Positions 1-64,000 of a DNA stretch of 64,000 nt are shown here, piece by piece (the stretch's first letter is position 1; every line of letters starts with the position of its first letter). Origin of the DNA: Euzebya pacifica (GTDB lineage Bacteria; Actinomycetota; Nitriliruptoria; Euzebyales; Euzebyaceae); contig NZ_CP031165.1 of the NCBI RefSeq assembly GCF_003344865.1, forward strand, positions 124,001 to 188,000, read 5' to 3'. The notes below the pieces were generated by a model that saw only the letters and a list, made by a program, of their open reading frames with translations, ran no database searches and was not told the origin of the DNA. Position numbers and translations under genes: made by a program.

Positions 1-1356
1 ACCGCTGGCGTGACGGTCCGGGTGCTGGAGGCCGCCGACACGATCGGCGGCGGGGTGCGCAGCAGCGAGCTGACCGTGCCCGGGCTGCTGCACGACGAGT
101 GCAGCGGCTTCCACCCCCTGGCCGTGGACACCGCGTTCAGCCGCTCGGTGGACCTGGCCGCCCATGGCCTGACCTGGCGGTGGCCCGAGGTGCAGTACAG
201 CCATCCGCTGGACGGGGGAAGGGGGGCCGCGGCGTTCCGCTCGGTGGACGACACGGCCGACGGGCTCGGCGTCGACGGGCAGGCGTGGCGACGGCTGTTC
301 GGGCCGTTGGTCGACCGCTTCGACCGGATCGCCGAGGACTTCCTCCAGCCGATGCTGCACGTCCCGTCCAACCCGTTCGCCCTGGCGCGGTTCGGGCTGC
401 GGGCCGCCCCGTCGGTGCAGCTGTTGGCCTCGCGGATGTCGACCCCGGAGGCCCGGGCGTTGTGGGCCGGTGCCGGCGCGCACGCGATGCGCCCGTTCGG
501 CCAGCCGCTGTCGGCGGCCATCGGCGCGGCGCTGGCGACGGCGGCACATCGGTACGGCTGGCCGGTGGCCGAGGGCGGGTCCCAGGCGATCGCCACGGCG
601 ATGCGCTCGGTCATCGAGGCGCACGGTGGGACCATCGAGACCGGTGTCCGCGTCGAGTCGCTGGACGAGCTGGGTACCCCGGACCTGACGGTGCTGGACG
701 TGGCGCCGGGCGCGGTCGTGCGCATGGCCGGCAAGCGACTGCCGGCGCGGGTGGCCAGGGCGTACCGGCGCTACCGCCACGGACCGGGGGCGTTCAAGGT
801 CGAGTACGCCGTCGTGGGTGGGGTGCCGTGGAGCCACGAACCCACCCGACGGGCCGGCACCGTGCATGTCATCGGCGACTTCGAGGAGACGGCGGCGGCC
901 GAGCAGGCGGTGCACCGGGGGAGGATGCCCGAGCGCCCGTTCGTCCTGCTCGGCCAGCAGTCCCTCGCCGACCCCGGGCGGGCCAACGGCGACGTGCACC
1001 CCATCTACGCCTACGCCCACACCCCGCACGGCTGGACCGGCGACGCCACCGAGGCGATCACGGGACAGGTCGAACGGTTCGCCCCCGGCTTCCGGGACCG
1101 CATCGTCGCGACACACGTGCGGTCGACCACGGACATGTCGGTGCACAACCCCAACTACGTCGGTGGGGACATCGTCACGGGGGCCAACACGCCGTGGCAG
1201 CTCGTCTTCCGACCGCGGGTGGCGCTGGACCCCTACGCCACCGGCATCCCCGGGGTGTACCTGTGCTCGGCGGCCACCCCGCCCGGCGCCGGCGCCCACG
1301 GCATGTGCGGCTTCCACGCCGCCCGGTCGGCCCTGGACTGGCTGGGCCGCCGGTAG
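1..1356 (+). CDS. Phytoene-desaturase-like FAD-dependent oxidoreductase, 5' end outside window
   Basis: The reading frame is open from base 1, and the first residues (TAGVTVRVLEAADTIGGGVR) correspond to the end of the FAD-binding Rossmann fold of the COG1233 phytoene desaturase/amine oxidase family. The GxGxxG segment therefore lies upstream of the window and the gene is partial. The C-terminal family motif is visible (GVYLCSAATPPGAGAHGMCG, close to the stop), where family members close over FAD. The substrate cannot be told: relatives desaturate carotenoids or oxidise other lipophilic compounds. No carotenoid genes are beside it. Stop TAG at 1354-1356 is followed by two copies of a palindromic repeat. 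Family call is firm, reaction is not. Confidence 0.85.
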   Translation, partial: TAGVTVRVLEAADTIGGGVRSSELTVPGLLHDECSGFHPLAVDTAFSRSVDLAAHGLTWRWPEVQYSHPLDGGRGAAAFRSVDDTADGLGVDGQAWRRLFGPLVDRFDRIAEDFLQPMLHVPSNPFALARFGLRAAPSVQLLASRMSTPEARALWAGAGAHAMRPFGQPLSAAIGAALATAAHRYGWPVAEGGSQAIATAMRSVIEAHGGTIETGVRVESLDELGTPDLTVLDVAPGAVVRMAGKRLPARVARAYRRYRHGPGAFKVEYAVVGGVPWSHEPTRRAGTVHVIGDFEETAAAEQAVHRGRMPERPFVLLGQQSLADPGRANGDVHPIYAYAHTPHGWTGDATEAITGQVERFAPGFRDRIVATHVRSTTDMSVHNPNYVGGDIVTGANTPWQLVFRPRVALDPYATGIPGVYLCSAATPPGAGAHGMCGFHAARSALDWLGRR

Positions 1357-1402
1357 AGGCTGGCTTCGAGCGGACGTGGGGGCCGGGCGACCTGGGCCAC
1401 GC

Positions 1403-1447
1403 CGCGTGTCGGGTGTTTACGGCGGGCGGCCCCGAATCCGACACGCG
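1403..1447. repeat. Palindromic repeat copy A (paired REP-like element)
   Basis: The copy opens with CGCGTGTCGG (1403-1412) and closes with the exact reverse complement CCGACACGCG (1438-1447), around a GC-rich core with GGCGGGCGGCC. It can fold as a hairpin of 10-12 bp. It is the first of a pair; copy B begins 73 bp further on. It lies in the 223-base gap after the phytoene-desaturase-like gene, which holds no other recognisable feature. Confidence 0.85.
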
Positions 1448-1475
1448 TGGCCGAGGGGTCAGGGTCGGACCGGGT

Positions 1476-1520
1476 CGTGTGTCGGGTTTCTGCGACGGGC
1501 GGACCAGAACTCGACAAGCG
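1476..1520. repeat. Palindromic repeat copy B (degenerate partner of A)
   Basis: The left arm reads CGTGTGTCGGGT and the right arm ACTCGACAAGCG, so this is a decayed version of the same element with several mismatches in the right arm. It starts 73 bp after copy A. The pair spacing is the same as in the two other loci (71 and 73 bp). Confidence 0.7.
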
Positions 1521-1579
1521 TGGACGTTGGTGACCGGCGGCTCACCGCGCTGTGAACCGCCGGCCGGTCGTGCGCCTCG

Positions 1580-3082
1580 TCAGTAGTTGCACCAGAGCAG
1601 GTCGTCGGCAACGGCGTCGAAGCCGTAGATCTCACCGCTCCAGGGGAAGACCTCGAACTGGGCCCAGATCAGGTCCCAGCCGACGTCCACGTTCATGGTG
1701 ACCGTGTAGCCACCGTCGGGGAAGGGACCGTCGACGAAGGTGTCGAGCGCCGGGGTGTAGCCACAGGCGTACATGGCGTTCTCGGCGACCCACATGGCTT
1801 CGACCCATTCATCGGTCGGCGGCGCCGGGGTGGTGAAGCCCCAGTACGCGTCGATCTCCCACAAGGGGTAGACGGTCTCGCAGGGGATGCCGTCGACGTC
1901 GGCGTCCATGCGGTCCGGTGCGCCGTCGGCGTACCAGTAGTCCATCGCGTCGGCGTAGCTGTACCCCATGTCGGCCAGGTCACGGCAGAACAGGCCGGTC
2001 GGCAGGCCGAAGCTGTTCACCGGCGGATTCGGCGCAGGGGCCGGGGCCGGTGCCACCGGCGCGTTCGGCACGGGTGCCGGGGCCGCGGGGGCGGGAACGG
2101 GGACAGGCGCAGGGGTCGTGGTGGTGATGGCCTGGAAGGTCTGCACGATCCGGACCGCTGCATCGACATCGGCGGTGGAGACCATCTGGACCTGCACCGC
2201 GAGGATGCCGTTGGTGCCGTCGGTGGCTGCGATCTGCAGCATCGCGCTGTCGGTCGAGCCGCACCCGGCGTAGAGGACCGCCGTGCCGACGTACCAGCCG
2301 TCGTCGTAGGCGTAGGAGCGCTGTTCGGTGCACGTCGTGTCGGCGGCGATGGCGCCGCCCATGTCGGCGAGCACGGTGTCGGTGGTCCCGGTTGCGGCAG
2401 TCCGCAGCTCGAGGATGGCCCCGGCGCCGTCCCAGCGATCGATCAGGCCCTCGAGGTCGGGGGCCGCCCAGATCGACGGGATGGCGACACCGTCGCTGGT
2501 GTCGTTGCGCAGGTCGCGGTCGGCCCAGGCCGTCGGGATCTCGACGGTCAGCTGACCGCTGTCGTCGGTGACCCACTCGTACGTGGTGTACGGGGATGCG
2601 GAGGCGAGGGCAAGCCAGGAGAAGTCAACGCCGGCCGCCGCCGCGGCGACCGTCGCGTCCTCCGAGCCACGTTCGGGCTTGCCCTCGTCCAGCGGTGCCG
2701 GCGGCAGCGCCTCGGTCGTCGGCTCCTCTTCGGGGGCCGGTGGGATGGCGGCGGCCGGCTCCTCCGGCACGTCGACCTCGGCAGGGGGAGGGGCCTCGGC
2801 CTCGGTGGTGGTCTCGCCGCTGTCACGGAGCAGCAGCAGCCCGACCAGCCCGCCGACGACCACGAGGAGGACGGCGAGGGCGGCCACGATCCATGGCGTC
2901 GCAGACGACTGAGGCAGCACTGGCGTCGCAGACTGGGTCTCGTGGGGCGGGGTCGGGGGCAACGGCCCAGACGGTCCACCGAGTCCCTGGGGAGTCGAGC
3001 CGGGCATCTGGCCCTGGTAGGGGCTCGCTGTCGGACCGGGATCGAGGCGGATCTGGTTTCGTTCTCGCGTGTCGCTGAGCAT
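1580..3082 (-). CDS. Single-pass membrane protein with extracytoplasmic excalibur domain
   Basis: The 500-residue product has a short cytoplasmic N-terminus, one membrane segment (PWIVAALAVLLVVVGGLVG) and a long Pro/Ala/Glu-rich stalk. About 250 residues from the start there is a folded segment of unknown family; near residues 375-420 is an excalibur-type domain with FCRDL and the calcium-loop pattern DADVDGIPCE. Excalibur domains are Ca-binding modules of surface proteins in Firmicutes and Actinobacteria. The ATG at 3082 is chosen because GGAAGGA precedes it by about 11 bases; an upstream in-frame start at 3241 would fall inside a palindromic repeat and add a non-protein-like stretch. Role unknown; likely a surface or envelope protein. 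Confidence 0.75.
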   Translation of the reverse strand: MLSDTRERNQIRLDPGPTASPYQGQMPGSTPQGLGGPSGPLPPTPPHETQSATPVLPQSSATPWIVAALAVLLVVVGGLVGLLLLRDSGETTTEAEAPPPAEVDVPEEPAAAIPPAPEEEPTTEALPPAPLDEGKPERGSEDATVAAAAAGVDFSWLALASASPYTTYEWVTDDSGQLTVEIPTAWADRDLRNDTSDGVAIPSIWAAPDLEGLIDRWDGAGAILELRTAATGTTDTVLADMGGAIAADTTCTEQRSYAYDDGWYVGTAVLYAGCGSTDSAMLQIAATDGTNGILAVQVQMVSTADVDAAVRIVQTFQAITTTTPAPVPVPAPAAPAPVPNAPVAPAPAPAPNPPVNSFGLPTGLFCRDLADMGYSYADAMDYWYADGAPDRMDADVDGIPCETVYPLWEIDAYWGFTTPAPPTDEWVEAMWVAENAMYACGYTPALDTFVDGPFPDGGYTVTMNVDVGWDLIWAQFEVFPWSGEIYGFDAVADDLLWCNY

Positions 3083-3175
3083 GACCACCGACGTCCTTCC
3101 CGACCGGAACGGATCCGGTCGAGTCCAGCATGCGACGGGGGCTGTGCGAGGACACGAGGCGAACGGCCCCCTGCA

Positions 3176-3189
3176 CGTGCCGAACGACC
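3176..3189 (-). promoter_or_regulatory. 14-bp element shared with the AhpD-like gene leader
   Basis: Read on the minus strand this is GGTCGTTCGGCACG, about 95 bases upstream of the excalibur-protein start. The identical 14 bases occur on the plus strand at 4663-4676, about 60 bases upstream of the AhpD-like gene. Both are oriented toward their genes. It may be a common promoter or operator half. Evidence is sequence identity only. Confidence 0.35.
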
Positions 3190-3240
3190 TGCCCCCTGAG
3201 GGACCTTCAGCGGTGGTGTTCGTTGGATGTCGTCGGTCCA

Positions 3241-3285
3241 TGCGTGTCGGGTGATCACGACCGGCGGCCCGGAATCCGACACGCG
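3241..3285. repeat. Palindromic repeat copy C (intact)
   Basis: Best-preserved copy: TGCGTGTCGGGTGATCACGA on the left, CCGGCGGCCCGGAATCCGAC then ACGCG on the right. It shows what copy D looked like before IS30 insertion. Copy D starts 71 bp later. The pair lies upstream of the excalibur-protein gene. Confidence 0.88.
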
Positions 3286-3311
3286 TCTGGCGGGACTGGG
3301 TCGGTCACCCC

Positions 3312-3332
3312 CGCGTGTGTCGGGTAATCACG
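3312..3332. repeat. Palindromic repeat copy D, left half (split by IS30)
   Basis: CGCGTGTGTCGGGTAATCACG ends at the left boundary of the IS30 element. Its right half continues at 4573. Joined, and with one copy of the duplicated ACG removed, the halves restore a 47-base element of the same design as copy C. Confidence 0.85.
3330..3332. repeat. Target-site duplication ACG, left copy
   Basis: ACG at 3330-3332 recurs at 4573-4575, directly outside the other end of the IS30 element. Intact copy C carries a single ACG at this place (ATCACGACC), which supports a 3-bp duplication, within the 2-3 bp usual for IS30. Confidence 0.65.
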
Positions 3333-4572
3333 CTTGTTGTCAACCGGTGGGTGCAACAAGTTGGGCGAGTTGGGCGGCTGGGGTCTTCCAGCCGAGGGTT
3401 TGTCGGGGGCGGGTGTTGAGGCTCTCGGCGAAGTCGTTGAGGTCCGCTGGGGTGTGGACTGACAGGTCGGTGCCCTTGGGCATGTACTGGCGCAGCAACC
3501 CGTTGGTGTTCTCGTTGGAACCGCGTTGCCAGGGCGAGTGGGGGTCGCAGAAGTAGACGGGCACGTCGGTGTCGATGGTGAACTGGACGTGCTCGGCCAT
3601 CTCGATGCCCTGGTCCCAGGTGATGGACCGCCGCAGGTGCTCGGGCAGCCCAGTGATCGCGGTGGTCATGGCATCGCGCACCGTCGCGGCGGTCCGGTCG
3701 CCATCGAGGTGCATCAGCATCACGTAGCGCGTGGAGCGCTCCACCAGGGTGCCCACCGCGGACTTGCCGTCCTTGCCGATGATCAGGTCGCCCTCCCAGT
3801 GACCGGGCACGGCACGGTCCTCCACCTCCGCGGGCCGCTCGCTGATCATCACCATGTCGTGCATGCGTGGCCGGGGAGACCGACCGGAGGGGACCCGCTT
3901 GGCCCGACCGGTCCGCAGGCACGACGTCAGCTCGCGTCGCAGCTCGCCCCGCCCCTGGACGTACAGCGACTTGTAGATCGTCTCGTGTGACACCGTCATC
4001 GACTCATCGTCGCCGAACCGCTCCTTGAGATCTGCAGCGATCTGCTGGGGCGACCACAGTCTGCGCAGGCCGTGCTCGACGAGGCCGGCCAGCTCCGCGC
4101 AGCTGGCGAGCTTGGTCGGCTTGGCCCGCCGTGCCTGCTCGTGGGCACGCTTGTGGGCAAGCATCGGCCGGTAGGCCTCACGGCCACCGTTGCGGTCCAC
4201 CTCGCGCCACACCGAGGACTTGTGCCGGCCGACCCGATCGGCGATGGCCTGATAGGTCTCGCCCCGACCGATCCCCAACCGGATCTCCACCCGATCATCA
4301 AGCGACAACCGGTGCGGTGAGGGATCAGTCGCAAGCTCTGCCCGCAACACCCCACCGAACGGCTTGAGCACGTTGAGGAAGCTGCCCACGGAGATGTCGA
4401 CCTCCTCAAGGATCTGCCGGCGGCCCTGACCGGCTCGTGCCCGACGGATCACCTCCGCCCGCACCTCATCAGGCAACCGCAACCACCGCTTCTCACCCTT
4501 GGCCCTCGACCTCACCATGACCTACCGCCTCCACCTCGAAGTGTCGTGTTGCAACGAAGTCTTGAGGCTGCC
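3333..4572 (-). mobile_element. IS30-family insertion sequence, 1240 bp, inserted in a palindromic repeat
   Basis: The ends were placed from the interrupted host repeat and an ACG duplication. The left end (CTTGTTGTCAACCGGTGGG) and the reverse complement of the right end (GGCAGCCTCAAGACTTCGT) align without gaps: TCAA, eight variable bases, then TGCAACA at the same distance in both. These are weakly matched terminal inverted repeats. The left repeat contains the transposase stop codon. One intact transposase fills the element, so it may still be active. The repeat pairs at 1.4 and 7.0 kb are uninterrupted. Confidence 0.8.
3340..4518 (-). CDS. IS30-family transposase
   Basis: The 392-residue DDE transposase is full length for IS30. 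It starts with an HTH region (residues about 15-50), followed by the second HTH typical of IS30 (VEIRLGIGRGETYQAIADRV). The rve catalytic core has its acidic residues in GHWEGDLIIG, TWDQG and SNENTNGLLRQY, all present. It catalyses cut-out and circle-mediated transposition of the element that encodes it. The ATG at 4516-4518 is followed by a basic N-terminus. There is no frameshift or internal stop. The gene is nearly the whole of the IS. Confidence 0.95.
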   Translation of the reverse strand: MVRSRAKGEKRWLRLPDEVRAEVIRRARAGQGRRQILEEVDISVGSFLNVLKPFGGVLRAELATDPSPHRLSLDDRVEIRLGIGRGETYQAIADRVGRHKSSVWREVDRNGGREAYRPMLAHKRAHEQARRAKPTKLASCAELAGLVEHGLRRLWSPQQIAADLKERFGDDESMTVSHETIYKSLYVQGRGELRRELTSCLRTGRAKRVPSGRSPRPRMHDMVMISERPAEVEDRAVPGHWEGDLIIGKDGKSAVGTLVERSTRYVMLMHLDGDRTAATVRDAMTTAITGLPEHLRRSITWDQGIEMAEHVQFTIDTDVPVYFCDPHSPWQRGSNENTNGLLRQYMPKGTDLSVHTPADLNDFAESLNTRPRQTLGWKTPAAQLAQLVAPTG

Positions 4573-4601
4573 ACGACCGGCGGCCCGGAATCCGACACGC
4601 G
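4573..4601. repeat. Palindromic repeat copy D, right half
   Basis: ACGACCGGCGGCCCGGAATC followed by CGACACGCG matches the right part of copy C base for base. It begins with the second copy of the ACG target duplication (4573-4575). Confidence 0.85.
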
Positions 4602-4662
4602 TCTGGGGGGTTGGGTCGACCCCCGCACGCGGCTGGGCCTGCCGGACGGCTCATGGGAAGCG

Positions 4663-4676
4663 GGTCGTTCGGCACG
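4663..4676 (+). promoter_or_regulatory. 14-bp element shared with the excalibur-gene leader
   Basis: GGTCGTTCGGCACG, identical to the minus-strand element at 3176-3189. It lies about 60 bases upstream of the AhpD-like start. The shared element marks these two once-divergent leaders, which the IS30 insertion pushed apart. Function unproven. Confidence 0.35.
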
Positions 4677-4736
4677 GTCCCTGCGGGCCGCGTCGCTGCA
4701 CCATCGAGTCGACTGCCCACGGATCGAGGAACGACC

Positions 4737-5129
4737 ATGACCGCGACGTCCATCACCGACACGTCCATCTCCGACGCCCACAACGCGCAGGTGATCGACG
4801 ACCTCCGCGCACCGACCAGGGCCTTCCGAAAGGCTGCGCCAGAGGCGTGGGCCGGCTTCGGTGCCCTCCACCAAGCGGCGGTTGCCGACGGGGTCGTGCC
4901 CGCATCCATGAAGGAGCTGGTCGCGCTCGCCATCGCGGTCACACAGCACTGCGACGGCTGCGTGGCCTATCACGCCAAGGCGGCGGTGATGAAGGGCGCC
5001 ACCCGCGAGCAGGCGGTGGAGGTCCTCGAGGTGGCGCTGCTCATGGCGGGCGGCCCCGCGTCGGTCTGGGCGCCCAGGGCCCTCGCGGCGTTCGACGAGT
5101 TCGCCGACGTGCGCGGCACCACGACCTGA
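4737..5129 (+). CDS. AhpD-like carboxymuconolactone decarboxylase family protein
   Basis: The 130-residue product has the CMD/AhpD alkylhydroperoxidase core: MKELVALAIA with its Glu, then HCDGCVAYH, giving the C-x2-C-x3-H redox and proton-relay site. Such proteins reduce peroxides or serve as small thiol oxidoreductases. The ATG at 4737 follows GAGGAACGACC, a good ribosome site, and gives the usual family length; a longer in-frame start at 4611 adds a low-complexity leader. Its stop is 15 bases before the metal ATPase, so the two are probably co-transcribed. Confidence 0.88.
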   Translation: MTATSITDTSISDAHNAQVIDDLRAPTRAFRKAAPEAWAGFGALHQAAVADGVVPASMKELVALAIAVTQHCDGCVAYHAKAAVMKGATREQAVEVLEVALLMAGGPASVWAPRALAAFDEFADVRGTTT

Positions 5130-5144
5130 CGAGCGGACGTCCCC

Positions 5145-7043
5145 GTGACGATGCCCGACGGGCTCCGCGCCGCCCGCCTCGCGGTGACGCTGGCGGCGCT
5201 GGCTGTCGGCGGTGCCTTCGCCCTGGCGGGCGGGGACGACACGGCTGCGTGGATCTGGACGGCCGGAGCCCTCGTCCAGCTGGTGCCCCTCGTCCGGGCG
5301 ACCGTGCGCAGCGTGGTCCGACGCCAGCCCGACGTCGACGTCATCGCCCTGCTGGCCATCGTCGGCGCGCTGCTGGCCGGCGAACCACTGGCGGCCGTCG
5401 TGGTCGCGGTGATGCTCGCCACCGGTGAGGCGCTGGAGGACTGGGCCGCCGGTCGGGCCGAGCGTTCCCTCACCGCCCTGCTCAGCCACGCTCCCGACCG
5501 GACCCAGCGACGGGTCGGCGGAGTACTGGAGGACGTGGCGGTCGCCGATGTCCGGCCCGGCGACCGGCTGGTTGTCGTTTCCGGCGAGGTCGTGCCCGTC
5601 GACGGCGTCGTGCTGGACCGGGCGGTCCTGGACGAGTCCACCCTGACCGGCGAGGCCGTTCCCGTCGTCCGCGACGCCGGCCAACCCGTGTTGTCGGGGG
5701 TCACCAACATCGGCCCACCCGCCGAGCTCCGAGCGACCGCCACGGCGGCCGACAGCACCTACGCCGGCATCGTGCGGTTGGTGTCCCGCGCCCGGTCGAC
5801 CAAACCCCCGATGGTCAGGCTGGCCGACCGCTGGGCCGCGTGGTTCGTCCCACTGACCCTGTTCGTTGCTGGTGGCGCCTGGGCGTGGTCGGGGGATCCG
5901 GTCCGCGCGCTCGCGGTGCTGGTCGTGGCCACGCCGTGCCCGCTGCTGCTCGCCACCCCCATCGCGATGGTCTCCGGCATCTCCCGCTCCGCCCGCTCGG
6001 GCGTCATCGTCAAGGACGGGCGAGGACTGGAGGCGCTCGCCCGGGTCCGGACGGTGTGTGTCGACAAGACGGGCACGTTGACTGCCGGCCACCCCGAGGT
6101 CGTCGACGTCACCCTCTTCGGCGAGGTGTCGGAGGCCGATGTCCGCAGCTTGGCCGCTGCCGTCGAGCAGCTGTCGGCCCACCCCTTCGCGGCCGCCATG
6201 GTCGCGGCCGCCGGGTCGGCTCCGCTGCCGGTACCCACGCAGGTGGAGGAGGTGGCGGGCGAGGGGGTCCGTGGCCGTGTCGAGGGCCGGGTGGTCGCGG
6301 TCGGCACACGGGCGTTCGTGTCCGCGAACGGGGCGTCGGTGGGCCCCGCCGATCCGGTGGCCACGGGCGTGCCGGGCGACACCGTGGCATGGGTGGGGGT
6401 CGAGGGGCAGGTGGTGGCGGCGATGCGACTGCGGGACCCCGTCCGGCCCGAGGCACGCCGCACCGTCCAGCGGCTGAACAGGGCCGGCGTGGCACGGACG
6501 GTCCTGGTCACCGGCGACTCGCTGGACGTGGCAACCGGTGTCGCGGACGCGGTCGGCATCACCCGGGTGCACGCCGGGTGCACGCCCGCCGGCAAGGTGG
6601 CGAGGGTGGCAGAGGAGCAGTCCACGCAGCCCACGGCGATGGTCGGCGACGGGGTCAACGATGCGCCGTCCCTGGCCGCCGCCGACGTTGGCATCGCGAT
6701 GGGGGCACGCGGGGCGACGGCGTCGAGCGAGGCGGCCGACCTCGTCATCACCGCAGACCGCATCGATGCCCTTGCCGACGTGCATCACATCGCCCGGGAC
6801 ACCATCCGCATCGCCCGGATCAGCGCGGTCGGCGGCATGGCCCTGTCGGGCGTCGCCATGGTGGCTGCGGCGGTCGGCCTGCTGACGCCGGTCGCGGGCG
6901 CGGTGCTGCAGGAGGGCATCGACGTCCTCGCGATCGCCCACGCCCTCCGCGCGCTCGGCCCCCTCCGCCGCCGGCGGCCAACCCCAGCGATTGTCGGGTT
7001 GTCCCCGCCGGCCGCCCCGAACCCGACACGCGTCGGGGGGTGA
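5145..7043 (+). CDS. P1B-type metal-transporting ATPase with TPCP motif
   Basis: The 632-residue pump has the actuator motif STLTGEAVPV, the phosphorylation site DKTGTLT, the P1B-specific HP dipeptide (SAHPFAAAMV) and the hinge GDGVNDAPSLAAADVGIAMG. The membrane metal site reads ATPCPLLLATP rather than CPC; TPC-type sites, together with the LQEGID motif near the end, are characteristic of the P1B-5-like branch whose few studied members move Ni or Fe. There is no N-terminal HMA domain. GTG at 5145 is used; ATG at 5151 is an alternative. The last 17 residues and the stop codon come from palindromic repeat E, so the C-terminus appears to be repeat-derived. Metal is inferred, not shown. Confidence 0.88.
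   Translation: MTMPDGLRAARLAVTLAALAVGGAFALAGGDDTAAWIWTAGALVQLVPLVRATVRSVVRRQPDVDVIALLAIVGALLAGEPLAAVVVAVMLATGEALEDWAAGRAERSLTALLSHAPDRTQRRVGGVLEDVAVADVRPGDRLVVVSGEVVPVDGVVLDRAVLDESTLTGEAVPVVRDAGQPVLSGVTNIGPPAELRATATAADSTYAGIVRLVSRARSTKPPMVRLADRWAAWFVPLTLFVAGGAWAWSGDPVRALAVLVVATPCPLLLATPIAMVSGISRSARSGVIVKDGRGLEALARVRTVCVDKTGTLTAGHPEVVDVTLFGEVSEADVRSLAAAVEQLSAHPFAAAMVAAAGSAPLPVPTQVEEVAGEGVRGRVEGRVVAVGTRAFVSANGASVGPADPVATGVPGDTVAWVGVEGQVVAAMRLRDPVRPEARRTVQRLNRAGVARTVLVTGDSLDVATGVADAVGITRVHAGCTPAGKVARVAEEQSTQPTAMVGDGVNDAPSLAAADVGIAMGARGATASSEAADLVITADRIDALADVHHIARDTIRIARISAVGGMALSGVAMVAAAVGLLTPVAGAVLQEGIDVLAIAHALRALGPLRRRRPTPAIVGLSPPAAPNPTRVGG
6991..7032. repeat. Palindromic repeat copy E (overlaps the ATPase 3' end)
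   Basis: TTGTCGGGTTGTCCCCGCCG to CCGAACCCGACACGCG. The left arm lacks the outer CGCG. In the ATPase frame it is read as VGLSPPAAPNPTR, and the TGA stop lies 9 bases beyond it. Copy F starts 73 bp later. Confidence 0.82.
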
Positions 7044-7063
7044 GGGGTGGACCGCCCAGCCGG

Positions 7064-7105
7064 TTGTCGGGTTATCCCCGCCGGCCGTCCCGAATCCGAC
7101 ACGCG
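7064..7105. repeat. Palindromic repeat copy F
   Basis: TTGTCGGGTTATCCCCGCCG to CGTCCCGAATCCGACACGCG. It is nearly identical to copy E and lies 13 bases from the stop codon of the convergent DUF952 gene, filling the gap between two converging genes. Confidence 0.85.
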
Positions 7106-7117
7106 TCGGGGGTGAGG

Positions 7118-7420
7118 TCAGGCCGGGGTGACGTCGACCACGGCCGCGCGGGGGATGGGGCCGTAGACGTGGGGGAACGCCTCGCCGCGTCCGGTGGTGT
7201 CCTCGCGGACGATCGGCGCCTCGACCCTCCCGACATCGATCTGGAGGAGGAGCAGGTCGTCGCGGTCGGCGTAGTAGCGCTCGATGACGCCGGCGACCTG
7301 GTCGGGGTCGGCGCAGTGCACGAACCCCTCGACCTCCAGGCTCGCCGGGGCCAGCACGTCGGCCACCGCCGCCCACTCGTCGCGGCCGATGACGTGCACG
7401 ATGACCGGACCGGCCGTCAC
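7118..7420 (-). CDS. DUF952 family protein
   Basis: The 100-residue product matches the DUF952 pattern: VIVHVIGRDEW at the start, GFVHCADPDQV in the middle (residues about 30-40) and FPHVYGPIPRAAVVDV at the end. Members are small proteins related to ADP-ribosyltransferase-like folds; no reaction is established. The GTG at 7420 overlaps the stop of the upstream phosphodiesterase gene (GTGA at 7417-7420), which indicates translational coupling and decides the start against longer alternatives. Confidence 0.82.
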   Translation of the reverse strand: MTAGPVIVHVIGRDEWAAVADVLAPASLEVEGFVHCADPDQVAGVIERYYADRDDLLLLQIDVGRVEAPIVREDTTGRGEAFPHVYGPIPRAAVVDVTPA

Positions 7421-7914
7421 GCCGCGACCACCGGCAGGATCGTGGCCTCCTCGACCACGCCGTCGCGGAGGGTCAGCCGACCCATCGTCGCCACGGGCTG
7501 ACGACGGCGTTGGGTCGGTGAGCCCGGGTTGAACAGCAGCTGCCCGTCCACCCCCGTCTCGTTCCACGGGATGTGGCTGTGCCCGAAGACGACCACGTCG
7601 GCCTCGGGGAACATGCCGTGCAACCGCTCGGCCCTGCCCTTGGCCTGTCCGCTGTCGTGCACCATCCCGATGCGCACCCCGGCCAGCTCGACCTCCAGCC
7701 GCTCGGGCAGCACGCCGGCAAGCGACGGGTCGTTGTTGCCGAGGACCGCGTGCACGGGGGCGTGGCGAGCCAGCACGTCGAGGACCTCCTGCTCGACGAT
7801 GTCGCCGGCGTGCAGGATCACGTCGGCGTCGCGCACGAGGTCGAACACCGCGTCGGGCAGGTCCCCGGCACGGTCGGCTCGCCGGTGGGTGTCGGCCAGC
7901 ACGGCCACACGCAT
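7417..7914 (-). CDS. YfcE/MJ0936-type metallophosphoesterase
   Basis: The calcineurin-like phosphoesterase has all metal-binding blocks: VAVLADTH, LHAGDIVE, AVLGNNDPS and VVFGHSHIPW, then FNPGSPTQ. The family hydrolyses phosphodiesters with a dinuclear metal centre; the in vivo substrate is unknown. The ATG at 7914 is chosen because MRVAVLADTH begins at the first beta strand. In-frame GTG codons at 7935 and 7953 would add 7-13 residues; 7953 has a GGAGGG directly before it, probably too close. It is coupled to DUF952 by a 4-base overlap. Confidence 0.85.
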   Translation of the reverse strand: MRVAVLADTHRRADRAGDLPDAVFDLVRDADVILHAGDIVEQEVLDVLARHAPVHAVLGNNDPSLAGVLPERLEVELAGVRIGMVHDSGQAKGRAERLHGMFPEADVVVFGHSHIPWNETGVDGQLLFNPGSPTQRRRQPVATMGRLTLRDGVVEEATILPVVAA

Positions 7915-7981
7915 GGACGGATCAGGGGTGGACACGGGACCAACCGTACCCACCCCTCCCCCCGGGTGACCGATGACCCGG

Positions 7982-10558
7982 TCAGCGGGTCGGCCACCCC
8001 CGGGTCAGGCTGATCGACTCCACCCGCCAGGTGCGGCCGGGGGCCTCGTCCTCGTTGGGATCGAAGCGCAGCCCGGTCACCGGGGCGGCCTGCCACAGCG
8101 GGGTGTTGGGCTCCAGCGAGTGGGGGCTGGTCATCTCCACCACGTAGGTCCGCTGGTTGGGGTAGGCAACGATGTCGTTGCCGTTGCGCCACGCCTGGTC
8201 ACCCTGCTGGTACAGCACCCGACCCATCGTCCCGCCACCTGGTGCGAAGGCCAGGTCGAAGGGACCGTCGACGGAGAACTCCACGACCACGTGGGTCCAC
8301 ACGGCGGTGTCGATCGGGGCGGGGACGTCCAGCACGACGTAGGGGTCGCCGGAGTGGTTGGTGTTGCGGCCGGTCAGGCCCGGTCCGTCGATGCGCTCGG
8401 CGTTGGTCAGCTCGATCACGTCGTCGGTCCCGGCGACCAGCCCACCGGCCGCGAAGTCCCACGCGTTGCCACGGACATCGCGGGCCCACTCACCGTCCAG
8501 TACCAACGGGCCCTCGGACAGGCCGGGCGAGACGATGTCGATCGGGCCGGCGGTGCTGCCCGCGGTCCCGTCGGCCGCGACGGTGTGCAGCCAGTAGCGG
8601 CCGGGCGGAAGCACGTCGGGGTCCAGCACGCCGCCGGGCAGCTCGCCCCACAGCGCCGACGTCGGGTCGGTGTTGTTGCTCGGATCCTCGTCGAGGTCCC
8701 ACCGGACGGCCACGCCGGGAGCGGTGGTCGTGGTGATGGTCGATGCGGTCGAACCGTCGGTGATCCGGAGGTCATCGACGATCGTGCCGCCGTTGGCGTA
8801 CAGGTAGATCGTGTGGATCGGGTTGCCGGTCCACGCCGGGTCACCGGCCAGGTCGATGGCGACGGTCTGCCAGCCCGGCTGCAGGTTCGTCCCTGCGCGA
8901 CCCTGCGCCACCATCGACGCCGGGTTGATGCAGTCCACGTTGGGGGTCGTCGAGCACGACCGGAACTCCAGCCCCAGCGGGCCGGCAGCAGGGCTGTAGA
9001 CACGGGCGAGGAACCGCGTGAACCGGGTGGTGTCGACCGGGACGGCCAGCCCGTCCGGCGGCACGGGAACGGCGCCGCCGAAGCCGGACCACAGGACGGG
9101 CACGTTGCCCGGTTCGCCGCCGTAGCGAAGCACCGACGCGCCGGTGTCGACCTGGGCGCCCTTGCTGTTGTTGATGTCGGCGGCAGGGCGGACGTCGACG
9201 GCCTCGTCGAAGTCCCAGCGGCCACCGGCGAGGGGCGACAGGTACTCCGTGGGCGCCTCGACCGTGGTGTCGGAGGTGATCAGCGCCGGCCAGGTGACGG
9301 TGGCGGTCCGACCGACCCGGTTGTCGTCACCGGCGACCCGGACGACGACGGTGCAGTCACGGGCAGCGTCACCCGAGCGGGTGCCACCGGTCAGGCAGCC
9401 GCCATCGTCGTCGAGGGTGACCTCGGTCTCGCCGGTGAAGGACACGGTGGTTCCGACGGGCAGGGGCGAACCCGGGGCAGGGGCCACCGCGAGGGGGACC
9501 AGGGGGGCGAACCCAGCAGCATCCCTTGCGGCGTTGCACGCCACGGCTGGGGCGGCACAGATCAACGCGGAGGGGGACAGGTCGTCCAGCGCGGCGAGCG
9601 TCGCCGTCGGCAGCTCATCGCCGTTGCTCAGCAGGATGGCGGCGTCGCCGGTGGCCGCGGGATGGGCGGCCGCGAAGCCCGTGGTCCAGGCCTCGGGGTC
9701 GGTGCCGTCGAGGAGCACGACGGTCTCGGCACCGTCGGGGCGGGTCTCCTCGGCGATGCGGGCGGCCGTCGTGAACCGCTCGGGACCAGCGACACGGCGG
9801 ATGTCGCGGCCGGCGGCGACGGCCTCGGCCGCTTCCTCCGACACCGCGGCGGTGCCACCGATGACGACCAGCTCGTCGGGGTCGAGGTCGGCCATCGCCG
9901 CTCGGGTGGCGTCGGTCACGAAGTTGTTGTCCACCAGGAGCACCGGGTAGCCGGTGGCGGCGGCCCAGGCTCCGGCGCCGATGGCGTCGATGAACCCAGC
10001 GGAGGGGTTGTCCTCCGGTCCGCGGGCGCGGGCCAGCAGGACCGTGGAGACGTCGCCGGTGGCGGCCTGCACGGCGGCCTCGGCCGCGGTCTCCGTGCGG
10101 TCGAGGCCGGAGATGCGGGTGACGTCGGCGCCGACCGGCAGGTCGTCACGAACGTCCTCGGGCACGGCGGCGACGCCGCCGAGGATGATGACCTCGTCGA
10201 CGCCGGCGGTGGTCAGGAGGGCCTTCGTGGCGTCGTCGAGACGACCGTCGGTCGCTCCGACCAGCATCGCGTCGTCCTGCAGGACGCCGGAGGCCAGCGC
10301 GTCGGGGAAGGCACCTGTCGTCGTGACGATCGCACGGCTGGTGGGGGCCAGCGCCGCGACGGCCCGCATCCGTTCGGCTGGCGCGGCGCCGTCCCACGGC
10401 ACCGCGGTGACGTCGTCGGCAACCGAGGACACGCCGGGCGGATCGGGGTCGGGCTGGGCGGCGGCGGGGGCGAGTGACCCCACGAGGAGGGGGAGGAGCA
10501 GGGCGAGGAGCCCGACGGCGGACATGAATGGTCGGCGATGCGACAGTGATGACTGCAT
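7982..10558 (-). CDS. Secreted protein with N-terminal CWB2 repeats and beta-rich C-terminal region
   Basis: The N-terminus has a signal peptide (RRPFMSAVGLLALLLPLLVG, cleavage near APAAAQ). Three CWB2 modules follow, at about residues 45-320, recognisable by FPDALASGVL, EVIILGGVAAVP, VLLVDNN, ELVVIGGTAAVS and RVAGPERFTTA. CWB2 repeats anchor clostridial and some actinobacterial proteins to cell-wall polymers. The remaining 500 residues contain Ig-like and carbohydrate-binding-like beta segments without a catalytic motif I can identify. The start is uncertain: the ATG at 10558 opens the signal peptide, while an in-frame TTG at 10594 preceded by GAGGAAAG is possible. Likely an adhesin, matrix or glycan-binding protein. 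Confidence 0.78.
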   Translation of the reverse strand: MQSSLSHRRPFMSAVGLLALLLPLLVGSLAPAAAQPDPDPPGVSSVADDVTAVPWDGAAPAERMRAVAALAPTSRAIVTTTGAFPDALASGVLQDDAMLVGATDGRLDDATKALLTTAGVDEVIILGGVAAVPEDVRDDLPVGADVTRISGLDRTETAAEAAVQAATGDVSTVLLARARGPEDNPSAGFIDAIGAGAWAAATGYPVLLVDNNFVTDATRAAMADLDPDELVVIGGTAAVSEEAAEAVAAGRDIRRVAGPERFTTAARIAEETRPDGAETVVLLDGTDPEAWTTGFAAAHPAATGDAAILLSNGDELPTATLAALDDLSPSALICAAPAVACNAARDAAGFAPLVPLAVAPAPGSPLPVGTTVSFTGETEVTLDDDGGCLTGGTRSGDAARDCTVVVRVAGDDNRVGRTATVTWPALITSDTTVEAPTEYLSPLAGGRWDFDEAVDVRPAADINNSKGAQVDTGASVLRYGGEPGNVPVLWSGFGGAVPVPPDGLAVPVDTTRFTRFLARVYSPAAGPLGLEFRSCSTTPNVDCINPASMVAQGRAGTNLQPGWQTVAIDLAGDPAWTGNPIHTIYLYANGGTIVDDLRITDGSTASTITTTTAPGVAVRWDLDEDPSNNTDPTSALWGELPGGVLDPDVLPPGRYWLHTVAADGTAGSTAGPIDIVSPGLSEGPLVLDGEWARDVRGNAWDFAAGGLVAGTDDVIELTNAERIDGPGLTGRNTNHSGDPYVVLDVPAPIDTAVWTHVVVEFSVDGPFDLAFAPGGGTMGRVLYQQGDQAWRNGNDIVAYPNQRTYVVEMTSPHSLEPNTPLWQAAPVTGLRFDPNEDEAPGRTWRVESISLTRGWPTR

Positions 10559-10590
10559 GCCGCGGAGCGTGCCCGAACCGATACGTGGGT

Positions 10591-11346
10591 TCAACTTTCC
10601 TCACCTGGCTGGCTCCCCGGCCGGTCGCCGATGGGTCGGCGGTGGAGCCGGACGCAGCACATGTCGTCGTGGGGTTCCAGGGACGCATCCAGCGTCACGC
10701 CGGCGGACTCCATGGCCGCTGTGAGCAGGCAGTGGTTCATCCCGCAGATCAGGGATGTGTGGCTGCGTGCGAGCTCGTGGAACGGGCAGTTGCGCAGCAG
10801 GATGGTGCCGTCCTGGTCCTGGGTGGGTTCGAACCCACGCGCCTCGAGGGCGACCATGGCTGCCTCGGCTCCCGGGCCTCCTTCGTCGGCGCCGGCGGCG
10901 ATGGCTGCCCCCAGGGCGATGCCCTCGCGCCGGGCGGCCTCGTCCAGCAGGCGCCCTGGGTCCTCCCCGGTCGTCGATGCGGCCACGAGGGCATCGGCCA
11001 GCAGCCGACCGGGCAGGGCGTAGTCCCTCGGCGGTAGGCTGACGTCCACGTCACGGCGGGCGCGGCGATAGACCTTCGCCGGTCGGCCCGCCCCCGGCCC
11101 GCTGCGACCGCTGAGGCGCTGGTAGTCGACCTCCAGCAGGCCGAGCTCCGCCAGCTTGTCCAGGTGGTGGGCGGTGATGCCCCGGCGGAGGCCACTCGCT
11201 TCCGCGGCGGCATCGCGTCCGACCCAACCGTTCGCCTCGACCACGTGGTCGTACAGCTTGCGGCGGTTCGGGTCGCCGAGCGCGGCAACGGTCTCGATGG
11301 GGTCGGCGATGGACTCGGTGGGGTCGGGGGTGGGTGCGGACGGCAT
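10591..11346 (-). CDS. SufR-like HTH regulator with C-terminal cysteine cluster
   Basis: The 251-residue product has an ArsR/SufR winged helix (GDPNRRKLYDHVVEANGWVG, then ITAHHLDKLAELGLLEVDY) at residues 20-85. In the C-terminal domain the cysteines fall in NCPFHELARSHTSLICGMNH and DMCCVRL. This C-x13-C plus distal C pattern is that of SufR-type iron-sulfur-sensing repressors. It is divergent from the DoxX-like/FAD-reductase genes, with an AT-rich gap between them, so it most likely controls them. The ATG at 11346 begins the homologous part. A second, related regulator lies at 15850. Metal cluster binding is inferred from the pattern. Confidence 0.8.
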   Translation of the reverse strand: MPSAPTPDPTESIADPIETVAALGDPNRRKLYDHVVEANGWVGRDAAAEASGLRRGITAHHLDKLAELGLLEVDYQRLSGRSGPGAGRPAKVYRRARRDVDVSLPPRDYALPGRLLADALVAASTTGEDPGRLLDEAARREGIALGAAIAAGADEGGPGAEAAMVALEARGFEPTQDQDGTILLRNCPFHELARSHTSLICGMNHCLLTAAMESAGVTLDASLEPHDDMCCVRLHRRPIGDRPGSQPGEES

Positions 11347-11379
11347 TCGGAGAGCGTACTCGACCAAAAACAATCTCTG

Positions 11380-11409
11380 TTGACTTTTCCCCGGGTGGCG
11401 GACCACTAT
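11380..11409 (+). promoter_or_regulatory. Predicted sigma-70-type promoter for the DoxX-like/FAD-reductase operon
   Basis: TTGACT at 11380-11385, 18 bases, then CACTAT at 11404-11409; the start codon is 37 bases on. The stretch 11360-11440 is visibly AT-richer than its surroundings and is shared with the divergent SufR-like gene, so it is the natural operator region for that regulator. Confidence 0.5.
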
Positions 11410-11445
11410 CAACAACATCCATCGTCTATAGAAAGGTTCAATCCG

Positions 11446-11919
11446 ATGTCCGCTTCCGTCCCCGCAACCCGCAGCCGCGTTGACCACCTGTCGGTGGAAT
11501 CGACCGACCGGCTCCCGACCCCCGTCGTGCAGGCCTTCTGGCTGCTCCGCATCGGCTTCACGGCCGCGCCGATCCTCTTCGGGCTCGACAAGTTCGCCAA
11601 CGTGCTCGTCGACTGGGACACCTACGTCGCGCCCCTGTTCACCGACTCCTTGGGCATCTCGGCCGGGACGCTGATGTCGTTGGTCGGCGTCGTCGAGATC
11701 CTCGCCGGGTTGCTCGTCTTCGCCAGGCCGCGCATCGGCGGCTACGTGGTGGCCGCGTGGCTGGGCGGGATCATCCTCGACCTGCTGGTCCTGGGGGACC
11801 ACTACGACGTCGCCCTGCGCGACTTCGGGCTGCTGCTCGGCGCACTGACCCTCGCGCGGTTGGCCGCGGTCGTGCCACGCGACGCCCGCCCCTTCCCGTC
11901 GGCTGCCGCCACCAGCTGA
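11446..11919 (+). CDS. DoxX-like integral membrane protein
   Basis: The 157-residue product has about four membrane segments (VVQAFWLLRIGFTAAPILFG, TLMSLVGVVEILAGLLVF, YVVAAWLGGIILDLLVL, FGLLLGALTLARLAAVV), with the GLDKFAN segment after the first helix as in DoxX/DoxD relatives. Members are linked to redox balance and thiol or quinone chemistry at the membrane. The ATG at 11446 follows GAAAGG with 9-10 bases spacing. The FAD reductase follows after 29 bases on the same strand, so the two are likely co-transcribed. Confidence 0.75.
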   Translation: MSASVPATRSRVDHLSVESTDRLPTPVVQAFWLLRIGFTAAPILFGLDKFANVLVDWDTYVAPLFTDSLGISAGTLMSLVGVVEILAGLLVFARPRIGGYVVAAWLGGIILDLLVLGDHYDVALRDFGLLLGALTLARLAAVVPRDARPFPSAAATS

Positions 11920-11948
11920 CGACGCCTCGACGCGACTGGAGCAACACC

Positions 11949-13181
11949 GTGACTGCATCCCCGACCCACGTCATCGTCGGTGCCGGCCTTGCCGGCGCCA
12001 ACGCCGCGCGTGCCCTGCGGGAGGAGGGCTTCGACGGGCGCATCGTCCTCATCGGCGACGAGGCCGATCTGCCCTACGACCGGCCGCCCCTGTCCAAGCA
12101 GTACCTGCGGGGCGAGACGAGCCCGGACGACATCCGCGTCCTCGACGCCGACGGGTGGTCCCAGCTTGACGTCGACCTCGTCCTCGGCGCGGCCGTGACC
12201 TCCGTCGACATCGATGGCCGGCATGTGACGTTCGGCAACGGCACCACCGTGGGCTGGGACCGGCTGCTCCTGGCCACCGGGGCCGAACCACGCGCCCTGC
12301 CGGTCCGGGGCGGTGACCTGCCAGGGGTGCACCTGCTGCGTCGCCTCGCCGATGCGGACCGCCTCCGGGCCGCACTCCAACGGGCCGACCGCATCGTGGT
12401 GGTCGGTGCGGGCTGGCTGGGCTCCGAAGTTGCGGCATCCGCCCGGCAGATGGGTGTCCAGGTCTCGCTGGTCGAGATGGGCTCGGTGCCGCTCGCCCGC
12501 ACCCTCGGCGAACGGGTCGGCTCGATCTATCGTGACCTCCACGCCAGCAACGGCGTCGCGTTGCACATGCGGGCGTCCGTCACCGCCATCCTGGGCGACA
12601 GGCGGGCCACGGGTGTCCAGCTCCACGACGGCACCGTCCTGCCGGCGGACCTCGTCGTGGTCGGCGTCGGCGTTCGGCCGCGAGCGCAGCTGGCCAGCCG
12701 CGTCGGCCTGGCGGTCGGCAACGGAAACGGCATCGAGGTCGACGCCGAGCTGCAGACGTCGGCCCCCGGCATCTACGCCGCGGGCGACGTGGCGTCGGCC
12801 TGGCACCCAGTGCTCAACCGCCGGCTTCGGGTCGAGCACTGGGCCAACGCGATCCACCAGGGCCGTGTGGCGGCGGCCAACATGCTCGGTGCCAACCGCC
12901 CCTACGACCGGCAGCCCTACTTCTTCTCCGATCAGTACGACCTCGGGATGGAGCTGACCGGGCATCCCGACCCGGCCATGGAGGTCGTGTTCCGAGGCGA
13001 CCCGTCGGACGGTGCCTTCATGGCGTTCTGGCTGGCCGACGGACGGGTGAGTGCGGCCATGAACGCCAACATCTGGGACGTCACCGACACCCTCCGCGAG
13101 CTCGTGGAGTCGGGCCGACCGATCGCCAGCGAACGCCTGGCGGATCCCTCCGAACCCCTCGACGCCCTGGTGTCGTCGTGA
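11949..13181 (+). CDS. NAD(P)/FAD-dependent ferredoxin-reductase-type oxidoreductase
   Basis: The 410-residue flavoprotein resembles the reductases of rubredoxin, putidaredoxin and dioxygenase systems. The FAD fold is HVIVGAGLAGANAARALREE (residues 7-26), the NAD(P) fold is RIVVVGAGWLGSEVAAS, and the second FAD motif is GIYAAGDVAS. A C-terminal reductase domain follows (YFFSDQYDLGMELTGH). It passes electrons from NAD(P)H to a small redox protein; no ferredoxin gene is adjacent. GTG at 11949 follows GGAGCAACACC. The stop overlaps the start of folE (GTGA at 13178-13181), so the two are translationally coupled. Confidence 0.9.
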   Translation: MTASPTHVIVGAGLAGANAARALREEGFDGRIVLIGDEADLPYDRPPLSKQYLRGETSPDDIRVLDADGWSQLDVDLVLGAAVTSVDIDGRHVTFGNGTTVGWDRLLLATGAEPRALPVRGGDLPGVHLLRRLADADRLRAALQRADRIVVVGAGWLGSEVAASARQMGVQVSLVEMGSVPLARTLGERVGSIYRDLHASNGVALHMRASVTAILGDRRATGVQLHDGTVLPADLVVVGVGVRPRAQLASRVGLAVGNGNGIEVDAELQTSAPGIYAAGDVASAWHPVLNRRLRVEHWANAIHQGRVAAANMLGANRPYDRQPYFFSDQYDLGMELTGHPDPAMEVVFRGDPSDGAFMAFWLADGRVSAAMNANIWDVTDTLRELVESGRPIASERLADPSEPLDALVSS

Positions 13182-13801
13182 CGGGACCGTCGCCGACCAT
13201 GCGCGATGGTGTGGGGGCGCCGACGCGGGTGCCGCCACCCGCGTCGGGCGGTGTCGATCGTCCTGCAGCCATCGCGGCGGTCCACCGGCTGCTGGTGGCC
13301 CTCGGCCAGGACACCGCCGACCCACAGCTACGGGACACCCCCCGTCGGGTGGTGGATGCCCTGGAGGAGATGCTGACACCCCCGCCGTTCGCGACGACCA
13401 CCTTCCCCGACGAGGTCGGCTACGAGGGGGCGGTCGTCGTCCGCGACATCCCCGTGCAGTCGCTGTGCGCCCACCACCTGCTGCCCTTCGTGGGCGTCGC
13501 GCACGTGGCCTATCTACCGGGCGCTCGACTGGTGGGCCTGTCCAAGCTGGCTCGGACCGTCGAGGCCCACGCGCGTCGACTCCAGGTACAGGAGCACCTG
13601 ACGGTCCAGGTTGCTGACTGGGTGATGGCGGAGCTCGCTCCGGAGGGTGTGGCGGTGGTGCTCGAGGCCGAGCACCTCTGCATGGCCATGCGCGGCGTCC
13701 GTTCGCGCGGCACCTCGACCATCACGACCGCGGTGCGGGGGCGCGTTCGTGACGACCCACACCTTCGGACCGAGGTGCTGGCGCTGCTGGCGGTTCGGTG
13801 A
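13178..13801 (+). CDS. folE: GTP cyclohydrolase I
   Basis: The 207-residue enzyme converts GTP to 7,8-dihydroneopterin triphosphate, the first step to folate or tetrahydropterins. Zinc and active-site segments are present: SLCAHHLLPFVG, GLSKLARTVEAHARRLQVQE and EAEHLCMAMRGV. The common CEHH motif is CAHH here, a variant I would expect in actinobacterial FolE. Length is normal for the family. The GTG at 13178 overlaps the FAD reductase stop. No other folate genes are visible, so this could be a paralogue serving a redox or pterin role in this cluster. Confidence 0.92.
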   Translation: MTGPSPTMRDGVGAPTRVPPPASGGVDRPAAIAAVHRLLVALGQDTADPQLRDTPRRVVDALEEMLTPPPFATTTFPDEVGYEGAVVVRDIPVQSLCAHHLLPFVGVAHVAYLPGARLVGLSKLARTVEAHARRLQVQEHLTVQVADWVMAELAPEGVAVVLEAEHLCMAMRGVRSRGTSTITTAVRGRVRDDPHLRTEVLALLAVR

Positions 13802-13836
13802 GGACACCTCGTCTTGCGCGGCCGACCCCACGGTGC

Positions 13837-13866
13837 TTTATTCATGGCCCATGCCATTTAATTGGC
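13837..13866 (+). promoter_or_regulatory. AT-rich promoter/operator region upstream of ctaD
   Basis: The 90-base gap before ctaD holds the only AT-rich stretch nearby, with TTTAAT (13857-13862) as a possible -10 and an imperfect palindrome GCCATTTAATTGGC (13853-13866) across it. No convincing -35 is seen. A palindrome on a -10 suggests repressor control; the SufR-like regulator downstream is a candidate. Confidence 0.35.
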
Positions 13867-13891
13867 GGATGACCATCAAAAGGAGTGCTTC

Positions 13892-15853
13892 GTGACGGTT
13901 GTCGACGATCGACGGGCGTCCCGTACCCGACGCAGCGTCTTCGCCCGCCCGACGGCGACGACCGGGTGGCGGTCGTGGGTCACCACCGTGGACCACAAGC
14001 GGATCGGGATCATGTACGGCGTCGCCTCGTTGGCGTTCTTCGCGGTCGGCGGGCTGGAGGCGCTGCTCATCCGCGTTCAGCTGGCCGGTCCGAACGGCAG
14101 CCTGGTGACGGCTGACCAGTACAACCAGATCTTCACGATGCACGGGCTGACCATGGTGTTCTTCGTGGTCATGCCGCTGGGTGCGGCGTTCATGAACTTC
14201 CTGCTGCCCCTGCAGATCGGTGCACGGGACGTGGCGTTCCCGCGGCTCAACGCCCTCAGCTGGTGGGTCTTCCTGGCCTCAGGCATCTTCGTCTACAGCG
14301 CCGTCCTGTTCGATGGGCTGCCCAACGGGTCGTGGGTCGGCTACTCGCCGCTCGCGGGCACCGTCGGCCCGGATCCTGCCGGCCTGACCTTCGGCGCTGA
14401 CAGCGCGGCCATCCACCAGTCACGGATGCTCTTCTATTCACTCGGGCTGCAGATCGCCGGTGTCGCGTCGCTGGCCTCCGCGGTCAACTTCATCACGACC
14501 ACGCTGAACATGCGGGCGCCGGGCATGACGTTGATGCGGATGCCGACGTTCGCGTGGATGACGTTCGTGACCGCAGCCATGCTGCTGTTCGCCATGCCCA
14601 TCCTGGGCATCGCCCTGTGGCAGATGATGTTCCAGGTGCGTTGGGCCGCACCGTTCTACGACCCGACCAACGGTGGCGACCCGGTGCTGTGGCAGCACAT
14701 GTTCTGGCTGTTCGGGCATCCCGAGGTCTACATCATGATCCTGCCCGCCTTCGGGATCGTGTCGGAGATCCTGCCGGTCTTCAGCCGCAAGCCCCTGTTC
14801 GGCTACTCCGCCGTGGTGTTCTCCGGCATCGCGATCGCGTTCATGGGGTGGGGCGTGTGGGCGCACCACATGTTCGCCACCGGCCTCGGCCCGGTGGCCG
14901 ATGCGGCGTTCGGCATCAGCTCGATGGTCATCGCCGTGCCGACGGGCATCAAGATCTTCAACTGGATGGGCACGATGTGGGGCGGCCAGATCCGCTTCAC
15001 CACGCCCATGCTGTTCTCCATCGGCCTCGTGTCGATGTTCACCATCGGCGGCCTGTCGGGCGTCACCCACGCGCTCGTGCCGAGCGACACCCAGCAGCAC
15101 GACACCTACTACATCGTGGCGCACTTCCACTACGTGTTGTTCGGAGGCGCGCTGTTCGCCCTGTTCGGCGCCATCTACTACTGGGCGCCCAAGGCGTTCG
15201 GCCGGATGTTCGACGAACGCATCGGCAAGGTGCACTTCGTCCTGATGCTCATCGGGTTCAACCTGACGTTCGGGCCGATGCACCTCCTCGGGCTCAACGG
15301 CATGCCCCGGCGGTACTACACCTACGCCGACGGCATGGGATGGAACACCTGGAACCTGGTGTCCAGCAGCGGGGCGTTCGTGATCGCCCTGTCCTTCCTC
15401 GTCTTCCTGTACGGCTGCTGGCGCCTGCGGCGCAGCGAGCAGGACCTGCCACCCGACCCGTGGGACGCCCGGACCATCGAATGGTTGACCCCGTGTCCCG
15501 CCCCTGCCCACAACTTCGACACGATCCCGTTCGTCAGTGAGCGCGACGAGGTCTGGTACCGCAAGCACCGTGACGGTGGCCTGGAGCCACCCGATCCCGT
15601 CGACCCGTCGACGATCCACATGCCCTCGCCCTCGTGGTTCCCGCTGGTGCTGTCCCTCGGCCTGCCCGTGGCGGCCTACGGGGTGTTCACCGAAGGGGCG
15701 GCGCAGGTGGCGCTGTTCGTCGTCGGAGGGATGCTGGTCACGGGCGGCATGCTCGGCTGGGCGGTCGAGCCCAGCTCGGAACCCAGCGCGGAGCCCGATC
15801 CGGCCGGCCGCTCGACCGACGATCCGGGCCCCCGGGCGGGGGAGCGCTCGTGA
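13892..15853 (+). CDS. ctaD: Cytochrome c oxidase subunit I with extra C-terminal membrane domain
   Basis: The catalytic subunit of an A-type heme-copper oxidase. Heme and CuB ligands are visible: TMHGLTMVFF, the Glu and cross-linked Tyr in GHPEVYIMI, WAHHMFATG and VAHFHYVLFG. After the twelfth helix about 100 residues follow: WFPLVLSLGLPVAAYGVF and a second hydrophobic stretch ending GWAVEPSSEP, resembling the small actinobacterial subunit IV. Subunits II and III are not nearby. GTG at 13892 is chosen because AGGAG stands 7 bases before it; TTG at 13862 lacks a site. The stop overlaps the next start (GTGA at 15850-15853), coupling it to a SufR-like regulator. Confidence 0.93.
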   Translation: MTVVDDRRASRTRRSVFARPTATTGWRSWVTTVDHKRIGIMYGVASLAFFAVGGLEALLIRVQLAGPNGSLVTADQYNQIFTMHGLTMVFFVVMPLGAAFMNFLLPLQIGARDVAFPRLNALSWWVFLASGIFVYSAVLFDGLPNGSWVGYSPLAGTVGPDPAGLTFGADSAAIHQSRMLFYSLGLQIAGVASLASAVNFITTTLNMRAPGMTLMRMPTFAWMTFVTAAMLLFAMPILGIALWQMMFQVRWAAPFYDPTNGGDPVLWQHMFWLFGHPEVYIMILPAFGIVSEILPVFSRKPLFGYSAVVFSGIAIAFMGWGVWAHHMFATGLGPVADAAFGISSMVIAVPTGIKIFNWMGTMWGGQIRFTTPMLFSIGLVSMFTIGGLSGVTHALVPSDTQQHDTYYIVAHFHYVLFGGALFALFGAIYYWAPKAFGRMFDERIGKVHFVLMLIGFNLTFGPMHLLGLNGMPRRYYTYADGMGWNTWNLVSSSGAFVIALSFLVFLYGCWRLRRSEQDLPPDPWDARTIEWLTPCPAPAHNFDTIPFVSERDEVWYRKHRDGGLEPPDPVDPSTIHMPSPSWFPLVLSLGLPVAAYGVFTEGAAQVALFVVGGMLVTGGMLGWAVEPSSEPSAEPDPAGRSTDDPGPRAGERS

Positions 15854-16554
15854 CGGCCCCTCCCGACGTGGCGGTCGACGCCCCGACCCGCGATCATGCA
15901 GACGCACGGATGAGTGACGCGACGAAGGTGCACCGGGCGATGGGCGACGACAGTCGCAGCCACATCGTCGACGTGCTGCGTGCCACCCCGGACCCGATGG
16001 GTATCCGCGACATCGCTGATGCGGTCGGCCTCCACGTCTCCACGGTCCGTGGCCACCTCGACGTGCTGCAGGACGCGGGCCTGGTCACCTCCGAGCAGGT
16101 CGTCACCGATGCCCGGGGTCGACCACCGCTGGCCTGGACGGCGACGGCCGCGGCGACCACGTCCGCCGACGGCGGGTACCGGCTGCTTGCGGAGATCCTC
16201 CTCAGCCAGCTCGTGGATCGGCCGGCTTCGCCGCTGGAGTCGGGCCGTCGTTGGGGTGCCCACCTGATCGAGGCACCGCGGCCGGGCACCGTGGTGTCCG
16301 ACGACGAGGCCGTCCAACGAGTGCTGGCCCTCCTGGATCAACTGGGGTTCGCCCCGTCCCTCGATGACGACACCGTGCTGCTTCGCCGCTGCCCGTTCGC
16401 CGACCTCGCACGGGGCCACGAGGACCTGATCTGCCAGACCCACCTCGGCATCGTGCGAGGGGCCCTCGACGCCCTCGGGTCCACCACGCGTGCGGAGGCC
16501 ATGGCGCCGTTCGTCGAGCCCAGCCTCTGCACGGTCCGGCTGTCGACCAGCTGA
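15850..16554 (+). CDS. Second SufR-like HTH regulator, coupled to ctaD
   Basis: The 234-residue product has a winged helix at residues about 25-95 (GDDSRSHIVDVLR, then STVRGHLDVLQDAGLVTSEQ). The C-terminal domain has RRCPFADLARGHEDLICQTH and PSLCTVRL, the same three-cysteine layout as the regulator at 10591-11346. The two are clearly paralogues but diverged. GTG at 15850 overlaps the ctaD stop; an ATG at 15910 would shorten the leader by 20 residues. An iron-sulfur or metal-sensing regulator translated with an oxidase subunit would tie respiration to redox or NO stress; this is inference. Confidence 0.8.
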   Translation: MTAPPDVAVDAPTRDHADARMSDATKVHRAMGDDSRSHIVDVLRATPDPMGIRDIADAVGLHVSTVRGHLDVLQDAGLVTSEQVVTDARGRPPLAWTATAAATTSADGGYRLLAEILLSQLVDRPASPLESGRRWGAHLIEAPRPGTVVSDDEAVQRVLALLDQLGFAPSLDDDTVLLRRCPFADLARGHEDLICQTHLGIVRGALDALGSTTRAEAMAPFVEPSLCTVRLSTS

Positions 16555-16585
16555 GTCACCAGGGGTCCCCACGACCTCGTCCATG

Positions 16586-16605
16586 TCGACGCCCCTCGGC
16601 GTCGA
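16586..16605. terminator. Hairpin after the ctaD/regulator operon
   Basis: TCGACGCC (16586-16593), loop CCTC, GGCGTCGA (16598-16605): a perfect 8-bp stem 31 bases after the regulator stop. No T run follows, so termination is plausible rather than certain. Confidence 0.5.
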
Positions 16606-16613
16606 TACCCCGT

Positions 16614-16629
16614 CTCGGTGATCACCGAG
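16614..16629. promoter_or_regulatory. Perfect 16-bp palindrome upstream of the aldo/keto reductase
   Basis: CTCGGTGATCACCGAG is its own reverse complement and ends 30 bases before the reductase start. The symmetry and position fit an operator for a dimeric regulator. Confidence 0.45.
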
Positions 16630-16659
16630 GCATCGACCCCTCCGAAAGGTGCCCCAGGC

Positions 16660-17667
16660 ATGCGCATGCGTCAGCTCACTCCCGACATCGAGGTCAGCGA
16701 GATCGGCTTCGGCAACTGGACCGTCACCACCGGCTGGTGGGGCGACTACTCCCGACAGGAGGCCGTGGCGCTGCATCGCGCAGCCTTCGATGCGGGCGTG
16801 ACGTTCTTCGACACGGCCAGCGTCTACCGCGACGGCTACGGGGAGGAGGTCCTGGCCGAGGCGCTCGGTGAGGTCCGGGAGCAGATCGTCATCGGTACCA
16901 AGTTCGGCTACGACCTCGACGTCGACACCGGATCACGCGGTCAGCAGGAGCGCCCCCACCGCACGGACGTCGTCAGCGTGGCCGCGGCGCTCGACGACTC
17001 GTTGCGCCGGTTCGGGACCGACGTCATCGACGTCTGGCAGCTGCACAACCCGCGCATGGCCCACCTCGTCGACGACGAGCTGTTCGCGTTCCTGCAGCAG
17101 GTGAAGGAGGAAGGGAAGGTGCGTGCCACCGCCATCGCGCTCGGCCCGCGGATCGGTTGGCGCGACGAGGGACTGCACGCGATGCACACGCGGGACCTCG
17201 ACGTCGTCCACATGATCCACAACATGCTCGAGCAGGACCCGGGGCGCGACCTTGTCGCCGCGGCCCGCGAGACCGACACGGGCCTGATCGTCCGGGTCCC
17301 CCACAGCTCGGGGCTGCTCGAGGGGCACCTGCACGCGGACACGGTCTTCCCGGCCAACGACCATCGCCGTCACCGGCCGCGGAGCTGGTTGCTGGAGGGC
17401 GTGCAGAAGGTCGAGCGGCTGCGGTTCCTCGAGCGGTCCGACCGCACGCTGGGGCAGGCGGCGCTGCGCTGGGTGCTGGACCACGACGTGGCGGCCACGG
17501 CGCTTCCCAACATCTACAACGTCGACCAGCTGCAGGAGTTCGTCGGCGCGTCGGATGCCGCGGAGCTGACCGACGAGGAACACCGGATGGTCGCCGAGCT
17601 GTACGCCGACGGCTTCGGCGTCGTCCCGGAGGCGGACCAGGAGACCCGCCTCCGAGACGTCAGCTGA
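16660..17667 (+). CDS. Aldo/keto reductase
   Basis: The 335-residue NAD(P)H-dependent TIM-barrel oxidoreductase has its catalytic tetrad in view: FFDTASVYRDGYGEE (Asp, Tyr), IGTKFGYD (Lys) and VWQLHNPRM (His). The C-terminal cofactor segment reads LPNIYNVDQLQEFVGAS. Substrate unknown; it falls with the YajO/Tas-like group that acts on sugars or ketones. The ATG at 16660 (MRMRQL) follows GAAAGG at a slightly long spacing of about 11 bases. It stands alone between a hairpin and the convergent GreA-like gene. Confidence 0.9.
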   Translation: MRMRQLTPDIEVSEIGFGNWTVTTGWWGDYSRQEAVALHRAAFDAGVTFFDTASVYRDGYGEEVLAEALGEVREQIVIGTKFGYDLDVDTGSRGQQERPHRTDVVSVAAALDDSLRRFGTDVIDVWQLHNPRMAHLVDDELFAFLQQVKEEGKVRATAIALGPRIGWRDEGLHAMHTRDLDVVHMIHNMLEQDPGRDLVAAARETDTGLIVRVPHSSGLLEGHLHADTVFPANDHRRHRPRSWLLEGVQKVERLRFLERSDRTLGQAALRWVLDHDVAATALPNIYNVDQLQEFVGASDAAELTDEEHRMVAELYADGFGVVPEADQETRLRDVS

Positions 17668-17673
17668 CGGGGA

Positions 17674-18108
17674 TCAGCTGAGCCGGCGACGATCGAGGAT
17701 CGTCAGCTCGTACGGTCCGGCGGGGGCGTCGACGAGGACGCGCTCGCCGGGGCGGTGGCCCAGGAGCGCTCGGGCGAGGGGCGAGTCGACGGAGATGTGG
17801 TCCGCCCCCTGCCGGGCCTCCAGCGGGTGCACGATGCGGACGGTCTCCTCCGCGCCGACGGCGTCCTGCACGACGACCTCGTCGCCGAGCTCGACGATGG
17901 TGGGGTCCTCCTGGACCTCCTCGACCGCCACGGACTGGCGCAGGGCGTCCTCCATGGCGGTGATCTCGGCCAGGAAGCGCTGGCGTTCGGCGCTGCCCTC
18001 GTCCGTGCCTGCTGCGGCTCGACGCGCGCTGGCAAGGCGCTCCTGCAGCCCGGCCCGACCGGCGGTGGTCAGTACGACTGGCGTGGTGGACAACATCACC
18101 TTCGACAC
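17674..18108 (-). CDS. GreA/GreB-family transcription factor
   Basis: The 144-residue product has the Gre layout: an N-terminal helical hairpin (residues about 15-65, AGRAGLQERLASARRAAA) and a C-terminal FKBP-like half (IVELGDEVVVQD, then SPLARALLGHRPGERVLVDA). Gre factors enter the RNA polymerase secondary channel and stimulate transcript cleavage. The hairpin tip is shorter and lacks the canonical GDLSENAEY, so this may be a Gre-like paralogue rather than the housekeeping GreA. GTG at 18108 follows AGGA with 8 bases spacing. It is the last gene of a minus-strand set with the FrnE-like and XRE genes. Confidence 0.8.
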   Translation of the reverse strand: MSKVMLSTTPVVLTTAGRAGLQERLASARRAAAGTDEGSAERQRFLAEITAMEDALRQSVAVEEVQEDPTIVELGDEVVVQDAVGAEETVRIVHPLEARQGADHISVDSPLARALLGHRPGERVLVDAPAGPYELTILDRRRLS

Positions 18109-18145
18109 GGCATCCGTCCTTCCTGTCTCGACGCGAACTCAACCG

Positions 18146-18160
18146 TGAAGCATAGCTTCA
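18146..18160. promoter_or_regulatory. Small palindrome upstream of the GreA-like gene
   Basis: TGAAGC, ATA, GCTTCA forms a perfect 6-bp inverted repeat, and TGAAGC recurs at 18177-18182. It lies in the 82-base gap between the XRE/cupin gene and the GreA-like gene. It could be the operator of the XRE regulator encoded next to it. Confidence 0.35.
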
Positions 18161-18190
18161 TGCAACGGCGCTGGCATGAAGCAATCAGGG

Positions 18191-19330
18191 TCAGCGGGTG
18201 ATCGTCCAGACGACGGTCGCCGGATGGTCCGCGGGGTTGGCCCAGCCGTCGATGACCGCGGCGTCCAGCACGATGGCGTCGCCGGCCTGCAGGGTCTCGG
18301 TGGCCTTGCCGATCTCGAGGTCCAGCATCCCGTCGCGCAGCACCACCGTTTCGGTGCCCTTGCCGGGGAACAGGGGGCCTCGTCCCCTCGCCCGTGGGTC
18401 GACCCTGACCTCCCATGCGGTGCTGCCGGGGCTGGCGACCAACCGGCGGCCGGTGACCCCCGTGGCCAGGGGCGTTGCCTCCTCCCCGGTCCTGCGGCCG
18501 ATGTGGTACCCGTCTGTTGCGTCCTCGTCGGGACCGACCGGCACACCGAGTGCTTCCCACAGGCGCAGCACGGTTTCGCCCGACACCCCACGCACCCCGC
18601 GTTCGGCCTGTGACAGCGCCGACGGGCTGATGCCGATCCTCCGCGCGAGCTCCGCCTGGCCGACGCCGCGGCCGGTCCGGAGCTGGCGGATGGTCTCGCC
18701 CAGGCGGGTGCCGTTGCTCGCGCCGGATGTCATGTCGACGAGGACGCCGTCGTGCAGGGTCGCCTCGAGGGTCCGTCCGACCACGTGGGCTGGTCGTCCT
18801 GCGGCCTTCTCGACGGTCACGAGCAGGCGCTCCTCGGTCCCGTCGACGGTGGCGACGACCTGGGTCACGTCGCGCAGCCGACGGAGGAATCGCTCGTCGT
18901 GGCCGCTGCGGCGGAGGATCCACAGCGCGATGCTGCGACGGCGGTACAGCCGGGGACAGCCGACCAGGAAGAGGTCCAGCGCCGTCTGGCTGCCCCAGGT
19001 CGAGGCGACGCCGGTCAACGTGTCCACGATCACCCGTGCGTCGGTACCCACCAGCTCGTCGGCCCGGTCGAAGGCGGCTCGCGCCTCCTCCGCGGGAGTG
19101 GTTGCGTCGGTCCACGCGAGTACCGCCCGCGCCGCGTCGGGTTCGTGCCGGCCGGACGTGTCGACGATCACGAGCTGCTCGCGATCCGATGCCCGGACGC
19201 AGGCGTCGACGAACCAGTCGATCGGCGTGCCGTCGCCGACCAGCAGCACCAGGTTGTCGCCGATGGCGATGCCGTCGAGCAGCTCGTCGAAGGCGGGGAC
19301 GCCGCTGGTCAGCAGGGGAGGGGCAGCCAT
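18191..19330 (-). CDS. Three-domain regulator: degenerate KaiC/RecA-like, XRE HTH, cupin
   Basis: Residues 1-200 follow the KaiC/RAD55 design ([20 protein letters not shown], then a hydrophobic strand), but the Walker A position reads [10 protein letters not shown], without GKT/S; VIVDT and later strands remain. Residues about 205-262 are an XRE helix-turn-helix ([20 protein letters not shown]). Residues about 300-379 are a cupin ([27 protein letters not shown]). XRE-cupin regulators commonly sense small molecules; the extra RecA-like part, unlikely to hydrolyse ATP, is unusual. The ATG at 19330 gives the KaiC-like start. It sits 25 bases after the FrnE-like gene and upstream of the GreA-like gene. 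Confidence 0.75.
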
Positions 19331-19355
19331 CGGGCGACGTGTGTGGTGGCGGGGG

Positions 19356-20093
19356 TCAGCTGGCGACCGCGCAGCCATCGACCCCGCAGGTGTCGCCCGC
19401 GTGCTCGTGGTCGGCGTGACTCGCGGCCGAGGCGGTGTCCTCGGTACGCGCGGCCCAGGCCTGCTCCAGCGCCTGCAGCAGCACCTCCGTAGGCTGTGCA
19501 CCCGAGACGCCCATCCGGCGGTCGAGTACGAAGAAGGGCACACCGGAGATGCCGTACTCCACGGCCTGGTCCTCGTCGGCTCGGACGGCGTCGGCGAAGT
19601 CGTCGGTGGCGAGCATGGTCCGAACCTCCTCGGCATCCATGCCGGCGTCGGCGGCCAGGCGAACCAGCACGTCGTGGTCGCCCACCTCCTCGCCCTCGGA
19701 GTGGTAGGCGTCGAGGAAGCGGTCCTTCACCTCGTGCTGCAGCCCGCGCTCGGCGGCGAGGTGCAGCACCCGGTGGGCGTCGAAGGTGTTGCCCGGCTTC
19801 ACGATGTCGAAGCGGAAGTCCAAGCCCTCCGCTGCGCCCTGGTCGACCATGCGATCGATCATCGCCTGGGCCCGGTCGGTCGTGGTGCGGTACTTGGTCG
19901 CCAGCATGGCTGCGTAGTCGCCGTCCCGGCTGGCCGGCGCATGCCGGTCCAGCTCGAAGCTGCGCCACCGCACCGTGACCTCGTCGGCGTGCCCGAAGGC
20001 GGCGAGCGCACGTTCGAACCGCACCTTGCCGATCGCGCACCACGGGCACACGACATCCGACCAGATCTCCACGTCCATCATGCGGCCCATCAT
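19356..20093 (-). CDS. FrnE-like DsbA-family oxidoreductase
   Basis: The 245-residue thioredoxin-fold protein of the DsbA/FrnE branch has its CxxC in [12 protein letters not shown] and the cis-Pro segment [10 protein letters not shown]. After the core, the C-terminus adds a His-rich linker and CGVDGC, a C-x4-C motif; a second C-x4-C pair is the feature described for Deinococcus FrnE, a cytoplasmic disulfide isomerase linked to oxidative stress. No signal peptide is present, consistent with cytoplasm. The first ATG at 20093 is used; ATG at 20078 (MDVEIWSD) is equally possible. It is first in the minus-strand set with the XRE and Gre genes. Confidence 0.85.
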
Positions 20094-20207
20094 GACGTGC
20101 CGTGCAACGCGGTGGTGCGCCCGCGGCTCCGCTGGGGGGGCTCAGGTGGGGGCCGGAACAGCCGATGGATGAGGGCGTCATTCCGCCCCTCCGAGACCGG
20201 AGCGTCC

Positions 20208-21752
20208 GTGCTCAACCGTGCCACCATCTCGACCCGGCTCGCTGCCCTCACCGCTGTTGCGCTTGCCGGCCTGCTCGTCGTCGTCACCTTCGGGCTGCTC
20301 GGCACCCGCGGCGACATGCTGGAGGCCCGTCGCGTCAAGACGCAGGAGCACACCGAGCTGGCGTTGTCACTGATCACCCACTTCCATGCCCTCGAGGCGT
20401 CCGGGACGATGACCCGCGAGTCAGCGCAGCAGGCGGCCGCGGACGCCGTCCGTGACCTGCGATACGACGGCACCGAGTACTTCTGGATCAACGACACCAC
20501 CCCGACGGTGGTCATGCACCCCATCAAGGCCGAGCTCGAGGGGCAGGACGTCTCGATGCTGGAGGATGCCGACGGGACGCGCTTGTTCGTGGAGTTCGTC
20601 GACGTCGTCGAGGCGGACGGGGCCGGCTTCGTGGACTACCTGTGGCCCAAGCCCGGCGAGGAGGACGCGCAGCCCAAGGTCAGCTACGTGACCGCCTTCG
20701 AGCCCTGGGACTGGGTTGTCGGGACCGGCATCTACATCGATGACATCGACACGCAGTTCTGGGCGAAGGTGCGCTCCTTCAGCCTTCCGGGGTTGTTCAT
20801 CATGGCCGTGGTCGGTGGCCTGAGCCGGTGGATCGGCCGTCGGCTGGCCCGCGACATCGCCCGACAGGCCAAGGAAGTCCACGAGGCCTCCGAGGAGCTG
20901 TCGGCCTCGAGTGTCCAGGTCGACGGCGCGTCGGCGGAGACAACCCTCAAGGCGCGTCGGGTCGGGGCATCCGCGGATGACGTCCACGGTCACCTCGCCA
21001 CGGTGGCCACCGGTGTGGAACAGCTCAACGCCTCGGTCGCCGAGATCGGCCGGGCAGTCACGAGCGCATCCCGGGTCGCCGACGGCGCCGTCGCGGAGAC
21101 CACGGCCACGCGTGACGCGATCGACCGGCTCGGCGCGAACTCCGTGGAGATCGGGAAGGTCGTGGAGGTCATCGGCGCCATCGCCGACCAGACGAACCTG
21201 CTGGCGCTGAACGCCACCATCGAGTCGGCTCGTGCCGGCGTGGCGGGCAGGGGGTTCGCGGTCGTGGCCAGCGAGGTCAAGGACCTGGCCCGTGAGACGG
21301 CCAACGCGACCCAGCAGGTGGCCGCCCAGATCGGGGCGATCCAGGACGACACCGAGGAGGCCGTTCGGGCGATCGGCCGCATCGCCGAGGTCATCACGCA
21401 GGTGGCGGAGACCCAGCAGACGATCGCTGCCGCAGTCGAGGAACAGCAGGTGACGACCGCGGAGATCTCCCGCAGCGTGAGCACGGTTGCCCACCGTTCC
21501 TCGGCGATCGCCGACGACGTCAACGCCACGGCCCGCACCGCCGAGCACACCGCGGACGTGGCGGCGGGAGTCCGACTCACTGCCCAGCGTCTGCTGACCG
21601 TTGCTGATGGGCTGAACCAGCTGGTGGGGCTGGGCGACGCGGACGTCGACGCCTCACGCGGACCGGACGACGAGCCGCACGACACCAATCCGGTCGAGGA
21701 GGACTCCACGTCGGTGGATCCGAGGTCCACCGACGTGCTCAGCAGCGTCTGA
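20208..21752 (+). CDS. Methyl-accepting chemotaxis protein with single Cache domain
   Basis: The 514-residue product has a membrane segment at residues about 10-30, then an extracytoplasmic sCache_2-type sensor ([45 protein letters not shown]), and a second segment [14 protein letters not shown]. The cytoplasmic signalling domain contains the conserved hairpin tip [19 protein letters not shown]. The sensor likely binds small organic acids or similar ligands. GTG at 20208 follows CGGAG with 5-6 bases spacing; ATG at 20169 would add 13 residues. No CheA/CheW or flagellar genes are in the window, so its output partner is elsewhere. Confidence 0.88.
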
Positions 21753-21754
21753 CG

Positions 21755-22183
21755 TCAGGACAGGGCGGCGTCGAGGGTGATCTCGGCGTTGCCGTTGAAC
21801 AGCTGGGACACCGGGCAGCCGTTCTTCGCGGCCTGCGCGGCGGCCTCGAACGCTTCCGCGTCCATCCCGTCGACCCGGGCGCGCACGGTGGGCGCGACGG
21901 TGGTGATCCTCACCGTGGTGGTGTCCAGCGTGACGGTGGCGCGGGTCTCGATGTTCTGCGGTGTGCCGCCGGCCTTGTCGATTTCGTTGGACAGCGCCAT
22001 GGAGAAACAGGAGCTGTGCGCGGCGGCGAGCATCTCCTCGGGGCTGGTCTTGCCGTCGGGCGACTCGGCCCGGGCCGGCCAGGACACGTCGAAGGTGCCG
22101 ATGCCGGAGGAGGCGAACTCGGTCCGCCCCTTCCCCTTGGCAAGTGCGCCTTCCCATTCGGTGCGTGCGGTGCGGTCGGTCAT
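21755..22183 (-). CDS. OsmC/Ohr-family peroxiredoxin
   Basis: The 142-residue product has both peroxidatic-type cysteines in context: AAHSSCFSMALS and KNGCPVSQLFNG. These thiol peroxidases reduce organic or inorganic hydroperoxides and act as dimers in the cytoplasm. Length is standard. The ATG at 22183 follows GAAAGGATCGATC, a good ribosome site. The stop is 3 bases from the convergent chemoreceptor stop. A 17-bp tandem repeat lies 22 bases upstream of the start. Confidence 0.9.
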   Translation of the reverse strand: MTDRTARTEWEGALAKGKGRTEFASSGIGTFDVSWPARAESPDGKTSPEEMLAAAHSSCFSMALSNEIDKAGGTPQNIETRATVTLDTTTVRITTVAPTVRARVDGMDAEAFEAAAQAAKNGCPVSQLFNGNAEITLDAALS

Positions 22184-22204
22184 CGGTGATCGATCCTTTC
22201 GGGG

Positions 22205-22238
22205 GCTGGTCTGTCAGAGGAGCTGGTCTGTCAGATGA
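22205..22238. repeat. 17-bp tandem repeat upstream of osmC-like gene
   Basis: GCTGGTCTGTCAGAGGA is followed at once by GCTGGTCTGTCAGATGA (one mismatch). It lies between divergent genes (OsmC on minus, single-pass protein on plus) in a 248-base gap with no other clear feature. It could be a tandem regulator site or a leader duplication. Confidence 0.6.
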
Positions 22239-22431
22239 ACTGGCCCTTCGGGTGCGTGCACCGGGTTTGCTACCCGCACCCCGTGACCTGACACGCGAGG
22301 CGTCGTGCGCAGGGCCACGCACGATGCACATCGTTGCACAGCAGCCTGCTGGTTCGTCTCGGCTCGGAAGGGGAAACGTGCGGTGGCGAGTCCGCTTCGA
22401 GGACTCACCGACCGAAACGGGAGGGACCCCC

Positions 22432-22905
22432 ATGAGCAGCTACGACAACCCCCGCGCTCCGCGCTCCGACGTCGACGACCCACCGAGGGTCGAGCGGCTG
22501 GACGACCCCAGGGGTCCCTACGACCCCGACCCGCTGGTCGACCCAGTCGGCCACGTCGACCCGGCCGATCCGGTGGCCCGTGCCCACGACTCGAAAGCGG
22601 CCCGCACGGTGCCGATCCCGCGGACCGACGTGGGTGATCGACCGGTCCACGCCGGGGACCGCCCGGACATCGACCACCGGGAGACCCCCGAGGTCGTCAA
22701 GGACCTGCGCGAACCCGACAACCGGGCGAAGCTGCTGCTCCTGATCGCTGGGCTGAGTGCCCTGACCTTCATCCTGGTGCTCGTGAACACCATCACCCTG
22801 CAGAGCCAGGGTGGCGACGAGCCGATCCTCGTGGACGGCGTCCCCTGCCTCGTCGACGAGGCTGCCGGGGAAGGCGAGGAGGCCGTCCTCTACTGTCAGC
22901 GCTGA
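22432..22905 (+). CDS. Single-pass membrane protein with long acidic cytoplasmic head
   Basis: I do not recognise the family. The 157-residue product has a polar Asp/Pro/Arg-rich N-terminal part of about 95 residues, one membrane helix (AKLLLLIAGLSALTFILVLV), and a short outer tail with two cysteines (GVPCLV and LYCQR) that could form a disulfide. The ATG at 22432 follows GGGAGGG with normal spacing. A strong hairpin follows, so it is probably transcribed alone. It might scaffold or signal at the envelope; nothing more can be said. Confidence 0.65.
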   Translation: MSSYDNPRAPRSDVDDPPRVERLDDPRGPYDPDPLVDPVGHVDPADPVARAHDSKAARTVPIPRTDVGDRPVHAGDRPDIDHRETPEVVKDLREPDNRAKLLLLIAGLSALTFILVLVNTITLQSQGGDEPILVDGVPCLVDEAAGEGEEAVLYCQR

Positions 22906-22941
22906 CGCGACTGGCGTCGCACCGACGCACGAACGACGACG

Positions 22942-22966
22942 GAGGGCAGCCCCCAGGGCTGCCCTC
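22942..22966 (+). terminator. Terminator hairpin
   Basis: GAGGGCAGCCC (22942-22952), loop CCA, GGGCTGCCCTC (22956-22966): a perfect 11-bp stem 37 bases after the preceding stop. It separates the single-pass gene from the polypeptide/metalloprotease cluster. Confidence 0.8.
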
Positions 22967-23111
22967 GGTCATGTCTGTGACGGTTCGCAGGATTCACTAG
23001 TTAGCACCGTCCGGTCAGCGGGTATCCGGTCCGCTGCGCTCGTCGATCGACGGGCGCGTGACGAACGGGGTCGCGTTCCCCGTCGGGATGTCCGAACACG
23101 AGGAGCACAAC

Positions 23112-23942
23112 ATGCATGACCGCCTGCCCGCACAGGGCGCCCGCCTCTCCCGCGCCGAGCTGGACGCCGAGATGGCCCAGCCGTTGCCGCACAAGGAGGT
23201 GCTGTCCCTGCTGAACCTCAACGTCGACCTGGACCTGATGCTGGACCTGGCCGCACCGATCGACCTGGCCGTGGCGGCCAACGCCAACGTGGCGGCCCCG
23301 ATCGACGCCGCGGTGGCGGCCGACGTCCTGACGGTCGACTCGATCTCGCAGTCGATGGGCACCCAGAACGCCACGATCGAGCAGACCATCTCCGGTGAGG
23401 CTCTGGCCGAGGCGCCCCAGTCCGCCGTGGTCGACCAGACCGGTGGCGGGACGAGCGGTGGGACCGACGGCGGCATGGTCGCCCCGCGCAGCTTCGATGT
23501 CGTGCAGCCTGCGACCGGCGACGTGACCGACCCGGTCGGCGGCGCGGTCGGCGACGTGACCGACCCCGTCGGCGATGCGACCGGCGATGTGACCGGTGCC
23601 GCTGACGACCTGACCGACGTCGTGGGCGAGGCCGCCCAGGACCTCGGCGGTGCCGTGACCGACGCCGTTGGACAGCTCGACACCAGCAACCTGCTGCAGG
23701 ACGGGCTGCTGAACGTCGACGTGAACGCCAACCTCGACGCCGCCCTTGCTGCGCCGGTGGCCGGCGCCATCGCGGCCAACGCCAACGTCGCGGCTCCGAT
23801 CACCGCGGCGGTCTCCGCCAACATCGGTGCCGTGGCATCCGAGGCGACCGCCGTCACCGACCAGACGGCCGTCATCACCCAGAACCTGGACGACGTCGTG
23901 GCCGAGGCTGTTGCCGACCAGGACGCCGAGGTCATCCAGTAG
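23112..23942 (+). CDS. Repetitive acidic Ala/Val/Asp-rich polypeptide, candidate substrate of the neighbouring protease and transferases
   Basis: I do not recognise a family. The 276 residues contain no Cys, Tyr or Trp and a single Lys. A short charged leader (ending MAQPLPHKEVLSLLNL) is followed by two similar blocks: VAANANVAAPIDAAVAADVL near residue 55 and IAANANVAAPITAAVSANIG near residue 220. Between them are GDVTDPVG repeats and a Gly/Thr linker. There is no signal peptide or membrane helix. The ATG at 23112 has AGGAG 6 bases before it, a strong site. Its stop is 22 bases before the PqqD/M50 gene. Position and composition suggest a processed or modified precursor, or a secreted structural polymer; this is inference. 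Confidence 0.7.
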   Translation: MHDRLPAQGARLSRAELDAEMAQPLPHKEVLSLLNLNVDLDLMLDLAAPIDLAVAANANVAAPIDAAVAADVLTVDSISQSMGTQNATIEQTISGEALAEAPQSAVVDQTGGGTSGGTDGGMVAPRSFDVVQPATGDVTDPVGGAVGDVTDPVGDATGDVTGAADDLTDVVGEAAQDLGGAVTDAVGQLDTSNLLQDGLLNVDVNANLDAALAAPVAGAIAANANVAAPITAAVSANIGAVASEATAVTDQTAVITQNLDDVVAEAVADQDAEVIQ

Positions 23943-23964
23943 CTCCGGCTCCCCTGCGCATCCG

Positions 23965-26667
23965 ATGACCACCACCGCCACCCCCCGGCCGCCCGAGCGC
24001 GCGTCGGGGGTCGACCTCCTCGGCCCCATGCAGGGGTCGGGGTACGTCCGCCCGCCCATGCTCGTCCGTCGACTCGACGGCCAGACCGTCCAGCTCAGCC
24101 CGCTGCTGTACGAGGTGCTGTCCGCCATCGACGGTCAGCGCAGCTGGGACGAGGTGGCGGCGGTGGTGGCCGAACGCGTTGTCCGGCCGGTCACGGCGGA
24201 CGACGTGGAGTACCTCGCGCAGGAGAAGCTGTCCCCGGCTGGCCTGCTGGTCCGTCCCGACGGATCGCAGCCGGCACCCCGCCGCAGCAACCCGCTGCTC
24301 GGCCTGCGCTGGCGGTTGGTGGTCAGCAACCCGCGGGTGACCCGGTGGCTGGTCCGCCCGTTCGCGTGGCTCTTCGCGTGGTGGGCGGTCATTCCGGTGC
24401 TCGTCGCGTTCGGCGTCGCGATCTGGTGGACCATGGTCGAACGGGGCCTCGGCGTGGCGATGGACGAGGTCCTCCAGCGCCCCGAGATGTTGCTGCTGGT
24501 CGTGGCGAGCACCGTTGCCTCCGCGGCGTTCCACGAGCTCGGGCACGCCGCAGCCTGCCGCTACGGCGGTGCCACTCCCGGTGCGATGGGGGCAGCCCTG
24601 TACCTGGTCTGGCCGGTCTTCTGGACCGACGTGACCGACTCCTACCGGCTGGATCGACGAGGACGACTGCGGGTCGACCTCGGCGGGCTGTACTTCAACG
24701 TCCTCTTCGCCCTCGGCGCGGTCGGGCTCTGGGCCGTGACCCGCCAGGACGCCCTCCTCGTCCTCCTCCCGGTCCAGCTGCTGCAGATGCTGCGCCAGCT
24801 GATCCCCCTCGTCCGGTTCGACGGATACCACATCCTCGCTGACCTGACCGGGGTACCCGACCTGTTCGCCCGCATCAAGCCGATCCTCCTCGGCGTGGTC
24901 GGCCGGGGCGACGGATCGCAGCAGGCGCTCCGCCCCTGGGTCCGGGCGGTCGTCACGGGCTGGGTGCTGGTCGTCGTGCCGTCGCTCCTCGCCCTGCTCG
25001 TCCTTGCCGTCATCGGGCTCCCGTCGGTGCTGTCCTCCGCGGGGGAGAGCATCGCGTTCCACGTGACACAGCTGCGGGCCAACCTGGACGCCGGAGACGC
25101 CGTCCGTGTCAGCCTCGGCGTCGTCGCGATCCTGACCGTCGGACTCGTCCCCCTCGGCATGGTCTACCTGCTCGGTCGCGTGTCGACCCGGAGCGCCACC
25201 GCCCTGTGGGGTGCCACCGAGGGCCGGCCTGCCGCACGGGGGCTGGCCAGCGTCGCAGTCCTCGGCCTGCTCCTCGCGACGACGACCAGCTGGATGCCGG
25301 CACCCCAGCCGGCCGGCCCGATGCTGGCGTCCTCCCTGCCGCTCCCGCGAGCCGCCGAGCCCACACCGGCGACCATCGACCCCGACCGCTGGACGGTCGC
25401 GGTCGAACCGGCAGCCACCGAACGTGTGGCGGCCCCCGGACGTCCGTTGGCGGACTCCACCGCGCGCTGGCTCGTGCTGTCGGGCGAGCGTCTGGCGTCC
25501 CTCCGCGGCAACCGAGCCACGAGCGCGCAGCCGACGGCCGCCGTGGTCGTGGCCCCGGTCGACGACTGGCCGTTCCCGTTCGACCCGCCGGCAGATGCCC
25601 GACCGGGCGACAACGTCGTGCTCGCCGTCAACACCGTCGACGGGTCCTCCATCACCGACTTCGTCGCCCAGCTGTCGTGGCTGGCCGACGAGCCCGTGGT
25701 CGACGAACGCAACGTGGCCTACGCCGCGGCCAGCTGCGTCGACTGCAGCAGCCGAGCGGTCGCCTTCCAGGTGATCGTGGCGACCGGCCGCGTCGACGTG
25801 GCCGTCCCCAACAACCAGGCGGTGGCGGTCAACCACATCTGTGTCGGCTGCACCACCGAGGCGCTGGCGGTCCAGATGATGGTGACGCTGGAGGAGATGC
25901 CGTCGGTGGCGACCATGGAGGCCGTCGAAGCGCTGTGGGCCCAGGTCGACGCCCTGCAGTCCACCGTCGAGTCGGCCGCGATCGAGGTCGTGCACGGCGA
26001 GCTCGTGCGCATCCAGGACGAGATCCTGACCACCCTCGGTGTCGAGCTGCCCACGGCCGACGCCGACGGCCCGGAGGAGCTCGCCGGCCCGACCTACGCC
26101 GAACGGCGCGGCGACGGCACGCTCGAACCCGCCCCGATCGGTCGCCGGACCGCGGCGGCCACGACCAGCTCCGCCGGACCGGTGGAGCGGCGAGGCGCCG
26201 AAGCCGCCATCGACACCGACAGCCTGGACCAGCTCGAGACGCCCGACCCGTCGGACGTCGTCGACCCCGCTGATCTGGCCGATGCCGCTGATGTGACCGA
26301 TGCCGCTGACGTCGTCGGGCGTGCCGGTTCCGCTGGTCGGAGCGACACCGTTGATGCCGGTGGGGTCGTGGAGGAGGACGTCGTGGAGGAGGACGTTGTC
26401 GACCAGGACGTTGTCGAGGAGGACGTTGTCGACCAGGACGTCGTCGACGGGGACGTCGTCGACCAAGGTGCCGTCGAGACCCCGGAACCTGTACGAGACG
26501 CCGCGGACGACCCCGCCGATGACACCGTCGACGCACCCGCCAGCGATGAGGAACCGGCCACGATCCCGCCCGCCGCGGACCCGCCGCCGGTGGCGCCGAT
26601 CGGGCGCCAGGGCCTCGTCGTGACCGCGGACTCGCCGTCGAGCTCCGGCGAGCGAGTGGCGATGTGA
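23965..26667 (+). CDS. PqqD-like/M50 metalloprotease fusion with outer double-CxxC domain
   Basis: The 900-residue membrane protein starts with a PqqD-like segment (residues about 25-90: PPMLVRRLDGQTVQLSPLLY, DEVAAVVAERV). Next is a polytopic M50 site-2-protease-type core with HELGH at residues 190-194 and RFDGYHILADLTG as the likely third-ligand segment. After the last helix, an outer domain (about 480-710) carries C591-x2-C594 and C626-x2-C629. The tail is acidic with a tandem VVEED/VVDQD repeat near 800-835. The PqqD-M50 pairing is known from the YydH-type peptide proteases of RiPP pathways. ATG at 23965 is 22 bases after the polypeptide gene. Substrate not shown. Confidence 0.82.
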   Translation: MTTTATPRPPERASGVDLLGPMQGSGYVRPPMLVRRLDGQTVQLSPLLYEVLSAIDGQRSWDEVAAVVAERVVRPVTADDVEYLAQEKLSPAGLLVRPDGSQPAPRRSNPLLGLRWRLVVSNPRVTRWLVRPFAWLFAWWAVIPVLVAFGVAIWWTMVERGLGVAMDEVLQRPEMLLLVVASTVASAAFHELGHAAACRYGGATPGAMGAALYLVWPVFWTDVTDSYRLDRRGRLRVDLGGLYFNVLFALGAVGLWAVTRQDALLVLLPVQLLQMLRQLIPLVRFDGYHILADLTGVPDLFARIKPILLGVVGRGDGSQQALRPWVRAVVTGWVLVVVPSLLALLVLAVIGLPSVLSSAGESIAFHVTQLRANLDAGDAVRVSLGVVAILTVGLVPLGMVYLLGRVSTRSATALWGATEGRPAARGLASVAVLGLLLATTTSWMPAPQPAGPMLASSLPLPRAAEPTPATIDPDRWTVAVEPAATERVAAPGRPLADSTARWLVLSGERLASLRGNRATSAQPTAAVVVAPVDDWPFPFDPPADARPGDNVVLAVNTVDGSSITDFVAQLSWLADEPVVDERNVAYAAASCVDCSSRAVAFQVIVATGRVDVAVPNNQAVAVNHICVGCTTEALAVQMMVTLEEMPSVATMEAVEALWAQVDALQSTVESAAIEVVHGELVRIQDEILTTLGVELPTADADGPEELAGPTYAERRGDGTLEPAPIGRRTAAATTSSAGPVERRGAEAAIDTDSLDQLETPDPSDVVDPADLADAADVTDAADVVGRAGSAGRSDTVDAGGVVEEDVVEEDVVDQDVVEEDVVDQDVVDGDVVDQGAVETPEPVRDAADDPADDTVDAPASDEEPATIPPAADPPPVAPIGRQGLVVTADSPSSSGERVAM
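26367..26465 (+). repeat. 15-bp tandem repeats in the protease gene tail
   Basis: Units of the type GAGGAGGACGTTGTC and GACCAGGACGTTGTC follow each other about six times and encode VVEED/VVDQD pentads. Length may vary between strains. The tail is outside the conserved protease and CxxC domains. Confidence 0.75.
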
Positions 26668-26731
26668 CCTCGCACCTCGCTGCGCCGGAAGGGGTGTGAG
26701 CAGCCCCGGAACAGGGGTATCGCTTGGGCCC

Positions 26732-27868
26732 ATGCAGCCGCTCGTCGTCGCCTCCGTTCCCGCCCGCCACGTCTACACCCGACACCTGGCGCACCCGGCG
26801 GTACCCGTGGCCCGGGTGGCGACTCCGGCGGCGACGTATCGCGCCACGCAGATGATCTCGGCGGAATGGGTGCAGGTCCACGCCGAGGGCATCGACGTCG
26901 CACACGTCCACTTCGGATTCGGTGACGTCACCGACCGGGACTGGCGGGAGTGGCGGGCAGCCCTCGCCGCCCATCGCATCCCGCTCGTGTACACCGTCCA
27001 CGACCTCGACAACCCGCACGTCGACGCACAGGACCGCCATCACCGACAGGTCGCCTTCCTGTGCCGTACCGCCGACGAGGTCATCACCCTGACCGCCGCC
27101 GCCGCGGACCGCGTCCGACAACGAACCGGCCGTCGCGCCACCGTGATCCCCCACCCCCACGTCGTCGACCTGGCCACCATCGCGGCCACCGACCGACCGC
27201 GACGCGAGACCTTCACCGTGGCCATCCACGGCAAGGACCAGCGGGCCGGCATCGACGCCCGTCCGTTCGCCGAGGCCGTCCTCGACGTCATGGCCGACCG
27301 TCCCGACGTGCACCTCCGGCTGGACGTGGCGCCGGAGCTGGTCGACCGCGCCCCGGAGGAGTACCGCCACCTGGCCGCCGCAGCCGCCCACCCTCGGGTC
27401 GCGTTCCACCGCACGGGCTGGCTGGACGACCACGAGCTATGGCGGTACCTGGCCGACGTCGACCTGGTCGTCCTTCCCTACCGGCTGGGCACCCACTCGG
27501 GATGGGCGGAAGCGTGCGTCGACCTCGGCACCCCCGTCGCCGCCCCGGCCCACATGCCGATCGTCGACCAACACCAGGCGCCGAGGATCCTGCCCCTGAC
27601 GATCGACGCGTCGGGTCGGCCCGCCCCCGATGCCCTGGCCGGCATCATCGACCGCCTGCGCCACGGCAGCCGACCCGTACCGATCTCGCCACGCTGGCGT
27701 GACGTCCAGCGGCTCGACATCGCCCGCGCCCACGAGGCGGTCTACCGGCGGGCCATCGAACGGCTCGCCGAGCACGCCGACCCGTCAGCCGACGAGGAGC
27801 CCCTCGGACGCGTCATCGACCTCACCGGGGTCGACGTGTCCGAGCCGACCACCGCGGCAGTCCCGTGA
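26732..27868 (+). CDS. GT4-like glycosyltransferase
   Basis: The 378-residue product has a GT-B layout: an N-terminal half with AHVHFGFGD and LVYTVHDLDNPH, a linker with VIPHPH, and a C-terminal half with FHRTGWLDDHELWRYLADVD and VVLPYRLGTHSGWAEACVD, the family-4-like donor site region. It would transfer a sugar from an activated donor; acceptor unknown. The ATG at 26732 (MQPLVVASVPARHVY) opens the first strand; GTG at 26696 with GGAAGG close by is an alternative. The stop overlaps the sulfotransferase start (GTGA at 27865-27868), so the two act in one operon. Confidence 0.8.
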   Translation: MQPLVVASVPARHVYTRHLAHPAVPVARVATPAATYRATQMISAEWVQVHAEGIDVAHVHFGFGDVTDRDWREWRAALAAHRIPLVYTVHDLDNPHVDAQDRHHRQVAFLCRTADEVITLTAAAADRVRQRTGRRATVIPHPHVVDLATIAATDRPRRETFTVAIHGKDQRAGIDARPFAEAVLDVMADRPDVHLRLDVAPELVDRAPEEYRHLAAAAAHPRVAFHRTGWLDDHELWRYLADVDLVVLPYRLGTHSGWAEACVDLGTPVAAPAHMPIVDQHQAPRILPLTIDASGRPAPDALAGIIDRLRHGSRPVPISPRWRDVQRLDIARAHEAVYRRAIERLAEHADPSADEEPLGRVIDLTGVDVSEPTTAAVP

Positions 27869-28701
27869 TCCGCCACGTCGAGACCCGACGGTCGGGGTCC
27901 ACGCGGCCCGCGCGCTCCCTGCTGCTGTGCGGAGTGCAACGGGTCGGCACGACCATGCTGTGTGACCTGCTGACCACGAGCGATCGCCTGGGCTACCCCA
28001 AGGAGTTCTTCCTGCCGCAGGCCCGGCCCGCGTTCCTCCGCGCGTGGAACTTCCCCGACACCGTGGCCAACTCGACCTTCCTGCATCGGATCCTGCACGA
28101 CGGCACCACCCGCAACGGGGTCTTCGCCGCCAAGATCATGGCGGACCAGCTCGACGAGGTCGACCGGGTCACCGACGGCGCCGGCCTGCGAGCATTCCCC
28201 GACCCACTCGCCGTCGTGCTGACCCGCGACGACAAGGTCGCTGCCGCCGTCTCACAGTGGCGGGCCGAGGTGACCGGTGAGTGGTCCAGCCGCGCCGAAC
28301 GGGCCGCCCACCCCATCGACCCGGCGGCGGCCGACATCGACCGGATCAGCGAGCTGCACGACCGCAAGCACGAGGAGGAGTCGGCCTGGCGACGGCGGCT
28401 GTCGCTGGACGAGATCCCGTGGATCGAAGCGGCCTACGAACGCTGGTCCCCCCGGCCGTTGCGGCTGATCGGCGACATCGCCGACCGCCTGGACGTCGAC
28501 CTCGTCGGCGCCTCGGCCACCACGGCCCTTCGACCCCAGCGCGACCACGCGAGCGCCCTCGTGCTGGATCGCTGGGAGCAGTCGACCACCGGGTGCCGAC
28601 GGTGTGCGGACGCCCGACAGCGCCTGCAGCGCAGCCCCGGCCCTCGCCCCCACCGGTCCACCGGCCCACGCCCACCCGCAGTGAGGACACGTCAGCGATG
28701 A
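27865..28701 (+). CDS. Stf0-type sulfotransferase
   Basis: The 278-residue product carries the PAPS-binding loop LLCGVQRVGTTMLCDLL followed by GYPKEFF, and the Stf0-family segment VVLTRDDKVAAAVSQWRAEV with GEW. Mycobacterial Stf0 sulfates trehalose; relatives sulfate other glycans. About the last 50 residues are Pro/Arg-rich and unlike the family. Starts by GTG overlapping the glycosyltransferase stop and ends with TGA overlapping the next ATG (ATGA at 28698-28701). Tight coupling to a glycosyltransferase suggests that the added sugar is the sulfate acceptor. The neighbouring polypeptide has no Tyr, so Tyr sulfation of it is excluded. Confidence 0.85.
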   Translation: MIRHVETRRSGSTRPARSLLLCGVQRVGTTMLCDLLTTSDRLGYPKEFFLPQARPAFLRAWNFPDTVANSTFLHRILHDGTTRNGVFAAKIMADQLDEVDRVTDGAGLRAFPDPLAVVLTRDDKVAAAVSQWRAEVTGEWSSRAERAAHPIDPAAADIDRISELHDRKHEEESAWRRRLSLDEIPWIEAAYERWSPRPLRLIGDIADRLDVDLVGASATTALRPQRDHASALVLDRWEQSTTGCRRCADARQRLQRSPGPRPHRSTGPRPPAVRTRQR

Positions 28702-30170
28702 GCAGCCACGAACCCGTCTGGACCCCCCACCCCGCACCCTCGGTCCCCGACCGCCTGCCCGACCGCGTCCAGGTCGTCGTCATCGGTGCCGGGATCGCCG
28801 GGCTGTCGACCGCGGTCCAGCTGGGGCGGGCCGGTGTGGAGACCCTGCTGGCCACCGCCGAGGTGGTCGGGGGCGGCGTGACCGGCCGCTCCAACAGCAA
28901 GGTCACGGCGCTGCACCAGATGATCTACGCCGACCTGGTCGACCGCCACGGGATCGAGACGGCGCGGGCCTACGTCGAGGCCAACACCGACGCGCTCGGC
29001 TGGTTGCGTGACCTGGCCGGGGACGTGTGGCAGCCGCGTGACGCGGTCACCGTCGCCCGCGACGTCGACGAACGCGAGCAGCTCGGACAGGAGATCGACG
29101 CCGCGCAGCGAGCCGGTCTGGACGTCCTCGACAGTGCCTCGGACGACTGGCCCGACCCCCACCGCGGCATGCGCCTGTCGGGTCAGGGACAGGTCGACCC
29201 CGTGGCGCTGGCCCTTCGCATGCGCGACCGGCTGGGGGAGACGGTGACCGTCGCCGAACACACCAGGGCCACCGGCCTGCACCCCGCACCGGGCGGTCGC
29301 ATCGTCCGCTTCGGCGACCGCTCGGTCCGCGCGGCGCACGTGGTCGTCGCCACCGGCATGCCCGTGTTCGACCGTGGCGGCTACTTCGCGCTGTGCGAAC
29401 CCGAGTCCAGCTACCTCGTCGCCATGCGGCACCCGGGGGAGGGCGGCGACATGATGATCACCGTCGGCGACCCCAAGGTGTCGATCCGCTGGGTGGAGGG
29501 GGCGACCCCCGACGATCGCCTGGTCCTGGTCGGCGGCCAGCCCCACCGCACCGGCGCGGGTGGCCTGACCAGCCAGCGCTACACCGCCCTCGAGGCGTGG
29601 GCCCGCGACAACCTCGACGGGGTCGGTGAGGTCGTGGCTCGCTGGAGTGCCATGGACTACATGTCCCCGGACCGCCTGCCGTTCGCCGGCCCGCTGAACC
29701 GGGTGGGCGACGGCAGCTTCGTCATCACCGGCATGTCCAAGTGGGGGTTCACGCTCGGGGCAGCCTGCGCCGCCACGGTGTCCCGGGCGATCCTTGGGGA
29801 GGAACCCACCACGTTCGACCGCGCCGTCCACCCGCGTCGGCTTCCCGACCTGTCCGGCGTGAAGTCCGTCGTGCAGTCAAACGCCCAGGTCGGCACGCAC
29901 ATGACCGGCGGGTGGGCGGGTGCGGTCCTCAAGCGCCTCCCCGACGAGCTGGCCGAGGGCGACGGCGTCGTCGGCCGCAAGGGCATCGACGTCGTCGCGT
30001 CCTGCCGGGTCGACGGCGAACGCCACGACAACCGGGCCGTCTGCCCCCACCTGGGTGGCATCGTCACATGGAACGACGGCGACCGCACCTGGGACTGCCC
30101 GCTGCATGGCAGCCGGTTCGACCACGACGGAGCCGTGCGCCACGGCCCCGCCAACCGCCCCCTCGGCTGA
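28698..30170 (+). CDS. FAD-dependent oxidoreductase with C-terminal Rieske domain
   Basis: The 490-residue product joins a DadA-like FAD domain (QVVVIGAGIAGLSTAVQLGR at residues about 24-43; SYLVAMRHPGEGGDMMITVG; KWGFTLGAACAATV) to a Rieske [2Fe-2S] domain near residues 435-475, with CPHLGG and CPLHGSRFD giving the C-x-H...C-x2-H ligands. Such fusions oxidise amines or similar substrates and pass electrons internally. The ATG at 28698 overlaps the sulfotransferase stop, so it belongs to the same operon. A terminator hairpin contains its stop codon. Its role with the two transferases is unclear; it may oxidise the modified product. Confidence 0.88.
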   Translation: MSSHEPVWTPHPAPSVPDRLPDRVQVVVIGAGIAGLSTAVQLGRAGVETLLATAEVVGGGVTGRSNSKVTALHQMIYADLVDRHGIETARAYVEANTDALGWLRDLAGDVWQPRDAVTVARDVDEREQLGQEIDAAQRAGLDVLDSASDDWPDPHRGMRLSGQGQVDPVALALRMRDRLGETVTVAEHTRATGLHPAPGGRIVRFGDRSVRAAHVVVATGMPVFDRGGYFALCEPESSYLVAMRHPGEGGDMMITVGDPKVSIRWVEGATPDDRLVLVGGQPHRTGAGGLTSQRYTALEAWARDNLDGVGEVVARWSAMDYMSPDRLPFAGPLNRVGDGSFVITGMSKWGFTLGAACAATVSRAILGEEPTTFDRAVHPRRLPDLSGVKSVVQSNAQVGTHMTGGWAGAVLKRLPDELAEGDGVVGRKGIDVVASCRVDGERHDNRAVCPHLGGIVTWNDGDRTWDCPLHGSRFDHDGAVRHGPANRPLG

Positions 30171-30175
30171 GGGGG
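30158..30175 (+). terminator. Terminator hairpin at the end of the transferase operon
   Basis: CCCCCTC, loop GGCT, GAGGGGG: a perfect 7-bp stem. The stop codon TGA of the Rieske/FAD gene lies inside it. A 19-base portion (30160-30178) is repeated exactly at 30345-30363. Confidence 0.65.
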
Positions 30176-30178
30176 CGC
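30160..30178 (+). repeat. 19-bp direct repeat, left copy
   Basis: CCCTCGGCTGAGGGGGCGC, identical at 30345-30363, 185 bp away. The two copies bracket the intergenic repeat region between two convergent genes. Confidence 0.8.
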
Positions 30179-30207
30179 CTCGGCCCCCAACCCATCACCC
30201 CCCAACC

Positions 30208-30338
30208 GACGGATTCGCCTCGCGATTCGGGCTCAGATCGAGCTCGCGAGGCGATCCCGTCGCACCGGGTCCACGGATGCGGAGGTTTTACGACGGGCCC
30301 GAGGCGATTCCGTCGCGATGCGAGGCGATTCCGTCGCG
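30208..30338. repeat. Cluster of four 18-bp repeats in the convergent gap
   Basis: CGAGGCGATTCCGTCGCG occurs at 30300-30317 and 30321-30338, with one mismatch at 30246-30263 (GATC for GATT), and in inverted form at 30208-30225 (CGACGGATTCGCCTCGCG). The first two can pair as a long hairpin with a loop of about 20 bases. The 200-base gap has no gene. Confidence 0.8.
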
Positions 30339-30344
30339 GAGGCA

Positions 30345-30363
30345 CCCTCGGCTGAGGGGGCGC
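30345..30363 (+). repeat. 19-bp direct repeat, right copy
   Basis: CCCTCGGCTGAGGGGGCGC, ending 7 bases before the SulP stop codon. It keeps a 5-7 bp hairpin and may serve as the terminator for the convergent SulP gene. Confidence 0.8.
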
Positions 30364-30370
30364 AGGCCGG

Positions 30371-31906
30371 TCAGTGGCCGGCGGAGACCACGTCGGTGGT
30401 GCGGGAGTGCAGGCGCTCGGCGTGCTCGTTGAGCCCGACCACGTCGGCGAAGATGCCGCGTTCGGCGAACTTGGCCACGACGGTGTCGAGGGCGACGACC
30501 GCGGACGTGTCCCAGACGCGGGCCTCCGACAGGTCGATCTCGACCTGTGAGACCTTGACGGCGTCGTAGTCGAAGGCGTGGATCAGCTCGTTGGTCGAGG
30601 CGAAGAACAGCTCGCCGCTGACGGCGTACAGCCGCTCGTGGCCGTCGGGGTCGACGACGCTGGTGACGTTGACGACGTGCACGACCTTGCGGACGAAGAA
30701 GACCGCGGACAGCACGACACCGGCGCCGACGCCGTAGGCCAGGTTGTGGGTCAGCACCACGATGCCGACGGTGACCGCCATCACGGCGGTCTCGGCCCGC
30801 GGCATGTGCTGCAGGGCGCGCGGCTTGATGCTGTTCCAGTCGAACGTGCCGATCGCCACCATGATCATCACCGCGACGAGCGCAGCCATCGGGATCGCGG
30901 CGACGAGGTCACCGAGGACGAGGATGAGGATCAGCAGGAAGACACCGGAGGCCAGCGTCGACAGGCGGGTCCGGCCGCCGGAACGGTGGTTGATCATCGA
31001 CTGGCCGATCATGGCGCAGCCGGCCATGCCGCCGAGGAACCCGGTGATGACGTTGGCGATGCCCTGTCCGCGCGACTCCATGTTCTTGTTGGAGTTCGTG
31101 TCGGTCATGTCGTCCAGCAGCTGGGCGGTCAGCAGGGACTCGAGCAGGCCGACCAGCGCCAGGGTGATGGAGAACGGCAGGATGATGCGGAGGGTCTCCA
31201 GCGTGAACGGCACGTCGGGCAGCGCCAGGCCGGGGAGCGTGTCGGGCAGCGCACCCATGTCGCCGACGGTCGGCAGGTCGATGCCGGCACCGATGGCCAA
31301 GCCGGACAGCGCGACGATCGCGACCAGCGGCGCGGGGACGGCCTTCGTGATGCGGGGCAGGCCGTAGATGATGACCAGGCCACCGGCGATGAACGCCAGG
31401 TTCATCGGCAGCATGGAGGCGGCGTCGGCCTCACCGGTCAGCAGGATGTGGGGAACCTGCGCCAGGAAGATGAGGATCGCCAGCGCGTTGACGAACCCGG
31501 TCATCACCGTACGGGGGATGAACCGCATCAACGAGCCGACGCCGAGGACGCCGAGGCCGATCTGCAGGACACCGGCCAGGACGGTGGCGGCGAAGAGGTA
31601 GCCCACGCCGTAGTCGGCGACGAGCGGGACGACGACGAGGGCCATCGCGCCGGTGGCGGCGGAGATCATGCCGCGACGTCCACCGGTCATGGCGATGACG
31701 ATGGCGATGGAGAAGGAGGCGTACAGACCGACCTTCGGGTCCACGCCGGCGATGATCGAGAACGAGATCGCCTCGGGGATCAGCGCCAGGGCGACGACCA
31801 GGCCGGACAGCAGGTCGGCCCTCGGGTTGCTCCGGATCGCGTCGCGCAGCTCGGCCACGACGGACCGGCGCACGCGCGCAGGGGAGATGGAGGGGAGGGA
31901 GGTCAC
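30371..31906 (-). CDS. SulP-family anion transporter with STAS domain
   Basis: The 511-residue transporter has the SulP N-terminal signature (RADLLSGLVVALALIPEAIS), about 12-14 membrane helices and GGMAGCAMIGQSMINHRSGG in the transport core. A C-terminal STAS domain covers residues about 410-500 (GELFFAS, VEIDLSEARVWDTSAVVALD). Family members import sulfate or bicarbonate, usually with Na or H. The substrate is not readable from sequence; the proximity of the sulfotransferase operon makes sulfate attractive. GTG at 31906 follows GAAGG with about 9 bases spacing. The leader (31907-32099) holds no clear riboswitch. Confidence 0.9.
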   Translation of the reverse strand: MTSLPSISPARVRRSVVAELRDAIRSNPRADLLSGLVVALALIPEAISFSIIAGVDPKVGLYASFSIAIVIAMTGGRRGMISAATGAMALVVVPLVADYGVGYLFAATVLAGVLQIGLGVLGVGSLMRFIPRTVMTGFVNALAILIFLAQVPHILLTGEADAASMLPMNLAFIAGGLVIIYGLPRITKAVPAPLVAIVALSGLAIGAGIDLPTVGDMGALPDTLPGLALPDVPFTLETLRIILPFSITLALVGLLESLLTAQLLDDMTDTNSNKNMESRGQGIANVITGFLGGMAGCAMIGQSMINHRSGGRTRLSTLASGVFLLILILVLGDLVAAIPMAALVAVMIMVAIGTFDWNSIKPRALQHMPRAETAVMAVTVGIVVLTHNLAYGVGAGVVLSAVFFVRKVVHVVNVTSVVDPDGHERLYAVSGELFFASTNELIHAFDYDAVKVSQVEIDLSEARVWDTSAVVALDTVVAKFAERGIFADVVGLNEHAERLHSRTTDVVSAGH

Positions 31907-32099
31907 AGCGAAAAGCCTTCGGTGGCGGGGTGTGGTGTGCGCACCTCGGCCAGCCGTGTCGTCGTTGACGACGGCGATGCGTGGAACTCAAGAACTAGAC
32001 GGCGTACGCGCCTGTACTCGATCGGCGCGCGAGCAGGATGACTGAGTGTATGGCCTGAAGTGACGCTGTGGTCCAGGCAGCCCGTCCATCCGCCGGGGG

Positions 32100-34544
32100 T
32101 CAGCCGGGAAGGATCGTGTCCACCGACGACGGCGTGATGGCGGCCTCGCCTCCCGCGAGGGCAATCCGGGTCACGTCGTGGTCGGCCATCCAGGCCATGG
32201 TGGCGTCGGTCGGCGCGGTGCCGTCGACCAGCAGCACGACGTCGCCGGCACGGGCAGCCGCGACGCCGACGGCCAGCGCGTCGGGGAAGTCGCGACCGGT
32301 GGCCAGCCACGTGCGGGTCGACTCCAGACCGAGCGCCAGGCTGGCGTCGGCGACGGCAGCGGAGGTGGCGTAGCGATCGGGACCGGCTAACCGGTCGGTC
32401 GTGCCCAGGGCGTCGGCGACCTGCGCCGACACCACTGACTCGCCGCCGACGACGGTCACCCGCGCCGGGGCCAGCATCGCCAGCGCGGCCGCGGTCGAGG
32501 CAGGCACCGACCCCGTGGGGCCACCGTCCACCAGCAGCAACGGCAGGCCGCCTCGGGCGGCCAGCGCCGACGCGGCAACGGCGTCGGCGAAGGCGTTCCC
32601 GTCGACGACCAGCACGCCGTCGGCGGCATCACCGACCTCGGCCGCCAGCAGCGCCGCGGTCTCGTACCGATCGCCCCCACCCACGCGGTGCACGACGAAT
32701 CCCGCCTCGACCAGCCCGACCTCGACGTCCTCGCCGATCGCCGCCGGCCCACCGACGAGCTGCACCTCGAGCGCGCGGAGGCGGATCAGCTCGGCCACGA
32801 CCGCCGGGTCCAGGGTGTCGCCGACGAGGAGGATCGGGCTGCCCAGCTGGAACGCCAGCGGGGCGGCGGCCAGCGCGTCGGCGAACCCGCCGGCGGAGGC
32901 CACGATCACGCGGTCGGCCGCCTCGAACGTTGCCCGTGACACCGCCAGCGCGGTCGCGACCCGCCCCGGGCCGGCGAGCCGCTGGACACGACCGGGCACG
33001 TCGACGGCAACGTGCGCACGATCGGTGGCGCCCGTGTCGTCGGTCACCGTCACCACGATCGTCCGGGGACCGGGGTCGTCGAAGGTGTGGCTGACCAGCC
33101 CGTCGGACAGGGCGTCGCCCTCGTCGGTTGTGCCGTCGTCCCAGTCGACCGACCAGCCCGTGATCGTGTGGTCGTCCCATCCGGCCCACGACCGGCGCAG
33201 GTCGACCGTGACCGCCCCCTCGTCGGTCACGATCGCCCGCGCCAGCGCGGTCGGCTCGATCGCGTCGTCGGCCGCCGGACACGCGTCGACGGGGCGTCGT
33301 TCGGCATCGCCGTCGGCCCGGGTCACCGCCGACAGGTCGAGGGTCTGGTCCGCCAGCGGAGTGCCACCTGCTGGTTGGGCAACCGTCGGTGCCGCCGTGG
33401 TCGTCCCGTCAGGGTCCAACCACGTCCCGAACCACTCCAGCGCGGCGGCCTGGGTCCACCAGCGGTCGTAGAAGTAGGCGTGGTTGCCGGCCTGCACCAG
33501 CACGGTGCGGTGGTGGGCCAGCGCGTTGGTGCGCGAGGCCAGCAGGGTCGCGTGGTAGTCCTGCACGAGCGTGTCGTCAGCGGCGTAGAAGTGCACCCCC
33601 GGCACCCGGTCGACGTCGGCGCCGCCGATGATGCCGTCGACCGCATCGACGGCCGAACCGTGGCGCAGGATGTGGTTGGGCGAGGCGCTGAACTCCTCCC
33701 GGGCCCCGACCTCGGCCAGGTAGCCGCAGGGGTCGGGGTTGTTGACGACCGTGGTCAGCAGCGCCGCCGTGGCCACGTCGTTGCGGGTCGACTGGGTTGC
33801 CTGGTCGGCCGGTCCCGAGAAGGTCATGACGGCGTCGATGATCCCGTCGTGGTCCTCGGCGAGCGCCAGCAGGGTGTTCTGCGCGCCCTCGGAGAACCCG
33901 AGCATGCCGATGGCGGGGACACCCCGGTCGTGCAGCTCCGTCGCCGCGGCGAGGAAGTCCTGCGCCTCCTTCCACCCGATCGTCTGGCCGCGCCGCTCCC
34001 CGGAGGGGTGCCACGAGCCGCCCCGGACCCACTCGCGACCCATGTCGCGATGGTCGGGGGCGATCACGCTGTAGCCGTTGGCGGCCAGGAACGCGGCGTA
34101 CCGGACGATCGAGTGCTTGCCGTTGGTGTTGAAACCCTGGGCCACCACGATCCCCGGGGCACCCGGGACGACCGAGATCATCGCGTGCAGCGGCGTGCCG
34201 TCGGCCGAGGTCAGCTGGATCCGGTCGAACGACGCCGGGAAGTCCGCGAACGGCGGCGCCAGATCCGCCAGCGGCGGCTGGTCGGGCACGGGGCCGCTGC
34301 AGCACGGGCCGCCGGCCGTGTCGGTCACCGGGAACGCCGCCGGGTAGTCGTCCTCACCGAACGCCGAGTCGGCGCCCTGCGGTTGGTACAGCGGGGTGTA
34401 CGGCAACGCCAGCAGCCGGTCCACCGTCTCGTCGACGGTGGTGTCGGCCGTCCCGCGCATGACGCCGGACAGGGGCGACACCGGTGGTGGTGGCGTGGCC
34501 CCCAGCAACAGCAGGGCAAGGACAAGGACTGCTGACCAGCGCAC
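32100..34544 (-). CDS. Secreted alpha/beta hydrolase with PKD domain and C-terminal CWB2 repeats
   Basis: The 814-residue product has a signal peptide (MRWSAVLVLALLLLGATPPP), an alpha/beta hydrolase domain at residues about 95-400 (IVVAQGFNTNGKHSIVRY, DHRDMGREW, nucleophile elbow GMLGFSEGAQ, and the late NHAYFYDRWW with the likely His), a PKD domain near 470-535 (SVDWDDGTTDEGDALSDGLV, SHTFDDPG), and three CWB2 modules to the end (ILLVGDTLDP, VQLVGGPAAIG, VTVVGGESVVS). It is probably an esterase or peptidase displayed on the cell wall. GTG at 34544 has AGGAG six bases before it. It is divergent from the Liv-type operon. Confidence 0.85.
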   Translation of the reverse strand: MRWSAVLVLALLLLGATPPPPVSPLSGVMRGTADTTVDETVDRLLALPYTPLYQPQGADSAFGEDDYPAAFPVTDTAGGPCCSGPVPDQPPLADLAPPFADFPASFDRIQLTSADGTPLHAMISVVPGAPGIVVAQGFNTNGKHSIVRYAAFLAANGYSVIAPDHRDMGREWVRGGSWHPSGERRGQTIGWKEAQDFLAAATELHDRGVPAIGMLGFSEGAQNTLLALAEDHDGIIDAVMTFSGPADQATQSTRNDVATAALLTTVVNNPDPCGYLAEVGAREEFSASPNHILRHGSAVDAVDGIIGGADVDRVPGVHFYAADDTLVQDYHATLLASRTNALAHHRTVLVQAGNHAYFYDRWWTQAAALEWFGTWLDPDGTTTAAPTVAQPAGGTPLADQTLDLSAVTRADGDAERRPVDACPAADDAIEPTALARAIVTDEGAVTVDLRRSWAGWDDHTITGWSVDWDDGTTDEGDALSDGLVSHTFDDPGPRTIVVTVTDDTGATDRAHVAVDVPGRVQRLAGPGRVATALAVSRATFEAADRVIVASAGGFADALAAAPLAFQLGSPILLVGDTLDPAVVAELIRLRALEVQLVGGPAAIGEDVEVGLVEAGFVVHRVGGGDRYETAALLAAEVGDAADGVLVVDGNAFADAVAASALAARGGLPLLLVDGGPTGSVPASTAAALAMLAPARVTVVGGESVVSAQVADALGTTDRLAGPDRYATSAAVADASLALGLESTRTWLATGRDFPDALAVGVAAARAGDVVLLVDGTAPTDATMAWMADHDVTRIALAGGEAAITPSSVDTILPG

Positions 34545-34557
34545 GTGCGACTCCTAC

Positions 34558-34587
34558 TTGACAGATGAATCACCTCTCATGTTAGTG
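34558..34587 (+). promoter_or_regulatory. Predicted promoter of the Liv-type operon
   Basis: A consensus -35 TTGACA (34558-34563) is followed after 18 bases by TTAGTG (34582-34587) as a -10. It lies in the 90-base divergent gap, 48 bases before the binding-protein start. The TetR regulator at the operon's end is a candidate repressor. Confidence 0.55.
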
Positions 34588-34634
34588 TCCTGCATCGAGT
34601 TGCGTCCACCCCCGATCAACCCCCAGGAGCCACC

Positions 34635-35936
34635 ATGAGGCGTTCGAGCCTGCTCTCCCTGCTTGCTGCATTCCTGCTGCTGTTCACCGTTGCGTGCAGC
34701 GGTACCGACGACGCCAGCACGACCGACGACACCGCCACCGACGACGCGGCGGTGGACGACACGGCCGACGACGCCGCGGACGAACCCACCGACGACCCGG
34801 CCGACGAGGCCACCGACGACACCGACGAGGCCACGGAGGACGAGGACGCGGACGACGCCGCGGACGAACCTGCCGCGGACGGCGAGCCGATCGTCGTCGG
34901 CATCGTCACCTCAACCAGCGGACTGCTCGGCGGCTTCGGCGAGCAGTACCTCGCGGGCCTCGAGGCCGGCATGGACTACGCCACCGACGGCACCCGCGCC
35001 GTCAACGGCCGTCCGATCGAGCTGGAGATCGTCGACGACGGCGGCGACGCCGAGCAGGCGATCACCGCGGCCACCGACCTCGTCGGGCAGGGCGTCACCA
35101 TCCTCGCCGGCACCGTGTCCTCCGGCGTGGCCACCCAGATCGGTCCGTTCGCCGAGGAGAACGACGTCCTCTACATCTCCGGGCCCGCGGCATCCGACGC
35201 CATCACCGGGCTCAACAGCCACACCTTCCGGTCCGGCCGCCAGAGCTTCCAGGACGTCGCCACCGCCGCCAGCCTGCTCGACGACGTCGATGGCGGCAGC
35301 GTGCTGGTCTTCGCCCAGGACTCCGAGTTCGGTGCCGGCAACGTCGCCGCGGTCGAGGCCGTCCTCGGTGACACCGTCGGCAGCGTCGACTCGCTGCTCG
35401 TCCCGCTGAACACCAGCGAGTTCACGCCGTTCGCCCAGCAGGTGATCGACGCCGACCCCGACCTCCTCTTCGTGGCCTGGGCCGGTGACACCGCTCCGGC
35501 GATGTGGCAGGCGCTCGAGCAGCAGGGCGTGCCCGAAGCCGTCACGGTCGCCACCGGCCTGGCCGACCGCGCCGTGTGGCCGGTCTACGCCGCCGGCGTG
35601 GAGTTCCTGTCCCACTACTTCGCCGAGGCCCCCGACACCGAGGCCAACGCCGCCCTGGTCGAGGCCGTGCCCGAGGCCGACCTGTTCACCCCCGACGGGT
35701 TCGTGGCCGCCCAGATGATCGTGCAGGCCCTGACCGAGGGATCGCCCGACGACACCGCCAGCATGATCGCGGCGCTGGAGGGTTGGGAGTTCGACGCCCC
35801 CAAGGGCACCCAGACCATCCGGGCCAGCGACCACGCGATGCTGCAGCCGATGTTCACCGCCAGCCTCGACGGCGACACCGCCACCCTGCTGGACACCCTC
35901 GACCCCGAGGCGGTCGCCCCGCCCGAGAGCGAATGA
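34635..35936 (+). CDS. Branched-chain-amino-acid-type ABC transporter binding lipoprotein
   Basis: The 433-residue product starts with a lipoprotein signal (LAAFLLLFTVACSG, with Cys21 as the lipidated residue), then a disordered Thr/Asp spacer, then a periplasmic-binding fold of the LivJ class from residue 85 (IVVGIVTSTSGLLGGFGEQY, VLYISGPAASDAI, LLFVAWAGDTAPAMWQALEQ). It captures the substrate outside the membrane for the LivGFHM importer. The substrate is unknown: this class also binds amides, urea and aromatic acids. ATG at 34635 has AGGAG 5-6 bases before it. The stop overlaps the next start (ATGA). Confidence 0.92.
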   Translation: MRRSSLLSLLAAFLLLFTVACSGTDDASTTDDTATDDAAVDDTADDAADEPTDDPADEATDDTDEATEDEDADDAADEPAADGEPIVVGIVTSTSGLLGGFGEQYLAGLEAGMDYATDGTRAVNGRPIELEIVDDGGDAEQAITAATDLVGQGVTILAGTVSSGVATQIGPFAEENDVLYISGPAASDAITGLNSHTFRSGRQSFQDVATAASLLDDVDGGSVLVFAQDSEFGAGNVAAVEAVLGDTVGSVDSLLVPLNTSEFTPFAQQVIDADPDLLFVAWAGDTAPAMWQALEQQGVPEAVTVATGLADRAVWPVYAAGVEFLSHYFAEAPDTEANAALVEAVPEADLFTPDGFVAAQMIVQALTEGSPDDTASMIAALEGWEFDAPKGTQTIRASDHAMLQPMFTASLDGDTATLLDTLDPEAVAPPESE

Positions 35937-36705
35937 CCATCGAGTCCGTGCCGGCCCGGTCGACGTCGGTCCTCTCCACCGAGGGCCTTCGTTGGCGGGT
36001 CGGCGGGTTCGAGATCATCCGCGGCATCGACCTGGACATCCACGACGGCGAGTTCCTGTCCGTCATCGGCCCCAACGGGGCCGGCAAGTCCAGCCTGATC
36101 AACCTGCTGTCGGGTGTCCACACGGCATCCGACGGCAGGATCACGATGCACGGTGAGGACATCACCGGGCTGCGGCCGGCCGACCGGACCCGCCGTGGCA
36201 TCGGACGCACCTTCCAGACCTCCAGCCTCTTCCCGGGGCTGACGGTGCTGGAGAACGCCCGCCTGGCCGCCCAGGCCGCGCTCGGCGGCAGCCTCGACCT
36301 GGTCCGCCGCCCCAAGCGCAACGACCTGGCCACGACCACGGCGCTTGACCGCATCACCGAGGTCGGGCTCGGTGACCGTGCCGACCAGCCGGTCACCGAC
36401 CTGCCCCATGGCGACAAGAGGAAGCTGGAGATCGCGATCGTGCTGTGCACCGAACCGAAGGTGCTGCTGCTGGACGAACCCACCGCGGGCGTCTCGGCGG
36501 AGGAGGTCGGCCCGTTGGTCGACGTCGTCCGCGAGGTGCACGGCCGCGGCCGGACCGTCGTCATGGTGGAGCACCGCATGGAGATCGTCCTGGACGTCAG
36601 CGACCGCATCGCCGTGGTGCATCGCGGCGAGCTGCTCGCCTGTGACGTGCCCGGTGTCGTCGTCGCCGACGAACGGGTCCGCGACGCCTACCTGGGAGCC
36701 GAGCT

Positions 36706-36709
<4 letters not shown>
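35933..36709 (+). CDS. livG: ABC transporter ATP-binding protein, LivG type
   Basis: The 258-residue ATPase has Walker A in GPNGAGKSS, Q-loop GRTFQTSSLFPGL, a signature loop reading LPHGDKRKLEIA (usual form LSHGDQR), Walker B in VLLLDEPTAGVS and switch His in MVEHRM. It powers import together with the LivF-type subunit. The ATG at 35933 overlaps the binding-protein stop, and its stop overlaps the next GTG. The LivG-typical switch region EHRMEIVL follows the Walker B. All motifs for ATP hydrolysis are intact. Confidence 0.93.
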
Positions 36710-37454
<745 letters not shown>

Positions 37455-37458
<4 letters not shown>

Positions 37459-38342
37459 GCACGTTCGTCCTGCTCGTCGCCACCGGCCTGGGACTGGCCG
37501 GGCTGTACTTCCTCCTCGCTGCCGGCCTCAGCCTGATCTTCGGCCTGATGGACGTCCTCAACCTGGCCCACGGTGCCTTCTTCGCGCTCGGCGGGTACGC
37601 CGCATGGACGGCCATGGACGCCCTCGACGTCATCGAACCCGTCGGGCTGCGGTTCCTCCTCGCCCTCGTCATCGCCGGAGGGGTGGGCTACCTCGTCGGC
37701 GTCGTCGTCGAGCGGCTGCTGATCGCCCGCAACTACGGCGACCACCTCGTGCAGATCCTCGTCACCCTCGGCCTCGGCTTCGCCGGGGTGGCCTTCCTCG
37801 GGGGGCTCTACAGCTACGACCCCCGATCGTTGGCGCAGCCCGAGTGGTTCGCCGACACCACGACCGTCCTCGGCGCCCGCATCCCCAACAGCCGCATGCT
37901 GATCTTCGCGGTGGCCGTCGTCGTGCTGGTCGGCCTCCTGACCTTCCTCAACCGGACCCGGCACGGCCTGATCATCCGGGCCGGCGTGGAGAACCGCCAG
38001 ATGGTCCAGGCGCTCGGCATCGACGTCGGCCGGTCCTTCACCCTCGTCTTCGGCATCGGCGGCATGCTCGCCGCCATCGGCGGGACGCTCGGTGCCGTCT
38101 ACTTCAACGGCATCACCCCGGGGCTCGGCACCACCCAGCTGATCTTCGCCTTCATCGTCGTCGTCATCGGCGGACTCGGCTCGATCACCGGGACGGCCAT
38201 CGCTGCCGTCGTGGTCGCCCTGACCCAGCAGATGGGCAACTTCTACGTCGCCACCGGCGTGGGCGACATCGCCGTCGTGGCCCTGCTCGCGCTGGTGCTG
38301 CTGGTCCGTCCGCAGGGCCTGCTCGGAAGGACCGCCCGATGA
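37455..38342 (+). CDS. livH: ABC transporter permease, LivH type
   Basis: The 295-residue permease has about eight membrane helices and the family signature GLIFGLMDVLNLAHGAFFAL-like segment near residues 25-45, with the coupling-helix region LNRTRHGLIIRAGVENRQMV. It forms half of the membrane channel with the LivM-type protein. The GTG at 37455 overlaps the LivF stop and the stop overlaps the LivM start (ATGA), which fixes both ends. Confidence 0.92.
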
Positions 38343-39490
38343 CCGACACCGCCGACACCGCCGACACCGCCGTGCAGCCGACCTCGCCGGCAGCCGCACC
38401 CCTGCCCGCCAGCCGCTCGACCTCGACACGGGGTGGCCTGATCGCCCTGGTCGTGGTGGCCGTCCTCGTGGCGCTGCCGTTCGTGGGCGTCCCGATCCCC
38501 GGCGTCCTGCCGGGGGAGATATCGAGCCCGGGCAGCCTGCAGGTCCTCGCCATCGGCTTGGTCTTCGCCGGCATCGCCGTCAGCTACGACATCGTCTTCG
38601 GCTTCACCGGACTGCTGTCGTTCGGGCATGCCCTCTTCGTCGCCCTCGGGGCCTACGGCACGAACCTGCTGATGGAGTCCACCGGCCTGCCCTACGCCGT
38701 GGCCGTCCCCCTGACCGTCGTGCTGGTGGCCGTGATCGCCGCCCTGCTGGGCGGGGTCGCGCTGCGCGTGGGTGGGGTGGCGTTCGCCATGGTCACCCTC
38801 GCCTACGCCGAGGTCTTCTCCATCCTGCTGCTCGCCGACCCGCTGCGGATCTCCGGTGGCGAGGAGGGGCTCGCCCTGGTCAGCGACGGCGTCCCCGACC
38901 TGCTGCGCGGCGTGGTCAACATCCGCAACCGCTACTGGTTGGCCCTGGTGTTCCTCGTCGTGGCCTACGTCATCGCCCGCATGGTGACCGCATCGCGGGC
39001 CGGCCGGGTGTGGGAGGCCATCCGTGAGAACGAGGACCGCGTCGAGCTGCTCGGCCTCAAGCCGCTGCCGTTCAAGCTCGTCTCCTTCGTCATCGGTGCG
39101 TCGTTGGCGACCCTCGGCGGCGGGGTGTACCTGCTGCTGGTCCGCGGGGCGAACCCGTCGCTGGCCAGCGCAGACTTCACCCTCGCGCTGCTGGTGATGG
39201 TCGTCCTCGGTGGTGCCGGTCGGCTCTGGGGGGCCGCGATCGGCGGCATGCTCTACGGCCTGCTGACCCTCCGGTTGTCTGCCCTGGGTACGTCCGGGGT
39301 GCTGGACGGCCTGCCCGATCCGATCGAGGGTGTGCTCTCCGAACCGCTCTTCGTCCTCGGTACGCTCTTCGTGCTGCTGATGTTGTTCGCCCCCGGAGGG
39401 ATGGCGGGTATCAGCGACCGGCTGCGCAGCACCCTGCGCCGCGCCGACGGTGCTGCTCCCACCACTCGAGCCCCCGGGACCCCGCCATGA
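38339..39490 (+). CDS. livM: ABC transporter permease, LivM type
   Basis: The 383-residue permease has about ten helices. The N-terminus has a TADTADTA repeat and a Thr/Ser/Pro-rich lead of about 30 residues. Then the LivM features appear: VSYDIVFGFTGLLSFGHALF, VGGVAFAMVTLAYAEVFSIL and the coupling region RAGRVWEAIRENEDRVELLG. It pairs with the LivH-type subunit. The ATG at 38339 overlaps the preceding stop, and the stop overlaps the TetR start. Confidence 0.92.
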   Translation: MTDTADTADTAVQPTSPAAAPLPASRSTSTRGGLIALVVVAVLVALPFVGVPIPGVLPGEISSPGSLQVLAIGLVFAGIAVSYDIVFGFTGLLSFGHALFVALGAYGTNLLMESTGLPYAVAVPLTVVLVAVIAALLGGVALRVGGVAFAMVTLAYAEVFSILLLADPLRISGGEEGLALVSDGVPDLLRGVVNIRNRYWLALVFLVVAYVIARMVTASRAGRVWEAIRENEDRVELLGLKPLPFKLVSFVIGASLATLGGGVYLLLVRGANPSLASADFTLALLVMVVLGGAGRLWGAAIGGMLYGLLTLRLSALGTSGVLDGLPDPIEGVLSEPLFVLGTLFVLLMLFAPGGMAGISDRLRSTLRRADGAAPTTRAPGTPP

Positions 39491-40149
39491 GCATCGGACA
39501 GACCACACCGATCGACCGCGACGTCGAGCCGGTCGGGGTGGACGGGCAGGCCCTGTCCACCCGTGGGCTGCGGACTCGGCGGAAGCTGATGGACGCGGCG
39601 GTCGAGACCTTCGCCGAGGAGGGGTGGCACGACGCGTCGATCGTCAAGATCACCGAGGCCGCCGGGGTCGCGCAGGGGACCTTCTACCGGTACTTCCCGT
39701 CCAAGCAGGCCATCTTCGACGAGGTCGTCGTGGACCTGAACCGCCGGGTGCGCCAGGCGATGAGCGAGGGCGCGGCGACGGGCACCACTCGTTCGGAGAA
39801 GGAGGAGGGGGGCTTCCGTGCCTTCTTCGAGTTCACCGCCAGGCATCCCGCCCTGTACCGCATCATCCGCCAGGCCGAGTTCGCCTCGCCCGCCGCGTTG
39901 CACCTGCACTACGACCGCATCGCCACCGGGTACGTCGACGGGCTCAACGAGGCGATGGACCGTGGCGACATCCTGCGTGGCAACCCCGAGCTGATCGGCT
40001 GGATGCTGATGGGCATCGGCGAGATCGTCGGCATGCGCTGGGTGTTGTGGAACGACGCCCGGGAGATCCCAACGGAGGTGTTCGACGAGATGATCGCCTT
40101 CATCAGGCGTGGGCTGGGCGCCACCGACGACGTGCCGGACACCACGTGA
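39487..40149 (+). CDS. TetR-family transcriptional regulator
   Basis: The 220-residue regulator has its HTH at residues 30-75 (LMDAAVETFAEEGWHDASIV, KITEAAGVAQGTFYRYFPSK). The C-terminal ligand domain is helical, with FEFTARHPALYRIIRQAEFA. It is encoded inside the importer operon by overlap (ATGA before, GTGA after), so it most likely controls this operon and senses its substrate or a derivative. A basic leader of about 25 residues precedes the HTH. Confidence 0.9.
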   Translation: MSIGQTTPIDRDVEPVGVDGQALSTRGLRTRRKLMDAAVETFAEEGWHDASIVKITEAAGVAQGTFYRYFPSKQAIFDEVVVDLNRRVRQAMSEGAATGTTRSEKEEGGFRAFFEFTARHPALYRIIRQAEFASPAALHLHYDRIATGYVDGLNEAMDRGDILRGNPELIGWMLMGIGEIVGMRWVLWNDAREIPTEVFDEMIAFIRRGLGATDDVPDTT

Positions 40150-41054
40150 CCCACGACCTCGGCGTCGCGCTGGCGGTCGACGTGCCCGGCGGGCCGCTGG
40201 CCTGTCGGTCCTGGGGGGCCGAGGACGGGGCGCTGGTCGTGGCCGTCCACGGCATCACCGCCAACGCCGTCTCGTGGGCGCTGATCGGACAGGCCCTGCG
40301 CGGCAGGGGCATCCGGCTGGTCGCCCCCGACCTGCGGGGGAGGGGGGACTCCGCCGACCTCGGGGACGCCTCGATCGGTCGTCACGCCGAGGACGTGTGG
40401 GCCATCGCCGACGCGCTCGGCCACGAACGGGCGACGCTGCTCGGCCACTCGATGGGCGGGTTCGTCGTGGCGGTCGCCGCCACTCGTCACCCCGAACGGA
40501 CACACGCGGTCGTCCTGGTGGACGGTGGCCCGCCGCTGACCGACGAGCCGGTCGCGGAGGACCGGGTGGAGGAGGTCCTGGCGGCCGTCGTCGGTCCCGC
40601 CCTCGCACGGCTGGACCGGTCCTTCGTCGACGCGGCCGCCTACCGGGCCCTGTGGGCGAACCACCCGGGCGTGTCGGCCGGCACCCCCGACTGGTTGCTG
40701 GACGCCTACGCCGCCCACGACGCGGCACCCACCGGTACCGGCACCGAGGTGCGATGCCGGGTGGTCCGCGAGCAGGTCGTCGCCGACGCCCACGACACGC
40801 TGGTCGACACCGAGGTGCTCGAGGCCGTGCGCCGGCTGGCCGTCCCGACGTGGATGCTGGTCGCCGAGCGCGGGTTCACCGACGGGCCCGATCCGCTGTA
40901 CCCGGACACGGCCGTGCAGCAGATCCGTGACGACAGCGCCCTCCGCGACATCGTCAGGGTCCCGGGCACCAACCACTACACGATCACCACGTCACCCGTG
41001 GGCGCCGCAGCGGTCGCCGACGCCGTCGAGCAGGCGGTCCAGGGGGTCGGCTGA
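40146..41054 (+). CDS. Alpha/beta hydrolase, last gene of the importer operon
   Basis: The 302-residue hydrolase has the oxyanion strand VVAVHGITANAVSW, acid-turn LVAPDLRGRGDS, nucleophile elbow LLGHSMGGFVV and catalytic His in VPGTNHYTITT. No signal peptide, so it acts in the cytoplasm. In this operon it probably hydrolyses the imported compound (an ester, lactone or amide). GTG at 40146 overlaps the TetR stop. The 56-base gap to the convergent kinase shows no clear hairpin. Confidence 0.9.
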   Translation: MTHDLGVALAVDVPGGPLACRSWGAEDGALVVAVHGITANAVSWALIGQALRGRGIRLVAPDLRGRGDSADLGDASIGRHAEDVWAIADALGHERATLLGHSMGGFVVAVAATRHPERTHAVVLVDGGPPLTDEPVAEDRVEEVLAAVVGPALARLDRSFVDAAAYRALWANHPGVSAGTPDWLLDAYAAHDAAPTGTGTEVRCRVVREQVVADAHDTLVDTEVLEAVRRLAVPTWMLVAERGFTDGPDPLYPDTAVQQIRDDSALRDIVRVPGTNHYTITTSPVGAAAVADAVEQAVQGVG

Positions 41055-41110
41055 GCGGTCGTGTCGTCAGCGGACGTGCGTGCGCTGGGTGGGGAGGCGG
41101 TGCGGCGGGG

Positions 41111-42895
41111 TCAGGCGGTGAGGCTCCGACGAGGCGTCCTCGCGACCGGCTGGGCGAGCGCCGCCGGGAGGGTCAGCCGGCAGCGCGTGCCCAGCCCGGG
41201 GGTGCTCGCGATGACCAGCTCGCGATCGTGCAGGCGCAACGTCTCCTTCGCCATCGCCAGGCCCAGCCCGAGGCCTCGGCCACGGGTGTTGATCTGACCT
41301 GCGCGGAGGAACGGGGTGCCGAGGCCGTCGAGCACCGCCGGGGGGATGCCCGGACCGCGATCGAGCACCTCGACCTCCACATCGCCGTCCACGGGTCGGG
41401 CGGTGACGGCCAGCAGGGTCGCGGCTGGGGTGTACACGGCGACGTTGCGAAGCAGGTCGTCGAGGACCCGGGCCAGCAGGCCACGGTCGGCCATGACGAA
41501 CACGTCCGTCGTGCCGGAGACCACGACCTGGTGGCGGGCGAGGTCCTCGTCCAGCCCGTCCAGGACGGAGGAGACGAGCTGCCCGAGGTCGACGGCGACG
41601 ATGTCGGGACGAAGCTGGCCGGCCTGCATGGCCGACAGGTCCAGCATCGTCCTGATGACGCGGCTGAGGTGGTCGACGCTGGCGTTGGACTGCACCAGCA
41701 GCTCCTGCCGCGTCCGATCGTCGATGGCGTCCCACTCCGTCGACAACATCCGACCGGCGCCGGCGATCACCGTCAACGGGGTCCGCAGCTCGCGGGAGAC
41801 GGTCGCCAGGAAGTCGGTCTTCATCGCGTCCAGCTCGGCCAGCCGTTCGTTGGCCTCCTGCTCGGCCCGGAAGCGGTCGGCGTTCTCCAGGGCCTGGGCG
41901 GCGAAGCCAGCCAGCAGCTCGAACTCACCGGCCTGGTCCTGCTGGACCAGCCCGCGCTGAGCGGTCCCGCCCAGCAGCACCGCGACCACGACCTCGTCGA
42001 CCTGGATGGGCACCGCCACGAACTCCACGACGCCCTCCCCACGGATGGGCGCCACCGATGGATCGTCGAGTGGACAGTCCTCGAGCATGATCGTCCGACC
42101 CGTGCGGAACACCTCGCCGACCACACCCACGGCCATCGGGATGAGGTCGTGCTCGCCGTCGTCGGTCAGTCCGGTCGCGGCGTCGACGCGACAGCTGTCG
42201 TCGTCGACGCGGACGACCAGGGCGGCGGTGTGGAAGCCGAGCTGGCCAAGGGCGGTCAGCACGGCGAGCTTGGCGCGTTCGGGGTCGAGGTCGTGGACGT
42301 GGCGGGCCGAGTCGGCGACCTGTGCCAGCAGCGCGGCGTGTCGTTCGGCACGATCGCGTGCGGCCGCGTGTCCGGCAGCGGCGTCGAGCAGTTCGCGGGA
42401 CAGGAACGAGCTCATCCACGCGATCAGGCCCAGCAGCATCAGCCGTTCGGCGACGTCGGCGACGGCAGGCATCGTGTCGGTGACCGCCCCCACCGCCAGG
42501 TAACACGTGACGGTGAAGGCGACCAGGGTGCCCTGACCGCTCAACGGATAGGACGCCGCGAAGAACACCGTCGTCAGCGCATAGGTCCAGAACAGCGGGG
42601 AGTCGGCACCCCCGGTGGGGACCAGGAGGGCGGTGACCAGGAGGATGTCCCCGATCGACCACAGGTACAGCAGGTGGTGTCCCCAGCCCCGGTCGATGAG
42701 CGACGGCCACGGCAGCCGGCCGATGACCAGCGCACCGGCTGCGGTGACGGCGACGACGGCGAGGTAGGCCGTGCGGTCGTGCACCGGGGTTCCGGGCAGC
42801 CACGGCAGCATGACGAAAAGCGCAACCATCGCAACGGTGACGAGGACACCGATGCGGACGGTGCGCAGGAGGTAGTCCTTGAGCTGGGTGTCCAT
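41111..42895 (-). CDS. Sensor histidine-kinase homologue with the phospho-acceptor His replaced by Arg
   Basis: The 594-residue product has five or six N-terminal membrane helices, a GAF domain (residues about 200-340), a dimerisation helix and a HATPase_c domain (N-box LLRNVAVYTP, DRGPGIPPAV, GLGLGLAMAK). In the dimerisation helix the H-box reads TVSRELRTPLT: residue 368 is Arg (codon CGC at 41792-41794) where His is required for autophosphorylation. The ATP site is intact. It may be a pseudokinase partner, a phosphatase or a mutant. No response regulator is adjacent; the upstream gene in the same direction is a diguanylate cyclase, 40 bases away. ATG at 42895 lacks a clear ribosome site. 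Confidence 0.85.
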   Translation of the reverse strand: MDTQLKDYLLRTVRIGVLVTVAMVALFVMLPWLPGTPVHDRTAYLAVVAVTAAGALVIGRLPWPSLIDRGWGHHLLYLWSIGDILLVTALLVPTGGADSPLFWTYALTTVFFAASYPLSGQGTLVAFTVTCYLAVGAVTDTMPAVADVAERLMLLGLIAWMSSFLSRELLDAAAGHAAARDRAERHAALLAQVADSARHVHDLDPERAKLAVLTALGQLGFHTAALVVRVDDDSCRVDAATGLTDDGEHDLIPMAVGVVGEVFRTGRTIMLEDCPLDDPSVAPIRGEGVVEFVAVPIQVDEVVVAVLLGGTAQRGLVQQDQAGEFELLAGFAAQALENADRFRAEQEANERLAELDAMKTDFLATVSRELRTPLTVIAGAGRMLSTEWDAIDDRTRQELLVQSNASVDHLSRVIRTMLDLSAMQAGQLRPDIVAVDLGQLVSSVLDGLDEDLARHQVVVSGTTDVFVMADRGLLARVLDDLLRNVAVYTPAATLLAVTARPVDGDVEVEVLDRGPGIPPAVLDGLGTPFLRAGQINTRGRGLGLGLAMAKETLRLHDRELVIASTPGLGTRCRLTLPAALAQPVARTPRRSLTA

Positions 42896-42935
42896 GGGGA
42901 TGCTGTGCCGGTCGGGTGGGACGGGGGGTTGGTCC

Positions 42936-44564
42936 TCAGTGCTCCGGATCGGCAGGCACAGCGGCAGTCTGAGCCGACGCGACGTAGGCGCGGTGGGCAC
43001 CGCGGCCGCCCCGCTTCACCTCGTACAGGGCGATGTCGGCCTTCATCAGGAGGTCGGTCACGTCGAGCGGGCCCACGCAGGTGGCGATGCCGACGCTGAT
43101 CGACAGCGACACCGGATCGGCGTCGGTCGGGATCCGCTGGCGCCGGACGTCGTCGATCAGCCGCTGTGCGGCGAGGCCGGCCTGCGCGCCCGGGTCGCTC
43201 AGGTCGTGGGCGAGGACGACGAACTCGTCACCGCCGAGGCGAGCGGCGATGGCGTCGCCGGGCAGCGCCGCGGCAGCACGTCGGGCGGCTGCGGCGACCG
43301 CCTGCAGGGCGTCGTCGCCCACCGCATGGCCGTAGCGGTCGTTGATGCCCTTGAAGTGGTCGAGGTCGAACAGCAGCAGGGCGTGGGCATCCCGGTCGGG
43401 CGCCACCGTCGCCGTGGCGTGTTCCTGCAGGCCCCGTCGGTTGGCGATCCCGGTCAGCTGGTCGACCAGGGCAGCCCGGCGCCAGCCGATGACGCGTCCC
43501 CACTGCACCCGACCGATGCGCACGGCGACGACGACCAGCGCAGCGGCCAGCAGCACCCCGCCGACGACGACGGCGGCGCGTCGGTCGCGCAGGGCGACGG
43601 CGTCTGCCCGGGAGGCGTCAGCGCGGTCCTGGAGGGCGGACTGCACGAACGGGTCGACGCGGTCCGACACCGCTCGGGCGGCGTCCCGCAGGTCGGCGAG
43701 GGCGACGGGCGAGGCCTGGACCGTGCGAGTGGGCCAGTCGCGGACCCAGGCGTCGAACGCCAGCAGCGTGGCCACGTCCTCCCCCGTGCTGGTCAGCGCG
43801 ACGAGCCCGGTCCACAGCTCGGGCTGATGGGTCCGCAGGTTGGCGTCCTGGACGAACGGGGAGGGCAGCATCGCGTCGTCGGCGAGCCATCCGCCGTCCC
43901 CGCTGGTGATGTAGGCCTCGGAGGTGTCGAAGTAGCCGTCGGTCCACGTCGCCGCGACGCGGTCGTGCGGGGTCAACCAGGCCACGTCCAGCGCGTCGTT
44001 GACGACCAGGTGGGGCAGGGACGCGTGCACGACGAGGTCGGCCAGCGCCAGCAGCTCGACGTTGCTGGCGAGGGCCGACTCGAGGATCAGCTCGGCGTCG
44101 GTGACGAGGTCCAGGACCTCGTCGGGGTGGGGGTGCTCGTCGGGGGTGGCGGGCAGCTCGGCGATCAGGTCCGCCACGGTGTCGGCGGTGGGGCCGACGA
44201 TCGGATCGTCGAGCACGCTGTCCAGCCATGCCTCGGCCCGGACGACCGCGTCGGCCCGGGCCTCGGCCGCTGCGGCGACGTCCGGCCCCGAGGGGCCCTC
44301 ACTGGACGGTGACGACAGGCCCTCGGCCACGAGCGCGTTGAGCTCCCGGAGGGCCGCCTGGTCGACGCGATGCACCGTCGCGACCAGCTCGGCCCAGCGG
44401 GCGTCCTGCTCGGCGGCGGTGGCGGTGCGGGACTGGCCGGTCGCCCAGACCAACGGTCCGACGGCCAGGACCGCTGCGGCCACGGCAGCGCCGATCACCA
44501 GGGCAGGTCCCCGTCGGCCGGTTGCGGTGCGTTCGGTACGGCCGGGCTGGTCGGGGGTGGTCAT
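42936..44564 (-). CDS. Membrane diguanylate cyclase (GGDEF)
   Basis: The 542-residue product has a signal-anchor helix (LVIGAAVAAAVLAVGPLVWA), a large extracytoplasmic helical sensor region (about residues 50-325), a second helix (AAVVVGGVLLAAALVVVAV) and a C-terminal GGDEF domain with FDLDHFKGINDRYGHAVGDD and ARLGGDEFVV, the full active site. No RxxD inhibitory site precedes GGDEF, so product inhibition may be absent. It makes cyclic di-GMP. The ATG at 44564 has GAAGGG immediately before it. It shares direction and probably a transcript with the degenerate kinase. Confidence 0.85.
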   Translation of the reverse strand: MTTPDQPGRTERTATGRRGPALVIGAAVAAAVLAVGPLVWATGQSRTATAAEQDARWAELVATVHRVDQAALRELNALVAEGLSSPSSEGPSGPDVAAAAEARADAVVRAEAWLDSVLDDPIVGPTADTVADLIAELPATPDEHPHPDEVLDLVTDAELILESALASNVELLALADLVVHASLPHLVVNDALDVAWLTPHDRVAATWTDGYFDTSEAYITSGDGGWLADDAMLPSPFVQDANLRTHQPELWTGLVALTSTGEDVATLLAFDAWVRDWPTRTVQASPVALADLRDAARAVSDRVDPFVQSALQDRADASRADAVALRDRRAAVVVGGVLLAAALVVVAVRIGRVQWGRVIGWRRAALVDQLTGIANRRGLQEHATATVAPDRDAHALLLFDLDHFKGINDRYGHAVGDDALQAVAAAARRAAAALPGDAIAARLGGDEFVVLAHDLSDPGAQAGLAAQRLIDDVRRQRIPTDADPVSLSISVGIATCVGPLDVTDLLMKADIALYEVKRGGRGAHRAYVASAQTAAVPADPEH

Positions 44565-44628
44565 CCCTTCGAGGATCGGCGGCTGCAGCGCCGGCCTGAG
44601 GGCTCGGCGGGACGGTAGCCTCGCCTCA

Positions 44629-45702
44629 GTGGACCTTCCCGTCATGCCGCCCCTCAAGCCGATGCTGGCCAAGCCGTCGAAGACGCTGCCCGACGGCGAG
44701 CTGTCGTTCGAACCCAAGTGGGACGGGTTCCGCTGCATCGTCTTCCGGGACGGTGACGAGGTCGTCATGGGGTCGCGCAACACCAAGTCGCTCAACCGGT
44801 ACTTCCCGGACCTGCTCGAACCGTTCCGGGCCAGCCTGCCCGACCGTTGTGTCGTGGACGGCGAGGTCATCGTCGCCATCGACGGGGTGCTGGACTTCGA
44901 CGCGCTCGGCCAACGCATCCATCCGGCCGAGTCCCGGGTCACGATGCTGGCGGAGCGGACGCCGGCGGACTTCATCGCCTTCGACGTGCTGGCGCTGGGC
45001 GATGCGTCCTTGATGGATGCCCCCTTCACCGAGCGGCGCGTCCGGCTGGAGGCGATCGCCGACGGGTTCGCCCCACCGGTGCACCTCGCCCCGGCAACCC
45101 GCGATCGCACCCTCGCCCTGCAGTGGTTCGAGCGGTTCGAGGGGGCGGGCCTCGACGGCCTGATCCTCAAGCCGGTCAACGACCCCTACGTGCCCGACAA
45201 GCGAACGCAGCTGAAGCTCAAGCACGTCCGTTCCGCCGACTGCGTCGTGGCCGGCTACCGCATCCACAAGTCCGGTGACGGCGTCGGCTCGTTGATCCTC
45301 GGGCTGTTCTCGCCGGAGGGGCAGCTGTGGCACGTGGGCGTCGCCGCGAGCTTCACCGCCAAGAAGCGGGTCGAGCTGCTGGAGGAGGTGGCCGACTTGG
45401 TCCTGGAGGACCGCTCGGCCCACCCGTGGTCGGCCTGGATGGACGCGGAGGCCAACGCCGACGGGTCCATGCCGGGCGCGCCGAACCGGTGGAGCGGCGC
45501 CAACGGCCGTGACCACTCGTGGATCCCGCTGCGTCCCGAGCGGGTGGTGGAGGTCTCCTACAGCTGGGCCACGTCCGGCCGGTTCCGCGGGACGACGAAG
45601 ATGCTGCGCTGGCGGCCCGACCGCGACCCGGAGTCGTGCTCGACCGAGCAGCTGGCCGAACCCGAACCGGTGCCGATCAGCGAGGTCCTGGGGGCGCGTT
45701 AG
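44629..45702 (+). CDS. ligC: ATP-dependent DNA ligase, LigC-like
   Basis: The 357-residue ligase carries the nucleotidyltransferase lysine in SFEPKWDGFRC, followed by DGEVIVAIDG, FIAFDVLALG and LDGLILKPVNDPY, then LKLKHVRSADCVV, and a C-terminal OB-fold part. Mycobacterial LigC enzymes of this size act in non-homologous or short-gap repair. The GTG at 44629 is chosen because the N-terminus then reads VDLPVMPPLKPMLAKP, the LigC start pattern. No Ku or polymerase gene is adjacent. Its TAG stop overlaps the convergent RecQ stop. Confidence 0.9.
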   Translation: MDLPVMPPLKPMLAKPSKTLPDGELSFEPKWDGFRCIVFRDGDEVVMGSRNTKSLNRYFPDLLEPFRASLPDRCVVDGEVIVAIDGVLDFDALGQRIHPAESRVTMLAERTPADFIAFDVLALGDASLMDAPFTERRVRLEAIADGFAPPVHLAPATRDRTLALQWFERFEGAGLDGLILKPVNDPYVPDKRTQLKLKHVRSADCVVAGYRIHKSGDGVGSLILGLFSPEGQLWHVGVAASFTAKKRVELLEEVADLVLEDRSAHPWSAWMDAEANADGSMPGAPNRWSGANGRDHSWIPLRPERVVEVSYSWATSGRFRGTTKMLRWRPDRDPESCSTEQLAEPEPVPISEVLGAR

Positions 45703-47405
45703 TCGGCCGGGCCGACCAGCAGGTCGTTGTCGGCGAGGACCTTCGCGGAGAGGGAACGGTGGCCGACCTCGTCGAAGACCACGGTCAGCCGGTCGCCGTC
45801 GACGCCCTCGACGATCCCCTCGCCGAACGAGCGGTGGCGCACCTCCTGCCCCGTGCGGAACCCGTGCGCCGGATCGGCCTCGGATGGGTGGGCCTCGGCG
45901 TGCCCGGGCCGCTCGCACACGTCGCAGCGGCCGCAGTCGCCGTCGATGTCGGCACCGAAGTAGCTGGCGATGAACCGCCACCTGCAGCTGGAGGTGTCGA
46001 GGTACTGGGCCAGCATCTGGCGGGCCGACCGGGACAGGCTCTGGTCGCGTTCGTGCAGCCCGTGTGCCCGCTCGACGGCGTCCTCCGGGTCGGTCCCGTC
46101 GGTCCACGACAGCTGGCCCTCGTGGTCGACGTGGACCGCGTCGAGCCGTGAGAGGTGTTCGACGACGATCATCAGGTGGGTGCGGGGCAGGCCGAGGTCG
46201 TCCCTGATCGCCTCGACCTCCACGGGCTGGTCGATGGCGGACACCCCGCGGACGACCCGGTCGAACGTCGATCGTTCCACGACGGTCGTGCCGCCCTGGA
46301 AGGCACGTGCGCTGCCGTCGGCCACGGTCCGCACGAGCACGGCGTCGGCCGGCTCGCCGTCGCGGCCGGCACGACCGAGCTCCTGGTAGTAGCTGTCGAG
46401 GGAGTCGGGGGCCTGGTGGTGCACGACGAACCGCACATCGGGCCGGTCGATACCCATCCCGAAGGCGGTGGTGGCGACGACGACCATGTGTTCTCCACTG
46501 GAGAACCGGCGTTCGACGTCCTCGCGCTCGTCCCGGGACAAGCCCGCGTGGTAGGCGACGGCGGGCCGGTCCGGACGGTCGATCCGGGCGGCCATGTCCG
46601 CTGCCCCGGCGCGGGTGGGGACGTAGACGATGCCGGTGCCGTCCAGCCGCTCGGCCTGCTCGACCGCGAGGTCGAACGCGCGGTCGCGCTCGGCGGTGTC
46701 GACGACCTCCAGGCGGATGTTGGGCCGCAGGACCCCGGCGGTGACCACGACCGGGTCCTCCATGCGCAGCTCCTCCGCGATCTCCCGTCGGACCGGCGGC
46801 GACGCGGTGGCGGTCAGGGCCAGCACCGGCGGATCGCCCAGCGCGTGGCGTCGTTCGCCGAGCATCAGGTACTCGGGACGGAAGTCGTGCCCCCAGCTGG
46901 CGATGCAGTGGGCTTCGTCGACGACCATCAGCGCCACGCCGATCTCGGCCAGGCGGGACAGGGTGTCGGGGTTGGCCAGCTGCTCGGGCGCCATGAGCAG
47001 GAACCGGACCTCGCCCGCCTCGGCGGCGTCCAGCAGCTCGCGGTGTTCCTTCGTGGTCAGCGTGGAGTTCAGGGCCCGCGCCCCACCCATGCGGCCGTCG
47101 AGCGCGGCGATCTGGTCGCGTTGCAGGGCCAGCAGCGGCGAGATGACGATGACCGTGCCGGAGGCCAGCGACCCGGCCAGCTGGTAGATCGCGGACTTGC
47201 CCGACCCGGTCGGCATGACGGCCAGGACGTCGCGGCCGGCCACCACGGCGCTGGCGGCCTCGGCCTGACCGGGACGGAGCTCGTCGTGGCCGAGGGCGGC
47301 CCGAGCCACCGCCTCCAGCAGCAGCTCGCGTTCCTCGTCGGCAGGGACGTGGTCGTCGGCGGTCTGATCGGCGGTGCGCTCGTCGGCGGCGTGGTTGTCG
47401 GACAC
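45699..47405 (-). CDS. recQ: RecQ-family DNA helicase with C-terminal Tudor-like tail
   Basis: The 568-residue helicase has motif I (AVMPTGSGKSAIYQL), DEAH box (VVDEAHCIASWGHDFRPEYL), LALTATASPPVRREI and the RecQ motif VI GRAGRDG. The zinc-binding segment is CRWRFIASYFG with CGRCDVC. In place of the HRDC domain there is a short basic tail (EVRHRSFGEGIVEGVDGDRL) like the UvrD/PcrA C-terminal Tudor fold. It unwinds DNA in recombination repair. GTG at 47405 gives an unremarkable acidic N-terminus. The stop TAA (45699-45701) overlaps the ligase stop by two bases. Confidence 0.92.
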   Translation of the reverse strand: MSDNHAADERTADQTADDHVPADEERELLLEAVARAALGHDELRPGQAEAASAVVAGRDVLAVMPTGSGKSAIYQLAGSLASGTVIVISPLLALQRDQIAALDGRMGGARALNSTLTTKEHRELLDAAEAGEVRFLLMAPEQLANPDTLSRLAEIGVALMVVDEAHCIASWGHDFRPEYLMLGERRHALGDPPVLALTATASPPVRREIAEELRMEDPVVVTAGVLRPNIRLEVVDTAERDRAFDLAVEQAERLDGTGIVYVPTRAGAADMAARIDRPDRPAVAYHAGLSRDEREDVERRFSSGEHMVVVATTAFGMGIDRPDVRFVVHHQAPDSLDSYYQELGRAGRDGEPADAVLVRTVADGSARAFQGGTTVVERSTFDRVVRGVSAIDQPVEVEAIRDDLGLPRTHLMIVVEHLSRLDAVHVDHEGQLSWTDGTDPEDAVERAHGLHERDQSLSRSARQMLAQYLDTSSCRWRFIASYFGADIDGDCGRCDVCERPGHAEAHPSEADPAHGFRTGQEVRHRSFGEGIVEGVDGDRLTVVFDEVGHRSLSAKVLADNDLLVGPAD

Positions 47406-47440
47406 GCGGAGGGGATGCCCGCGGGCACCCCTCCTCAACC

Positions 47441-47884
47441 TCAGGGCTTGATGACCATCAGCACGATGGCGACGAACAGCAGGAGGGTGTTGACGGTGGA
47501 CCACATGGCGATCTGCTTGCTCGCGCCCTCGGCGGCGGCGACGTCGCCACCCTCGTAGCCGGCGGCGATCTGCTCGCTCAGCGGCTTGAACTTCACCGGG
47601 CCGAGGACGGCGGACACGATGATGGCGAGGAACCCGAAGGACACCCAGATCGACTCGAACTGGAAGTCGCCGACCACGACGAGGCCGATGCCCGTCAGCA
47701 GGGTGAGGATGGCCACCGGCATGTAGACCTGCGTCCCAAGGTTGACCTCGGACCGGGCCAGCGTGGCCTTGGCCGACATGTCGTTGGTCCCCGCGATCTT
47801 GGCGTTGATCACGCCGTTCATGATCGAGCCGCCGAACCACACGGCGATGGCGGCGATGTGGACGATCAGCAGGACGTTGCGCAC
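47441..47884 (-). CDS. DUF2269-type integral membrane protein
   Basis: The 147-residue product has four predicted helices: VLLIVHIAAIAVWFGGSIMN, MPVAILTLLTGIGLVVVG, WVSFGFLAIIVSAVLG and STVNTLLLFVAIVLMVI. HIAAIAVWFGG is the DUF2269-type start. No function is established. GTG at 47884 has GAGGAG six bases before it. It precedes recQ by 35 bases on the same strand. Confidence 0.75.
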   Translation of the reverse strand: MRNVLLIVHIAAIAVWFGGSIMNGVINAKIAGTNDMSAKATLARSEVNLGTQVYMPVAILTLLTGIGLVVVGDFQFESIWVSFGFLAIIVSAVLGPVKFKPLSEQIAAGYEGGDVAAAEGASKQIAMWSTVNTLLLFVAIVLMVIKP

Positions 47885-48010
47885 GACTGGCTCCTCGGGG
47901 ATGGCGGGATGGGCGTGCGACGGATCATGCCTCGTGATCGCCACATCGACGACCACACCGACCAGCCCCTCGTGCTCGGTTGGCTCGGCTCGCGGGGGCT
48001 GGCGCGTACC

Positions 48011-48062
48011 GGCGCGATCGGGGCCCAACTCGCCCATACGTGGTTCAGGCCCCGATCGCGCC
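48011..48062. terminator. Long perfect inverted repeat after the anti-sigma gene
   Basis: GGCGCGATCGGGGCC (48011-48025) and its exact reverse complement GGCCCCGATCGCGCC (48048-48062) flank a 22-base loop. The 15-bp stem lies in the 221-base gap between the anti-sigma stop and the DUF2269 start, both on minus. It most likely ends the sigma/anti-sigma transcript, but it has no T run and could also be a regulatory hairpin. Confidence 0.6.
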
Positions 48063-48105
48063 GATCGACGCGTCGCCGGCGGTCACCCGGCGCGAGGTCG
48101 GGACG

Positions 48106-49503
48106 TCAGGCGGTGACGGGGCCGCGGAAGAGGGTGGTGCAGCCGTTCGGCGTCGCGACGAGGACGTCGGCTCGGTCCAGCTCGGGGGTGCCGCGGACGA
48201 CCAGGTAGGCAACCGCGTCCTGCCCGTCGTGCACGACCGACTCGACGGCTGCCACGACCGCCGGGGTGTCGCCGGCCAACGCCTCGTCCAGGCAGGCCGC
48301 CGGGTGGGCGCCCGAGGTGAACGACGCCGACTTCTCCACCACCGCACGGTGCTCGGCCGCCCGGTCACGGGCCTCCTCCTCCGGCAGGCCGAGCAGCTGG
48401 TGCGTCTCCTCCCGCCCGCCGAACCACGCGCGGACGTCGTCGTCGGTGGGCAGGTCGGCACGGCTGTCGGCGACCGTCGGGCGGGAGGGGGGCGCGGCCG
48501 GAGCGGCCTCCGGCTGGGGTTGGCCGTCCGCGGGGGCGTCGCCCTCGTCGCCTGCCGCCGGGGGCGGGGCGCCGGGGTCGTCGGGCTGGGCGGTGGTGTC
48601 GCCCTCCTCGGTCGGACCGCCACCGGACCCCGCGGCATCCTCCGTGGGCTGGGGGTCCACACCCTGGGCAGGGGTCGGGGCCGGCGCCGGGGTCGGAGGA
48701 GCGGGGGTCGGGTCCCCGTCCCCGTCGCCGTCCTCGGCAGCCGTCGGGCCGGTGGCCGCCACGGGAGGGGAGGGGGCACCTGCGCCGTCACCGGTGTCCG
48801 CGGGCTCCGGGGCGCCGTTGGTCGAACCGCCGGCTGGTCCCGGCGTGGCAGCCGGCCCCGCGGGTACGTCCTCGGCGACCCCCTCGTCCTGGCTGGGGCC
48901 GGCCTCGGTGGGTTGGGCGCCGTCGTCGACATCACTGTCCTCGTCGTCGCCGCCCGTGGCGGAGGACGGCTCGGGGTCGGTCGAGGCGGGGTCGACGAGC
49001 CCCTCCTCGCCGGGGCCGGACGGTTCGGTGTCGTGGGTCGCGACGTCCGGATCCGGGGGCAGGACGCGGTCGGTGCCATCGCGCAGCGTCCGGACCAGCA
49101 GGCCACCGCTGGCCACGACCAGCAGCAGCACGGCCAGGCCCGACGTCAGCCGTTGCAGGCGACGGCCGGTGCGCGGGGCGCCGGGACGTCCGGCGTCCCG
49201 GCGTCCAGCCGGTCGCTGGGACACCGCTGGCGGTGGGGTGGGTGCCTCGGGCGCGGCAGGCACCGGGGTGGCAGGTGCGGCCAGGCCCAGCGCCGCGGCC
49301 AGGCCGGCGTCCAACGACTCGGCGAAGTCGGCGGGTGGCGGGTCGGCTGCGGCCATCGCGAGCCCGGCGAGGACTCCGGCCAATGCGTCGGCGCGGGCCG
49401 CCACCGCAGGGTCGGATTCCACGGCAGCGCTGACCTCGGCGTCGGCGATCGGGTCGAGGTCGCCGGCCAGCCAGGCCGTCAGCTGTGCGTCGGAGGGCGT
49501 CAT
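48106..49503 (-). CDS. Anti-sigma factor-like single-pass membrane protein
   Basis: The 465-residue product starts with a zinc-free anti-sigma-like cytoplasmic part (MTPSDAQLTAWLAGDLDPIA, about 120 residues), one membrane helix (SGLAVLLLVVASGGLLV), a very long Pro/Gly/Glu/Asp-rich outer stalk, and a C-terminal compact part with two Cys (PAACLDEALAG and PNGCTTLFRG). Its ATG overlaps the sigma-factor stop (ATGA at 49500-49503), the classic arrangement for a sigma and its antagonist. The HxxxCxxC zinc motif of ZAS anti-sigmas is not seen. The role is inferred from position and topology. Confidence 0.8.
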   Translation of the reverse strand: MTPSDAQLTAWLAGDLDPIADAEVSAAVESDPAVAARADALAGVLAGLAMAAADPPPADFAESLDAGLAAALGLAAPATPVPAAPEAPTPPPAVSQRPAGRRDAGRPGAPRTGRRLQRLTSGLAVLLLVVASGGLLVRTLRDGTDRVLPPDPDVATHDTEPSGPGEEGLVDPASTDPEPSSATGGDDEDSDVDDGAQPTEAGPSQDEGVAEDVPAGPAATPGPAGGSTNGAPEPADTGDGAGAPSPPVAATGPTAAEDGDGDGDPTPAPPTPAPAPTPAQGVDPQPTEDAAGSGGGPTEEGDTTAQPDDPGAPPPAAGDEGDAPADGQPQPEAAPAAPPSRPTVADSRADLPTDDDVRAWFGGREETHQLLGLPEEEARDRAAEHRAVVEKSASFTSGAHPAACLDEALAGDTPAVVAAVESVVHDGQDAVAYLVVRGTPELDRADVLVATPNGCTTLFRGPVTA

Positions 49504-50174
49504 GATGGGGAAGGAGGGTCTGGACTTGGATGCACGGGTGGGCCGGAAGGTTCCATCCGATCCACATCCGTGTCGGTGATTCGGTCGGCGGATCGATCGG
49601 CGTCGTCGAGCGCACGGGCGACCTGGGCGAGGCCGCGGTGCACTCGTGACTTGATGGTCCCGACCGCCGCCCCCGTGTGTTCGGCGATCTCGACGTAGGT
49701 GTAGCCGTAGTAGGAGTGCAGCACGACGGCCTGCCGATGGTCCTCGTTGAGCGTCTCCAGCGCACGGGACAGGTCCATGCCCAGCTCCAGCGCCCGGACG
49801 TCGTCGTCGGCGGTGCCGGTCCAGTCGGGGTCGAACGCGACGGTCTTCGGCCGCCGCTCGCGCTTGCGGGTGATGTCGTGGCAGGTGTTGGCGGCGATCC
49901 GGTACAGCCACGTGGTGAACAACGACCGACCCGTGAAGGTACCGGCGCCCCGATGAAGGGCGAGGAACGTCTCCTGCGTGGCGTCCTGGGCGTCGGTCGG
50001 ATCGCGGAAGTACCGCAGGCAGATGGCGTGTACCCGGTCGCGGTGCCGGTGGACCAGCGCGGTGAAGGCCGCGTGATCACCGTGTGCTGCCGCGCGAAGC
50101 AGCACCTCGTCGGTCGGCTCGCCGTTCGAGGTGGTGCCGGCCGTCTCGGCGCGTGCCCCTTCCTCCTGCGTCAC
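49500..50174 (-). CDS. ECF RNA polymerase sigma factor
   Basis: The 224-residue sigma factor has region 2 (FTALVHRHRDRVHAICLRYF, DAQDATQETFLALHRG, TWLYRIAANTCHD) and region 4 (ALETLNEDHRQAVVLHSYYG, YTYVEIAEHTGAAVGTIKSR, VHRGL). It directs RNA polymerase to an envelope-stress-type regulon under control of the overlapping membrane anti-sigma factor. A Pro/Ser-rich tail of about 20 residues follows. The start is GTG at 50174 without a strong ribosome site; the upstream gene is divergent. Confidence 0.92.
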   Translation of the reverse strand: MTQEEGARAETAGTTSNGEPTDEVLLRAAAHGDHAAFTALVHRHRDRVHAICLRYFRDPTDAQDATQETFLALHRGAGTFTGRSLFTTWLYRIAANTCHDITRKRERRPKTVAFDPDWTGTADDDVRALELGMDLSRALETLNEDHRQAVVLHSYYGYTYVEIAEHTGAAVGTIKSRVHRGLAQVARALDDADRSADRITDTDVDRMEPSGPPVHPSPDPPSPS

Positions 50175-50242
50175 TGCTGCGAAAAGCTACGCGACCGACG
50201 GGCAGGCGTTGGATGACCCCCTCGACGGGTATCACCGGTGCC

Positions 50243-51664
50243 ATGCCCACAACCGACCTGCCCGACCACGTTCGCGTCGCCGTCCTCGGTGGTGGATCGG
50301 CCGCCGAACGGCTTGCTGGCCTCCTTGCTGGCGAAGGGGTCGCCGTTGCCGTTGTCGAGCGCCACCTCGTCGGTGGCGAGTGCCCCTACTACGCCTGCAT
50401 CCCCTCCAAGGTCATGCTGCTGACGGCCGCGGCGCGGACGGCCATCGGTCGGGCCCACGACATCGGTGCCGCCGATGCGCCGCTGGACCGGGGAGACGGT
50501 GCCGAGGCCTACCGCATCGCCGCCGGACGACGCGACGACGCGGCCGCCGACCACGACGACGCCGACCACGTCCGATCACTGCGGGACAAGGGCGTGCACG
50601 TGATCCGCGGCGAGGGACGGGTGTGCGAACCGGGACGGCTGGCCGTCGACACCGGCGAGGACAGCCACGAGCTGCGCTACGACGAGCTGGTCCTCGCAAC
50701 CGGGTCCACCGTCGTCGTGCCCGACATCCCCGGCCTGGCCGAGGCCGAGCCGTGGACGTTCGTGGAGGCATGGACGGCCACCGAACGGCCGGCCTCGATG
50801 CTGGTCATCGGCGGCGGTGCCGTCGGTTGCGAGATCGCCCAGGCCCATGCCCGCTTCGGGACGTCGGTCACCCTCGTGGAGGGCGAGGAGCTGATGGGCG
50901 GCGGGGTCGAGCCCGAGACTGCCGAGGACCTGGTGGCGTTGTTGCGGGCAGACGGCGTGGACGTGCGGACCCATGCCGAGGTCAGCGGGGTCGACGCCGC
51001 TGGACAGGGGTGGCGGGCGACGCTCGCGGATGGCGGCACCGTCACCGTCGAGCGGATCGTCGTGGCGACCGGCAAGCGCCCGGTGGTCGACGGCCTCGGC
51101 CTGGAGCACCTCGGGTTGGACCCCGACGACCTCGCGGACGGACACCTGACCATCGACGATGCCTGCCGGGTGGTGGATGCTGACCACCTGTGGGCCATCG
51201 GTGACGTCGCCGGCATCGAGCCCTTCACCCACACCGCCAACTACCAGGGGTGGGTGACCGCCCAGAACCTGCTGGGACGGCCGACGACGGCGGACCACAG
51301 CGGCATCCCCCGAACCGTCTACACCGCACCCGAGCTGGCGGCGGTCGGCATGACCCGTGCCGAGGCGGAGGAGGCGGGGCACGACGTCGTGCATGTCGTG
51401 TTCGACCTCGCCGACACCGCTCGGGGCAGCGTCGACCCGGCGGATGCCGGCCGGCTGGTGCTGGTCGCCGACCGGTCCTCCCGGCTGCTGCTCGGGGCGT
51501 CGTTGCTGGCCCCCGCGGCCGGCGAGTCGATCAGCGAGTTCGCGCTGGCCATCCGGGCCGAGATCGGGGTGGACCTGCTCGCCGAGCTGGTCCACCCGTT
51601 CCCGACGTGGTCGGAGGGGTTCGGCTACGCCCTCCACCGGCTGCGGAAGGCGGTGGGGGCGTGA
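50243..51664 (+). CDS. Pyridine nucleotide-disulfide oxidoreductase (dihydrolipoamide/mercuric-reductase type)
   Basis: The 473-residue flavoenzyme has the FAD start VRVAVLGGGSAAERLAG, redox disulfide GGECPYYACIPSK (C-x4-C), NAD(P) fold MLVIGGGAVGCEIAQAHA, LWAIGDVAGIEPFTH and the dimer-interface base HPFPTWSEGF at the end. The disulfide loop differs from classical lipoamide dehydrogenase (CLNVGC), so lipoyl specificity is doubtful; a mycothiol- or metal-linked reductase is possible. No 2-oxoacid dehydrogenase genes adjoin. ATG at 50243 is the first consistent start. It converges on a peroxiredoxin-like gene, 11 bases away. Confidence 0.88.
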   Translation: MPTTDLPDHVRVAVLGGGSAAERLAGLLAGEGVAVAVVERHLVGGECPYYACIPSKVMLLTAAARTAIGRAHDIGAADAPLDRGDGAEAYRIAAGRRDDAAADHDDADHVRSLRDKGVHVIRGEGRVCEPGRLAVDTGEDSHELRYDELVLATGSTVVVPDIPGLAEAEPWTFVEAWTATERPASMLVIGGGAVGCEIAQAHARFGTSVTLVEGEELMGGGVEPETAEDLVALLRADGVDVRTHAEVSGVDAAGQGWRATLADGGTVTVERIVVATGKRPVVDGLGLEHLGLDPDDLADGHLTIDDACRVVDADHLWAIGDVAGIEPFTHTANYQGWVTAQNLLGRPTTADHSGIPRTVYTAPELAAVGMTRAEAEEAGHDVVHVVFDLADTARGSVDPADAGRLVLVADRSSRLLLGASLLAPAAGESISEFALAIRAEIGVDLLAELVHPFPTWSEGFGYALHRLRKAVGA

Positions 51665-51675
51665 TGGCCGATCCC

Positions 51676-52197
51676 TCAGCTGGCGCGGCCTCGGGAGGGA
51701 TAGTCGTTGTCCTTGATCCAGCCGATGGCCTTCACCAGCTCCTCGGGGTCGGGGCGACCCCACGGCATGGAGGTGACCGCGGCGTAGAACAACGAGCGGT
51801 CCGGCCCGACCAGGAACAGGCCCGGTTCGCTGAACCGTGCGGGTTCGCCGTCCTTGATGGCGGTGGAGATGTAGAGGCCCCATGTGCGGGCGTCGTCCTC
51901 GGTGAGTCCGTAGCCGACTGGCAGGTGCTCGATGCCCCACTCCTCCACCGACTCCGTCGCCCGGGCCTGCGTATCCATGCTGAGGGCGATGGGCTCGACC
52001 CCCAGGTCGGCGAAGTCGCCGGCCATGCGGTCCAGCTTCCGGTTGTAGCTGCGGCAGACCGGGCAGTGCAGGCCGCGGTAGAACACCAGCATGGAGAAGG
52101 CGTCCGGGGTCTGGTCAGCAAGCTTCCAGCTGCCACCGCCGACGAGGTCGACGTTCAGGTCTGGCGCGGGCTGGCCGGGAGTCGGTCGGTCGATCAT
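51676..52197 (-). CDS. Peroxiredoxin-like (AhpC/TSA, redoxin) protein
   Basis: The 173-residue thioredoxin-fold protein has the active-site segment MLVFYRGLHCPVCRSYNRKL, a CxxC where typical peroxiredoxins have PxxxTxxC, so it belongs to the peroxiredoxin-like group. GLFLVGPDRSLFYAAV and MPWGRPDPEELVKAI complete the fold. Likely a cytoplasmic thiol reductase or peroxidase. ATG at 52197 follows GAGG at about 11 bases. It is divergent from the first UbiA gene. Confidence 0.85.
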   Translation of the reverse strand: MIDRPTPGQPAPDLNVDLVGGGSWKLADQTPDAFSMLVFYRGLHCPVCRSYNRKLDRMAGDFADLGVEPIALSMDTQARATESVEEWGIEHLPVGYGLTEDDARTWGLYISTAIKDGEPARFSEPGLFLVGPDRSLFYAAVTSMPWGRPDPEELVKAIGWIKDNDYPSRGRAS

Positions 52198-52331
52198 GGT
52201 GAGGGATCCTCGGGTGTCGATGGGCGTACCGTCGTGATGCCCGTCGGGGACGGTCGGTCACACGTGGCCTGTGTCGCGAAGGCGCGGTGTGTGCGCGGCC
52301 GGCGTGATGGAGGAGCGCGGGCGGTGGGCTC

Positions 52332-53258
52332 GTGGTGACCCCGGCCGCCGCCGAACCGCGAGGGCCGCTGGCCGTCCTCGTCGCCTTCGGTCGTCCGCAC
52401 ACGCTGATCGGCACGACGCTGGCCACCGTGGTGCTGTGGGCCATGGCGCTCGCGCTGCTCGACGTCGGTGTCCTCGACGGCCTGCCGACGTTGGTGGTGA
52501 CCCTCGTGGCGGCGCTGGCAACCAACGTCTTCATCGTCGGCATCAACCAGATGACCGACGTCGAGATCGATCGGATCAACAAACCCGAGCTGCCGGTCGC
52601 GGCCGGGGACCTCAGCGTGTCTGCCGGATGGTCCCTGGTCGGGGGCACCGCCGTCCTTGCCGTCGTCCTCGCCGCGTTCAGCGGCCCCTACCTGCTGGCC
52701 GCCATCGTGGTCGGCCTCCTCGTCGGTGCGGCCTACTCCCTGCCGCCGGTCCGCCTGAAGCGATTCCACCTGGGGGCCGCCGCCGCCATCACCTCGGTCC
52801 GGGCGGTCGTGGTCAACCTGCTGCTGTTCGCCCACTTCACCGACGTGCTCGGCAACGGACCGTCGGTGCCCCGGTACGTGTGGGCGCTCACGGGGATGGT
52901 GCTGGGGCTGACCATCGCCATCGCCTGGTTCAAGGACGTGCCGGACATGGTCGGCGACGCCCGGCACGGCATCGCCACACTGGTCCTGCGGCTGGGGGTC
53001 CGTCGGGTCCTGGCGCTGGGCCTGGGCATCCTCGTGGCCTGCTACGTCTCGATCGTCGCGGCCGGCATCGTGGGCCTCGACGGCGTCAACGGCCCAGCAC
53101 TCGCGGTCGGCCACGTCGGGCTGCTGGGCGCAACGGTCGCGATCACCCGACGTATCCACCTCTCCGACCCGTCGACCCTCGTCGTCTTCTACCGCGACAT
53201 CTGGCGGTTGTTCTTCGCGGAGTACCTCGTCTTCGGCGCGGCGGTGCTGCTGGCCTGA
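52332..53258 (+). CDS. UbiA prenyltransferase, homogentisate phytyltransferase-like
   Basis: The 308-residue membrane enzyme has eight to nine helices and both Asp-rich motifs: NQMTDVEIDRINKPELPVAA (residues 75-95) and FKDVPDMVGDARHGI (near 197-212). The first motif matches the homogentisate prenyltransferase group (tocopherol or plastoquinone type), unusual in an actinobacterium. It attaches a prenyl chain to an aromatic acceptor. GTG at 52332 or the adjacent GTG at 52335 starts it. A second UbiA gene follows convergently after 15 bases. Confidence 0.88.
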   Translation: MVTPAAAEPRGPLAVLVAFGRPHTLIGTTLATVVLWAMALALLDVGVLDGLPTLVVTLVAALATNVFIVGINQMTDVEIDRINKPELPVAAGDLSVSAGWSLVGGTAVLAVVLAAFSGPYLLAAIVVGLLVGAAYSLPPVRLKRFHLGAAAAITSVRAVVVNLLLFAHFTDVLGNGPSVPRYVWALTGMVLGLTIAIAWFKDVPDMVGDARHGIATLVLRLGVRRVLALGLGILVACYVSIVAAGIVGLDGVNGPALAVGHVGLLGATVAITRRIHLSDPSTLVVFYRDIWRLFFAEYLVFGAAVLLA

Positions 53259-53273
53259 ACCCGGCCGGCATGC

Positions 53274-54200
53274 TCAGCCGGTCAGCCCGGATCCCTGCGC
53301 GACCAGCGTGCCCACCAGCAGCAGCCCCGTCGCCATGCTCAGGCGGAAGGCCAGCCCCGGCCGGCCGGCCCGATGGCTCGCGACGACACCCACGAGCAGC
53401 GTGGCGACGACCGCCATGCCGAGGACCGCGCCGACGCCGACCGCCTGACCACCCCGCACCGCCGCCCCGAACAACGCGCTCGCTGATCCGACGCCGAGGA
53501 AGGTCACCGCCATGGCTGCCGCGCCAGCGGACCCCAACCGTTGCGGCAGCCCGCCGATGCCCTGCGCCCGGTCGCGCTCGAGGTCGGGCAGCACGTTCGC
53601 GGCGTGCACGCCAGCGCCGAAGCACGCGGCGGCAACCACGGCCCACCACGCCGGCCACCCGGCGTCGGCGGTCGTGGTGACGACCACCGGCAGCAGGCCG
53701 AACGCCACCAGGTAGCTGACCGGGCTCCACGCCGTTCCCTTCAACCCGGCGTTGTAGGCCCACGCCACGGCGACGGCCACCAGGTGCAGGCCACCGGGGA
53801 GCGGGCCCAGCCACACCGAGGTGACGACGGTGACGGCCAGCGCACCCATCGCAGCCCGGCGCACCGCCGTCTGCGTCACCGAGCCGACGGCGGCCGGCTT
53901 GTCGGTCCGCCCGTCGTCGCGCCCCTGCCGCGCATCGATCCAGTCGTTGGACCACCCCACCGACAGCTGACCGCTGAGGACCGCCACGACGAGCAGGGCC
54001 AGGCGCGGACCGCCGACCCCCACGCCCACGGCAAGCCCCGCGGTGACGACCACGACGACGACGGACGGCTCGAGGTGCGCGGCACGAAGCAGATCCGGGA
54101 TCGAGGATCCGGAAGCTCGTGCGATCGGCGCACCTCCGTCGGTGTGGGCGACGGGACGCAGGCTACGCGAGGACGGTTCGGTGACGGCAGGGATGGGCAT
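53274..54200 (-). CDS. Second UbiA-family prenyltransferase
   Basis: The 308-residue membrane enzyme has GWSNDWIDARQGRDDGRTDK as first Asp-rich motif (NDxxDxxxD) and NVLPDLERDRAQGIGGLPQR as the second, with about eight helices. It is a distant paralogue of the adjacent UbiA gene and not the same subgroup. Acceptor unknown: quinone or lipid. ATG at 54200 has GGGGGCAGGA directly upstream; ATG at 54212 or TTG at 54218 would extend it into the divergent gene start. Confidence 0.85.
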   Translation of the reverse strand: MPIPAVTEPSSRSLRPVAHTDGGAPIARASGSSIPDLLRAAHLEPSVVVVVVTAGLAVGVGVGGPRLALLVVAVLSGQLSVGWSNDWIDARQGRDDGRTDKPAAVGSVTQTAVRRAAMGALAVTVVTSVWLGPLPGGLHLVAVAVAWAYNAGLKGTAWSPVSYLVAFGLLPVVVTTTADAGWPAWWAVVAAACFGAGVHAANVLPDLERDRAQGIGGLPQRLGSAGAAAMAVTFLGVGSASALFGAAVRGGQAVGVGAVLGMAVVATLLVGVVASHRAGRPGLAFRLSMATGLLLVGTLVAQGSGLTG

Positions 54201-54210
54201 TCCTGCCCCC

Positions 54211-54525
54211 ATGCACAACGACGTCGTCCACCGTCTCCAGGCCGAGCTCCGCGACTACTTCGTCGCTCCCCAGCCCGAGTCAGCCCCTCGGCGAGCCGAC
54301 GTGTCGGTCGACTTCGCCGCCCTCGCGCCGGCCATCGAGGCCGCACGGGGCACCACGACCCGGACTGCCCAGGCCCTGCAGGCACCGTCGGCCCGGACGC
54401 TCCTGCGCATCGCCCTGCTGTTCCTCGTCCCGGCCATCCTGATCGCGCTGGTCGGCGTCCCCATGGCGGCCGACCTCGCCGACACGCTGGCCGCGACCGC
54501 CGATGAGGTCATCGCCGGTAGCTGA
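54211..54525 (+). CDS. Small single-pass membrane protein
   Basis: No family recognised. The 104-residue product has a charged helical front (MHNDVVHRLQAELRDYFV), a central soluble part and one hydrophobic helix (LLRIALLFLVPAILIALVGV) near residues 65-85, with a short acidic end. Codon third positions are GC-rich as in real genes here. Its ATG is 10 bases from the divergent UbiA start, so leaders must overlap; the stop is directly followed by the convergent GGDEF gene stop. Confidence 0.6.
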   Translation: MHNDVVHRLQAELRDYFVAPQPESAPRRADVSVDFAALAPAIEAARGTTTRTAQALQAPSARTLLRIALLFLVPAILIALVGVPMAADLADTLAATADEVIAGS

Positions 54526-56004
54526 TCAGCGCGACCCGCGCCCCCCGCCGGGGCGACGGGTTGCGCCCTCGAGGTCCTCGACGTCGTCGAGGTCGACCTG
54601 CTCGGCGGTGGTCGGAAGCCGACGCTTGTGGCGGTACATGGCCCTGTCGGCACGTTCCATGAGGGTGTGCGATGACGTCTCGCCGGGCGTCGCGATGGCC
54701 ATGCCGACGCTGGCGCGGACCACGATCAACGGCTCGGCCGCCACGGTGACCGACTCCAGCGCGGCCGTGACCTCCTTGCGGAGCGTCAGGGGATCGGCGG
54801 TCTGGACGACGACGGTGAACTCGTCGCCCGACAACCGGGCGACCAGGCCACGGTCGCCGACGACCTTCTCGAGGCGGGCCGCGACGGCGATGAGCGCCTG
54901 GTCGCCGGCCCGGTGGCCGTGACGGTCGTTGACGGCCTTGAACTCGTCGACGTCGGCCATGAGCACGGCCACGTCGGCGTCGGACTCCGAGTCGAGCAGC
55001 AGGCTGTCCAGGTGGTCGGTCAGCTGTCTGCGGCTGGCGACCCCGGTCAACGGGTCGGTCGCGAGCTCCTCGTCCAGTCGGGCGCGGTCGAGGTCTCGGT
55101 CGATCAGCATCAACGAGAACCTCCCGACCCACAGGGCCGACAGCGCGGTCATGCCCATGGCCAACCCGAGGTCGGGCGGGCTGCCCAGGACCATCCGTGA
55201 CCACATCAGGGCGGGCGCCGCCGTCAGCGCCAGGCACATCAGCGCCACCGACGCCGCGGTGACCCGACGGTAGACGGGGGCCGGTCCCGGACGGATGGTG
55301 GACAGGTCGCGGTGGGACAGGGCATGGACGAGCAGCAGGCTGGAGACGACGGTCCACACGTCGACCGAGCGTGGCCGGACGGGTCCGAGGCCCTGCAGCG
55401 CGGTCAGGATCGTGCCGGGGATGGCCAGGCCGGCAGCCAGCGCGAAGGACCGCACCGCTCCGGACGGGTCGGTTGCGATCGCCCGCAGCCACAGGCTGGT
55501 CCCGACCAGTCCGATGATCAGCATGGTCGACGGCGTCGAGGTGGCCACCAACGGGTCACCGGTCAGGGCCGCGATCTCGCGCAGCCCCATCGACGCGATC
55601 AGTCCCACGATGAGGCCGTCGAGGATGATGTGGCGGCCGTGCCCCGGCCGGATGCCCCGCACGAACACCGCACCCGCGCCCAACAGGAGCAACGAGGCCA
55701 GCCCGTTGAGCAGCTCACCCGGACCACCGTCGGGCAGCGCGACCCGGGTGCCGTTGCTCAGCGCGTACAGCGTGCACGCCCCGACGAGCAGCCAGAACGC
55801 CGGCAGGCGGGGCCCCTTGGCGCGTCGGACGCGGAGCAGGCTGACCGTTCCGGCCGCGGCGGCGAGCAGGTACTGCAGCCCACGCACGGCCACCCGGGTC
55901 TCGTCGCCGACGAGCAGGGCCAGCGCGGCCAGGAGCACCGCAGCGAAGAGCCATGGTGCCGAGCGCGCACCAGCGATCCCCCGCGTTGGTGTTGGGTTGG
56001 CCAT
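54526..56004 (-). CDS. Membrane GGDEF protein (SGDEF variant)
   Basis: The 492-residue product has about nine N-terminal helices (residues 15-300) resembling MASE-type sensor regions, then a GGDEF domain: LTGVASRRQLTDHLDSLLLD, MADVDEFKAVNDRHGHRAGD and ARLSGDEFTVVV. The first Gly of the motif is Ser, a variant that can remain active in other cyclases. No EAL domain. It likely makes cyclic di-GMP; a receptor role is possible. ATG at 56004 is taken from the Ala-rich start; no strong ribosome site. Confidence 0.85.
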   Translation of the reverse strand: MANPTPTRGIAGARSAPWLFAAVLLAALALLVGDETRVAVRGLQYLLAAAAGTVSLLRVRRAKGPRLPAFWLLVGACTLYALSNGTRVALPDGGPGELLNGLASLLLLGAGAVFVRGIRPGHGRHIILDGLIVGLIASMGLREIAALTGDPLVATSTPSTMLIIGLVGTSLWLRAIATDPSGAVRSFALAAGLAIPGTILTALQGLGPVRPRSVDVWTVVSSLLLVHALSHRDLSTIRPGPAPVYRRVTAASVALMCLALTAAPALMWSRMVLGSPPDLGLAMGMTALSALWVGRFSLMLIDRDLDRARLDEELATDPLTGVASRRQLTDHLDSLLLDSESDADVAVLMADVDEFKAVNDRHGHRAGDQALIAVAARLEKVVGDRGLVARLSGDEFTVVVQTADPLTLRKEVTAALESVTVAAEPLIVVRASVGMAIATPGETSSHTLMERADRAMYRHKRRLPTTAEQVDLDDVEDLEGATRRPGGGRGSR

Positions 56005-56140
56005 CGGCCCCCAATCGGCGCCCGGAGTCGGGACCTGAGGCGTCCCGCGGCGTTTCGCCTGCCGGCCCCGCGGGAACGTCACGAATGCGCTTCACCCAGC
56101 TGACGCACCCAGCTGACAACCCCGACGGAGGACCCTTCCA

Positions 56141-57115
56141 GTGACGACGACGACCGAGCCACGCGGCCGCCGCTCCGGCGCGACCGCCGACGACCCCACC
56201 GACATCCCCTCCGAGGGCTGGCGACAGATCCTCCGGCGCACCAAGGACGAGATCAAGGACGATCGCGTCACCCTGATGGCGGCGGGCATGGCCTTCTACG
56301 CGATGCTCGCCCTCTTCCCAGCGCTTGCCGCGGCCATCACGATCTGGGGTCTGGTCGCCGACCCGGTGCAGGTGCAGCAGACCATCGCCGACGCCGCGCA
56401 AGCGCTGCCCTCGGGTGCCGCCGACCTGCTGTCGGAGCAGATGACCCGGATCGCCGACAGCTCGGGCACGGCCCTCGGGTGGACGCTGGTGGCCACGCTC
56501 GGTGGTGCGCTGTGGTCGGCGTCCAGCGGGACCAAGGGGATGATGGAAGCCGTCAACGCCGCCTACGACGAGGACGAGACCCGTGGCTTCGTCCGTGTCC
56601 GGGGCATGGCCCTGGCCCTCACCCTCGGCGGGATCTTCTTCGGGCTCCTGCTGGTCGGCCTCGTCGCGGTCGTCCCCGGTGTCCTGTCGCTCATCGGCCT
56701 GGGTTCGCTGGCGGAGAACCTCGTGCGCTGGGGTCGCTGGCCCGTCCTCGCCGTCGTGCTCGCACTCGGCCTCGCTGTCATCTACCGCTACGCCCCCGAT
56801 CGCGATCAGCCCAAGTGGCGCTGGATGAGCCCGGGCAGCATCGCCGCGGTCGTCCTGTGGCTCGTGGCCTCCGCCGGATTCGCCTGGTACGTCAACAGCT
56901 TCGGCTCCTACAGCGAGACCTACGGCTCCATCGCCGGCGTCATCGTCCTGATGTTGTGGTTCTTCATCAGCGCGCTGGCCGTGCTCGTCGGCGCCGAGCT
57001 CAACGCCGAGGTCGAACGCCAACCGCGCCGGGTCGGGATGACCGACGACAGCCGGCAGATCGACCTCCGCGACCCCGACGCCGCCCAGCGACCGGTGCGC
57101 AGCGGTCCCAGCTGA
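56141..57115 (+). CDS. YihY/BrkB-family integral membrane protein
   Basis: The 324-residue product has six helices typical of the family: DDRVTLMAAGMAFYAMLALF at residues 40-60, WSASSGTKGMMEAVNAAYDE, the middle helices, and GSIAGVIVLMLWFFISALAV near residues 265-285 leading to LVGAELNAEVER. The family was once annotated as ribonuclease BN; that activity is not supported. A transport role has been suggested. GTG at 56141 has GGAGGA 9 bases before it. Confidence 0.9.
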   Translation: MTTTTEPRGRRSGATADDPTDIPSEGWRQILRRTKDEIKDDRVTLMAAGMAFYAMLALFPALAAAITIWGLVADPVQVQQTIADAAQALPSGAADLLSEQMTRIADSSGTALGWTLVATLGGALWSASSGTKGMMEAVNAAYDEDETRGFVRVRGMALALTLGGIFFGLLLVGLVAVVPGVLSLIGLGSLAENLVRWGRWPVLAVVLALGLAVIYRYAPDRDQPKWRWMSPGSIAAVVLWLVASAGFAWYVNSFGSYSETYGSIAGVIVLMLWFFISALAVLVGAELNAEVERQPRRVGMTDDSRQIDLRDPDAAQRPVRSGPS

Positions 57116-57127
57116 CCCTGTTGCCCC

Positions 57128-57202
57128 GGACCTGACCGCGCTGGACCTGACCGCGCTGGACCTGACCGCGCTGGACCTGACCGCTCCGGACCTGACCGCG
57201 CC
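57128..57202 (+). repeat. Five tandem 15-bp units
   Basis: GGACCTGACCGCGCT is repeated head to tail five times, the last two units with small changes (CTCC, CGCC ends). It fills most of the 111-base gap between the YihY-type gene and the VOC-GNAT-cupin gene. In one frame it would read LDLTA pentads, but no start precedes them. Confidence 0.9.
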
Positions 57203-57226
57203 GGACCGTCCCGCTACGGTCCGGCC

Positions 57227-58384
57227 ATGGCACGCATCGAGTCCCTGAGCGCCGTGACGCTCGCCGTGGCCGACATGGCCCGGTCGACCGCCTTCTACGA
57301 CGCGCTCGGCCTCGAGCGCGTCCACCACCAGGCCGACTTCACCTCCTACCGCTGCGGGGAGGGGTTCCTCAACCTCCAGCAGGTGGCCGCACCGTCCCCG
57401 TCGGGGTGGGGCCGGGCCATCCTCTGGGTCGACGACGTGGACGCGATGGCCCGCGTGGCCGTCGCGGCCGGTGGGGTGCTGGACGGCGAACCGGCGGATG
57501 CACCGTGGGGCGAGCGGTACGTGCACTGCACCGACCCCGACGGCCACGAGCTGTCCTTCGCCCGTCCCGTCGACAACCCGGTCTTCCGGCCGGCGGCACC
57601 GGAGGACATCGACCACCTGCTCGAGCTGAACGAGGCGGAGGTGCCGGCCGTCGGATCCCTGGATCGGGACGGCTTCGACCGGCTGCTGGATCAGGCGGAC
57701 CGGACGGTGGTCGTTCGCAGAGGGGGGTCGATCGCCGGCTTCGTCGTCCTGGTCCGCGAGGGGTCGGACTACGCCAGCCCCAACTACCGGTGGTTCGCCG
57801 AGCGGGTTCCGTCCTTCCTCTACGTGGACCGTGTTGTGGTCGCCCCCGACCATCGCCGACGCGGGATCGGCCGGGCGCTGTACCGCTGGGTCATCGACGC
57901 GGCCGGTGACCTGCCCGTGCTGGCCGAGGTCAACACCATCCCGCGCAACGACGCGTCGCTGGACTTCCACGCCGACATGGGGTTCGAGGAGATGGGACGG
58001 GTCGCCCACGCCGCCGACAAGGAGGTCGCCATGCTGCGCCACGACCCGGTCGGCGCGACCCTCCGGTCGGGTTCGTTGACGGCCTCGTCCGAGGCGCCCG
58101 GTGCCGGGGAGACCTTCACGACCCTGCTGTGGCAGCCGGGGGTCACGGTGGAACAGATCGTCTCCTCCGATGCACCCGACACCCACGAGCAGGTGGGTGA
58201 TGCCGACGAGTGGGTGGTCCTGCTCGACGGGAGCGCCGACCTGGAGGTCGAGGGGGTCGTCCGGACGCTCGCCGCGGGTGACTGGGTCGTGCTGCCGGCG
58301 GGCACCCCGCACAGGGTCTTGTCGACGTCCAGCGGCGCACGATGGCTGGCGGTCCACGTCGACCCTCCGGGGACACCAGCCTGA
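57227..58384 (+). CDS. Fusion of VOC (glyoxalase-like), GNAT acetyltransferase and cupin domains
   Basis: One uninterrupted 385-residue frame holds three enzyme folds. Residues 1-112: VOC/glyoxalase-like (VTLAVADMARSTAFYDALGL, HCTDPDGHELSFARP). Residues about 117-266: GNAT N-acetyltransferase, with VVAPDHRRRGIGRALYR as the acetyl-CoA loop. Residues about 280-385: cupin (VLLDGSADLEVEGVVRTLAA, AGDWVVLPAGTPHRV). No stops or frameshifts are seen at the joints. The combined substrate is unknown; detoxification or antibiotic modification is a guess. ATG at 57227 fits the VOC start. Convergent with the next gene. Confidence 0.82.
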   Translation: MARIESLSAVTLAVADMARSTAFYDALGLERVHHQADFTSYRCGEGFLNLQQVAAPSPSGWGRAILWVDDVDAMARVAVAAGGVLDGEPADAPWGERYVHCTDPDGHELSFARPVDNPVFRPAAPEDIDHLLELNEAEVPAVGSLDRDGFDRLLDQADRTVVVRRGGSIAGFVVLVREGSDYASPNYRWFAERVPSFLYVDRVVVAPDHRRRGIGRALYRWVIDAAGDLPVLAEVNTIPRNDASLDFHADMGFEEMGRVAHAADKEVAMLRHDPVGATLRSGSLTASSEAPGAGETFTTLLWQPGVTVEQIVSSDAPDTHEQVGDADEWVVLLDGSADLEVEGVVRTLAAGDWVVLPAGTPHRVLSTSSGARWLAVHVDPPGTPA

Positions 58385-58408
58385 TGCGGTGACGCGCGTC
58401 GGGGCGGG

Positions 58409-59821
58409 TCATCCGTCCCGGCGGTACCGCGTGACCACGCGGGAGACGGCCGGCGCTCCCGGTGCGGTCCGGACCGGGAACAGCCCCGCGAGCACGTGGC
58501 TGGCAACGACCGCGCCGACCGCCCCCCACCCGGCCCGGGACAGCACGGCCCCGACCACGCCGCCGATGACGGTGGCCACGACGACGGCCAGCAGCCCGGC
58601 GTTGAACACCACCACCCGGGTGGCGGCCAGTCGTTCGAACCTGGCGACCAGACGGTCCCGGCCGGCGAAGGTCCGACCGCGCAGCATCGGGGCGACGTGG
58701 GCCAGCACGCCGATGATCGCCTGCAGCAGCACCCCCATGCCGACCGCCACCCCGAGGGCGTCCAGCCGGTCCCACCAGCCGTAGGCCACCACGGCCACGT
58801 CGGCCCAGACCACCGCGGGAAACCACAGGCAGACCGCCACGACCGCCCATCGTGCCGGCGCCCCGTGGGACCGCAGCCCCGCTCGCACGACCGCGCCGCA
58901 CGTCGCCGTGGCCGCCCACGCGAGGGCGCCCAGCGCCACCGCCGCCAGGCACCGGACGATGATGCCGAGGACCCCGCCGACACCGGTCGCCAGCAGCAGC
59001 AGGGTGGCGATGCTCAGCCCGGTCGCGCCGTGGCGCAGCACGACGGCGGCCCGGTCGTCGGCCCCGGGTTCGATCCGGGTGCGGGCGAGGGTGGGCCCGA
59101 AGAACACGAGTGTGGCCAGCAGCGTCAGCCCGCCCCAGCCGAGCACGTTGACGTGCAGGTGGGCGATGCGGGCCGAGACGTACCACGGCCCGGACAGCAC
59201 CCCGAGGCCCATCAGCACCCCGAGCAGGGCACCGTGCACGAACATGCCGTGGGCCCGCTCGTAGGCCCGCACGATCCATGCGAACCGAGCCCCGACCGCC
59301 TGCGTGCGCATGCCACGGAGCTGCCACCACGACCACATCACGGCCGCGGTCAGCGCGGTCGCGCCGGCCGCGAGCAGGACCCGTCGGCCCTGGACGACCC
59401 CGACAAGCATGGCGGCGGCGCCGACATCGGCCAGGACGAGGCGGGCCGTCGGGCTCGTGGCGGGGCTGCGCGTCAGGGTCGTGCCGAAGTGGTCGCTGAA
59501 GGCAAGGACGAGGTTGGACAGGACCCCGAGGGTGAACAGGTGCACCGCCAGCCACCGGCCGCCCGGCAGCCGCTCGCCCCCCACCGCCCAGACGACCACG
59601 GCGATGCCGAAGGCCACCGCGAGCAGCACCGCAGGCACGGTCGGCCCGAAGGGGGAGCGGCCGAGCCGTCCCTTCCGGTGACCGCGGACGGCCCGCGGTC
59701 GGGATGTCGTCGGGGAGGGGTGAGTCGGCACGGACGCAGGGTCGACCGGACCGCGCTGGGCTGTCCAGCACCGTTGGTCCCGGTGATCTCGGGACCATGG
59801 ACGTGCGCTGTACGTGCCCAT
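58409..59821 (-). CDS. Polytopic membrane protein, NnrS/copper-oxidase-associated type
   Basis: The 470-residue product has a basic Pro/Arg-rich N-terminus of about 55 residues, then 10-12 helices. HLHVNVLGWGGLTLLATLVF and FVHGALLGVLMGLGVLSG are His-rich helix segments that recall the membrane parts found with NnrS proteins and actinobacterial copper oxidases or nitrite reductases, where such His may bind heme or copper. The assignment to a family is tentative. ATG at 59821 is the first start; GTG at 59731 would remove the odd leader. It is divergent from the S8-type protease. Confidence 0.6.
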   Translation of the reverse strand: MGTYSARPWSRDHRDQRCWTAQRGPVDPASVPTHPSPTTSRPRAVRGHRKGRLGRSPFGPTVPAVLLAVAFGIAVVVWAVGGERLPGGRWLAVHLFTLGVLSNLVLAFSDHFGTTLTRSPATSPTARLVLADVGAAAMLVGVVQGRRVLLAAGATALTAAVMWSWWQLRGMRTQAVGARFAWIVRAYERAHGMFVHGALLGVLMGLGVLSGPWYVSARIAHLHVNVLGWGGLTLLATLVFFGPTLARTRIEPGADDRAAVVLRHGATGLSIATLLLLATGVGGVLGIIVRCLAAVALGALAWAATATCGAVVRAGLRSHGAPARWAVVAVCLWFPAVVWADVAVVAYGWWDRLDALGVAVGMGVLLQAIIGVLAHVAPMLRGRTFAGRDRLVARFERLAATRVVVFNAGLLAVVVATVIGGVVGAVLSRAGWGAVGAVVASHVLAGLFPVRTAPGAPAVSRVVTRYRRDG

Positions 59822-59915
59822 GTCTTACGGGGAGTTGTGTCACCGCACGTGCAGTCGTAGCGTCGGCACATCGGGCGCGACCGGTGTACCGACGGCAGAA
59901 GGTTGAGGGACTTCC

Positions 59916-63725
<3,810 letters not shown>

Positions 63726-63746
63726 CGGCGGTCGCACCCCACCCAC

Positions 63747-63774
63747 GCCGCCGGGGTCATCCGTCCCCGGCGGC
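63747..63774. terminator. Bidirectional terminator hairpin
   Basis: GCCGCCGGGG (63747-63756), an 8-base loop, CCCCGGCGGC (63765-63774): a perfect 10-bp stem between two convergent genes. It starts 21 bases after the protease stop; the stop codon of the CGNR gene lies in its loop. Confidence 0.75.
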
Positions 63775-64000
63775 CTTCCTGGCCCGATAGGCCGCCACGT
63801 TGGCCCTGTTCCCGCAGTTGCCGACATCGCAGTAGCGCTTCGACCGGTTGCGGGACAGGTCGACCAGCACGGCCTCGCAGTCCTCGGCCGCACAGCGTCG
63901 CAGCCGCGAGAGCTCCTCGGCGCGGACCAGGTCGACGACGGCGAGGGCAGCCTCGACGGCGATTCGCTCGGCGAGGGGATGGTCGGCTCCGACGGCATGG
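63757..64000 (-). CDS. CGNR zinc-finger (ABATE-type) transcription regulator, 5' end outside window
   Basis: The minus strand is open to the window edge and gives 80 residues: a helical part (LAERIAVEAALAVVDLVRAE) and the family's C-terminal zinc finger, with CAAEDCEAVLVDLSRN, KRYCDVGNCGNRANV and AAYRARKA. The CGNR motif is exact. These small regulators pair an N-terminal stress-sensing ABATE domain, missing here, with this finger. No start codon is inside the window, so the gene is partial; it stops at TGA (63757-63759). Confidence 0.85.
   Translation of the reverse strand, partial: HAVGADHPLAERIAVEAALAVVDLVRAEELSRLRRCAAEDCEAVLVDLSRNRSKRYCDVGNCGNRANVAAYRARKAAGDG

Follow-up and report, generated by a model that had tools for sequence, protein, structure and literature searches.

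Organisation of the locus

Five neighbouring genes on the forward strand of the window (the whole 64,000-nucleotide stretch analysed) raise the question of what product they make, and which of them belong together. They encode a repetitive polypeptide, a PqqD-like/M50 protease protein, a glycosyltransferase, a Stf0-type sulfotransferase and a Rieske/FAD oxidoreductase (Table 1), and the sequence-only reading had taken all five as one system, with a sulfated glycan placed on the polypeptide or on a related lipid. The ORF coordinates bear out the arrangement it described: one strand, 22 bases between the repeat protein and protease genes, and 4-base overlaps between the glycosyltransferase and Stf0 genes and between the Stf0 and Rieske/FAD genes. 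Its flanking terminators were recovered in part: there are strong hairpins at both sides (the second at 30156-30177, at the end of the Rieske/FAD gene, z -2.9), and both are missing from the terminator scan because they lack a T-run. No Rfam family was found between positions 18000 and 34000 of the window.

Table 1 Features of the locus (positions of the window; residue numbers refer to the encoded protein).
Feature	Position	Strand	Basis or remark
Strong hairpin 5' of the repeat protein gene, terminator-like, no T-run	22942-22966	+	fold z -4.4; stem kept in the congener G002
Repeat protein gene, 276 aa, candidate precursor	23112-23942	+	translation; relatives in 81/87 M50 loci
Leader RLSRAELDAEMAQPLPHKEVLS, conserved putative recognition motif	23142-23207	+	kept from Actinomycetota to Chloroflexota
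Core unit 1, residues 33-110, predicted beta-type repeat with conserved Q positions	23208-23441	+	
D/G/T-rich low-complexity linker, residues 111-198	23442-23705	+	repeats; pLDDT mostly <60
Core unit 2, residues 199-276, duplicate of unit 1	23706-23939	+	independent HMM match in the same ORF
RRE/PqqD-like + M50 site-2 protease + predicted extracytoplasmic double-CxxC + acidic tail, 900 aa	23965-26667	+	
RRE/PqqD-like winged-helix domain, residues 13-100	24001-24264	+	AlphaFold2 pLDDT >90 in most blocks
Membrane site-2 protease core with HELGH, residues 120-443	24322-25293	+	profile and structural matches
Double-CxxC domain, three beta-hairpin rungs, residues 541-645	25585-25899	+	model pLDDT about 90
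Helical hairpin after the rungs, residues 648-691	25906-26037	+	structure model
Acidic low-complexity tail with VVxEDVVxQD repeats, residues 692-900	26038-26664	+	
Core of the conserved block before the glycosyltransferase	26708-26730	+	this single place in each of two congeners
Glycosyltransferase (GT4 type), outside the core system	26732-27868	+	alternative start GTG 26696 (then 390 aa, 26696-27868)
Stf0-type sulfotransferase, 278 aa, outside the core system	27865-28701	+	Pfam
FAD oxidoreductase with C-terminal Rieske domain, 490 aa, outside the core system	28698-30170	+	

The three downstream genes belong to known Pfam families (Glyco_transf_4, E 1e-7; Stf0 sulphotransferase, E 1e-21; FAD oxidoreductase DAO, E 4e-34, with Rieske, E 3e-8). 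The repeat protein and the M50 protein match no family in Pfam, nor does the repeat protein match any in NCBIfam. For the glycosyltransferase, ATG 26732 is the more likely start, because the orthologue in the sister genome G001 starts there; therefore 64 nt would lie between the protease and glycosyltransferase genes.

A repeat protein linked to the M50 protein

The 87 related M50 loci compared (Actinomycetota and Chloroflexota) separate the five genes into two groups. A precursor-type protein is encoded in 81 of them, in 72 cases 5' of the M50 gene and in the same orientation, with a gap whose median is 17.5 nt. Among 20 genomes, precursor HMM matches were found in eight of the nine carrying the M50 gene and in none of the 11 lacking it; in G010, the M50-bearing genome that gave no match, a divergent leader peptide is encoded upstream. 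The co-occurrence of protease and repetitive protein, which the sequence-only reading had proposed to test, thus holds at the level of both loci and genomes. These data, together with the fold of the N-terminal domain described below, support its proposal that the PqqD-M50 protein has the 276-residue protein as its substrate-type partner.

The sulfated glycan fared differently. The glycosyltransferase, Stf0 and Rieske trio stands behind the protease in only one other of the 87 loci (that of the congener G002, same order); in G001, which has no protease, a glycosyltransferase-Stf0 pair belongs to an unrelated glycan cluster, with the Rieske homologue on another contig. A single pathway of all five genes, adding a sulfated glycan to the repeat protein, would fit the common strand and close spacing in the window and the order repeated in G002, but we consider it very improbable given this distribution, with all five genes in the window genome and G002 only, and given that the two halves are parted by 64 nt that contain a conserved block of their own. 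The five-gene pathway was rejected on its distribution, and the sugar, sulfate and redox genes are not part of the protease/precursor system. The sequence-only reading would have been given up for an M50 protein mostly found without its partners: this is what was observed for the transferases, which are mostly absent, and not for the repeat protein, so that the two-gene part stands.

Across the 87 loci no recurrent neighbours were found besides the precursor, M50 and CxxC genes, the rest being generic or out-of-frame ORFs; there was no recurrent modifying enzyme within 10 kb, no recurrent exporter (ABC transporters included), and no recurring regulator or sigma factor. The two-gene system is widespread, mostly actinobacterial and apparently undescribed: it was found in Mycolicibacterium, Arthrobacter, Nocardioides, Streptomyces, Solirubrobacter, Acidimicrobiia and Chloroflexota, with a prevalence of 3/59 other genomes in a small sample. 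In the genome contig scan, the alignment query was effective, whereas the window protease as a single-sequence query gave a blank result, its patterns being too specific.

Probable leader recognition and proteolysis

The repeat proteins have a common leader consensus (LSxEELxAExxxxLPD[RK]ExxSLL), within which a short helix (residues 14-20) is seen in the low-confidence structure model. The RiPP-like logic of a conserved leader on a separate precursor gene beside the maturase is therefore present at these loci. The M50 protein, as judged from its model, combines a leader-recognition-like domain and a site-2 protease in one chain, in agreement with the earlier assignment of a PqqD-like domain joined to an M50 protease. 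Its N-terminal domain matches TbiB1-leader complexes (VIA-align; 5v1u, Z 8.2; 5v1v, Z 7.9) and also the RREs of MibB and TruD; the best superposition (residues 10-99, Z 8.2, rmsd 3.1, 82 aligned) is moderate, with a Z near 8. The protease core resembles RseP (7w6y, Z 8.1 over 130 residues) and the S2P-type structure 3b4r (Z 7.2). HELGH occupies residues 190-194 inside the helix 173-200 and is invariant; all the zinc-site residues and the four CxxC cysteines (C591/C594, C626/C629) are invariant in 54 relatives.

By sequence comparison, the closest protease families are the daptide and epipeptide maturases, whose protease models are matched by all 54 M50 members. The window protease nevertheless scores well below the cut-offs of both: 103.5 bits against 300 for daptide_HExxH (NF041824), and 40.6 bits against 225 for YydH/LiaK (NF058609). 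As in the daptide protein MpaP/DapP (PMC10036551), the RRE is N-terminally fused to the site-2 protease; there are also often several precursors per locus, a mostly actinobacterial distribution, and a short leader motif (ELExMEAP in daptides, EELxAExxxxLPD[RK]E here). Unlike in daptides, the genes for MpaB, C, D, M and the ABC transporter are not recurrent here (there was no oxidative decarboxylase, aminotransferase, methyltransferase or ABC transporter among the ten flanking window genes, and none recurrent in the 87 loci); the invariant C-terminal Thr is absent (Q in the window; Q, N, T and others in relatives); precursors reach several hundred residues with beta-type repeats; and a CxxC repeat domain is added. 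Daptide membership was rejected on the score and the missing partner genes. The epipeptide M50 protease EpeP/YydH/LiaK is believed to be responsible for both cleavage and export of its peptide (PMC10885120). The M50 protease is common to both systems, but the EpeP-type model covers the M50 core alone, and no radical SAM epimerase was found among the flanking window genes tested; epipeptide membership was rejected, again on the score and the missing genes.

This kinship makes it conceivable that the pair makes a secreted bioactive peptide (a bacteriocin or a signal, daptide- or epipeptide-like), the CxxC domain being an immunity, chaperone or docking part. The several small paralogous precursors per locus in the clade with a separate CxxC gene, as in many RiPP clusters, point the same way. 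We regard this reading as somewhat unlikely, as the system lacks recurrent tailoring enzymes, an ABC exporter or any other neighbour, and as three properties of the precursors argue against it: core conservation across phyla equal to that of the leader, many precursors of 200-600 aa with two repeat units, and a repeat common to the core and the CxxC domain.

Repeats of the core and of the double-CxxC domain

A 78-residue unit occurs twice in the repeat protein (at residues 33-110 and 199-276), and this repetition exceeds chance. Beta-strands are predicted in the core, with regularly spaced invariant Q positions (Q85, Q91, Q103, Q251, Q257, Q270 and Q276 in 52 relatives; Q109 nearly so); the structure model of the precursor is of low confidence (pLDDT 58, pTM 0.29), and fold searches with it gave no structural match. 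Many relatives have the same design of two repeat units in 200-600 aa; small cores also occur (e.g. NVAAPINAAVAANVLSDNS...Q), and several near-identical paralogues can be found at a locus. Cross-phylum conservation is 0.64 for the core and 0.58 for the leader; the core is conserved no less than the leader, whereas an antimicrobial core would be expected to change fast.

The repeat of the CxxC domain is related to that of the precursor core: hhalign gave a score of 31.0, where 200 column shuffles reached no more than 18.2. The Cys positions of the CxxC rungs are mostly Ser in the core. A spacing motif, chosen after the fact, was seen in every one of 30 small precursors, in 68 CxxC domains out of 79, and in no other ORF of at least 100 aa. 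A separate comparison with the Streptomyces-type core was discarded, as one row read through into other genes. In about 20 loci the CxxC domain is a separate gene, usually with an N-terminal signal peptide (judged by eye), and these signal peptides would place the domain outside the cell. CxxC fusion goes with long precursors; the tree shows essentially one origin, because of which this link carries little independent weight and was not used as evidence.

Site-2 proteases act in regulated proteolysis, and this role of the family, as well as four invariant cysteines in an outer domain, would suit an envelope-stress or signalling function, with the CxxC domain as an outer sensor of redox or metal that governs the regulated intramembrane cleavage of the repeat protein. 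Such a function seems improbable: no regulator or sigma factor recurs nearby, the repeat protein matched no DNA-binding or regulatory family, and it occurs as several near-identical paralogues.

In favour of an assembling core are its regularly spaced invariant Q positions, its predicted strands and its cross-phylum conservation. Curlin rungs follow the pattern N-x-hydrophobic-x-hydrophobic-x-Q (PMC10192328); in FapC, which uses Asn/Gln networks, the repeats are imperfect and the linkers between them variable and disordered (PMC12392863). The likeness to curli (CsgA/CsgB) and Fap (FapC/FapB) lies in the imperfect beta repeats with regular Asn/Gln positions, in the low-complexity linkers between repeats (Fap), and in a second protein or domain of the same repeat, a potential nucleator. 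In contrast, maturation here would proceed by an RRE-site-2 protease. No Csg or Fap secretion genes were found near the M50 loci, and the Pfam curlin and Fap repeats gave no match up to E 10 (one unrelated match, 0.16). Foldseek paired the M50 model with FapC at E 0.37, which is not significant and was not counted as evidence.

A proposed model of leader-guided export and assembly

The two genes probably serve to produce and assemble something that is secreted or displayed at the cell surface, and we propose, with a probability of roughly 50%, that they form a leader-guided export and assembly system for the repeat protein. The model starts from the gene linkage, the shared leader, the domain folds and the core/CxxC homology observed here. 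The repeat protein would be synthesised with its N-terminal leader; the cytoplasmic RRE/PqqD-like domain would bind this leader, and the fused site-2 protease would cut it from the core in the membrane, releasing the core. These binding and cleavage steps follow from known relatives, and the maturation part is well supported. The protease would probably also pass the core out, an export route that we infer. The assembly part, likewise inferred, is that the core units may fold outside into beta-solenoid rungs of curlin-like type and, by stacking, build up a fibre at the surface or in the matrix, which the membrane-anchored CxxC domain might cap, nucleate or tether as it grows.

A more specific version, put forward tentatively, is a new pathway in monoderms for a functional amyloid-like surface fibre. 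Its subunits would carry a RiPP-type leader and be set free by the intramembrane protease with its fused RRE, with neither tailoring nor an exporter of their own; a CxxC domain anchored in the membrane, and derived in evolution from the repeat of the subunits, would nucleate them. As part of this same claim, the CxxC domain and the precursor would be the counterpart of CsgB and CsgA, joined to their own maturase.

With this system, leader-RRE-site-2 protease maturation would extend from short modified peptides to repeat proteins without visible tailoring. If the assembly model is true, actinobacteria would have a further, new way of forming protein fibres on their surfaces, and its built-in nucleator is directly testable. 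The system is present in several actinobacterial genera and in Chloroflexota even though its precursors are covered by no Pfam or NCBIfam model, and its plasmid-borne proteases are annotated merely as hypothetical proteins.

Linkage of the precursor and the protease across genomes

The positions and spacings of the five genes in the sequence-only reading were confirmed by ORF and translation checks; the hairpins that it took for flanking terminators are real as folds and lack T-runs. Pfam assigned genes 3 to 5 to a GT4 glycosyltransferase, a Stf0 sulfotransferase and a DAO-Rieske oxidoreductase, and gave no family for genes 1 and 2, encoding the repeat protein (the precursor) and the M50 protease. 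The two NCBIfam models closest to the protease both scored below cut-off: daptide intramembrane metalloprotease at 102.6 bits (cut-off 300) and YydH/LiaK epipeptide protease at 40 bits (cut-off 225).

The search of 40 related genomes found protease matches in a minority (7 of 41 genomes), one being a marginal match to region 437-524. Both in other genera of the class (loci L012 and L013) and on Streptomyces plasmids (L009 and L010), the protease again lies 3' of a protein with a similar N-terminus, and the three downstream genes are missing. The alignment search of genome contigs yielded at least 269 relatives; the 80 loci named among them belong to Actinomycetota and Chloroflexota. Using profiles built from the first loci found, a precursor-type protein was detected in 81 and the double-CxxC domain in 80 of the 87 protease loci (one locus is counted twice, G014 and WHTG01000132 being the same contig). 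The precursor is upstream on the same strand in 72 loci, with a median gap of 17.5 nt. Of the six loci lacking a precursor match, L010 and L015 have divergent precursors whose leader can be made out by eye, L084 and L095 break off where their contig ends, and no explanation was found for L057 and L098. A set of 20 genomes was chosen to include carriers and non-carriers of the protease: the precursor profile matched 8 of 9 carriers and 0 of 11 non-carriers, and every match adjoined the protease. Precursor and protease genes are thus linked, and the proposed co-occurrence of the repeat protein with the M50 protein stands.

No other family recurred around the protease loci beyond generic or out-of-frame ORFs. 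The DsbA-family oxidoreductase and OsmC-like protein encoded shortly upstream on the opposite strand (19356-20093 and 21755-22183) did not recur near the protease in other genomes. A large protein of about 1300 residues with leucine-rich LLDxGLLDxVTDLLD-type repeats is encoded 5' of the precursor in L013 (4689-8591), and a partial ORF with the same repeats occupies this place in L012 (8685-9035); this type of protein is absent from the window.

The downstream genes as a separate set

Matches to the glycosyltransferase, Stf0 and Rieske genes near the protease were found together only in the congener G002; one further match, a glycosyltransferase (39%), lies about 8 kb from the protease in L032. 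In the congener G001, which has no protease, the glycosyltransferase and Stf0 genes are adjacent inside another glycan cluster, where more glycosyltransferases and another sulfotransferase-like ORF are also encoded; a different contig carries the Rieske homologue. Neither transferase is present in G003. The single five-gene system was consequently rejected, and with it the membership of both transferases and the Rieske gene: since the three genes accompany the protease only in G002 and are located elsewhere in G001, the five genes comprise two or more independent sets that are neighbours in one lineage. The G001 cluster (L099, contig C94, 6300-11100) has GT2, GT4, Stf0 and second sulfotransferase-like ORFs side by side, and the glycosyltransferase-Stf0 pair of the window probably comes from a similar cluster.

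With its probable start at 26732, the glycosyltransferase gene lies 64 nt beyond the end of the protease gene. This gap holds a block, GGAACAGGGGTATCGCTTGGGCC (26708-26730), directly 5' of the glycosyltransferase, which occurs once, at this place, in each of the two genomes and lies within a longer stretch identical in G002, the flanking DNA differing there; it is possibly a promoter or regulatory site. The gap 3' of the Rieske gene (30206-30338) contains three exact copies and one inverted copy with two mismatches of CGAGGCGATNCCGTCGC (0.5 copies expected in the whole window), possibly an intergenic repeat element. A SulP-type sulfate permease gene (30371-31906) is convergent with the Stf0-containing genes, a neighbourhood that may reflect chance or sulfate supply.

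Protease and precursor architecture

The AlphaFold2 model of the protease (54 sequences) had pLDDT above 85 over most ordered parts. In VIA-align comparisons, the nearest structures to residues 10-99 included the leader-bound RRE TbiB1 (Z 8.2) and the MibB and TruD RREs, and those nearest to the membrane core were RseP (Z 8.1) and S2P (Z 7.2). Such Z values are moderate, and some unrelated rows reach them too, though the domain assignments match the sequence families.

Features of the protease in the AlphaFold2 model
Feature	Residues	Source
Winged-helix domain	13-100	AlphaFold2
Helical membrane core with HELGH	120-443	AlphaFold2
Disordered linker	between membrane core and rungs	AlphaFold2
Three beta-hairpin rungs with two CxxC pairs	541-645	AlphaFold2
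Helical hairpin	C-terminal to rungs	AlphaFold2

All precursors, from Chloroflexota to Streptomyces, share the leader LSxEELxAExxxxLPD[RK]ExxSLL, followed C-terminally by a core whose conservation across phyla is at least that of the leader; family-model searches returned no model covering them. Loci encoding the CxxC domain as a separate gene usually have 2-4 small precursor genes (about 65-80 residues; core example NVAAPINAAVAANVLSDNSxAxAxAxQxxxIxQ). In the clade of the window, a larger core unit of 78 residues occurs twice, with a low-complexity linker between copies and regularly spaced invariant glutamines at 85, 91, 103 and 109 (nearly invariant), then 251, 257, 270 and 276. For the precursor, AlphaFold2 gave a provisional, low-confidence fold with a short leader helix and two strand sets.

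The small-core profile aligned with the CxxC-domain profile at an hhalign probability of 83-86% (score 31.0), compared with at most 18.2 for 200 column-shuffled versions, which keep composition, and 15.2 for the reversed profile. Core NVAAPINAAVAxNVLSDxSxAYANAxQ falls on NVIVPQNIAIAVNYECxxCLTYALAVQ of the domain, the core having Ser where the domain has its first Cys; on this profile evidence, core and CxxC domain are related. The domain is a separate gene in about 20 loci, and most of the products have an evident N-terminal signal peptide (by eye), which makes the domain extracytoplasmic. The protease tree has essentially one fused clade, which also holds the long precursors. Its sister, L062 (an Acidimicrobiia MAG), keeps a separate CxxC gene and has three precursors, two with the larger unit once; this locus (8431-12261) looks intermediate between the fused and the separate-gene arrangement, as one event and not replicated evidence.

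Proposed maturation and assembly

Maturation by an RRE-site-2 protease is already known: in daptides, the leader is removed by a site-2 protease carrying a fused RRE (PMC10036551), and the epipeptide M50 protease EpeP is thought to both cleave and export (PMC10885120). By analogy with these relatives, the leader is expected to be bound by the RRE-like domain, and the core to be freed when the protease cuts. The protease may also export the core, which could then assemble into a fibre, with the CxxC domain as a putative nucleator or cap. A structural product that assembles, rather than a toxin, is suggested by the repeated core with its regular glutamines, by the conservation of this core across phyla relative to the leader, and by the related domain outside. 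The precursor resembles Curli, with rungs of N-x-hydrophobic-x-hydrophobic-x-Q (PMC10192328), and FapC, with imperfect repeats, long variable linkers and Asn/Gln networks (PMC12392863), in logic (repeats, glutamine positions, linkers), but by sequence is a member of neither the Curli nor the Fap family. The literature searched, which took in few subscription journals and stopped short of the daptide-paper supplements (these may list such RRE families), gave no description of the precursor-protease family; three features are new here: a repeat protein as substrate, no tailoring enzymes, and an outer CxxC domain related to the core.
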